In this document: piece by piece, positions 1-64,000 of the stretch
Position numbering within the stretch: the stretch's first letter is position 1
Layout of the letters: the number at the start of each line of letters is the position of its first letter
Origin: Beroe ovata
Lineage: Eukaryota > Ctenophora > Nuda > Beroida > Beroidae
DNA: 64,000 nucleotides
NCBI GenBank assembly: GCA_946803715.1
Contig: CAMPET010000001.1
Coordinates: 213,916 to 277,915, forward strand
Direction of reading: 5' to 3'
The notes under the pieces: model-generated
What the model was told of the DNA's origin: nothing
What the model saw: only the letters and a program-made list of their open reading frames with translations
The model's database searches: none
Position numbers and translations under genes: made by a program

Positions 1-4339
<4,339 letters not shown>

Positions 4340-4598
4340 TCTAACACCATTTAGTTCTCAACAGTAAATCGTTCATGGGTTCTGGTTCATACCCTAGGGA
4401 GAATAGATTTTGTTAAGGGTATTCTTAGCACACAAGAATAGGTAGATGTCATGAACTGATTCCCATTTCAAGTAAGATGATTGTGGAAAATTAAGGAGAC
4501 AAGTTATAGGTGTTCAATCTAAACAGTCAAAAGTTAAAAAGATAAAAATGATATTCCTTGCTTGAAATTGTGTCAAAAGTCAATCAAATTATTCCTGA
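4340..4598. other. Intergenic spacer
   Basis: A short AT-rich gap lies between the start codon of the SIK-like kinase and the stop of the amidohydrolase gene, both on minus. It should hold the amidohydrolase 3' UTR and the kinase promoter. I see no distinct motif. Confidence 0.5.
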
Positions 4599-5495
4599 TC
4601 AACAAATTCCCTTCAGGTTGTAAAACTTAACAGCATTTCCTCCCAGCAATGCTTTTTTGTCAGACTCTGGAAGGTGTTTGATAAGTGATTTGTGTAATTC
4701 ATTTACATCCTTGTAACTTGCACCTGTTAATCTAGAAACGGGCCAATCACTACCAACCATACATCTATCTACACCAAATAACTCCAGAACAACATTGATA
4801 TGCTCTTTAAATGTTTCTACACTCCATGGTGTACTATGATTTGTTGGATCAACCTCGGTAACAAGTCCTGAGATCTTACACCAAACATTGGGACAAGCAG
4901 CAGCATCTTCCATATCTTGTCTCCATTGAGAGGACACTTGAGGTGATTTAGACAAGTAGGGCTTCCCAATGTGGTCAATAACAATCTTCAGCTCGGGCAC
5001 AAGTTTCCCTACTTTACTCACAAGATGGAGGTTATGTGGACGAGATGCAATATCTAGTGTTTTGTCATGTGCTGCAATAATTCTCAGTCCTTGTAGAACA
5101 TCTTCTCTGATTAACCAGTCTGGGTCTGGTTCAAGATCTATGATATGTCTAACTCCAACAAATTTGTCATATACACTCAGCTTATCTAACTGGTTTTTGA
5201 GAAGAATATGATCAGTGAGACATAGACCAGCAACAACCCCTTTCAAAGCTGGATGTCCACTTTCCAAGACCCATACTGCTTCATCAATGCAATTGTTTAT
5301 CACCTGAATGAAAACAGCATGTTTCACACTTACAGAGTCCAATGCTGATGTAAGATCCGGAAAAGAAATGTCCTTGTTTATTTTAGGAACAGATGAATCA
5401 GGCCAAGGATAAGTGAACTTATTCAACTCCCAAACATGGAAATGAGCATCAACTTCCATCATAGATGTTACAGAGCTACAGAGTTTATTATTCAA
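4599..5495 (-). CDS. Intronless amidohydrolase-2 / fuconolactonase-like hydrolase (COG3618 type)
   Basis: A single uninterrupted 298-residue frame. The N-terminus has the metal-binding HxH in VDAHFHVWEL, the middle has VIDHIGKPYL, and the C-terminal third has VGSDWPVSRL, which supplies the catalytic aspartate. These three motifs in this order define the amidohydrolase-2 group that includes L-fuconolactonase and related lactonases. The exact substrate cannot be read. The start is uncertain: MNNKLCSSVTSMMEVDAHF offers ATGs at 5495, 5462 and 5459, and the later ones would place the HxH nearer the N-terminus, as is usual for the family. Every other confidently identified gene in the window is split by introns. 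The missing introns and bacterial-type family suggest transfer or retroposition, but base composition is not obviously foreign. Confidence 0.85.
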   Translation of the reverse strand: MNNKLCSSVTSMMEVDAHFHVWELNKFTYPWPDSSVPKINKDISFPDLTSALDSVSVKHAVFIQVINNCIDEAVWVLESGHPALKGVVAGLCLTDHILLKNQLDKLSVYDKFVGVRHIIDLEPDPDWLIREDVLQGLRIIAAHDKTLDIASRPHNLHLVSKVGKLVPELKIVIDHIGKPYLSKSPQVSSQWRQDMEDAAACPNVWCKISGLVTEVDPTNHSTPWSVETFKEHINVVLELFGVDRCMVGSDWPVSRLTGASYKDVNELHKSLIKHLPESDKKALLGGNAVKFYNLKGIC

Positions 5496-6516
5496 TGTAA
5501 AAAGCTTCAGTCATATTGTGTCTGACTCCCAGCCATTGAGCTATACTGCAAAATCTATCAAGCCTTACCAGCACCTATGCTATCTGTTTTACATTTGTTA
5601 TCAAAATATTCCGTGAATGCGACAATGTGAATCACTTGTAACTTATTCCATGCAATATTAAAATTCAGATTCATTTGTCTTGATCAAACTAGACTTTTCA
5701 TTTAATGTTGTCTTACCAGGATATCGATAAATGCGCGGCGCGTCGAGAATTTCCTACCCACAGGAATTTCCTCAGCTGATGAATTATCATTGATATGAAT
5801 TTGATTTAATTGAAGTGCAGTTTAAAATTAAAAAATAACGCCCCTATTTTGAATCTTAAAATTGATGAAGACATCAATCTGTGACGCGCCGCGCAGCTCG
5901 GTGCGCGCGTCGCAAATAGAAACTCAAAGTGAAACTCAAAGTTGTTGTGAGGCCGAGGAAAAATCGATTTCTTGCGGAGTGAAATCAGTTAATTGGCAAC
6001 AATGATTGCTTGCATGAATATGGTAAGGCTGATTGACTTATTCAGTTAATGCTGTCTAGAAATGCCCATATATATATTGTTATTGAAATCAACATGCATC
6101 TCTTCTACATATCATAATTCGTAAACTGGTGTAGGAACAATAAATGGGGTTCCTAAGTTCATGCATAAATTGGAGCAACCAATACAAAAATATGTCCTTA
6201 TCGTTCTCTTCATAAAAACTTCGATCAACATTCAACAAAGTATAGAAAGGTTTTTATTCTTCACGATTGTTCTTCATTATACATAGCGTCCAAACGTCTT
6301 AAAAGATTCTGCTTCATTGGCTCTTGGATCAATATCTTTGTGCATCGACCATCTACCTCTTTCGACACTGTGCAGCTATTGGGCTTGCTCAGGTAGACAC
6401 CAAGTCAGTGTATATTGGAAGATGGTGCCCTTCCATATCGGAACTCTTCTGGAATTGGAAACATAGAAAGAAATGGGTAAGATTTATTAGATATCCTATG
6501 CAAATATGCAGACTAC
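5496..6516. other. Intergenic region with CpG-rich patches
   Basis: Short GCGCGC-rich patches at about 5733-5745 and 5880-5920 sit in AT-rich sequence upstream of the amidohydrolase and may be part of its promoter or remnants of the foldback families seen at 25 and 48 kb. A minus-strand segment at 6285-6367, after a good acceptor, can encode WSMHKDIDPRANEAESF followed by a short tail and a stop. Alternatively, it could provide a four-residue last exon (CRKR, stop at 6353-6355) for the SIX gene. I could not decide between these readings. Confidence 0.4.
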
Positions 6517-9975
<3,459 letters not shown>

Positions 9976-10079
9976 AATGACCCGCTCCCCCGCTCCCTGC
10001 ACCCGCTGCGGGACTGCTCTGTGTTCGAGTGTGGGGTGAGAGGGGGGAGTGTGAGGGAGTCGGGGACTCAACAGGGAAA

Positions 10080-12134
10080 TGAAGAAGCGGGAGTTTGAGT
10101 TTATGGGGAATAGGGAATTGTGAGAGAGGGGCTGGGGAGTAGAGGGGTGTGGAAGAGAAAACGTGCCACGAGAATAAAGGGATGGGTGTTATGAAAAGGG
10201 AATAGGGGAAACAATGCCGTAACTTTCTAGAGAAGTGAGGGAATTGAGGAGTGTTAGCAGATGATCGTTGGTAAGTAGAGGGTTGAGAGGTGATATGGAA
10301 ATTGAAGTGAAAATTTGGCAGAAGTGTCTTGGAAAGTTCAGAGGGAAGGAATAAGATATGGAACTGTTGTCAGTTACGATGAATAGAGACACACGCAGCT
10401 CTACTCACAGTTGGTAGTTGAGGCGAGGGAGGTGGTCTGCCGGTTACATGGTACCCTGGTGGTGGTGTGTGCTGGGTTCTGTGGTATCCTCCTGCACCAC
10501 CCTCACTCCGGTGATTGTGTGAGGACTCCCTGAGTTGTGGAGTGATTGAGATTCTGAGCGGTAAAGCGTACATTGTACAAAAAATGATGGCCATTTAACC
10601 TACGCATAACTGTTCGAACTTTCACTAAGTTCGAATGTTGAGGAAATTGTTTCATCACAGAACACTCCCTCCATACCTCATATGAGTATCTGGGATACTT
10701 TGTCGATAGTACTGTCCGCCTCCGGCCAATCTCTCACCACCAGCCTCAAACATGTCCTACTTTCTGAAGGAGCAGTACACCGCGAGGGCCTAGTGAGAGA
10801 TGATACTTACTTTCGCCCTCCCTCCCCCTGCGCGATGATATTATAGACAAAACTTATAGCGATATTGAATGTCTTTTCCGTGAAACATAAAACTGGGTAG
10901 GCAACTCAATACGGAGCAAGAACAGATCTGTATATTACTCTACTCTCTACGTTAGCATAGTACCTACACAGTGAGAGATCGTCAGGTGGCAGGGCTCCCT
11001 CCTGCGCACGCTCATTGGTCAGAATATACCGCCCCTCACTTCTCATTGGTCGAGCTGGTATCACGTGACCTGCGGGAGGAGTTTTCATTGGTCAGCTTGA
11101 AATGAGGGTAGCACAGTGCGCGCCCGTGTATATGAGGTAGCTTGGGCAGTTTTTGTGCTGATCGAGTATTTTGGCGGTTTTTGTGTGTGTACTGCAGTAG
11201 TAGAGTGAGTGTAGGTGTAGTTAATGAAGATGTAGGTCGCGCTATTAACGTTTGAGTGGCACCGAAAATAGATCTTTCCCCCGTAGATAAATTAACTAAC
11301 GTACTTGTTTAGGCGTTTGCTGCTAACTGCAACGTTGGGATAATTTGATAATGTTGTTAATGCAATTAGGCAATTAGTCGTAATTAACAATTGCTACAGC
11401 TGCAACAGCGATCAACAACGCGAATAAGATGGCAAATTGAATCAATCTGTTTGTATCTGATGAAAAAAGTCAAAAGTCTAACTTACTCACAATAATCCGA
11501 GAATTTTGGATGTCCCTTGGATTTGAAAAGGTCCGTAATCCTCGAACTTCAGTCTAACACCATTCAATCGACCGCTACCCCATATCTCTGCTGGCTTGCT
11601 CCAAGCGAGATCATTCGTAACCATGGCTAGTGAATGATGCAGTGTCAGGGTTATCGTTACTATGCGACCAGTTATCATGGTAACACTAACAACTGAGATG
11701 GTTAATGTACACTGCATAACCACAATGTGAAATGTATAAGTTAGCAATAAAACCAATGAAATTAAAAAATCACATAGAAAAACTGTAAAAATCACAGAAA
11801 AATGTACAGGAATTTTCACTCAAAGATTATCTGAACACTGAGAATCATAAAAATAGTTGTCGTATCTGGTTTGATTCCGAAATCATTTGGTGTTTCATGA
11901 ACACGGCAGTCAAGCCGACTCCGAATTGAAAACTACTTCATTTCTTAGCTATATTTCATCAGAAGCTTCAAGTGTACCATCATGTGATTCAATACTATCG
12001 AGCCCTAGTCTTGACTCTAATTACTCGAAAAACCCTGACCCTCGTTTTGACTCTTAGCTTGGCAACTGCAATGATTGACTGGTCCACTATGGTCGAGCTT
12101 CTATTGGATAGTGCCGATAAATTCACTTCAGACT
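10080..12134. other. Region between SIX1/2 and the RabGAP gene
   Basis: This holds the likely SIX promoter. A Pro/His-rich minus frame at about 10402-10594 (YHRTQHTPPPGYHVTGRPPP, then a GTGAGT donor) could be an upstream SIX exon or noise. At 11010-11095 there are three CATTGGTC boxes and one TCACGTGACC palindrome, followed by a TATA-like GTATATGAGG near 11130. A minus frame near 11487-11640 (DLAWSKPAEIWGSGRLNG) has no recognised relative. Nothing else supportable is seen. Confidence 0.45.
11010..11095. promoter_or_regulatory. CCAAT-box / CACGTG promoter-like cluster
   Basis: Three copies of CATTGGTC occur within about 85 bases, with a TCACGTGACC palindrome between the second and third. CCAAT boxes bind NF-Y and CACGTG palindromes bind bHLH-zip factors (USF, MITF/TFE types). 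The same combination recurs at about 31.4-31.6 kb and, more loosely, at 8.7-9.0 kb, which supports a regulatory role. The target gene is inferred to be SIX1/2, about 1 kb away. Confidence 0.5.
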
Positions 12135-15100
12135 TCATCTCGTATCCTCTCGTACTTGATCCGATATCAGACTCTCTATATTCGCTATACTGATGGCATC
12201 CTGGCTACTTACCGAGTCTCTCGAACCCGATCCACCATTCATCATCCCATTAACTCTTTCAGAGTCCAAATCATCATCATCATCTGATATGTCGTCCAGT
12301 ATCCTCATTCCCTCTCCTCGCAATATCAAATTCTCATTTCTCAACATTTCAACATCCCCCTCCAGCCTCCCTACTATCTCTCTCAACCTCTCAACTTCTC
12401 TTTCTCCCTCTAATCTCATTTTTCCCATTTCACTGGCAATCTCGCGTTTTTCTGCACGCTCGCGCGTCAAATCGCGGTTTAGCTGCGCAATTTGCGCGGC
12501 ATGACAGTTATTCTGGATTTTCAGGAAGTTGTACTTGGTCTCCAGAAGCTGAGTTTTGTTTGCGTTTTCTAGATCTTCATGTAAAACCTGGGGTATGGGA
12601 AAATGTTTGTTGGCAATCGTGTTGTTATGATGCGGATAAATATTTTAGTCACAACATGGAGAATTTGTCAATTGACACATGTTTTTCATCAAGTTCAGTA
12701 GGAAAAATTGTCGTGAATCGTATAGGAGTGAAGGCTGCGTTCCACATCGTGTGGTGGTGTGTTTGGGCGAGTAATTAGTTGTAACAGTACACTTGAATTA
12801 TACAGACCAGGTGTTTCACTTAACTACTTATATTGATTGTGTAAGTGGTTGGGTTATTACAGGAAATTAGATACCACGACACGCACAAATTATAGTATCA
12901 GGTTGAGGAATAAGTCGAGAATTATGCCATTACACTGCACAATATGTGAGCATCGCAACATTCGCATATCATGTAACTGTTGAGGAGGTACAAATTGTCG
13001 GATGAATGGATGAAAATATGGCATGAATAATCATTCACTGCCGAAGGAACATCAAGATTCGCAAATGAAAGTGGAGAGGAGTAACATTTCCGCAGAGATA
13101 TAGAAAAGGTATGACGAGGAATTTGGGACACAATATGTTTTCTGCTACAAACCTTGTATTCTATCTCTAGGTCCCTCAGCTCCACAGATAGATCCACTCC
13201 GAAGATTTCCTTCACCTGTCAGTTTGAATTCGACCTTGACGATTACTCGAAAATTCTCAAGAAATATTCCTAGTAAAAGTTTATATGAGGAGCGGTAAGG
13301 GGACTGATGCCCCTATTACATGACACCAGTTCAATTAGAGTCTAATTAGACTGGCGTCGTTTAATAGGGTAATCAGTGATCTAGTCAACTCACGCGATAC
13401 TCAAAGGAGGGGTCAATCTTCTGTTGGAGTACTGTATCCTTCATGTAGTTCATGAGTTTCTCAAAACTGTTAAGTGCTAGGATGTCCTCCTTGGAGGAGT
13501 CTAGGACATAGAGAATCACCTGGAAATGTGATTAGATATCAACTTCTGTAACAGAGTGGTAGATAATAGAGAAAGGGTTCGACTTCATTGATTAATAGGA
13601 AGATGCCATAATTCAACATTTTACTGAAAATGCTCGCAATTAATAATGGTTTTCACTTTTCTTGATAGTCCGTAAATCGGTTATTCTCAATGGCAATAAT
13701 TTTATCAAAAATTCTACGACGGTTTTCATGAGCATTTGTAACCATGGTTAGTTATCAAGGTTGTTATGGTTACCTTGAATATGGCATCAGTTCCCTGGAG
13801 AAGGATAAAGTCCATGAGTCGGGCGGAGAGTCTAAATGAGAGTTGGGTTGAAAATGCTGTCATTATCCACGGTACTGCGTACAGAGAGGGAATAACCTGC
13901 ACGTGGAGGGGCTGTTACCATGGTAACCATGTGGTAACAGTGTGGTGAAAGTTAGGGAGATAGGGCCGTTACCATGTTACCATGTGGTTACAATGTGGTG
14001 AATGTGAGAGAGATAGATGGGGTTACCTTGACACCATGTGGTGAATGTTAGGGAGATAGGGGGTCACCATGGTAACAGTATGCAAGTGAGGTGTATATGA
14101 AGTAGAGCTGGGACCATGGAGGTCGACCAAAAATGGGTATGGTACACTTCTCAAGGCTGGAAAACTGACTTAAGGGGGGGGGGAGAGAAGGCGAGCGGGA
14201 AGGGGAAGATAAGAGATGTGACATTAGCAGATTCACTAATAACATCATGCTACCATGGTAGCTCCAATGCCTCATATTAAGATGTCATGTGTCATGTTAG
14301 GAACTATGGCTATTCCAATATACCTCATGCGTACTAAGATGTTCATGCAGGAGTTGTAACCTATCGTGTAGTAACCGTGACAACTGGTACAGTCTCATTT
14401 TCAGCCCGGCCATGTGTGGCTTGTACACGTCGCGTAACTGACACTTGTACATTAGATCCAGGAGGAGATTGAATGCTTCCTGCTCTGGTAACTGAGGCAA
14501 AAGTGGTGTCAACTTGGTTGTCATAATCTCAGAGTGGTTTAGTGTCGTTTAGTGTTGTCATGGTAACAATGGATGACGTCACTCACATGCACTAGCAGCA
14601 GACCCGCGACAAAATTCATTCCCTGACAGTATGAAACCTCGACATCGAACATGCTGTAAGCTTTGAGCACATTACCAAGTGCTGTTTGTCCTGGGCCAAA
14701 CTCCCCCTTGAAGTAGGGATGTGTGGGAAATGTCCTCCCTGAACACAAGGAAATATTGTGGGAGGAAATTCGATGTCTCTAGGTGATGGAAATTGAACCC
14801 ATTCGAAAACAATGTGTTGAGGGGACTGCCAGTTCATCATGGTAAATCAGTCTTTCAATTATTGGAAATACTTATTGCGATATCACAGTTCAGACTAAGA
14901 TCAAGGTGTTCTAACCGATATCGAGCCGAATGGCGTTCACGACGCTCTCCGCCGCTCCCTCACACATCTCCTCATATGTCATGAGGTGGGGTGGAGTCGG
15001 GTCCTTGCTCTGTTTCAATCTGGACAGAAGTTTCCACACCTCGCCCCGCACTGAATCGGGCACACCTGCGAGTGCGAGTGAAATGAGGGAGTGAGCTCTT

Positions 15101-17108
15101 TGAATGGAAATAGAGGGGGCGTGAGGGGTGAGGGGTGGAGTATGCACACGTGAGGGAGGGAAATCTTTGAATGGAAATAGAGTGGGCGTGAAAAAGGGGG
15201 AAAGGAAAGTTGAGGGAGTGGGATTTCCAGAGGGATGAAGAGGCTAGGGGAGTGTGATGGTAAAGAAGCTATGAAGTGAGGGTGTTTTAGCGGATTTGTG
15301 GATGAATGAAGACACTAAAATACACTAATTTCATGTCACAATCAGTCTCACAATCTCGTTCTACTAACCCCCATATACAGCATCCTCGATGTCACCTCTA
15401 AATGAGGACTCAGGAGCGGAGGACTCCTCAATCCTCCTGAATAGGGAGTTCCATACCTCCTCATGTTGCTTCTCTATCTCACTCAACACATCAAACTCTG
15501 TAAGTATAGTTTCAGAATGAATGCAAGGGATTGGGGATCGGCCATTACGGTATGGAACCCTAAGGGATCAAGATGAACAACGAAATAGCAACGATAAGAA
15601 CCAAGATGAGACCAAAACAAATTGATGTGTTCAACGGTATCACTCACGGTCACTGCTAGTATCGGTGTTTTCAGCAACTGAGTGCTCCTCTTCAAGACTT
15701 TGACTTGATATCATACTCAAATTCTCTGAGAGGAAGATAGGCAATCTTTCTCTCTTAAATAGCACAGTTTACACAAAGGAATACTTGAGCATGAATCATC
15801 CCATGATTTTCTCGAAACTTGTTCGACGAAAATCCATTCATACGCCGTAATCACATACCATAGTTTTTGCTTGTATTTAGACTCTCGTAGATTGCTATTC
15901 TAACGGAAGATGACTTATGCGGTGACTTCTGCATGGGATCCGCCGGTGGCTTGGGTTCAAGACGTTGTTGGGAGACTTGCAGAAGCGTCTAAACAAAAAC
16001 AGTGTCTACATGCAGGCAACGCTCAGAAAATCATGAAAAGAACAAAAAAAACTTTATCCGTTGAATCAAATTCTGGTAATCTCTACTTATCAAAAACTTA
16101 CCGGTCCCGGGTTCTCTATGATCGTAGCCTCGAACGGGTTTGCGACAGTCACCGCTCTTGATCGTCTTGTTCTCTGGAGCAATGGAGGGTGAAAAACGGC
16201 ACAATATATTCTATGTCCAGTAACACGAATTTTTGAAGAAATCTGCGCATATCAAGCCTCATCAGGGAAGCGAGATAGCGCTAAAATTCTACCAGCTATC
16301 GATTCGGCGTCAACAAATACTTAAGAATCGAAAATTTCAAATCACATGTGATGATATAAATCGTTGCCATGGCAACACTTACGATCTGTTCAGGGACTTT
16401 CCTCTCATGAGTATGTTCTCCCTGTCTCCGCTCGAATATGGTCCGAAGACATCCCACCAACAGACTATTCTTAGCACTATCGTCCTTCTCCTCCGTCTTA
16501 AACATCTGAAATACCTCAACTATCTCGTTTTCCGATAGACTACCGATAACACTGCTCAACTCTTGTACCACTTCATCCGGGGATAAACCTGAAGAAAAGA
16601 GATTCGTTGTCATAGAAACGGGAATTTGACGAAGAACCTACACAAAAATTACGATAAATTGTCATCTATACGGGATGGAGTTCAGACTCACTGAGCAGTT
16701 TCGAGCACAGATTGTTGAATATGACAATGGGGCAAGACTTGCAAAGTCCCTTGTTTCTCAGGTCGTCTTCAGGCTCCTTCGTGAATTGGTTGTACGCTTT
16801 TAAACACATCTTGTGGATTGAGTGCAGAATTGTAACACCCTGTGTGGGAGAAAAGCGGGTAATTGGCAGGGAAACATGAGGAAAGTGGTGAGATTATAAT
16901 TCGCAATGTGGGGAAAATTAGCGGAGACATGGTCGGATAAAACTTGCAGAGCGATATCCTCATTTCGGGGGATGAAATTGAACGTTCCCACGCGTAATTG
17001 TCTCACCATATCGGGTGAAGCTGCTTTGAACACGTGGATACACTCTCGGGCTGCTGCGTCGCCCAGAACCTGTCTACAGCTCCATCCGATAAAGGAGCTG
17101 TCTTTACC
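12135..17108 (-). CDS. TBC1D1/TBC1D4 (AS160)-type Rab GTPase-activating protein, 5' end not found
   Basis: Exons on minus: 17007-17108, 16692-16839, 16383-16588, 16102-16173, 15859-15975, 15648-15725, 15369-15497, 14916-15065, 14587-14738, 14324-14491, 13774-13896, 13394-13519, 13153-13215 and 12135-12587. The N-terminal part matches the second PTB domain and linker of TBC1D1/4 ([15 protein letters not shown], then [20 protein letters not shown]). The TBC domain has [14 protein letters not shown], the arginine-finger motif IRLDIGR, the glutamine-finger YCQG, and YQLSRLLHD. After it come [12 protein letters not shown] and an Arg/Glu-rich coiled coil ending in an acidic stretch and a stop at 12135. 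It should accelerate GTP hydrolysis on Rab proteins in vesicle traffic. The 12213 boundary looks like a splice donor (GTAAGT), but reading through gives a sensible C-terminus, so the last 26 codons are uncertain. No first exon was found upstream of 17108. Confidence 0.85.
13905..14075. repeat. Minisatellite rich in CCATGGTAAC in RabGAP intron
   Basis: Three to four imperfect units of about 50 bases contain GTTACCATGGTAAC, GTGGTGAA and GTTAGGGAGATAGG. It lies in the intron between the exons at 13774-13896 and 14324-14491. Each unit includes the X-box-like palindrome noted elsewhere in the window. Confidence 0.7.
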
Positions 17109-17568
17109 CTGGAAAAGAGAGGGAGAGTGCGCGGCGCAATCACGTGACCTCTCACGTGCGTGCGATGTCAAATATTCCACTTGCGCGCGGTTGAATTCAT
17201 TTGGCTGTTTGTTTCACGAATTCGTTTCGTTTATCATGCGTCCGCGTATATTATGAGATTGACGTTGTTCAATCTTCATGCTGCCGGGGAAAGCGAATCG
17301 GAATACGGCATTAAGTTTTGTCTTGTCTAAGAATAAATAGTCCCTAGCCCCTGTTTCCCTAAAACTGATTATGAAGTCATCAGCTCAAGTTAGAGAAATA
17401 AGTCCTGCAAATACTATTCGAAAACTTCGCCCAGTATTGATGTATTAATAACTAGCGTCTTTGATCTTCCCTGCTTAGTGCGATGAGAATTAAACAGAAC
17501 AAACCAACCTCAAACGACATTGAAATGGTTGTTTTCTTTCAATCTATATAAGCTTTGCTCCTTGTGAA

Positions 17569-18790
17569 ATTTGAATGTTTGATATCCCTTAACTCAAAAG
17601 GAGGCCACATGGAGTTCCAGTCTCATCCCCGGTCTCAGTTCCGACCTTCAGAAGCCAAGATAGATGACATTACGCACCACACCTGGTAAAAGACAACCAA
17701 AAACCGTTGTTCACTCACCGACTCGGGCTGGTCTACTGGTGTAACTCCACACTTCTCCTCCCCAGAGAATGATAAGAAGTTTGATTGACCGTGTTGAGGG
17801 ACTTGAGGGGGCATCTACAGATGCTAGAAGCAGAAATTTCGCGCTGGAGGAGAAATTAAGAAGTCAGGGGGAGATGATTCTCCGTTTTGAAGATGAGCTG
17901 TTCGCCCTTAGGACAGAACTCCGTCAAAACAAGGGTGAAATCGCAAGACTTCATAAGATGAACTCAATCCTCCATGAGAAGGTCAAGGGGCAAATCAAGA
18001 AGGAGAGTCTGGTTGTTACTCCCCTCACATCAAAAAAGCCTAAAGCTTTGATTCTGCCCCCTTCAGATGTTGACGTGGAGCAAGAATTCAGGATGTTCCT
18101 CGAGAGGAAATCGGTTGAGAGCAAGAGGGCAAAAAACTCCCTCAAGTTTTTTCAGGGAGATCCTCCTCAACTATTACCGGGTAGCGAAACTGTAGGTTCC
18201 TCCTATCACGGGGGCTGCAAAAGAAGCAATGGACTTCTATGACTCCACCAGAGAAGAATTCATCGATGCAGATACTGCAATATCGAAACTTTCGTTGGAG
18301 TATTTTCCCAACACCATGCTAGATAACCGCATTGCTCGCAATTGCCTAAAAAAGACTATACAATTTGGGCAATAAATTCAAAAGACAAGTGGGCATGAGA
18401 ATATGGAACCGTGTGACTCGGCAGAGACCAAGTCATACTTAGACTTTATCCCGGAGGTAATGGTTCCCACTCAGAGTCCAGGCACACCAGTCTCAGGGAA
18501 CCACCCGAGACCTCTGCAAAAGAAGCAATGGACTTCTATGACTTCACCAGAGAAGAATTCGTAGATGCAATACTGAAACTGTCGCTGGTGTAATTCCCCA
18601 ACACAATGCTAAATAAGCGCATTGCCCGCAATTGTCTACACAAAAGACACTTTATGTTTTGGGCAACAAATTCAAAAAACAAGTGGGCATGAGAATATGG
18701 AACCGTGTGGCTCGCCAGAGACCAAGTCATACATATACTTGGTCTATCCTAGAGGTGATGATTTGCACTCAGAGTCCAGGCACACGGCCA
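17569..18790 (+). pseudogene. Decayed repeat with coiled-coil ORF, possible transposon remnant
   Basis: A plus frame at 17769-18242 (157 residues) is rich in Glu, Lys, Arg and Leu with heptad spacing (IDRVEGLEG..., ELFALRTELRQNKGEIARLH), so a coiled coil is likely. It runs into KEAMDFYDSTREEF, which is broken by frameshifts. The following sequence is an imperfect direct repeat of about 265 bases (copies roughly 18222-18485 and 18517-18785), both encoding FPNTML(D/N)..RIARNCL with stops. This looks like a degenerating mobile-element gene or a pseudogene of a dispersed family. No reverse transcriptase or transposase motif is visible, so the class is unknown. Confidence 0.45.
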
Positions 18791-19464
18791 GCCTCAATGA
18801 ATATTCAATACATTGAGATAACTTCCTCTTGGCAACACTTCCTCTTTGGAACATTGAATCTTGACGCAGCTAGAAATTACGTCGTATTTGATGCTTGATG
18901 TACTATTATTATCATAGCTGCAATAAACAGGCTGGACCACGCCCCACACCACACATCATCTATTTTTCGAAGTGTTCTTACTATAGATGCAAGTTTCTCA
19001 GAGCGAACAGCAACTCTTGATCATTGATAGCAGTATAATATGTCCGCACACAGCTAGATTGTTGGCAAGCTAAACTCCGTGATTTGTTTTATTTCTCACT
19101 CCTTGTTTGTGAGAGTGCGCGGCGCATACGGTCGATCACTTGACATGCATTGTATATTTCATATGAAAACTCGAGTTGTCCATTGTCCGCGATAACATGT
19201 TTCATTATTCTTGTACAGTCGCTCGATTTTGTGTTTCTTTTCTCGGCTGTTCCGTTGCTATTGATAAACTCGAACATCAGAGACTTGTTTGCGAGCCGTA
19301 CGTGAAAAACAGTCATAAAACATCAAGAATTGATATTCAATCAGTTTGAAACAGATCAACGGTGAAAAGATTGCCCTACCACCACAACCAATTTTTCGAC
19401 TTATCTCGTGCCACTCGCCCGTATTTTCTGATCCCCCAAGTGCACCACCTGCCCCTGACCCACC
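18791..19464. other. Spacer upstream of innexin
   Basis: No convincing exon is seen. A 75-codon minus frame at 19089-19316 begins with ATG (MTVFHVRLANKSLMFEFINS) but matches nothing I know and could be chance. The region must contain the innexin promoter. Paired GATCATTG-like words occur near 19018. Confidence 0.4.
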
Positions 19465-21164
19465 ATGATCTACTGGATCTGGGTGGTATTCAAGAGAATG
19501 GGCCCACTCAAAGTGGTAACTATCGACGATATGTGGGACCAAATGAACCGCAGTTTCCTCTATCCCGTGATCATCACATTCGCATACATGATCGATTTCT
19601 CCCACATTGCTGGTACGTTTCCATGGCAACACACACACTGACAACATTACAACAAGACAACGTGGTTACATGACAACTTGTACTGACAACATGATGACAC
19701 GCTATATGACAACGCTGTTAACACCACTCAGGAACTGCTATCAAGTGTTTCGGGTTCAATGCTAACCTCTCGCCATCCTTTGTCGACAACTACTGCTGGA
19801 CTCAGGGCATATACACGATACTTGAGGCTTATGATATGGAGAACACACACGTACCCTACCCAGGTTTGGTCATGAGGTAATCTTCCCGTCAATTATTCCA
19901 TATAAGGCAATGTCTGCTTCTTTATATGGGAGTATCTGCAGGAATCATACCCGAAGATGCCCCGTCGTGTATTCAAGCTGTCAGATATGATGGAGTTAGA
20001 GTGGAGTGTCCTAGAAGTGAGGAAATTGCTCCACCTACTAGGGCTTATCATCGGTGGTATCCGGTAAGATGGCATATCATACTCAAAACCTTATTTTGAA
20101 TATCCATATCTCCAAATAAGGGATGATCGCGTATCAACACCACCATATAAGGAATAATCGCACTCCCCCAGTTTGTCGTTCTCTACTTCTGGCTGCTCTC
20201 TGTTATCTTCTATACCCCGTATATGATGTCAATAGTACTTGGGCTGGGGTATGTGAAGCCCATTGTCAAGATGCTCAGTGAAGCTATACCCGATGAGGAG
20301 GAAATGGAAGAGGAGATGGAAAAAGCCGCGCGCAGCATCAGGCTCAGGTTTATACATAGGATCATAATATACATCTGTAAACTTCAGGGAATCCTTGGAG
20401 ATCCATGCTCTGAGATATCGTCAATTTTGGATTGAATCTAGAGAATGGAGCCAGTTTATGAAGAAATCTGTTATGTATGAAGAACGGTTTTTTTCTCTCC
20501 AACTTTCTGACACCAGCACCCCCTCAGGTTTGACACGTATCTGGACAACAAATCCCTCTACAACATGATCTGCAGTCGAAACTCCATGCTATGCATCATC
20601 CTATTCGCCAAACTCCAATATCTCTTCTTCTCCATCTCAACTCTTGTTCTCACTCATCGACAATTCAAAGTGGGGAACTTCTACTCCTACGGCTTTGATT
20701 GGATCTCCGCAAAACTTCCAGATTATCCCGACAACATGACACTGCCCCAGGAAAAGCTCTTTCCCCGAATGGCAGCGTGCGAGATAAAACGATGGGGAAC
20801 AACGGGGATTGAAATATCGAAAGGAATGTGTGTTTTGCCGCAAAACGTGTCAAACTCCTACCTTTTCCTCGTATTTTGGATATTTCTCATGATGACAATA
20901 GTGGGAAACATCATCGGGATTATCGTGACTCTAGCTCAGTACTTCTGTAAACCGATAGGTTACAAAAAGTTTGTTTACAAGACTTTCTGGAATGATCCCA
21001 AGATTCGAGATCTGTATTGGAATATCGGTGCCTCAGGCCGAGTTATTTTGCATCAATTGGCAGATAACATGCACCCCTGTACACTGGAACGGCTTATTAG
21101 GAAGTACTGGTGGTTGAAGAAACACGAGAAAGTGGAGTATAACGGACATCTTAAGACGGAATAG
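19465..21164 (+). CDS. Innexin (gap-junction channel protein)
   Basis: Five exons: 19465-19612, 19732-19863, 19942-20063, 20172-20347 and 20528-21164, all joins in phase, giving about 404 residues. Four membrane segments fit: VIITFAYMIDF after the N-terminal helix, FVVLYFWLLSVIFYTPYMM, MLCIILFAKLQYLFFSIST, and YLFLVFWIFLMMTIVGNIIG. Extracellular loop 1 has the cysteines of AIKCFGFN and the innexin hallmark YCW (NYCWTQG), plus two further cysteines (APSCIQ, VECPRS). Loop 2 has FPRMAACEIKRWGTTG and GMCVLPQN, the standard innexin pair. YHRWYPF replaces the usual YYQWVPF. It should form intercellular or hemichannels in the plasma membrane. The ATG chosen gives the normal short cytoplasmic N-terminus (TIDDMWDQMNRSF). 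There is a glutamate-rich cytoplasmic loop (IPDEEEMEEEMEK). Confidence 0.92.
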
Positions 21165-21504
21165 GTTACATGAACTAAAACCTAGGATAATTTAGGAAAT
21201 TTTAACACATCCACATACCAATGTGTACCCTGCGGATATTTGACAACTGCATTAGGTGTCATTATAGGTTTTTTCAAATATGTATCTCGCTCATTTTATT
21301 GATAACTCACTTCACACCTTACAATCAAAGATGGAAGATCACAAAATTACTAACCTGTGAACACGCCTTTATGAGTTTTATTGGCCATTTTCTGATCATA
21401 GTTACATGATCACTATGTAGCAACTGTATCTCACTGTGACCAATGTGCAAAAGTCCCTTTATATTCGTACCAGTATCTGAGATTGTCGTTCTTTGGTTAC
21501 GCTG

Positions 21505-24500
21505 TTAACTCGCATACAATATGCATATAGAGCCTGCAAATGAAGTAACTTTTGATTGAAACTTTTTCGTTGGTGTACCTTGACAAGTACGTTCTTTGCT
21601 CTTCTGTATTTCCACTATAGTCCTGTCGATATCTGGTAGTTGGGATCCAACTGATGCCATCAGCCCAATGTATTCAACCTGCAGTTTAGATTATGTTTAG
21701 AAATCTTTTATATTTTCCCACGATGAGAATTTTGTGACAAATTTTCACGTTCCTCTCGGGCGCGCGCGAGAGCAAAATTGTGTAATAGATGCGCGCATTG
21801 CGACGCGCGCGCGGAGCAACCATGATTTTGCGCCGTCAAACCAATTTAATAACTCCCGCGCGTTACCGAAAATATCATTTTGAGGAACAAATTTCAGTAG
21901 ATGTTCCATGTTCGCGGCTCAAAATTTTCATGAAATTTAAGGTTGTACACCGAAACCACTAACATTCTTTGACGTATACACTCTACACCACTCTATGTCA
22001 CTGCTCATCGCTGACAACATTTTAGAACATCCCATGACGAATACATCACTCTACGTCACTACATAGTACATACCGCTGACACCACTTCATGACATAACAT
22101 GACGTATACATCAATTTACGTCATGCGAACCACTGACACCACTTCATAACATTCCATGACGTATACACTACTCTACGTCACAGCGTACCGCTGACACCAC
22201 TGCATAACATTCCATGACGTATACACCACTCTATGTTACTGCTTACCGCTGACACCACTGCATAACATTCCATGACGTATGCACCACAATACGTCACTGC
22301 TTACCACTGACACCACTTCAATCTTCATAACATGCCATGGCGTATACACCACTATACGCCATACCTACCTACGCCGGACACTGTTGAAACTACAAATTTA
22401 AGTGCTGAGTGCACTGTACAGCGGGAACCGTGGCTGGAATGAAAAATAAGGAATTGAATGAACACCATTGTCAGTTACATTATTTGTGATCCGGAAACAC
22501 ACCGTGCTCAGATTCCCCACAATTGGGATGGTTTGGGCTACAATCAATCGCGGATTTAATCCCTGTAAGCGACAGGAACTTTCGATCAACCGCCTTCTAA
22601 TTTTGAGGAGACAAAATTCGTGGAAATTTAATTCCTTACATCGTATATCTCTCTGCATTTGATTGGCGTGCTCTTCCTACGTCGATGCATTTTCACATTT
22701 CTTCTCGCGGTGTCAATTCCTTGATCTTCTGATGCCCGTCTGGACTTCTCTGCAAGTGCCTGACAAGTATTACAAGCAATAGCCAATGAGCTGGGTTATC
22801 ATCGAAACAGCAACTTTGAGACAGCTGCATCGATCTCATGGCCCTGGAATGCCGCTTAATAGGCATTCTTACATAAACACGCGTAGAGGCACAGTGCTCA
22901 CAAACAGACGGCGTCAGACACACGCACAACCTGACATATACATACACATTACACAATACACACATGCCTAGTACCTGTATGACAGCAGTTGGTATTCTTT
23001 CCTCAGACAGAGACCGCCTGTGTTTCTCCATCCTTCCCTTGTTTTTGTTATTGTTTTCCAGTAGTCCGGTTAACTGCCTCTCCATGTTCTCAGTCACTTG
23101 TCTCTGTAGTGCTGAGTAGATATATTGAATGAAAATTCCAGAGAGTCGAATACAATGAGAGTGAATTGATTTCCTCATATATTTCAAAGATGTTGTTCCA
23201 TAGCTAACAGTAAGCATTTCCCAATACCATGATTATATGGAGCAATATTTCCACGCTTAGAGTAATGGGTTATAATAGGGTGGCTAGATTGCAGCGACTT
23301 TATTCACCCTCATGGGTAATCACTGAGTAAACAACACAAGAGGGAATGCAGTCGCTGTAATGCAAATATCTACCCAATAACCCATATTTCAAAACCCTAA
23401 GCGTGTACCTACACATTTTTCATGAGGAGTGAAGTTTCTGGCACGATTCTTATCTAAAAATGACTCTAAATATATGTAACAATATGTATGTGGACTTAAT
23501 CTGTTATCAGTAATCCAATACCAGAAATTTACAGTTGGTTCTACCGCGTTACATCTACTGTTGTGTGTATTATTAGAGTGTAAAGTGATAAAACATTTGA
23601 TGGAACCATATTTCAAAATTTGGGGGTGTCCAGTGAATTATAGGGAAGAAGAATGGTTTGTACCGGTAATTGGAACAAAGAGGTGATTTGAATCACTTTT
23701 CGCCATATTTATCCCATAAGAACGGTTCAATCAAACAGTATTCCGAATAGAATAATTTGTTATTGCTCAATGAACATCATCTTATCTTATCATATGAGAA
23801 TAACTGCTGAGTGCTTATTATTTATTCTTGTCACTTATTATTCAAAAAGCGGAATACTTTTTTGATCAAAGCTAACTTACTTCTCTGGCGAGCATTCAGG
23901 GCACCTTCTTTCAGTAACTCAATGTTCTCCTTTAAATTCAAAGCCTGGGACATAAGTACAGGTTAAACAAAAGAACAGGTTGAAAATCAGTAAGTGAATT
24001 TGATCAAAGTTTCATCAGTACCTAGTTGCAAAGGTTTCATCAGACATTGGTCTCTGACAAGGCTGTTATTTGATTTACCAATCAGACTAATTGACCAACC
24101 TGTCTATCAGTATCAAGTAAGAAAACATGGCAAAGTAGCTTCAATGAGGCAAGTGATAGCTCTGTTAGATAAAGAAGAGACCTTGTATCATCACTTGTCA
24201 GTGACACTGCACTAGTTGCATTGCAGGAAAATGGTGACTGGAAGGAAAATGGTATCCCTGGAAAAGTATGTTCAATATAAATCAAGCTATGATGAAGCAT
24301 AAATAATAAGCATAGAGCAATACATGCCAGACAAAAAATGTAACCTGTAATAAGACCAGAATCACTGAGAAGATTGATGGAGCTATTGTGTATTGCGAGG
24401 TTTATTTTCCTGAAGAATTTGTGAGCAAGTTAAGAAGCAAATTGTTGATAATATTCACCTGGTACAAATTCCTACCATGCAGATAATCGAACCTCGCAGT

Positions 24501-24608
24501 TGTTTTTGTGGAAAGATCTCTAGCAACCCATTGTAAAGCAGCATCAGAACAAAATCTGTCAACTTCAGCATAGCCAAAATAGTCCACAGTCAAACTTCCA
24601 CTAGACAT
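21505..24608 (-). CDS. Unidentified coiled-coil protein
   Basis: Proposed exons on minus: 24476-24608, 24100-24257, 23881-23944, 22975-23111, about 22687-22769, one uncertain exon near 22500-22600, 21579-21678 and 21505-21533 (stop). The protein starts MSSGSLTVDYFGYAEVDRFC and continues with SFQSPFSCNATSAVSLTSDD and a leucine-rich helix. It then has coiled-coil segments (LKENIELLKEGALNARQR; LQRQVTENMERQLTGLLENN) and ends near VEYIGLMASVGSQLPDIDRT. Splice phases are consistent for the first four joins; the exon between 22 and 22.7 kb is a guess. I do not recognise the family. A centrosomal, spindle (augmin-like) or vesicle-tether subunit is possible on general character only. Confidence 0.5.
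21960..22375. repeat. Minisatellite of ~58-bp units carrying ACGTATACACC and TACGTCA
   Basis: Six to seven tandem units, most 57-65 bases long, each contain GACACCACT, ATAACATTCC, ATGACGTATACACC and CTACGTCACTGC. Every unit thus has one or two TGACGT/ACGTCA (CRE-like) words. It lies in an intron of the coiled-coil gene. Units are 80-95 percent alike by eye. Confidence 0.85.
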
Positions 24609-26127
24609 GTAGATATCTATGAGTGAAATAGAGAGAGTTAATGGTGGAACATTGGAATGTTTCAACACTGTGGTCTACATTGTGGTCTAAAAAATGATAA
24701 AGAACACAGGGATATCATTGATGATAAATAGGATGAGAAGTCCTATTTATCATCAAAGTCCTATTCATCATCATCGTTACCAAAAGATCCCTCTTTCACA
24801 CAATAGGGATATCACTTCAATCACAATTGGTAAGCATCATTACACTTAGCTTGGGGGCTAGAATCTCATAAGGCATGCCTGGTAATTCGGTGTCGGTGCA
24901 ACAAGTCAGTAAATCACAAGCACACTATTTAGCGTACATTTTTCAACAACTTATTGATATGAATCTAATGCCAAAATAAAATGGATGATTAAATAATTAT
25001 TGAAAAGATCAAATATTTCCAAAATATTCTGGTTGCAAGTCACCGCAGTTTTTCGTTGGGTCACAAAATGTAATTAAAATTCCCGCACACGTTGCGCACA
25101 ATTCCCATTTTACATGCAATGCAAGACTGAGGCTGGACTGAAGTGCTTGTAAAACGAAGCCGCGTTGCCAGGCCGTTCAGCCGCGCGCGCTGGGTATTTG
25201 TCATTCTGTCATTTGTTGCCGGATGTTATTTGTCCACTGTTTCTCGGCGCGCGGCCTTCGATGAAGGCGCGGCGCGTGCCGCGCGCGAGATCGAGAAACA
25301 GTGGACAGATAACATGACATCCGGCAAGTCATTGGCTGTCGATGATATATAGCCCCTGTCGAGAATTTCATTGCGCGCGCGCCGCAAATGGACAGTGTCC
25401 ATTGTTTTTTGCGCGCGCGCCTTCATCGATCGCGAAGGGAAAAACCCAACAAATAGAACGGAGCAATTGATCAAATCAGGGTACGGATGTGTATGTAAGA
25501 CAGAAGAGTGAAACCCTATTTGAAGGACTTTCCTAAATCAGTAAGAGAAGCTTTAAATGTCTCGAGAAGTACAAAAATTAAAAAAGATTCAGATAGTTTT
25601 AATCCCAGTAATTGTTGGTACAGTTCGTCTGTAGTACTAGAGAAAATTGAAAGAGATAACTATTTGTCTAACAAAGCCAAGTTCAATGACTTTCTGAGGC
25701 AAAACCCTTTTGTAGCCAAGAGAAAGGGAATAAATATTTACTAAATGCAATTTTTAAACTATTACCTTTGAATTTGCATAGATAGGCAGCTATGTGCCTA
25801 TGAAGTGTAAGCTACTATCTGAGTTATGAGTGAATGTAAGTTGTGATGGTTGAAGACCATATTTATATTATAATTAGAAGCTTCATCTTGACAGAAGCTT
25901 GCTCCCCTGATTCTGATTCCCAAAATATACAACTTTTAATGATCAAAGATTTCTTACTATAAGAGTCATGTTTTATGTCAAACAGTACCTATTTATTTCC
26001 ATGAAAATGATTTTTATATATCTTTCTATTTAATACTGGCTCTTCGAGATGATTCCATGATGTCATGATGAGTGCAAGTATGTAGTACTGACAAAATTAT
26101 AAGTAAAATTGTTCTCTTCTATTATAG
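24609..26127. other. Region between coiled-coil gene and AKT
   Basis: This holds the foldback element at 25.2-25.4 kb and an AT-rich plus frame at 25508-25744 (KPYLKDFPKSVREALNVSRS... ending NPFVAKRKGINIY) that has no ATG at its start. The latter might be a last exon of an unknown gene, a decayed element or chance. The AKT 5' leader should end here, since the start codon is directly preceded by an ATTATAG acceptor-like sequence. Confidence 0.4.
25219..25425. mobile_element. GC-rich foldback / MITE-like element, copy 1
   Basis: Arms CCGGATGTTATTTGTCCACT (25219 on) and its near-perfect reverse complement (25292-25324) enclose a GCGCGC-rich centre. A second part follows with CCCTGTCGAGAATTTCATT, GCGCGCGCGCCGC, the palindrome AATGGACAGTGTCCATT and GCGCGCGCGCC. 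The same words occur at 48240-48666 in a different order, so this is a dispersed non-autonomous element. Plus frames through it are artefacts of the palindrome. Confidence 0.65.
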
Positions 26128-30385
<4,258 letters not shown>

Positions 30386-33300
30386 TTGGGGATTAATTGA
30401 CCAATTATCTACTCCAGTTATGGGCCGTTTTTCAAGCCTGGGCGTGTGCGTTTCATAGAGATGGGGATATTGTGGATTTGTGTTGTTTTTCTAGATATTT
30501 CTGTAGATCAGTCGTGAAAATTGGTGTCTTTCATCAAAAAGCAGTATCCATAGGATCCATAGATAATTCAACTTTTTATTTAAGAACACTATATTAGCAA
30601 TAATACGTATCTGCAGCTCTCAAGCACAGAGTTCAAAACCGGTTATCCACGTTTATTTGATTTTGTTTGATTGGATTTACCATTTAATTAGATGTATCAT
30701 TTAAAATCTGACGTAATTTGTTTGCAAAATCATCTTTGATGACTGTTTTTAATGATCTGAGAATTTTGTTTTATTAATATGAAGGCTTCGTACATTCATA
30801 AATAAATTTTTATACTGTTTCTGACCGAAGATTTCAAATGATGTGCTTTTACAAATGTCGATAAGCCCAGTTAGCTAAAGCTACATTTCAAACGACTTTT
30901 TTTAGTTTTCAGACTCCATATTATCATCTATTGATGTCTATACACAGCAAGATTTTTCCCACCCCAAAACCTGACACTGATGAATTTGATAAAAATTCTA
31001 ATTGTTTTTGATCTTTGTACATTTATTTTATTACCTTGTAAAATGCCTCTCTTATTGATGACCCAATCCCACTCATTTCCATTGCGAAGTTTCTGCAATT
31101 CTATACACAGAAAACACTTCCCCACAAAAAACACTCTGAAATGTGCAGAGAGATATATATTGTTATTGACCTCGTTAAGAACAATCGCTTTTTTAACATT
31201 CCCTCTTGTAACAAGCAGAAGAGAAAAAATATATAGTAAAAGAATGACCCCTGCCCTCGCCTATATATAAATTGCTAGTTGTGTGTGTGTGTATGTGTGT
31301 GTACTACATATTATTTGCTTTCGCTCGTATCATGTCAATGCTTCTGTTTTAACTGCTGCATGCTCCATCAAGCAGCACATCTGTGCGTTCTCTGCTCCTC
31401 TCCCATTGGTTCTTTTCGAATCACGTGACATGAATGCGTGCATTTTATTGGTGGAACACAACACACAGGAGCCACTGTAGTGTTACTTTCTGATGATAAT
31501 CCACTGTGTTCACGTGACTCAATCCAACCAATCACAGCTCGGCATCTTACAGCCATGTGACATGATTCGGCCAATCCGTAAGTAGGGAACTACACGTGCA
31601 TCTATTGCAATTCACCAGCTTTTCTATTTAAGAGCAATATATGCGTGTGTTAACTGTTATTGAGCGCTTGCATTAGTCACACCTTTCGTCGAGAATAGCA
31701 TTTTAGTGGTCAAAAATCGTATTGATTAAAAGAGGGGCGTTGTAAGTCACTCAGTCCTCTATAATATATATCGCAATCAATCCCGTTTCAATGCCATCAT
31801 ATTCAATGCCATGTATCTTCTGTTTTCAGAGAAAAACGTTTGCCTCATTAGAATCTTCCCCTCAAGTTCCTCATACTCAAAGTCGTAGTCGTATGCTAAG
31901 GTCTTAACCAGCTAGGTTGCTTTTTCTAAAAATAAAGTTGCCGCGTTTCCCCAGCACTCGTTTATCCGATTCAGGCTCCGACTACATGCAGGTTCTTTTC
32001 CCGTCACAACCCTGAAATGACATGTGAAACAATTACCCGACCTAGCCCTGGTTTATTTCGGAACATATGTATAGTCATTGCGGAGCTAATGAGGTTTCGG
32101 TAATTGGATAATTAGCTCGGTAATCGGCTGTATGAAGTGGGATCCCTTCCAAAAACCTATATATTGGTTTTTAAGATCGCTTGCTTTTGTGTGTGACATC
32201 AGCACAAGTCTACTGGTTGGAATGGATATTTCATTTCTGTGCCTATTCCCTCTTGTCTTTCCTCTACCTTTGTTGTTCATATTACGGGAATTTCACATCC
32301 AAAAGCCTTGGATCCCATTCCAAAGTAATTCACTTCTCATTGTAGAGTCAGTAGTAAATTGATACAACCCATTTGAATTGAGAATTGAGAATATTGATGC
32401 AACCCATCTGAATTGAGAATACCTGAGGTCGAGCATATATAAATTGAGAACTTCATTTGGAGAGCAAGGTCCCCCAGCTCCCTCTCTTGTCATCAGACAT
32501 AGCTCTATAACGACTAAACAATACACAGAGCTACTCTGACCGTGATCACCCTGCAGTTATTTATGGAAGTTGTAATCTTGTTAAATCGACATGGCATTAT
32601 CCACCATTTGAGAGGAATCAGTGTGAGGGTCAGAGCATTGTATGCAGAGTGCGTGAAATGTCGTTAGTCAATTGGAACTCCACCAATTCATTTATATGGT
32701 GCAAGGTGTCAGCTGAGCATATATATTCGTGATTTGAGTTCAGCCAGCATTTCTTATATTATTTGAAATCGAAAGTTTGTGACTCGTATATTTCAAAGGC
32801 TGGTCATTTTGTACCTCTTTTTCTTATTTCAATGAGGGCGTGGTCATTTTATCACTCGCATGTGTTCTTCCAATTACTGAAGCACACAAAATGTGTTACG
32901 GTCGTTATGGTTGGTGCGTCATCACCAATTTTAGCTCATGACACCCATCTCTTTTAAACCATGATTTATGTTGTGAAACACGCGTAGGAATGGGATCATT
33001 GATCAATGATTATACCTCTTTATCGCTAAGATATACCCAAAATATATATCCGAATATTCGACCAAACATCCAATCTCTGGAAGTGTCCCAGCGGCCATAC
33101 TCAATTGCCCATGTCATCTCTGTTTTTAAATATCACAGTAAATATACCCTCTGGTATTCATGAAATTAGCTTATTTAGAATTGTTACCGTTGCCCAGGTT
33201 ACGGCAGGAGAAATTCAACACATTTTATCATCATCGTACCTTTGGCCACAGTTTTGGTTCTACCTTACTATCATGGTTTCATATACACCTGATTGCAATG

Positions 33301-33982
33301 CAGGTCACAACGTTTCGACTAAATGATTGCTGATCTTTCCGTCGAATAATTCCAGATATAATAGAATTCATCATTTCCTGAGATTTTCGAAGATATGGAT
33401 GCTATCCTCATACTTGCTAAGTTTCTCACAAAATATTCCATTTCATCCGCGAAATATATTCGGTCCTCGCTATAGATATTCTCATTTATAATCTCCCCTA
33501 CTCTCCTCTTCGTGCATGTCAAAGCTGAACTTCATGTGCATTGCGCGTACAACTGCAGTGCAGTTTAAGCTGCATTCTGACTTGCTTCCGATCGGTCTGC
33601 TGAGCGAGACTGAATAAGAGTTTTTTCCATGTATGATGTAACGGATAACCGTATATCTCTTACTCTTATAGCTAGGCTGTATTTCTTTCAAAACTATACT
33701 GAAAACTCGCGTGCCGACATCTGAGTTTCCCAATTACATTCAATTCTACATCCATCTCTCTCGTGAAATATTCCACATCGTGGAAGATTTCACGGTTTTG
33801 CCACCGTCTGTCTGTCCCCTCAGTCTAGCCTCATCCAGCAGCTGTATTAATGCATTACTGACTATAGCACCGTATACATATATACCCCCTAGGGTACATC
33901 TACCCCCTAGGGAACTATAACCCCCATATTATACCACGGTATAACTGAATAATCCCCCGTCTACCAAGGTTTGAGGAGGGAA
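30386..33982. other. Gene-free region between AKT and FOXJ1
   Basis: About 3.6 kb with no exon I can support on either strand. It contains a short GT run (31278-31305), a promoter-like cluster at about 31395-31590, a partly repeated segment at 32355-32455 (GAATTGAGAATA words) and TATATATA-type stretches. Its size, several times the usual spacing here, suggests regulatory sequence for FOXJ1 or an unrecognised non-coding transcript. Confidence 0.5.
31395..31585. promoter_or_regulatory. CCAAT / CACGTG cluster
   Basis: Within 190 bases are CCCATTGGTT, AATCACGTGACATG, TTATTGGTGG, TTCACGTGACTC, CCAACCAATCACAG, CATGTGACATG and GGCCAATCCG, giving four ATTGG/CCAAT boxes alternating with three CAYGTGAC palindromes. 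It resembles the clusters at 11.0 kb and 8.7-9.0 kb. No gene start is visible next to it, so it may be a distal element or the promoter of an undetected transcript. Confidence 0.45.
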
Positions 33983-36900
33983 ATGACGATGGTGGAATGT
34001 GGCAGCTACGATCAGGACTCGGCAAGTCAGGATGACCTCCTCAACTCATCACTCACCAACCTCCAGTGGCTGCAGCACATCAACATGAACCTCAGCGAGA
34101 GTCTGGCAGTGCCCAGGAAAACTGTGGCTAACTCCACATCCAAATCCAACAACTCAAAGGTAGAGGAATGAAGTCCTTTGAATGAAGTCTTTTGAATGAA
34201 GTCCTTGTTTAAATATGGCATCTATCACGCGATTGCGCATGAGGAATCCTCATTCATTATCCTGATTAAGGATGATAACATCTTCTTGCTATTTCGTCCC
34301 TCATTCTTCACCATTCCTCACAACGAACCTCACTAATCCTCACAATATTCCTCACAATATTCCTCACTGATACTCACAATATTCCTCACAATATTCCTCA
34401 CAATATTCCTCACAATATTCCTCACAATGTTCCTCACGCAGGAGGATCGCGGGGATCAGAGTATAGCGCAGCGAGGAGCCAGGCACACATCCAGTGTGGA
34501 TTACACCAGGAACTCTCACATCAAGCCACCGTACAGCTACGCCACCCTCATCTGTATGGCAATCAGGTGTGTGGGTGTGGCGTCACTATGACAACAATGT
34601 CATGGTCTTGCCACCACTCCTGCTGACAATCGTAGTGTTATACTGACATATTTTACTGATCAGGGAAACGCCTAAACACAAGATCACACTGAGTGCAATT
34701 TACAATTGGATCATGGCCAACTTTGCATACTATCGCAACGCTGACCCAAGCTGGCAAAACTCTATAAGACACAATCTGTCCCTCAACAAATGCTTTGTCA
34801 AGGTATTGTACTCGATTGTCAAATAATGAATCCATCGCGCGAAATCCAATAGACGCCAGTTTTGTTATCACAGTTTGGCCTCGAATTAATCACACACATT
34901 GAAATTTCAAAGTGGTTGTTTAAGATTTTTCTCATGTTTTCTTTCGTTGACCGAGATTCCTCACAGGTACCCAGAGACAAGGATGAGCCAGGGAAGGGTG
35001 GATTTTGGATGATAAACTCCGAGTACGACGACTTTTTCCAGAACGGAGTCCTGAAGCGAAGGAAAAACAAGCGGAAGATCCAAAAAGCACCCTACTCACG
35101 ATCTGCTAGCTACCCAAAACAAGGTAGGTCTGGGGTCTGGGGGTGAAATTTATTGTCTTTTATCTGCTGATTCTTTCTCCATTATTTTTTTTTCGTTTTC
35201 CGACGCTATTGTTGGGTATTGTTCCTTGCATTCCGTTTTCGCAGACGTTTACCGATCCCCAACGATCTACAACCCTGCTAAAGCCCGGCCCCGGTCCCAG
35301 ACTATCGATATTGGTGGATTACATGATCAGCCTATGCACAATAACAACACAGTCCTGAATGCCCACAGTTTCCATGGACACCAAAACAGCATTCTCAAAC
35401 TCACCTCAGCTTTCAGCATGGTAATAGTTTAATTTGATCAAGAGAGGTTAATGTATGAGAGTCTGTGTTGTTTGAAGTTAAGTAATGGGAATTCGTTGTT
35501 CATTTTCGTCACGAAATCCGGAAATCATGCATAATGATCTACAGTCATCGAATTTCTATCTCAACACAATTTATCAAAGACTGAAACCCCCTCTCTTTCT
35601 CCCGCAGAAAAGTTCCCAGCCCGCGCGGGTTGCATGTATCCCCAACTCCACCGCCCACATCATCTCCTCCTCCTCCTCTTCCCGACCCGCCAAACTCCTC
35701 CTGACATCCCGCTCCGATCACCTCCACTCGGGGATGATCGGACAACCAACAATCACCTCCTCACATAACTCACATGCTGGGAGAGCTCATGGCATGATCA
35801 ACACGACAGCTTCCCAACTGAGACCAACGATCAGTCTCAACACTACCACTCTCAACAGTACCACCCTGAACAGTACCAGTCTGAATAGTACATCTCTGAA
35901 TAGCAGCTCTCTCAACTGTAGTCTCAATGGGAGTTTGAGTGGCAGTCTGAACGCTGGATCCCTGACAACCGGGTTGAACAACGCCCTCTCTGCCACGGGT
36001 CATGAAGGAGGAGGGCCGGGGTTGGGAGATAGTCTGAACGGGAGTTTCAGTAAACCACCGAGTAGTGTCCTGCCTGCGGAAGAGCAGGCTGCGAGCTGGG
36101 ATCTGGATTTGGTTCTCAAGGATATTCAGCTAAACTCTGCTTCACAGGGAGAGGTGAGTTTGATCCATGTTGTGATGAATATTGAGCGTATTCTCGAGTT
36201 CATTATTGGGATTTGAGAGTTGAGATGTTCGAGTTCAAAGGGTTTATTGTTTACGTTTAGGTTCAGTATTTTGTGGACGATCAATTTATGCTCGAAAATA
36301 GCTGTGATATTTTCTCGGACCTAGCTTACCAGAGCACTTATGATTTGTTTTGATAGCAGAAACCAAACATGTGAATTCCATCCCAAGCTACATGTATCGT
36401 CATTAAATTCACGAAGCATTAAATTCAATATTTAGAATCCATTAGGCAGTAGCTTCGTTGGCAAATGATATTTGAAGGGATGGTTAATGCATAAAGTTGT
36501 AGCCTGGTCCAATGGATTATGAAAGCGTTACACAATAGTTTAATCAAAATACATGCTTGATTCCGATCCTCCAGAATTGCACAACTATAATATAATACTG
36601 GTCGATTTTGCACGCACAGACTAGAATTTTAAACTTATCAGTATTATGTACGGACTTGATAGATGCTTGATGTTGTGGAACGGAAACATCGATAACAATC
36701 GTTATATTACGATCAAGTAAGCCATTGAGATTGAGAGCTTCAGAGTTTAAAATGACCATGTCTGCTTAAGGTGTGGGGTCATGAGCGTGGATGTGTTGGT
36801 CAAGCATACATATATGCATAGTTTTAAATAGGAACGGAAGTTAAAACGTGAATTAAGCAACACTATTCAATAACTTATTAACAGTTTAGAGCTTGTTAAA

Positions 36901-37705
36901 GACACGGAAAATGCTGTGTATATATCCACAGTTTGAATGTGGGCGTGTCAATTCGACCCATCTTAAAGATCAGATATTAGGTATCTGTTTTAGGGTTTAA
37001 ATTCGAAAACCATAAAATTTTAGTCTAAAATCCGTCTTATTCAGGTTGTAAAGAAGACAGATGACGACTTCTACAAAGATTCGTGCATGGCAACGTCAGA
37101 TATCATGAGCACCAACTCACTCTCAGTAACTGACACTGACACTAACTTCAGTTCTCCGTCACTGACGTTTGATGAGGATGAAATCACGTCACCAGAGCTC
37201 AGGTTAGTGAACTGTGAGGCACCTGCGCGCGCGAGAGCACGCGCGCGCGGTAACATGTGATGATATAAAAATTATTGTCGCGTGTTACATTTTTGCGTAG
37301 GATGTAGTAAAATTTTGTGACTAATGTGCACAAGTTCCAACAAAACTAATCATAAAGTTTCATCCTTCCATGTAATTTCAGTGATCTAGTGAGGGATATT
37401 GAGAATCTCATTGACGTCCCCAGTTTACATCAGCCAGAACTAATTGTCAAAGGTATTATACTTCACGAAAAAACGATTTTGGATGTTCCGAGGAATTTTC
37501 CATTTGAAATTTCGTCTAATATCATCAATTGTGACCCTGTTATGATTTCTCAGGAGAGAAACTGTCGACAGCAGCGTACAATCAGAACGGCAACTGTGGC
37601 CAGGACGGACTAAACTTCACCTCAAGTTGGAATAATCTCCTAGACGAGCTAAACTTGGGCGGACTATCAGAGTACCTAGACACCCCCCTCGACGGGATTG
37701 TGTGA
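33983..37705 (+). CDS. FOXJ1: FOXJ1 forkhead transcription factor
   Basis: Nine exons: 33983-34159, 34442-34566, 34664-34802, 34967-35123, 35245-35420, 35608-36153, 37045-37202, 37382-37452 and 37554-37705, in phase, about 566 residues. The N-terminus has the FOXJ1-type motif [13 protein letters not shown]. The forkhead domain reads [54 protein letters not shown] and [16 protein letters not shown]; the DEPGKGGFW word is typical of FOXJ1. A basic stretch follows (KRRKNKRK). The family is the master regulator of motile cilia, acting in the nucleus. Exon 6 carries low-complexity LNSTSLNS repeats. The 3' flank at 37785-37850 has two GTTRYCATAGCAAC elements. The acceptor of exon 2 lies at the end of a tandem repeat. 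Confidence 0.95.
34326..34441 (+). repeat. Tandem CTCACAATATTC repeat abutting FOXJ1 exon 2
   Basis: About eight units of a 14-15 base word (CCTCACAATATTC) run up to the acceptor at 34440-34441. The repeat supplies the pyrimidine-containing tract, and several CTCAC words act as branch-like sequence. It is in intron 1 of FOXJ1. Confidence 0.8.
35826..35960 (+). repeat. Protein-coding LNST repeat in FOXJ1
   Basis: About seven tandem 15-base units of the type CTGAACAGTACCAGT encode LNSTT / LNSTS / LNSSS and grade into [15 protein letters not shown]. This is an Asn/Ser/Thr-rich spacer with many potential phosphorylation sites. Confidence 0.85.
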
Positions 37706-38187
37706 TGTCATGTCATAACCTAGAGTCATCATCTAGCGATGTCATCACTGGGACATATCGCATTGGACTAAAACATCATCAGAGTTTAGTTACCATAGCA
37801 ACACGGTTAATAATAAACCCCGTTTATTTTAGGGGGCTCCCTTTTGTTGTCATAGCAACGGTGTTTATGTGCTTATAGGAACTTGAGATGAACGAATGAA
37901 TTGATAAGTTTTTGGAAAGTGATCGAATCATGTTCCAATCAGGTTCCAATAATAATCAACATCATGTGAAAAACCGTCTAATGATTATTGATTATGTGGC
38001 CTATAAACCTCTAGTCATGGCCTTTACTTATCAGAAAAATGTAAATTTTATATCGTATTACCAGATTGTTTTTATCAAAATCAGAAAATATTCTATCTTA
38101 ATATTCAAGTGAATTTAATATTTATGCCTGGAAGTTGTGAAAATATAGTTCCTATTCGAAAACAAAAAAGTTGCCATTTTTTCTATA

Positions 38188-38592
38188 ATTTGTTCAGCAT
38201 GTGATTGTTTGGTGAAGGAATAATGCATTGTTTGTAGATGAGTAGTTGTAAAGTTTATCCAATTTGCCAGAAAATTGATATACAACAAAATGAAAATCGG
38301 ACTTTTACTTTGTCAGCTTCAATTCTCAAATGCTTTACCTCCAACACCAAACTTCATCAGTGGTGCAAATCCAGGGGGGGATGGGGGGGGGATATATCCC
38401 CCCCAATAATTTGGTTCCATCCCCTCNATTTGTTCAGCATGTGATTGTTTGGTGAAGGAATGATGCATTGTTTGTAGATAAGTAGTTGTAAAGTTTATCC
38501 AATTTGCCAGAAAATTGATATACAGCAAAATGAAAAACGGACTTTTACTTTGTCAGCTACGATTCTCAAATGCTTCGCCTCCAACACCAAAC
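38188..38592. repeat. 165-bp direct repeat flanking an ambiguous base
   Basis: Copy 1 (38188-38350) and copy 2 (38428-38592) both start TTTGTTCAGCATGTG and end CCAACACCAAACT, differing at only a few positions. Between them lies a G-run/C-run palindrome (about 38371-38410) and an n at 38427. Either a true tandem duplication or an uncollapsed contig overlap joined with one n. Confidence 0.75.
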
Positions 38593-39675
38593 TAAATTAA
38601 GATGTCACTTTAGATATCAAATCCTCAGCCCTAAACTGTCCATGCGTGGTTAGGCTATCAACTTCTGTGACAACAGAGTGGTGTGAATGGAACCCCACGG
38701 TTTCGATTCCTTGTTAAACATGCCGTACAGCAAGGATCTCCACCGTGTTCGCCAGGCTGGGCGCATATTAACCACTCTGTCTTGACCAAAGTCGATTATA
38801 AATGTCTCGTGTTAGGAACATGCTTTCTTGTGCTTTCTTGTGCTTAGGAACATGCTTTCTTGTGCTTGACAACGGGTGCTTACTGCACAGTGACCTGATA
38901 TACGTCTGATACCGAAGAATATCGCATCTAGATTTCCACGAATTTAGTTCACGTCAAATGAGAAACAAAAACTCATAACCTTTTTCAGTGCGCATTGTCC
39001 TGCAGTTCAACTTTAGTAAATCTTAATTCTATTATAATCACGTGAATTGATCATGACTTGAAATTAAAAGCAAAAAACCTGTTTAAAAGCCGAAAAACCG
39101 GTCAAACAGGTTTCACAACTCACAGTTTGATGACAAAATTTGTCTCCAACTCGAACCACGGGCGACTAATTCAATTTGTAATCAGTGAAAATTTCACTTG
39201 GACGTGGATTAGGGGGACTTGTGCTTGAGGAAGAGAGCGAGATAAGAACACTATATGGTCACAAGTCCCTCAGACTACAAAGTCTCGGTGAGGGACTTGT
39301 GAAGTGTGAGTTAGCCACTTGGTCTCACGGTCGCGACTTCACTCAGTTTGGTTGGATGGAGGAGAAGGAAGATGAGGGACCTGTGCCCTTGAGCATTTTG
39401 TGAGAAATTAAACTTTACGGTTTTGTGTTTTATCTCTACAGTGAAAATCATGCTATAAAACAGGCGACCTCTTGTCCGTTCCATCATTATTGTAACCGTT
39501 TTCCCGAGTTTCTCAATTTATAATCCGATTATTTTTACTCCAAATCTTCTAACTTTTCTACCCCTTGTTCCAGCAATTACAAGATGAAAATCTTCTCATT
39601 TCTCTAACCCTTACTCCAGCAATTACAAGATGCAAATCTTCTAACTTTTCTAACCCTTGTTCCAGCAATAACAAG
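38593..39675. other. Intergenic region upstream of the aminotransferase
   Basis: No exon is recognised. There is a small duplication CTTTCTTGTGCTT(AGGAACATG) at 38821-38870 and a repeat of CTAACCCTTGTTCCAGCAAT with ACAAGATG about three times at 39550-39680, the last copy containing the aminotransferase ATG. These copies may affect the position of an initiator or splice acceptor. Confidence 0.45.
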
Positions 39676-42600
39676 ATGTCATCATTCCGAGCAGCAGTTC
39701 AAAGACTCTCATCCTCAACTCCTCACTTTCTGAGTACTAGATCAGCGTCGTCTACGACCACTAGTAGCCGAGGTCTGGTCTCCGCCCAACCACAGGAGGA
39801 AACCATCGATCCCCAGCTTCCTTTTTTTGGTTAGTTTTGGGAATTCAATTTCTCAACAACTCCAGAAAAGTTCCAATTCGTGGTCCAAGATGTTGTAGGG
39901 TCAAGAGAATGAACAGCTACTCGGGTTTTAGTGCAAGATAATCGTGCTAATTTGGTGCATTTTATACGTCTTCCGCTAAAAATTCGCGCTCCTCACTCCT
40001 CACTATTCCAATCTCGCTCCTCATTTTCCTTACTAAAGTCCCCTGTATTTGCCTCTGCACTTTTCCCATTTACCCAGACTACGAACCGCCTGTCTACGAC
40101 GGACCATCCCGGGAGGAGGTCATCAAGAAGAGGGCTGCCAATGTGAACCCTGCTGTCACAAGACAGACGTACTACAAGGATCCACCACTTTTCGTAGCTG
40201 GTGAGTTTTCAATTACGGACCGAAAATTACCAATGATCATTGTAATTTCAAAACTGTCTGCACTTTTGTAGTGATCACATTCGTCGTCGTCATAGTGATG
40301 ATTCCAGACTCCAGAGAATGTCGGGCATGCGGCCATCATAATCTCATTTCTCACGCGCAGGGAAAGGACAGTATTTGTACGATGATAAGGGGAAACGCTA
40401 TCTCGATCTACTTGGGGGAATTTGTACTGTATCAGCCGGGCACAACCATCCAAAGGTTTGCAGAGAGGAAAACACAAAATCGAAGATTCCCCAGATTGAA
40501 ATTCGAGATTTAGACTATAGCACCTTTTCGACAAGCTTATATCTCGGGCCGTAGATCCAAAGAATGGTCACCAAAACAATAATCTTCACATTTAGGTGAA
40601 CGCTGCGATATCAGACCAAATGTCACGTGTTACTCACACATCTAATGTGCTGGTCCATCCGAAAATCAGCGAGTACTCAGAGGCTATGATCGAGAAATTC
40701 CCGAAAGATAGTGAGTCCTGAGTTCCTTGGACGATCATTAGAATCACCGAAATATATCTGGCGAATAGCCAAGAAATCACCCATGCATTCTGCCTTGTGT
40801 CATGAAATGACGACGTACACAGATAAGCGCGCATCACGAGGGACCTATCCCCTTAATTTTTTGACAAGTTGCCAAATAAAAAAGCCTTGAGTCTAATGCA
40901 CTGATTCCACGTCTCACACAGGTAATCTGAGTGTGGTATATTTCTGTAACAGTGGATCTGAAGCCAATGATTTGGCTATGATGATGGCACGAGCTTATAC
41001 TGGGTACCTCAACATTGTCGGTGAGTGGTCGGGAAAATCGAGTGGTGGATTGATAAGCGAGATTTCCTTGGCCATCGATAACAACCAATCACGATATATA
41101 GTGACCATGATATAGATAGTGGCCCACTGTGAGTAGTGACCCTTGTGACCATGTCACGTGACCCAACATCTCCATCCACCAGGACTAAGAAGAGCTTACC
41201 ACGGAGCAAGTGCAGCTAATCTCTCACTGACAGCCATGCCACTCTACCGCCATGCGTCCATGCCCATCACTAACATTTCCCAGACCATGTCACCCGATGT
41301 TTACAGAGGACTGTGGGGTGGGAGCCATTGCCGGGATGGACCATGTCAGGTACTATAGGTCACTGTGTATGTGTGTGTGTGTGTGTGTTTACCAATTGCT
41401 TGGTTGGGGTAAAAATCTGAGGAGATATTCTTATTCTCACTCCTGTACACTCAGGCAGACAGGGCGTGTGACTGTGCACCGGACACATGCATGGCCACGG
41501 GAATGTATGCTGATCAGTATCGTGATCACCTGCACACTCTGTGTCCTGCAGGCAGAGGACTGGCCGGATTCATTGCCGAGGGAATGGGGGGAATGACTGC
41601 CGCCATTCAGGCGCCTAAAGGTACGGATAAGCTCGATACCTACTTCGATAGGAAACCGGGACATACCTACTTTAGATCAAAACGAATTTTCATGCTCATT
41701 GCTCAAACGCTTTTTTTATAAGCTAGAAGTTTTTGCTTTGAGGTCCGTCACCCCCAGGTTTTTATAAGGAAATATTCGATATCACCAAATCGTATGGTGG
41801 TGTCAACATCATGGACGAAGTGCAGACTGGATTCGGACGACTTGGGACACACTATTGGGGATTCGAGTATCACGGTGTTAAGCCTGACATCATCACAGCT
41901 GCCAAGAGTGAGTTGCGTTGGTGCCATCTCTTTAGTCTTTACAAAGCAATAACTTCACGTGTGTCGTGTTAGTCAAGCTTGAAACTATCCACCGTTACCA
42001 TGGTAACCACTCATAACCAGGCATTGGTAACGGCTTCCCAATGGCAATGTGCGCGACAACTCCGGAAATTGCGGAGGCGTTCGCAAACAGCTGCCTCCAC
42101 TTCAACACATTCGGCGGAAACGCCATCGCCAGTGCCGCCGGTCTCGCCACTTTACAAGCAATAGACGAGGACGGTCTCATGGAGAACAGTCATGTGGTAT
42201 GTTCTTGCTTTTTCCTATTTCTTGTTCTCGAGTCAGGAAGATTCTTCTTTTCCTTTCTTACACGATGATATCAACATGTTCTGTTAACCTATGTATTTTA
42301 CTGCTTCACTGAACAGTAAAGCAGTTCATGAATATTGATATCCATGCTAACACAATTTTCCTTACACTAGGTAGGAACTCACATCCTCGAGGCTCTCAAC
42401 AAGCTGAGGGTGAAGCATGATATCATCGGGGATGTGAGGGGTAAGGGATTCTTCATGGCTGTGGAGTTTGTAGAGTCCCAGAGCACAAACAAACCCATCC
42501 CCAATTACCATCTTAATGCCATCGTGGAGAGATTCAAGGTATAGTGCCGCGTTGATCTACGTACCTTCATTATTGAGTGTAGCATTACGAAATGCCACAC

Positions 42601-43184
42601 AAGAAATGCCATATTATGAAATGCCACCCTCCCCCAACTCCTCTCTCTTACCCTCAGGATCTTGGTGTGGTTGTCGGTAAGGGAGGTCTCTACCTAAACT
42701 GCTTTAGGATGCAGCCCCCAATGTGTGTAACCCTGGAAGATGCTGATTTTATCATTCAAGTAATGGATCAGGTGAATATTTATTTTCGAACATTTTGCGG
42801 GTGAATTGGGCAACCTCACAGTCTTTTGTACGGGAAAATATAGCAATCCGACTTCATTTTTACCAATTACTTGCAAGACTTTTCTCTGAATGGGTTTCTG
42901 GTGTCAAGCTGATAAGATATCATATCAGCAATACCAGCTTCAGATATAATTGATTTATATCGTCTCACTGATATAAAGATATAATATTGATTGGAGTCTA
43001 TGGAGGAGAAATCACGTGACCATCGTGTTTTTCTGTCGTATCTTATCGGAAGTCCGTCATATGCTGCAATTTGAGTGAAGCTGAATCAGGTGGTGCCGAT
43101 AATTAACCATGTTTCCAGGTATTCACAGAGTACAGTTTGGGAAAACTCGATTTGGAGGCGTTTAATCCAAACCCTGCAAAATAA
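39676..43184 (+). CDS. AGXT2: AGXT2-family class-III aminotransferase (mitochondrial)
   Basis: Twelve exons: 39676-39829, 40078-40200, 40361-40455, 40596-40710, 40922-41020, 41183-41349, 41455-41620, 41758-41907, 42021-42196, 42371-42538, 42658-42771 and 43119-43184, giving about 530 residues. The first 40 residues are Arg/Ser/Thr-rich and fit a mitochondrial presequence. Family marks are [48 protein letters not shown] and the PLP lysine in [14 protein letters not shown] (Ser where vertebrate AGXT2 has Gly after the lysine). HFNTFGGN and [14 protein letters not shown] follow. Known substrates of AGXT2 are alanine/glyoxylate and beta-amino acids such as beta-aminoisobutyrate. Related omega-aminotransferases act on taurine. 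It lies 410 bases upstream of the Xsc-like gene, same strand, suggesting a linked role. Confidence 0.9.
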
Positions 43185-43595
43185 GGAAATAACTGGGAAG
43201 TGTCAGAATATCTGCTGACAAGGAAAAAGTTCGTAGTTGGGCGTCTGAGGAGAAAGTAAAGACTAAGAAATTTGAGAACTTTGAGAATTTCAAGATGAAA
43301 AGACAGTGAATAAGGATTTTTAGCTCGAGCGAAATGTTGAATAAACAGTCAAAGGACTCCGATTGAGATATTGTTACTTTTATGATTTTTGTGTTTCGTA
43401 ATTCGACATTCAAACTTATTTCTATTTCTTGGATCAAATTAACTTCTTTAATCTAATCAGATCGCTAGAAAAAGATCTTTCAATTCAGATTACTTGTTTC
43501 CTTCAATTCCGATTGCTAACTCCCTTCCTAGAAAATTGCTGCTTATTTCTTTTTCGATCACATCTAACTCTCCTCCCCCAAACGTAGCAGTTAGT

Positions 43596-46500
43596 ATGGC
43601 AAGTGTAGCAACTAAACTACGGAATGCAGTCTCCCCTCAAGTGTGTAGTAGGATGAAGAGTGCGCTTCCCGCAACTCATGGGCTCCCCAAACTTCAGCCA
43701 CAGAATGAGGTAAAACTGACACCATTATCGCAAAACATCTTGACACCGCTTCGCTTGACATCACTCCGCTTGACACAACTTTCCAAACAGCGCTACTCTG
43801 AAACCGTTTCGCTTAACACCGCTTCCCTCCATAGCACTTCGAGCTAAAGTCACTCTCAGACCTATTGACATTTGACTAATTGGGTCATTTGATTTTGACA
43901 CCGCTTCTCTTGAGATCAATGCCCAATTCGTTGACATCACCCCTTCTTGACACCCCTTCTCTTGACACTTCTTTTGCTTGACACCGCTTCTCTCGAATTG
44001 ACACCACTCTTAGCTGACACCACTCTCAGCTGACACCACTCTCAGATCACATGAACACTCAATCCCCAGTCAGAGGTTCCGGACCACTTCACAAAACCGG
44101 TCAAGATGATGGCATCTGAAGCTCTGGTTGAAACTATGGTACGACAGAAGGTTAACACTGTCTTTGGTATCGTGGGATCAGCTTTCATGGATGCTCTGGA
44201 TCTTTTCCCAGAGGCAGGAATACGATTTCTACCAGGTTGGTTACCAGCTAAAGCCGCTATGGTTTCACCAAAGGCTGAATCAAACCATTCGATCTCATCA
44301 AATCACCCTCTCATCCGTACGCATTTCCTCACTAACACCATCCAATCGTTACCATGGTAACACCATGTCCGGATAGTAACCATGGCAACCACCCTCTGTA
44401 GTACAACATGAGCAGAATGCAGCTCACATGGCAGACGGCTATTCTAGGATCAGTGGAAAACATGGTGTCTGCACCGCCCAAAACGGTCCTGGTGTCACTA
44501 ACTTCGTGACAGGTTCGTTCAGATGTATCCCAACTCATACTGACGTTTTTTGGACTCAATCCAACTGAGTTGACTCAGTTGCCATAGCAACATGCACATT
44601 GCACACCCTAACGACCCACCATCTCACCCAGGTGTGGCGGCAGCATACTGGGCCCACTCACCCGTCGTGGTGTTCTCTCCTGAGGCTGGTTCAATGGGAG
44701 TTGGTCATGGAGGATTCCAGGAGGTGGACCAGCTACCCCTATTCAAGGTGGGACATGATACGAATTGTGTGGGCATAGGTTCAAACCCCCTGCAGACATG
44801 GATAAACCGAGTACAACTTTGCTCAATATATGGTGAAGCATCGCTCGATTTGCTCTTCCCATAATGCGGTAGAAGAAGTTTACTGCAGCAAATCCAAGTT
44901 GATTTGCTGAGCACAGAAGCACAAACATTTCCTCGACTACTCTAACTCCATTTCAGCCAATCACAAAGTATCAAGGGCATGTCAACAATCCACTAAGAAT
45001 GTCAGAAATTGCAAATCGAGCATTTGACGTGGCCATGAGTGAGAGGGGACCTACTCAGATCAACGTTCCTCGTGACTATCTTTATCATGAAGGTCAGAGA
45101 TGCAGATATATAGTTTCCCCAAATTTTACAATATTGCGTGCAATGGTTGGAATGTCTAATACCTACCTGCTTTTTACGGGCAAAATCCCGCGATTTCTGC
45201 AGAATATAACGAACTCTTCTAATATCAATATCAATCTCTGCACCCAAATCATCACGCTGAATCACCCACAGGAATGTACGAGATAGCAACCCCTAGAGTG
45301 GTCGAGAAGGGGTGTGGGGGGCCACAGTCAATCCTTGCAGCAGTCAACATGATCAAATCTGCCAAGAATCCTGTGATACTGGGTGAGTGATTGGCGGATG
45401 ATCGGTTATCATTCCTAATTCAGACTTGTAGTTTTAACCGTCACACACTTGATAGTTGATACTCAACTATATGATATTGAAAACTTCAATGATATTGAAA
45501 ACTGATATTGAACCAATCAAATTTGTTAGCATGTCACAGACTCCCAGCAGACAATTCACACTCCCTTTACCCTTTAGCCGGAGGAGGCGTCACGATGTCT
45601 GGAGCACAAGATGAGGTGTCAGAGCTAGCTGCCCTCCTCTCTGCCCCTATTGCAGTGACATATCTTCACAACGATGCCATGCCTTCAGATGATCCGCTCT
45701 ACGCTGGACCTCTCGGTAAGAGAGAAGTTCTGGACGATTAAAAAATTGTTTGTTATCATGATATTTACCATGGTACCATGTGCATTGTGCAATGGTAACA
45801 GTTGTCTTGGTAACAGTTGCCTTGGTAACACATCTTCTCAGGTTACCAGGGATCCCAGGCAGCCATGTACAGCATGAGGGACGCTGACGTGGTCATTGCA
45901 CTGGGGACGAGACTCAGTCCGTTTGGCACTCTGCCTCAGTACGGAGAAGAATACTGGCCGAGCAATGCTAAAATCATCCAGGTTAGCGAATCGAAGTTGA
46001 GCAGGTTCCAATTTATAATGTCATATATCAATCGAAAATCCAAGTAACTAAACATTTTTCAAATTGGTTCAGATTTCCAACTCTCTCTCCATCCAGGTTG
46101 ATACAGATGAGAGGAGAATTGGTCTCACTAAGAAGATCGATATTGGCATCTGTGGGGATGTGAAACTTGCTGCTAAGGAGTTGAGTCAGAAGTTGAGGGC
46201 GAGTGGCGATCTCGAGTGTAACGAAAACAGAACTGCAAGACTGGAGAAATTCTCCCAGGTATCTGTCAAAACTTGACAGCTCCAGGATAAAACCTCGACG
46301 ATACAGAAAACAAACCACTGACAGCTTAACTAGTCAATTTTCAATCCCCGCATCTATATAAACTGTCGTTTCTATTAAATCTGATCTCGTATCATCGCAG
46401 CTGAAAGCTGAGTGGACAGAAAAGCTGGATCACATCACATTCTCCACTGTGGAATCAACCTCAGGGAGAATCAGACCTAGACAGGCACTGCGGGCTTTGG

Positions 46501-47499
46501 AAAAGGGATTAGCTCCTGATAGCATAGTCTCTACGGATATTGGGAATATTTGCAGTGTATCCAATAGCTACCTCTCGTTCAAGTGGGTAAACATTGTCTA
46601 TTGAAAATGCTGTTTTCGTCTTAGGATGTTGTTGAAGATTCATGAAGTTTGAGGTCAAGTTGCCTTTTGATCTTACAGTAATTTTAACTCTTTTTAGACA
46701 CAAAGGACCAAGCATGCTCGCTGCCATGACATTTGGGAACTGTGGCTACGCATTCCCTGCTGCAATGGGTGCTAAAGTGGCTGCTCCAAACCGAAATTGT
46801 GTGGCATACTGTGGAGATGGCGCTTGGGGAATGCAGCTCAATGAGGTAATTGTTTCTAAACAACAATTAGCATCAACAATTAGCATGACAACACAATATA
46901 AACAACTGTGGTAAAGAGAATCTCTAATCACGGTTACACTTTCAGGTGATGACGTGCATCAGAGAGAATATTCCTACCACAGCTGTCGTGTTCAACAATG
47001 GACAATGGGGTGCAGAAAAGAAGAATCAAGTTCTTTGGTTTGGAGACAGGTCAGCAGAATCAATAGACGATTTCTTTTGTCATAGGTACCTGATTACCTT
47101 TATAGTGAGTGTCTAATATTCTTATGATTCCCTAGATATGTTGGAGTTCAGCTGCATAATCCATGGAGCTATGCAGACATAGCTAAGTCCATGCATGCTG
47201 AGGGAATCACATGCTCTCATTTGGACCAAGTCACTGATGCCATAGAGTAAGTTAACATTTGTATTTGAAAATGCCCAAGGTCTGGGCTAAGCTCAATTCT
47301 TCTATAACATCAATTATTTAGGCAAGCCAATAAGAACCAGGCTGAAGGAAAAACAACAATCATTGAAGTCTTGGTGACTAAAGAATTGGGAGATCCATTC
47401 AGAAGGGATGCCATGAAACTTCCAAACAGACACCTTGAAAAATACAGGAACACATGCCAAACTGAGGAGAGTGGAACTGGACAACCAACTGATTTATGA
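43596..47499 (+). CDS. xsc: Sulfoacetaldehyde acetyltransferase (Xsc), ThDP enzyme
   Basis: Fourteen exons: 43596-43709, 44070-44235, 44402-44512, 44632-44747, 44957-45092, 45272-45382, 45578-45715, 45842-45981, 46097-46258, 46401-46582, 46698-46845, 46946-47049, 47136-47246 and 47322-47499, all in phase, 638 residues. A 45-residue basic extension precedes the domain and may target mitochondria. Xsc marks are [20 protein letters not shown], the ThDP glutamate in [27 protein letters not shown] and [34 protein letters not shown] and [12 protein letters not shown] follow. The GDG...NN cofactor motif is present (GDGAWG to NN). Bacterial Xsc turns sulfoacetaldehyde and phosphate into acetyl phosphate and sulfite. 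HACL1/oxalyl-CoA decarboxylase is a more distant alternative: its signature residues differ. Standard introns show it is a resident animal gene, not contamination. Confidence 0.85.
43725..44060. repeat. Degenerate TTGACACCRCTT repeat in Xsc intron 1
   Basis: Many imperfect copies of TTGACACCGCTTCTC / CTGACACCACTCTCAG run up to the acceptor of exon 2. The last three copies are nearly identical (GCTGACACCACTCTCA). No coding sense is evident. Confidence 0.7.
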
Positions 47500-48967
47500 G
47501 ACAATAGATTTAACAAGACTGTTTTTGGTATTCATTTCATTATTATTTCATGGAGGCATTCAAATAAGTGTGTAAGTTATACATTTCGATAATAGGGCGT
47601 GATTCCGGGTTCTCTTATTAAGGTTATAATGACCTGTAACATTGATAAGTTAGCTAATACATTCAACAAAATGTGTTTCATTACTAAAACATCAACCATG
47701 GCTGATATAACATATATCTGGGTATAGATAAGATTCCTGGAGCCCTATTCGAGACTGAGTCATGTCTGTCCTTGATTGACAGATTAAGGAGGCCTAGATA
47801 GAACTTTGAAGAGTTTCATATATTCCTTGTCCAATGCTCTTAAGTTTCCAGAGTTGCAGAAAAGTCTTGCAGATAGACATGAAAATTAGAAAATTTAAAT
47901 GCTATATGCTTCAGATGATTGAACATTGTAGACAGTGATACAAAGTCAATTGAATCAAACCCACACACTTTTTCACCACAAATCTACTGACAGTTTCAAG
48001 ACATTATAGTCTCTTCTTCAGGATCTCCACAAAGTGTGGCCCTCGCTTCTCAAATTTGATTGTAATTAGTAGTGTTGATAAGTTTAAAACTATATTAAAT
48101 GCTATATTTAAATGCTAGTTTAAATGCTATATGATTTTCTATTGAAGCACATAACATTGTATGTGAAATAAATTGTTTCTGACAAAATTTTCAATGACAG
48201 TTGTCAAATGTCACTCACGATTTGTTAAATGTTATCTTCTGTTGTCGATCATTGATAGACCCTGTGGAGAATTCCGTTTAATTGCGCGCGCGGCGCGAAC
48301 TTATTCTCAGACAGCAGAATGCGGCTTGTATCATGTATCAGCAGTTTAGCGTCGCCAGACAAATTTCTTTTGAGGCCTAATTAGTAATTACGCGCACGCC
48401 AGACGCCGCGCGCGCGTTCAATGTACGTATACGGCCGGTATAGCTTGTCTGATCTGGCGACGCACAACCGCTGATGCAAAATTAAAAACCGCTGATGCAA
48501 GCTGTCTGAGAATTCAAAATGAGTTTGCGCGCGCCGCGCGAGATACGAAACTCTCGACAGGGCCAGGGTACCTATTTATTATCATTGATAAACAATGAAC
48601 GCAAACGGTCAAAATATCAAACGCTTTTCAGTTCCACTAGCCGGATGTTATCTGTCCACTGTTTCTTTATAGTAGAAATTCAAAATCAAAGTTGATTGTG
48701 AATGGAGATAAAAGATTGACAGAGTGGTCAATTGATATTCGAATTCAATAAACTTTCTTTCACTAGTTGTGGCCTGGATCATTTGATACCAGAAGTGTGT
48801 ATTTGATACCATTATCTTTTAATTCATTAGCAGTATGTATATCTTTCTTGATATTTTGATTGTGAAGCTCTTAAATGCAAATCACAATTATTCAATTGTA
48901 ATTATGCAATGGTAATTATGCAATAACTATCACAGAATGCCTGTCAATGCAATTTCATTTGCATTAA
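47500..48967. other. Intergenic region between Xsc and SARDH
   Basis: The first 700 bases are AT-rich and hold the Xsc 3' UTR. The foldback element at 48240-48670 occupies the middle. The last 300 bases contain AATTATGCAATGGTAATTATGCAAT direct repeats ahead of the SARDH start. No other gene seen. Confidence 0.5.
48240..48670. mobile_element. GC-rich foldback element, copy 2
   Basis: The left part has GACCCTGTGGAGAATTCCG with GCGCGCGCGGCGCG. The right part has GCGCGCGCCGCGCGAG with CTCTCGACAGGGCCAGGG, its reverse complement in outline. Internal arms ATCAGCAGTTTAGCGTCGCC and GGCGACGCACAACCGCTGAT pair. It ends in CCGGATGTTATCTGTCCACT, the terminal word of the element at 25219. GATCATTGATA and ATCATTGATAAAC lie outside the arms. 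Confidence 0.65.
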
Positions 48968-51900
48968 ATGTACTTTCATCCATTCAGAGGTATGTTGAGA
49001 TATCTTCTCCAACACAAAAACAAAGTTCTCAAATCACAACAAGGCCAACAGCTTGCCAAAACTCTTTCACAGACACATGCAGAGGTCCCTCATACTGCTC
49101 CAGAGATTCAAAAGGTTACAAAGAATGCTTTTATCCTGTCTACAAGTAGATATGGATGATCGATATGGATGATCGATATGCATGATACGCTTTGATACAC
49201 GTGATCACAGGGTACTGGCTCTCTTCCTTCTGAAGCTGATGTGGTGATAATTGGAGGAGGTTCTATTGGAAACTCTACTTTGTATCACCTTGGAAAACTT
49301 GGAGTTAAAGGTGTTCTGCTTGAGAAGGATCAACTTACAGCAGGTCAGACATCAGTAAGTGGTTTTTTCTTATGAAACTATGACAAATCACATGAGATGT
49401 ATCATGTAATCATATCATGCCAGGTACAACATGGCACAGTGCTGGTTTGGTATGGAACTTGAGACCCAATGACACTGACTGTGACATTCTGAAGCATACA
49501 TTGCACTTAGTAAATCCTGGGGGAGAAATTGAACAGCTGACAGGTTTAAGATATTTACTGTTTTCTAAATCAGCCCTTCAAATCTGGAACTTGGAGCTTT
49601 CTTGTGCTATCAATTATTATACTACATTACCAGGTATGTTCTCTGGGTTCAGGAAGAATGGTGGGATATTCATTGCCAATAATAATGCCAGGTTGGATGA
49701 GTACAAACGTCTCTCAACAGTAAGTTTGAGGATTGTTTTTTCACTGAGTTCCATCACACTTGCTATACGTGTATTTCATTCTCCAATTTGATGCTCCAAA
49801 ACAGTTTGGCAAGTTCATTGGAGTGAGAACCGAAGTTCTAAGTCCAAGTGAAACTCAAGAAGTCTATCCTCTGATGAATGTGGATGATGTTTATGCAACT
49901 CTTTACAGCCCAGGTACAACTTGATTGTTTTCGATTCTGAAGATTCCTTATAAATGATTTGGCCAATATTTTCTCAATCACTGTCGGTGATGCTCAGTTC
50001 AAGAGTACATATTTCACTAGATGACGGATGTTTGGACCCGTCAACCTACGTCAGTGCTTTGTCTAAAGCGGCTAAAATGATGGGAGGACAGATACATTGT
50101 AACACTGAAATAACAGGTGAGAATTCAGCTGCGAATTAAATCTCTGATCACAAACTTCCAAATCTTCTAAGTTGATTAGAAATTGCCGAGTAATACTTGC
50201 TGCACGGTTTCCAAATCTGACTTTCGTTAGCTGCTCACAATTTTATCAGGTATCGATACAGAAGTAGTCAGAGGACGGAAAAGGGTTACTGGTGTCAGAA
50301 CTAACAGAGGTGACATAAAAACTGAAAAGGTGTGTTCATCAATCCTAAACGGATGAACCGGTTGCCTTGAATCCTCTCTCAACGAACTCAATAAACTCAG
50401 AGAGCCAAAGTTTTATACAATCGGATGATTCCCCCTCAGTCCTCAACTAACAGTGTCTTCTGTTTCAGGTGATCAATTGTACAGGAGCATGGGCTCCATA
50501 TGTCTCAGCCATGGCTGGCGTGGACTGTCCACTGGTCGCTTTCCGTCATGCTTACGTCGTCACCGAAAATATTCCAGGTTACAAAGAATGGGAATATCAA
50601 ATATGATCCTTTATTCCGTGATGAGAAATCTAAACAAAGTTTACTTTTTCGAGGCTATGTATGATATATATTCCACCTAACTATGTCTTCTTGTCTACTA
50701 ACTGAGAACTTCTCTATATCCAGGGGTTGAAAACATGCCAAACATCAGAGATCACGACTTGTCGGTTTACCTGAGACTGCAAGGGAATGGGTTGAGTATC
50801 GGCGGCTATGAACCTCATCCTGACATGATACCTGATGTGAGTGCGGTTATTCCTAATATGGGATAATGGGTTTCTAGCGTGCAAATCAACATGGTTGCAC
50901 GATAAGAAGTTTACTATGAAATGTGCACTATTCAGTTTTCTTATATCAAGTTTTGACCCCAAGGGCGTTGGGAAAGACTTCGCATTTGGGCTATACGAAC
51001 TAGATTGGGACACGTTTGCAGTGAACATAGAGAATTGTATGAAGAGAGTCCCAGCTATCGAGACAACGGGAATACAGAGTACTGTGTGTGGGCCAGGTTA
51101 GTGAGAACACTGAGATCTTTACTGTAGTTTTCGCATCAAGGAGTTCTAAACTTCCGAGGAAATCAGAAGTTTCCGAAATCCGAATTCGGAATTTAGTTTG
51201 AAGTTCTAGAAGATGATCCTAATTCCCGATTGTATCAGAGTCGTTTACGCCCGATCACAAGCCACTGCTAGGCGAAACATTGGACTGCAGAGGCTTTTAT
51301 CAGGGCTGCGGGTTTAACTCTGCGGGTAAGTGTGCGGAACTTTGCGCGTTTTTTGTGCATTTTCGGGTGTTAAGTCTTCACAACTTGAGAGTTGGGGGTC
51401 CAGTGTGAGAGTTATTCACCTCTGGTATCGGTACTCACAGACCCCCATCCTTATTCCCGCATATCCCCAGGTATAATGTTGGCCGGGGGTGCAGGAAGGG
51501 AACTGGCACATATGGTGGTTGATGGGACCACGACTGTAGACATGTTCGGTTTTGATGTTAACCGGTTCCATCCTGACTGCACCAAAAACAAGGCTTGGAT
51601 CCTGGGTGAATTATAGATCTTTGATTTTCTCTGATTATTGATTCTTTTCTTGTTTCGTCTTGATTAACTGCTTCTTAATCAGTGGAATTTTCCTGACCAT
51701 TGATTCGGTTCCTCCCATGGATTCCCTTGATTTTCCTTTTCCTCGGAGCATGAATGCCAACATTTCACCCGCTCAGAACGATCTCATGAAGCATACGTGA
51801 AGAACTACTCCATGGTGTTCGTTCACGATGAGAACCTTGCTAAGAGAGACATGAGGACCGATGCTCTCCATGAAACAGTATGTCGTGTGTCGTCAGTTTG

Positions 51901-54900
51901 TTTGGGAAAATTCCTGGTGTTCTTCGCGAATATTTGATCACAATAATAAATGTGATCATAATATGAATAATCAATTCGAGTGAATCATCCCAAATGTTAT
52001 TGTTGCGAATTGCAAAAAGACAGAAATTTGATCTAATGGAATGATTTTCGTGAAATCATTTTCCTCCCTCGCAGCTACTTGATGCAGGATGTGTGTATCA
52101 GCAACGACAAGGGTTTGAGCGACCCGGCTACTTCCAGCCGTCTGCAAAATTCGACAAGTTGGAGTACGATTGGTATGGTTCCTATGGTAACACACCATAC
52201 GAAAACTATCCATACAGGTAAATGATTACTGTTCAAACTTCAAACTGATCTAGAGATTAATGAATCTTGAAATGTAAAAGCATTCATATAGGACGCATTA
52301 TATGTAGTAAAAGCATTCAATTCTCTCATGTGTGCCGCAGTACCTATATAGTTTTTGAGTTTTTGATCTTTTTCGATCGTTTTTCTCACCTACCGTCTCA
52401 CACACACACACAGAGACCGTCTCGATGCGGAGTACACGTTCGGTTATCCTCCCCACTTTGACACCATCGGAGCAGAGTCGAATGCGTGTCGGGAGCAGGC
52501 TGCACTTTTCAACATGAGCTACTTCGGGAAATTCTTCCTCACCGGTCCAGACGCGCAGGTATAACTTTGCAAAGGAGCAAGAAAATCGAGAATTGAGATC
52601 AACAAGGACATGCAACAAAGACATGCAAGATGCAAGATTTCCGAAGTGACAGTTTTCACGTCCATTTGTTTATTAGCTTTTTAGTTCTAATCTTTCATTC
52701 AGGCGGCCGTCGATTACCTGTGTTGTTCGAACATGAACAAAGGACAGGGAGGGACGGTTTACACCAACATGTTGAATAAGAACGGGGGATCCGAGACGGA
52801 TCTGACAGTTTCACATATTGAACCCTGCCCTGAGTTAGTAGTGGACAGATTACATTCCGTATTTTGTCATGAGAAAATTTAATAAAGAAACCTAAGAAGT
52901 ATAATAGTAGTTAAAGTAACGCAGCAATTTTGATAAGTATTGCTTCTTATCATACTTCAGAGTGGACTTAATCCCGAAATTCAGCATACAATTAGAATTC
53001 TGACATCTGGTTTTCTGGTCCTACACCCCCCTACACCCCCTTACCCCTTACTCCAGAACGGGTCACGACAGATTTTACATAGCAGCGGGTGGGAGCTCCT
53101 CTCATCGTGACATGGCACACATCATGAATGTCATCGATGACAAGCATTTCAACTGTACCTTGACAGGTAAACGTCATGACAACTATATTGGGTGGTGATT
53201 CATCATAAAAATTGGATGAATCTTCATCAACTTTTCATAAATCGATGGATCGCTCTGAACATTTTCTTATCTGATCATCGTGATGCCAGTTTTCACCCCA
53301 GTATTTCTAAGCCATGATTTATCCACACCCTCTGTTTAGAGTTTGACCACACCCTCCTCTCTTAGATCACAGTGCTGATTACGGAATGCTGAGTCTCCAA
53401 GGACCTAACAGCAGGAAAATACTGGAAAGTGTTTGCGATACCGATCTCTCTAACCCAGCTTTTCCGTTCTCGACACATCAACTGACCACCATTGCGGGAC
53501 ATCAGGTTTGGAAGCGGGAATTTCTGGTCGAATTTTCCCGCAATAAATAGACTATTGGTGACAATAAGTTATACTATGGTATCGACCGAAAAGTCAATGA
53601 AATTTTAAAAATCGTCAATTCCGAATCTATTGCAAAATGCAAACAATATGTAGTTCAAAGTTCGTCTCTAAATCTGATGTATGTCGCACGAATGCGTGTC
53701 TCTCATGGGTTTGAATCCCGGATGCGTTGATTTAATGCGTCTGCCTATTGAACAACTGCGCGCAGTGCGCACATCCCTGCTCACTTGATGCACGTGTGTC
53801 CTAGCTCACTTGACGCACGTGTGTCGCTGCTCACTTGACGCACGTGTGTCCTAGCTCACTTGACGCACGTGTGTTCCAGCTCACTTGACGCACGTGTGTC
53901 CCAGCTTGATGCACGTGTGTGCACCCCAGCTTGACGCACACACACGGTGTCGCAGGTACGACTGATGCGTCTCACTTTTGTCGGTGAGCTCGGCTGGGAG
54001 CTGCACATCCCATCGGACGGTCTCGTGGATGTGTACAATACCGTGATGGCGGCGGGCAAGGACCATGGTCTCGTTAATGCAGGGTATCGGGCGATCGATG
54101 CACTGTCATCGGAAAAAGGTTTGTCATGGAAACATGGTGATATTTTGTTAATTGCAACAACACTATCATACTGTGTTTTAGTGATTGAATTTTTTGGTAC
54201 CGTACCTGCCGTTGTCTAAGACTCTTGGTTCAGGCGTTAAAGCAGTTCGTCAGATTTTCCTATCAGAGCAGTAGCTTGTGCGTAGTGTGCGTACCACTAA
54301 TTCGATACTGCTTCCAAATGTGTTTTGTTTTTCTGTAACTAACAGTTTGCGGGAAAAAGTATAAAACGAGTTTATAATCTAATGATATGCTTCCTAAATG
54401 GAGTCCCTGCTCCATTTTGGCCTACACCGGTGCTAACATGAAACATGTTATGATTCACATGAAAAGACCGAGGAAGAAATTTTTGCCGAATTCATTCTAA
54501 AATATCAAAATCTCCGGTCGTTTCATGATGAAATCTGGATAAAACTAATCACTTTGAATCATGTGTTTAATGTTTATACAACCTGGCTCCCGAGGAATTG
54601 CTGTCCCTTCCCCTTCAGTTCCACGGTCAGTGTCTCCATCCTGACCACTGTTCCTATCCTGACCACTGTTCCCATCCTGACCAGTGTCCCCATCCTGACT
54701 ACTCTCATCTTCATTTTCACCAATGTCCTCTTCAAGTGTGACACTGCCATAGAACTCTGAGTTCAGTATTCTAACCCAATCAAGTAGTAACGTCGGCCCA
54801 CTTGTCAAGAATAGACTTTGCAGTATTTCTATGCCATGATCTCGACCATCTTCGTAAATGAGGGTGATTTGATCATCACTCAAGCATGCATCTATCCAAA

Positions 54901-57900
54901 ACATCTGCGCTATCTTTCCTGATAAGTATGTGTCCGGGTCCTGATGATAGGGTGTAATAGACAGTTGTTAGGTTTTCGGTGTCTATCAGAGTGATAGAAT
55001 GTAACATGTGCATTATTGTATAGAATAGTTGTTAGGGTGTAAGATAGTAAGCAGAATTCATGGATCGCACTCGCGAATAACAATCGCATTGCAATTAAAT
55101 CGCGTGATTTTTTTGTAAACTAGGTAGTAGGTACCTATAGTCTATACTCTATAGTTAATGCTAGTTCTGCCAAATGATACGGTTCTCACAATGACGCACA
55201 CATACTGTGCGGCACACTCCTAATTCACCGATAATATTCATACCGATTGATAATTCTCCATCACACTCGCAGCCCGCAGGACTAGCCCCAATCACTCAAT
55301 CAGAGCTAGTCCCCACACTCGCAGCCCGCAGGACTATGACTCAATCAGAGCTAGTCCCCACACTATGGCTCAATCAGAGCTAGTCCTGCGTGTTTGGGAA
55401 ATACTATCATAGTTTGTACATTATTCTAGACAGTTATGCGATTGTTTAGTTTGTACAATTAAACTACCTATATTTGTGGCGTCAGGGGTTCTTAATGTCA
55501 CTAATTAATTACCCTATGATGAGTGTGGCTCTTTGCAAGGACATGCAGGCGCTGGTATGTCTAGTAATATATGGTATTTCTATTGTCTAGTCATAGTTCA
55601 TGAATATGTATGTAAGCCCCCTCCCGGACTTGGACATCGCCATTGAGGCTATNTGCTCCATTTTGGCCTACACCGGTGCTAACATGAAACATGTTATGCT
55701 TCACATGAAAAGACCGAGGATAAAATTTTTGCCGAATTCATTCCAAAATATCAAAATCTTCGGTCGTTTCATGATGAAATCTGGATGAAACTAATCACTT
55801 TGAATCATGTGTCTATACAACCTGGCTCCCGAGGAATTGCTGTCCCATCCCCATAATCAGTTCCACGGTCAGTGTCTCCATCCTGACCAGTGTTACCATC
55901 CTGACCACTGTTCCCATCCTGCTTACTGTTCGCATCCTGACCACTGTTCCTATCCTGACCACTGTTCCTATCCTGACCAGTGTACCCATCCTGACCAGTG
56001 TCCCCATCCTCACTTCTTTCATCCTCATTTTCACCAATGTCCTCTTCAATTGTGACACTGCCATGGAACACTGAGTTCAGTATTCTACCCCAATCAAGAA
56101 GTACTGTCGGCCCACTTGTCAAGAATAGACTTTGCAGTATTTCTATGCCATGACCTCGACCTTCTTCGTAAATGAGTGCGATTTGATCATCACTCAAGCA
56201 TGCATCTATCCAAAACATCTGCCCTATCTTTCCTGATAAGTATGTGTCCGGATCCTGATGATAGGGTGTAATAGACAGTTGTTAAGGTTTTCGGTGTCTG
56301 TTAGAGTGACGTGATAGAATGTAACTTGTGCATTATCATATAGAATAGTTGTTAGAGTGTAAGATAGTAAGCAGAATTCATGGATCGCACTCGCGAATAA
56401 CAAGCGCATTGCAATTAAATCAAATTGCAATTTAATCGCGCGATTTAATCTAAAATCGCGTGAGTTATTTGGAAACTAGGTACCTATAGTTAATTCTAGC
56501 TCTGCCAAATGGTACGTTTGGTTCTCACAATGACGCACACATACTGTGCGGCACACTCCTAATTCACCGATCATATTAATACCGATTGATAACTCTCTAC
56601 ACACTCGCAGCCCGCAATCAGAGCTAGTCCCCACACTCGCAGCCCGCAGGACTATGACTCAATCAGAGCTAGTCCTCCGAGTTTGGGAACTGCTATGAAA
56701 CTACCTGGATAGTTTGTATGGTATTCTAGACAGTATTGAGATTGTTTAGTTTGTACAATAAAAGAACCTATTGGGGGCGTCAGGGGTTCTTGATGTCACC
56801 AATTAATAACCCTATGATGACAGGCAGGAGCTGGTATGTCTAGTAATATATGGTATTTTTATTGTCTAGTCATAGTTCATGAATATGTATATTGACAATT
56901 GACAGAGTTCAGAGGGAAAAATGACAAAAAAGACGTAGGGAACTCACCATTCCTATGAAAAGCCCTGATTCACGATTAAGTTCGAGGTTCTCTGCGAGTG
57001 TGCTTAGCTCCTTCTTAGAATCAACATAGATTTTGATGATCTGATCATCCAAGCTGATTGCCAGGTGACACCATTTGTTCATTGAAACGATATGAGAATC
57101 TGAAATAGAGATACTAGCATTCATTTCCTTAACTAAAACTTTATTCCCAATAAATTCGGTATTTGAGGAAGGGCATTATTTCTCCAGCCAAATCCTAAGT
57201 ATTGCCGTGCCTATAACATTTGTCAATCATATTTTCGCAGGGAAATATCTTCTTACCGGTTTCATAGGTCTTGCCATATAGCACTAGAATTACCGCCCCT
57301 TCCAAAATCTTCACCTTAAAATCCGCACTTTGCTGATTTTGGACGGAGAAAATGGTAGAGGGCCCGCCCGCCTTCATTTTCATCCACATAGAAACTGAGA
57401 ACGTTGAGAAAACTCCGTCAAATGGTTGCTCAACATGCACATAGCTTCCTGCATTGCCGTGAAACTTTAGGACGTTCTCATCATCAGCTGAGGCATGGAA
57501 AGTTGTTGTTCAGTCCAAATTCGAATTTCATGTACAAATTAACTAATCTAATCTGGAGCATAGTCAACTCCTGCTTGGGGCATGGTCAATTGTGCTGGTC
57601 TCTATGTAATTTCAGATTGATTTTGAATTGGTCTCTGCGACAAAGTAATGAATCTGAGTTTAAATAACTGAACGTGACTCCTGGTTTGAATATCACGTTA
57701 ATTGTCAAATTTTTGTGACGGATATACTTCCTTATCTTATGCGTCACAGAAATTTCTATTAACGTGATATTGAGACCAGGAGTCACGTTACAGGACCTAT
57801 TCTGTTAGTCACGACCACACGACAAGTGAACATATGAGGTTTGCTAACAACCCCACAACTTCCAGCTACAGTGAAGAAGCCCTGGCTGTTCACTATAGAA

Positions 57901-59511
57901 ATAAGCATTTGGCACTTTTATTGGGTACAAAATAACAAATAAAAGTGCGTGGATGAATATTGAAGCAGTATATCATATTCAGCAACTTACGCGTTCGACC
58001 AATCGATGCCAAAAACAGTATCGTGATGCACAGCAACTTCAGAAACGTAGCCATGAGCATAGTGCTGATGTAGTGTTGTTGCTGTCACATGCTGAAATAA
58101 TTGAATAGAACCTAAAAAACCTAATCCACGCAATGTACAAACGTAAGGAAACCTATTTTCCAGGATACAAGCATTGGCATGAGGATGTTCGTCCTGATAC
58201 AACTCCACTCGAGGCGGGAATGGCGTGGCTAGTCAACGCAAAACTGAAATCTGGGACCGAATTCCTCGGTAGAGACGCTCTACTTGCCCAAAAGAAAAAC
58301 GGGATCAGGAAACGACTTGTATGTCTTAAGGTTAAGAGGTGAGTTCGAAAAAAAAGGAAAGGCAAGAGTCCGTTAGCAAATCTTAGAGTTTTGCGATTGG
58401 AGTATTGTCAAGCAATCATACCTGTGAAATGTCTAATCTTAGATGACTAGTTAATGATGCCTAATTAAAAGCGTAGGGGAAGGGTTCAATTTTATATTGC
58501 CTTCTCAGCTTTTCGACTCGTAACTTCTACTCTAGTTCTAGTTTCGATACTAATTTTAATTCTAATTTAACGCTTAGTCTAATTAAATTCAAACTCAAAC
58601 TCTCCGATCAATTTCCTCAATTTTCAGCCCCGTTCCACTTGTTACACTGGAAACTGTTTATCGGGACGGTGAAATAGTCGGATATGTGTCAAGGACAGCG
58701 TACGGATACAGTGTTGGGTGTAATGTAGCCTGGGGATACGTCAATCATCCAGACAAAATCAACTTGGATTGGGTTAAATCTGGAAATTATCAGGTTATTA
58801 GTGATTCAAACCCTTAACACCAGCTTCATCATGACATTCATGGAATCGGATTTCGTGGAATGAAACATAACCCACCATACCAAGTCACGCATGTTTTTCT
58901 GTATTTTATGTAACGCGCGATTAATGTGATTAATAAATTACTGCGCGCCGAATTGTATTACGCGCCGCGCGCATAATTTATTTGGCAACAATCCAAGTAT
59001 TCCCCGTCAAGTTGCAATTGTAATGCACGACAAAAAACATGTTTTCTGTCGTACTATAGAGAGTAGAGCCGTTAAACGAAGCTACATGAGAAAACGTCAA
59101 ACTAAACGCGGGTACTCCTTAACTCATGAAACGTCAATAAATGCAAACGCCGTACAGCGACGAAAGTAGGACATAATCGCATCGATTATCGTCTTGAGCT
59201 GCTCTTGATTTCATATTATGCAGCTTGACATAAACCACTTTACGGTTATTTGAAGCTGTTGTCTAACGTTGGCTGTGATCTGTATAATATATTTAGGCAG
59301 TATCACGACTCGAGCTCTTGACTCGCTTCTCGATTTTCATTGGTCGCATCCACATCACATGAAAAATGCTTATTGTCCCTTCCCCCTATAAAATAACCTC
59401 TGCCTATGAATTCAGGTCGAGTGTATGGGCGAGTTGTATGATGCAGAAGTGTCCCTAGCAGCCCCCTTTGATCCTAAGAATCTGCGAGTCAAGGGACAGT
59501 ACGATTCCTAA
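48968..59511 (+). CDS. SARDH: Sarcosine dehydrogenase, mitochondrial
   Basis: 22 exons, including 48968-49114, 49211-49343, 49424-49543, 49634-49719, 49805-49913, 50021-50116, 50250-50329, 50469-50577, 50724-50836, 50964-51096, 51239-51325, 51471-51605, 51777-51877, 52075-52217, 52414-52558, 52703-52833, 53057-53166, 53366-53505, 53956-54118, 58164-58338, 58628-58793 and 59416-59511; 905 residues (human 918). The FAD motif is [18 protein letters not shown], and the histidine of [11 protein letters not shown] is the covalent flavin site of the family. Next are [26 protein letters not shown] and [11 protein letters not shown]. The C-terminal folate-binding T-protein half has [25 protein letters not shown] and [16 protein letters not shown]. 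It converts sarcosine to glycine plus a one-carbon unit on tetrahydrofolate. The exon 10 acceptor (CCCCAAG at 50957-50963) was chosen because only it keeps frame. Intron 19 (4 kb) contains a nested gene. Confidence 0.95.
53765..53948. repeat. Minisatellite of CACTTGACGCACGTGTGTC units in SARDH intron 18
   Basis: Five to six units of about 33 bases (CACTTGACGCACGTGTGTC, then CTAGCT or CCAGCT) end in CACACACACGGTGTCGCAG, the acceptor of exon 19. Each unit has a GCACGTGTGT word. Confidence 0.85.
54545..54940 (-). CDS. Second copy of the terminal exon of the nested LamG gene
   Basis: An open minus frame after an identical acceptor (ATCAG before GACCCGGAC) reads [20 protein letters not shown], continues [20 protein letters not shown] and ends in a shorter SGQDGN-type repeat and a stop at 54545. 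It would splice in the same phase as the exon at 55805-56254 and so could be an alternative 3' exon, giving a protein of about 280 residues. It keeps an open frame despite many substitutions, which favours function over a dead copy. Confidence 0.55.
   Translation of the reverse strand, partial: DPDTYLSGKIAQMFWIDACLSDDQITLIYEDGRDHGIEILQSLFLTSGPTLLLDWVRILNSEFYGSVTLEEDIGENEDESSQDGDTGQDGNSGQDRNSGQDGDTDRGTEGEGTAIPREPGCINIKHMIQSD
55805..58054 (-). CDS. Secreted LamG/concanavalin-like domain protein nested in SARDH intron 19
   Basis: Exons on minus: 57991-58054, 57257-57487, 56948-57099 and 55805-56254, all in phase, 298 residues. Exon 1 encodes a signal peptide ([19 protein letters not shown]). 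Exons 2-4 form a LamG/pentraxin-like jellyroll: [56 protein letters not shown] and [20 protein letters not shown]. Such folds bind glycans or proteins outside the cell. The tail is an acidic repeat of (S/T)GQDGN/GQDRN units encoded by an 18-base minisatellite, ending PREPGCIDT. The gene lies wholly inside one SARDH intron, opposite strand. Function is unknown beyond a secreted lectin-like or adhesion role. Confidence 0.75.
55860..56015 (-). repeat. Coding minisatellite ([12 protein letters not shown]) in nested gene
   Basis: About eight 18-base units of the type ATCCTGACCACTGTTCCC on plus encode (T/S)GQDGN, GQDRN or KQDGN on minus. The other exon copy (54.6-54.7 kb) has only about four to five units, so repeat number differs between the two exon versions. 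Confidence 0.85.
57671..57789. mobile_element. Short MITE-like inverted repeat
   Basis: AACGTGACTCCTGGT and ATATCACGTTAAT form the left arm; the right arm is ATTAACGTGATAT then ACCAGGAGTCACGTT. About 33 bases pair with very few mismatches around a centre of about 50 bases that itself contains TGTGACG and CGTCACA. It lies in intron 1 of the nested gene. No coding capacity. Confidence 0.75.
58794..59415 (+). other. Last intron of SARDH
   Basis: No nested exon seen. It contains a GCGCGC-rich palindromic patch at about 58913-58975 (AACGCGCGATTAAT, TACTGCGCGCCGAA, ATTACGCGCCGCGCGC) that recalls the centre of the foldback elements, and ATTGG plus CACATG words near 59338-59362. Confidence 0.45.
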
Positions 59512-59953
59512 ATTATGCGGAATGTGTGCGCAGATCATATGTTTTTCTTTTACATTTTGTGGAATCGAATTTTTATCCTGGGACATGTTTATATTATATG
59601 CGTTCAGATTTCTAAGAAATGCCTTTTGTAGTGGTTAATTTTCAGAAGCATCAAATTTTTGAAGGTTATTTAACTTTCTCTTAGTGTCATGTATGATTTA
59701 TCATCTAAAGTTTTTACATATTCAAAACTCTGATCATGATTTTAACAAAATGAGAAACATCTATGATGACAAACTCATTATAAATCTGTGATAATTATAG
59801 TCGTCAGATGACAATTATACGTGAAGCTCTGAATAAACAAAAAGTTGGTTCATAAGAAAGTCCATTCTCACTTAAAGTTAAACCGGAAGGTTTTTGACTT
59901 GGATCTCCCTGTTGGACATATATCTGAGGGTCAATTAATGGGAAAATGGCTAT
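59512..59953. other. Convergent intergenic gap between SARDH and DYNLL
   Basis: Both neighbours end here. The sequence is AT-rich 3' UTR-like, with AATAAA-type words near 59832. No gene seen. Confidence 0.5.
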
Positions 59954-60332
<379 letters not shown>

Positions 60333-61281
60333 AGCTTAAGCTAAAAGTGTTGTGGTTAAGCGCACTGGTTATTTCTGAGTATGAACTGAGAGGAATTGAG
60401 AGGAACTGAGTATGAACTGAGAGGAAGTTGAAAATGAAACCATGAAGAAAAAGAGGCTGATTTATGAAAGAACTTCTTCGAAAGTACAGAAACTGATAGT
60501 ATCTCGAGACAAATTACAAATCTTATCGCAATCAAACTGCACTTAAGAAGATTGCATGCTAGCTCTAATGGAGCTGCTGAATGATGAGAAGAGATTGTAA
60601 CGGTTGAAATAAGCAAATGCAATCCTCCCATTGGCTGTAAAACTACAGCTCACAACAAACTGTTGTGGAGTGCTGCGATCAGTTGCTGCGAGCAGTTTTC
60701 CTGACCTCTGATTGGTGCAAAGCTCTCACTCGCAAACCGAGGGATGTGACAACAGCAAACGTTTGTTGGTTTCTATGACGACTGATGTGATAATCGAATG
60801 AAGGGCCGTTGGGACTGAACGAGATGAGTATTTTGTATCAGAGTGCTGACTCTAAAGAAGTGGGTAGGTAATGGAGAGCTTGGAGTTCAAAGAAACAAGT
60901 ATGTTCTTGATGAAGGTATAAAGCACAAGTTTCCATACATTTTCATACACAATACATACTTCATAGACTCTAAAGCTATCTGACCAAAAAATAAATTGTC
61001 TGAGGAAATTAAACTTAAACTGGAAAAAGCTAAAATTGATGTTATCTGAAAATTATATACGGCACTGACTACATTAAAAGTAAAACATTTAAATTTATCT
61101 CAGCTGGATTATCATAAAATGAATTAAGATAATTTAATTTCCCTCTTCCGGAAAAACTTGAAAGTTTTCTATCTGATAATATCTGTATAAACACGGTTCT
61201 TTGAAAAATAATTGTGAAGCTTCCTGTACCACCAAGTCCAAATGAAGCAACAATTTGGTTGTGTTGCTAGGAGGTTGCTCA
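60333..61281. other. Intergenic region between DYNLL and CBS
   Basis: This contains a small tandem repeat (GAACTGAGAGGAA / TGAGTATGAACTGAGAGG) at 60372-60425 and CCAAT-type boxes (CCCATTGGCTG, CTGATTGGTGC) at about 60627-60720 that are well placed for the DYNLL promoter. The rest is AT-rich and holds the CBS 3' flank. No further gene. Confidence 0.5.
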
Positions 61282-64000
61282 TCAATCCTCGATGTGGTTG
61301 TTATGGTGATGGAACCCGTTGCTAAGGGGAGATTTTGCTCTCATGATGTGATTGAGGATGTCAATCCGGCTGATAATCCCAAACACTACATCCTTCTCCG
61401 AGAAATCACCGTCCTCCGAATCTGAAATTGGAGTGAGATTAATTAGTTTCCCGCTTCCAGAGCATGAGTGATGGGAATTGGGAGTGATAAATGAGTGATG
61501 GATGTGTGATTCAGTTTCATGGGTTCAGGGCAGGGAATTGTGTGGGATTGGGCATCCTATTCCTAGCATGTGAGGAGGAGAGACAAACAGTCAGAGATTC
61601 GTCCTTCTTCTTGGTACAGCTTCGAATAACACGTATTCCACGCATGTTTGCATGCTCACAGCTGCTATCACGGGCATTATTATCGATTTCCCAACAACTG
61701 CAAGAGCACAAAGCCGCCTTCCCTTTTTCAGGACCAGCGAAAAAGATCAGCTCACACACAAACTTTAGAGTATAGGTAACTAGCTGTTATCAAAGCTAAT
61801 ATAAGTGTCTGATAACGCACACCGTGGCATCATTTGATCACGTGTCCGCCGGAAGACTAGCAATATCCGACATGGGTGACGTCACACGTGACGGAGTCAG
61901 CGGTTGTCTAGGTGACATGAGGTAGCCCAGGAGACACATGGCAGTGACAGTTCCAATTTGGATTTCCCGGGTTTGGAGCGTGCCGTCGTCTGTGTCTGAA
62001 ATGCGAACTAACGGCTTAGTTTACACTGATAACAGGTGGCTCATGAACTATGCTTCAGATATTCGTTGTGAGGGACAGGGATGTTAGAGGAAAGTGTGAT
62101 GAGGGCGGTGATGGAATATCCGTGCAAAAACATGAAATAGTAATGCTATGCTCGGTAAAAACAAGAACACTTACAGTATTGCCATCCCTTGGTAACGATA
62201 ACGAAATGGTCGTGATCGAGCATCTTGGAAACGGTGGACAGTGGTGTGTCAACTGTTACCTGAAACATGGTAATGACCGCGTTACCATGGTGACACTGTT
62301 GGTAACCATGGTGACACTGTTGGTTACCAAGGAAACATACACACAATTCCATGAAATTGAACCATGTTATAGTGTTACCTTCTGGAATTGATTGTACATG
62401 ACTTTGGAGACTGGGTCCTGGGCTTCTGCCTTGCCCGATGTAATCTTCCTCATCATATTATGGAGTGTTACCGCACCTGAGCCAGGAATAAGTTATGATA
62501 ATGGACACTGGACATTTACATTTGGGGATTCAAATCCCAAATTTATGGTTTTGTCGGGGAGGGGTCCCCCGGTCCCAAACTTTTCCAGTCACGGGACAGC
62601 AATTGACCAATGACGACAGCAATTGGACAGCAATAGGACAGCAATTGACCAATGACGTTGTCACGTGATCAAAATCATTTCGGACCCCTCCCCAAAAATA
62701 CCATTCAACAATTATACATGTCACCTCCACGTTGTGAGAACAACTGCACATGTCACGCGTTACATGTCACGCGTTACATGTCACGCGTTACATGTCACGC
62801 GTTACTCTAACCTAGAATAGTGCCGTCACTGTCCACAACGGGCAGCTGGTCCACGTTCCTCTTGCTCATGATCTCAATAGCGGTCTGACACTTCATCGTG
62901 GGGGATACGATGATAGGATCGGTCAGGGTGATCACTGATACGGGCAGTTTGTGCCACCTGCGACAACGTGGGAAGTGAAATGTGTGGTTCTGTTTTTCGG
63001 CATTTTTTTCGGACGAAAGTTCTAAAAAGCAAGAACTTGGTTCTTGGAGAAATGAGAAGTGAGAGCAATACTGACCATTGTTGATTCTCGTCTTCCTTTT
63101 CCGAGACGGACAGAAATCCCTGTTCAATCATCCAATCATCGGACAGATACTTTGTCATGTAGTTCCGTACTGAGTCCGGGAGCATTACCACAACTCGTGC
63201 CCCCTCCGGGAGCGAGCGAGCTTCCTGATTGGTGGGTTGTTAGGAGGAGAGTTTCCTGATTGGTGGATTGTTAGAATGATGGCTTCCTGATAGGCTGATT
63301 TCTCTCAAATTTGAGCTCCCGATCGGTTCGAAAATTTTGTACTCTACCGATCAGAGCTCCCGGATCCTTGACGTGTTCCTGACAGACTCGTCACGGGTCT
63401 CTCTTACCTCAATAGCACAGTACATGTTGCTGCCGCAGCTTCCACCACACAGTAAACCCTCTAGCCGTATCATTTTCCGTGCCATCAAGAACGAAGGTTC
63501 ATCATCACTCTTTACCCATCTGAGGATCATAGTTTGAGGGGGTGTTTTAGAGATCACATTCTTAAGAAAATCATGAAGATACTGAGCTATAATTGCGTCG
63601 ATGATCGGTTAAGCCTCCCTTTTTCGGAGTGAAAATCACAGGATTCAAAGAACAAAAATGCGATGTTCGAACTCACTTGTCCACTATACTCTGATCTAGA
63701 ACTGTGGGGATGAAATCGTACCCCACTCCCTCCACATGATACATTTCCCCCTCCCTTTCCTTGTTCAGAGACTCGGGAACTGCCAGACTCGACCCTTCTG
63801 GATCAACTCCAACAACCTGGAGAATTGTATGCAAACTCAAAGAAAAAGGTCCGAAATTTCAAATAGAAACCACTAATTTGTAGGGGGTTCCACGAAATCT
63901 CACTTACAACTATATCGGGAATTTTCTCTTTCAGTTTCCTGGCTACTCCGGATACTGTACCACCAGTTCCAGCTCCTATTACCACCATGTCTATCTTTCC
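61282..64000 (-). CDS. CBS: Cystathionine beta-synthase, C-terminal two thirds (5' part outside window)
   Basis: Exons on minus: 63908-64000 (open), 63677-63816, 63408-63519, 63076-63224, 62812-62957, 62379-62476, 62175-62259, then either 61838-61995 or 61282-61421. The catalytic part has the PLP-phosphate loop [47 protein letters not shown] and [32 protein letters not shown] follows. The regulatory CBS-domain pair starts at [18 protein letters not shown] and ends in [19 protein letters not shown] condenses homocysteine and serine to cystathionine, the entry to cysteine and taurine synthesis. Two homologous last exons in the same phase suggest alternative C-termini. The heme-binding N-terminus is not visible. 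Confidence 0.92.
61838..61995 (-). CDS. CBS: Alternative last exon of CBS
   Basis: After a TTTCAG acceptor in the same phase as the distal exon, it reads [20 protein letters not shown], then [13 protein letters not shown] and on to a stop at 61838. This aligns with [20 protein letters not shown] of the exon at 61282-61421 and with the last strand and helix of the second CBS domain. It has its own stop and therefore would replace, not precede, the other exon. Confidence 0.6.
62746..62806. repeat. 15-bp tandem repeat ACATGTCACGCGTT beside a CBS donor
   Basis: Four to five perfect units of GTTACATGTCACGC lie immediately intronic of the donor at 62811. The unit reads GTAACGCGTGACAT on minus and so offers donor-like GTAAC words at each repeat. 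Confidence 0.9.
63221..63295. repeat. Tandem TTCCTGATTGGTGG units containing the CBS exon acceptor
   Basis: Three units of about 31-36 bases (TTCCTGATTGGTGG(G/A)TTGTTAG, last one TTCCTGATAGG). On minus each contains the acceptor-like (A)TCAG before GAA; the first copy is the real acceptor at 63225-63227. Confidence 0.8.

Follow-up and report, generated by a model that had tools for sequence, protein, structure and literature searches.

The window, the whole 64,000-nucleotide stretch of DNA analyzed here, contains an AGXT2-type aminotransferase gene followed on the plus strand by a gene for sulfoacetaldehyde acetyltransferase (Xsc):

39676-43184, plus strand: AGXT2-type class III PLP aminotransferase gene, 12 exons, 530 aa, spliced open frame to the stop
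39676-39829, 40078-40200, 40361-40455, 40596-40710, 40922-41020, 41183-41349, plus strand: aminotransferase exons 1-6
41455-41620, 41758-41907, 42021-42196, 42371-42538, 42658-42771, 43119-43184, plus strand: aminotransferase exons 7-12
43185-43595, plus strand: intergenic spacer, 411 bases from stop to ATG
43596-47499, plus strand: Xsc gene, 14 exons, 638 aa, spliced open frame to the stop
43596-43709, 44070-44235, 44402-44512, 44632-44747, 44957-45092, 45272-45382, 45578-45715, plus strand: Xsc exons 1-7
45842-45981, 46097-46258, 46401-46582, 46698-46845, 46946-47049, 47136-47246, 47322-47499, plus strand: Xsc exons 8-14

In the spliced models, GT-AG borders flank all 24 introns of the two genes. 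An earlier note on this DNA had reported the two genes head to tail on the plus strand, and this observation is confirmed, with both models at the claimed positions and on the same strand. The genes do adjoin, but the spacing is 411 bases counted from stop to ATG and not the 410 given in that note. The spacer carries AATAAA at 43340-43345, which we infer to be a polyadenylation signal. An innexin gene, belonging to an animal family, also lies inside the window.

The second protein is a true Xsc by family assignment, and its catalytic activity is predicted. Against the NCBI equivalog model TIGR03457 it scored 802.8 bits (curated cut-off 676.4), and its Xsc subfamily match reached 840.2 bits (E 7.8e-253), far beyond chance. 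The best non-Xsc NCBIfam model gave 349.4 bits, below its own cut-off, and the other TPP models stayed under half of the Xsc score (25 of the 53 families shown). HACL and oxalyl-CoA decarboxylase chains scored at most 156 bits among the best 60 matches listed; the model scores and this chain comparison rule out either identity, so that the earlier description of the protein as Xsc-like holds. With 63 bacterial Xsc rows as the reference, 169 of 181 invariant residues are kept, as are 226 of the 256 positions at 95% conservation. Identity to bacterial Xsc is about 60% (e.g. P0089 61%, P0093 60%), and the nearest named relative among the matches listed is from the ctenophore Mnemiopsis (78%). A [10 protein letters not shown] block and a GAEKKNQ block are both intact, and the end of the protein is encoded as follows:

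47322-47499, plus strand: last Xsc exon, with the block [14 protein letters not shown] and the C-terminal tail [10 protein letters not shown]

In a 12-row alignment, the tail form ES.TGQP[TV]D[LM] was found in all seven eukaryotic-type rows and in none of the five bacterial-type rows. Splitting of sulfoacetaldehyde is the function of the family, and the sequence evidence for it in this protein is strong.

Two trees place this Xsc among its relatives; neither includes HACL, oxalyl-CoA decarboxylase or acetolactate synthase rows. The careful tree, built from 35 of the 120 listed proteins and 10 of the 80 bacterial loci, separated 36 eukaryotic-type rows, the window's included, from the 10 bacterial rows at 100/100. 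For the quick tree, we combined 52 of the 120 listed proteins with 14 of the 80 bacterial loci, each represented by a single sequence, and added two outgroup rows, both other TPP enzymes, which separated from the Xsc rows at a support of 100. With this outgroup, two small groups (4 and 6 rows, some of them eukprot) fell outside both the bacterial and the main eukaryotic-type groups; therefore, the quick tree does not show a single eukaryotic Xsc clade. The ctenophore-type and Rhopilema-like rows grouped together at 97 in the quick tree (20 rows) and at 94/91 in the careful tree (19 rows), under the starred level.

By its sequence, the aminotransferase falls with animal AGXT2, where it is part of a separate, ctenophore-type branch. 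Among the matches listed, eleven proteins are 65-80% identical to it, followed by animal AGXT2 at about 50%. We built a tree from 37 of the 120 listed proteins and 12 of the 13 bacterial hits, excluding P0001 and trimming P0121 to its first 505 residues, both being long proteins with repeated segments that seem to be doubled gene models. The 12 rows from bacterial xsc neighbourhoods, a stand-in for Tpa/Toa with no assayed Tpa or Toa among them, separated from all 39 AGXT2-type rows at a support of 100, in a tree that carries a long-branch warning for the bacterial rows. On this separation and the identity of 25-30%, we reject kinship with the aminotransferases near bacterial xsc. The class III assignment of the earlier note stands, and the tree places the enzyme with mitochondrial AGXT2. 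No aminotransferase named as Mnemiopsis appeared among the 120 matches listed.

Nine columns are specific to the branch (12 rows of the branch compared with 19 other animal rows), including a Gln to Gly change in the EPIQ loop:

41455-41620, plus strand: exon 7, loop AEGMGGM against AEPIQG or similar in animal AGXT2; Gly296 replaces Gln
41758-41907, plus strand: exon 8, DEVQTGFG motif and, in TAAK, the putative PLP Schiff-base lysine K356

In class III aminotransferases, such a lysine forms the Schiff base with PLP. A second AGXT2-type gene in the genome, the intronless C112, falls in the same clade and has the same loop Gly, so that the loop change is not peculiar to the Xsc neighbour. AGXT2 has been described as a mitochondrial, broadly specific enzyme that prefers D-beta-aminoisobutyrate, a beta-amino acid, as its donor, and the part of that account available to us does not mention activity on taurine (PMC6470580). 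Taurine is a candidate substrate of the window enzyme in the route proposed below.

The earlier note had suggested looking in the genome for a sulfite oxidase and a user of acetyl phosphate, and both were found. The sulfite oxidase gene is represented by three PF00174 exon matches with a CAGNRR motif and by a cytochrome-b5-like HPGG exon. The acetyl-phosphate user is an intron-bearing acetate kinase:

C17:56081-58342: acetate kinase gene, 8 exons, 423 aa, 7 introns, all GT-AG

Its protein scored 361.3 bits against TIGR00016 (cut-off 293.4) without reaching the narrower equivalog models. At 65 positions, 109 of the 120 listed homologues show an invariance of 99% or more, and the protein agrees with them at 61; Mnemiopsis ACHWQZ_G005533 is 62% identical to it. 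The gene is unlinked to the pair (C17 versus C1), and in Mnemiopsis, too, acetate kinase appears unlinked to Xsc, judging from the lengths of the contigs. Exon-by-exon six-frame searches of the genome, which short or split genes can escape, detected neither phosphotransacetylase nor phosphoketolase, leaving Xsc as the sole acetyl-phosphate maker detected among the enzymes searched. Acylphosphatase, which could waste acetyl phosphate, was likewise not found by the six-frame search, with a real risk of a miss. A PF02776 search of the genome detected no N-terminal TPP domain besides that of Xsc, and hence did not show the 2-hydroxyacyl-CoA lyase usual in animals. The genome has five TauD-domain matches, and the TauD route was set aside on the two that were read, both of which resemble carnitine-pathway hydroxylases by eye.

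The Arg/Ser-rich or basic N-terminal extensions noted earlier agree with our composition counts:

39676-39795, plus strand: aminotransferase codons 1-40, 4 Arg, 12 Ser, no Asp/Glu; possible mitochondrial presequence
43596-43703, plus strand: Xsc codons 1-36, 5 Arg/Lys, no Asp/Glu; possible mitochondrial presequence

The first acidic residue comes no earlier than residue 41 in the aminotransferase and residue 38 in Xsc. All three of the aminotransferase, Xsc and acetate kinase have basic, acid-free N-termini, and these stretches may be mitochondrial presequences. The acetate kinase row P0243, which may be cut short, has no N-terminal extension.

From these data, we propose that the two enzymes of the pair probably catalyse steps one and two of taurine dissimilation in the ctenophore, likely in mitochondria, and feed acetate kinase and sulfite oxidase. 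Taurine, which is the sulfonate analogue of beta-alanine, would donate its amino group to pyruvate or glyoxylate through the action of the AGXT2-type aminotransferase, leaving sulfoacetaldehyde, which Xsc, with thiamine diphosphate and phosphate, would convert to acetyl phosphate and sulfite. Acetate kinase, whose gene is present, would then use acetyl phosphate to phosphorylate ADP, yielding acetate and ATP; the sulfite oxidase, likewise encoded, would oxidize sulfite to sulfate. With these two enzymes in the same genome, the bacterial-type route would be closed from taurine to acetate, ATP and sulfate. On balance, taurine would be disposed of with one ATP gained by substrate-level phosphorylation, its nitrogen leaving as alanine or glycine, its carbon as acetate and its sulfur as sulfate.

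The neighbour might instead be an ordinary AGXT2 acting on beta-aminoisobutyrate, beta-alanine and glyoxylate, with an active Xsc receiving sulfoacetaldehyde from another enzyme or from the diet (isethionate, hypotaurine) and the adjacency being accidental. The placement of the aminotransferase among animal AGXT2 and at a great distance from the enzymes neighbouring bacterial Xsc fits this reading, as does the finding that only 12 of the 80 bacterial Xsc loci have a class III match in the available flanks, some of them shortened by contig ends, so that Xsc seems not to require such a neighbour. However, in the whole 77.8 Mb genome class III aminotransferases were matched in few places (at least four regions), and one of these directly adjoins Xsc on the same strand. 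Assuming 15,000 genes, such a neighbour would arise by chance at about 2 x 4 / 15,000 = 0.05%, or 0.13% with ten such genes; with so few class III regions, accidental adjacency is unlikely. Moreover, the C112 copy could fill the AGXT2 role, and the loop is altered in the branch. We therefore consider an ordinary AGXT2 beside an unrelated Xsc unlikely, though deserving of some weight.

It is still less probable that the Xsc-like protein now catalyses a different thiamine-diphosphate reaction (e.g. as a decarboxylase, carboligase or acyl-CoA lyase), having lost sulfonate activity. Twelve of the 181 positions invariant in the 63 bacterial rows do differ, and a substitute role is thinkable given that no other PF02776 domain was found, but the TIGR03457 cut-off is exceeded by more than 120 bits, the two conserved blocks are intact, and acetate kinase and sulfite oxidase are encoded in the same genome. 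Both Xsc and acetate kinase are chiefly familiar as bacterial enzymes, which might suggest that the genes are bacterial contaminants or were recently transferred into this one genome. This is contradicted by the 24 GT-AG introns of the pair and the seven of acetate kinase, by the relatives of Xsc and acetate kinase in Mnemiopsis and by the position of Xsc in the careful tree, and the window also holds the innexin gene; we give this explanation almost no credence. The earlier view that the host is an animal genome is supported.

What is new here is an intron-bearing acetate kinase, also present in Mnemiopsis, and a sulfite oxidase in the genome that holds the Xsc pair. We found no report of an animal Xsc in the open-licence literature searched. 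To our knowledge, animals are usually taught to be unable to cut the C-S bond of taurine, which is excreted or left to gut bacteria, and acetate kinase is not usually credited to them. A nuclear, intron-bearing Xsc with its aminotransferase neighbour, acetate kinase and sulfite oxidase makes the C-S rule directly testable in a ctenophore. If our proposal is true, a major animal osmolyte would be broken down with a yield of energy, acetate kinase would enter animal energy metabolism, and taurine in gelatinous plankton would reach the marine sulfur cycle partly via the animals themselves, not only via bacteria. A wider reading, to which we would give somewhat less than an even chance, is that ctenophores, and by extension perhaps the first animals, have a mitochondrial, ATP-yielding taurine-to-acetate pathway in which an AGXT2 relative was recruited in place of Tpa, and that most other animals have lost it.

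Among the closest known systems is the bacterial Tpa (or Toa)/Xsc/Pta/AckA dissimilation of taurine, which shares with the ctenophore the proposed chemistry, a true Xsc, an adjoining class III aminotransferase and an acetyl-phosphate user in the genome. Here, in contrast, the genes are nuclear, intron-bearing animal genes, the aminotransferase is of the AGXT2 type, the sulfite oxidase is of the animal kind, and the location is possibly mitochondrial; with no phosphotransacetylase found, the product would be acetate and ATP and not acetyl-CoA directly. The window aminotransferase resembles animal AGXT2 in its tree position, its identity of about 50%, and its retained CRD and C.C....C loop, whereas its separate branch, the nine branch-specific columns and the adjoining Xsc set it apart. 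TauD-type taurine degradation has been proposed in cnidarian larvae (PMC12225738); that proposal likewise concerns taurine breakdown in a non-bilaterian animal but by an oxygenase route, and the main text does not mention sulfoacetaldehyde or Xsc. The Xsc-like proteins of other eukaryotes (the jellyfish Rhopilema, and plankton such as Symbiodinium and Paraphysomonas), known as annotations only, share their half of the tree with the window Xsc, and the aligned Rhopilema and Symbiodinium rows share its C-terminal tail.

The window (C1:213916-277915 of the Beroe ovata assembly, which comprises 77.8 Mb in 534 contigs) carries two adjoining genes, whose exons were read directly.

39676-43184, plus strand: class III aminotransferase, 12 exons, 530 amino acids
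43596-47499, plus strand: sulfoacetaldehyde acetyltransferase (Xsc), 14 exons, 638 amino acids

All 24 introns are of the GT-AG type and 75-360 bases long, and the 411-base spacer between the genes contains an AATAAA (43340-43345). Three near-identical repeats, each ending CCAGCAAT(T/A)ACAAGATG, span 39560-39690; they extend as far as the aminotransferase's start codon, which puts three similar acceptor-plus-ATG sites in succession.

With 802.8 bits, the downstream protein passed the 676.4-bit cut-off of the sulfoacetaldehyde acetyltransferase equivalog model; it reached 840.2 bits with the Xsc subfamily model and missed the cut-off of the best acetolactate synthase model (349.4 versus 538.35 bits). 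Among the 60 solved chains listed, those of 2-hydroxyacyl-CoA lyase (HACL) and oxalyl-CoA decarboxylase reached at most 156 bits, and the earlier assignment to Xsc rather than to these families is thereby borne out. The protein retains 169 of the 181 positions invariant across 63 bacterial Xsc rows (drawn from 80 loci) and 226 of the 256 conserved there at 95%. Its closest named relative among the matches listed is Mnemiopsis leidyi ACHWQZ_G001664 (78%). The more thorough of two trees covered 46 rows (the window protein, 35 eukaryotic-type proteins, of which ten bear an organism or eukaryote-source name, and ten bacterial proteins). In it, the 36 eukaryotic-type rows were split from the bacterial ones at 100/100, an eight-row clade including the window and Mnemiopsis was supported at 100/100, and this clade clustered with nine Rhopilema-like and two further rows at 94/91. 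The faster tree, whose 69 rows included two outgroup enzymes, gave a support of 97 to this last grouping but left two small groups (four and six rows) unresolved relative to bacteria and the other eukaryotic-type rows. Many near relatives are uninterrupted frames on ~2 kb contigs, consistent with transcripts. We read Xsc as a eukaryotic gene that ctenophores and a scyphozoan, at least, have in common, rather than as a stray bacterial sequence. The window Xsc was the sole match in a genome search with TPP_enzyme_N, in which neither 2-hydroxyacyl-CoA lyase nor ILVBL was seen, although split exons may hide others. Two weak TPP matches lie on another contig, C217.

The aminotransferase, judged by its sequence relatives, is AGXT2-type. 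Among the matches listed, eleven rows at 65-80% are followed by animal AGXT2 at ~50%, and in a 51-row tree these eleven form, with the window protein and another gene from this assembly, a 13-row clade (support 100) on the AGXT2 side. We call this branch ctenophore-type because two of its members come from this genome. This other gene is possibly a retrocopy and forms a clade with two of the listed relatives (P0124 and P0126).

C112:73059-74483 (also L029:2389-4026): AGXT2-type gene, intronless, single exon

A class III aminotransferase match occurred in the available flanks of 12 of 80 bacterial xsc loci, with 25-30% identity to the window protein; in the tree, 12 such xsc-neighbouring aminotransferases lie across a branch of support 100 from the AGXT2 side with its ctenophore-type clade, at a place where long branches meet. 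The earlier note had proposed a two-gene taurine degradation module and compared it with bacterial Tpa/Toa; given the position on the AGXT2 side, far from the bacterial xsc neighbours, the comparison would hold at most in the reaction, and not in descent. When 12 ctenophore-type rows were compared with 19 other animal rows, 112 columns were conserved in both and nine differed, one of them being a Gly in the branch where AGXT2 has Gln (loop AEPIQG). The form EG[MIV]GG was found in nine of the ten branch proteins tried (the tenth did not match the search pattern), and the C112 gene also carries the Gly. Among sulfonates, taurine is the counterpart of beta-alanine. Considering this analogy and AGXT2, which an excerpt of PMC6470580 describes as mitochondrial and broad in specificity with D-beta-aminoisobutyrate preferred, taurine is a plausible amino donor for the window enzyme.

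An acetyl-phosphate-using enzyme and a sulfite oxidase, both sought as partners of the pair, are encoded elsewhere in the genome. A profile search with PF00871 matched four places on contig C17, unlinked to the pair on C1, and splicing gave an intact gene.

C17:56081-58342: acetate kinase, 8 exons, 423 amino acids

It passed TIGR00016 (361.3 bits, cut-off 293.4). Of the 65 positions that hardly vary across 109 other homologues among the matches listed, it retains 61; we take these homologues as mostly bacterial because the named ones are. The closest match listed is Mnemiopsis ACHWQZ_G005533 (62%); three further rows at 54-57% and a partial row at 48% look like near kin, and the remaining matches listed (37-43%) are bacterial wherever an organism is named. 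The sulfite oxidase, on contig C172, has three PF00174 matches, the CAGNRR motif and a cytochrome-b5-like HPGG exon. Domain searches of the genome, which can miss short intron-cut genes and which detected acetate kinase despite its introns, gave no match for phosphotransacetylase, phosphoketolase or acylphosphatase. One cysteine dioxygenase and seven PLP decarboxylase matches (five above cut-off) leave open that taurine might be synthesized here too.

The best account of these genes is taurine dissimilation of bacterial chemistry, probably in mitochondria, in which the AGXT2 relative, the eukaryotic Xsc, acetate kinase and sulfite oxidase would turn each taurine into acetate and sulfate with a gain of one ATP. 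The sequences show the genes, their families and, for Xsc and acetate kinase, a Mnemiopsis relative; substrates, compartment, direction and physiological use are what we infer. Mitochondrial presequences often contain Arg/Lys and lack Asp/Glu. The N-termini show this composition over 36-40 residues in Xsc and the aminotransferase and over 28 in acetate kinase; that of acetate kinase resembles a presequence. The main rival, in keeping with the AGXT2 kinship, takes the aminotransferase for an ordinary AGXT2 and has sulfoacetaldehyde formed in another way. On the other side stands the adjacency: class III aminotransferases match at least four genome regions (C1, C112, C12 and C128), and assuming ~15,000 genes, the chance that one of the two Xsc neighbours is such a gene is ~2 x 4 / 15,000, or ~0.13% with ten such genes. 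This low chance, computed after the pair had been seen, supports a functional link.

Other genes of the window are as follows.

4602-5510, minus strand: Amidohydro_2 protein, above Pfam cut-off
20511-21161, plus strand: innexin, above Pfam cut-off
29866-30393, plus strand: protein kinase, C-terminal part, above Pfam cut-off
58240-58840: candidate glycine-cleavage-T-type domain, by-eye likeness
60000-60340: dynein-light-chain-like gene, by-eye likeness, no NCBIfam match
61300-64000, minus strand: partial cystathionine beta-synthase with PALP and CBS domains, continuing past the window end

A Pfam scan of ten window pieces placed three above cut-off and one kinase below it, and six had no match. 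The cystathionine beta-synthase part, a sulfur-amino-acid gene ~14 kb downstream of xsc, covers positions 169-440 of 457 in TIGR01137; its 322 bits fall short of the 510 that the model sets for the whole protein.

Among the open-licence papers that matched, titles and abstract openings contained no description of an animal Xsc (sulfoacetaldehyde, taurine, animals, ctenophores) or of an animal acetate kinase (metazoans, eukaryotes, ctenophores). In the excerpts at hand, Tpa and Xsc are assigned to a bacterial sponge symbiont (PMC10356861), Xsc transcripts are counted in a eukaryote study (PMC5012681), and a TauD-type taurine breakdown is proposed for cnidarian larvae (PMC12225738).
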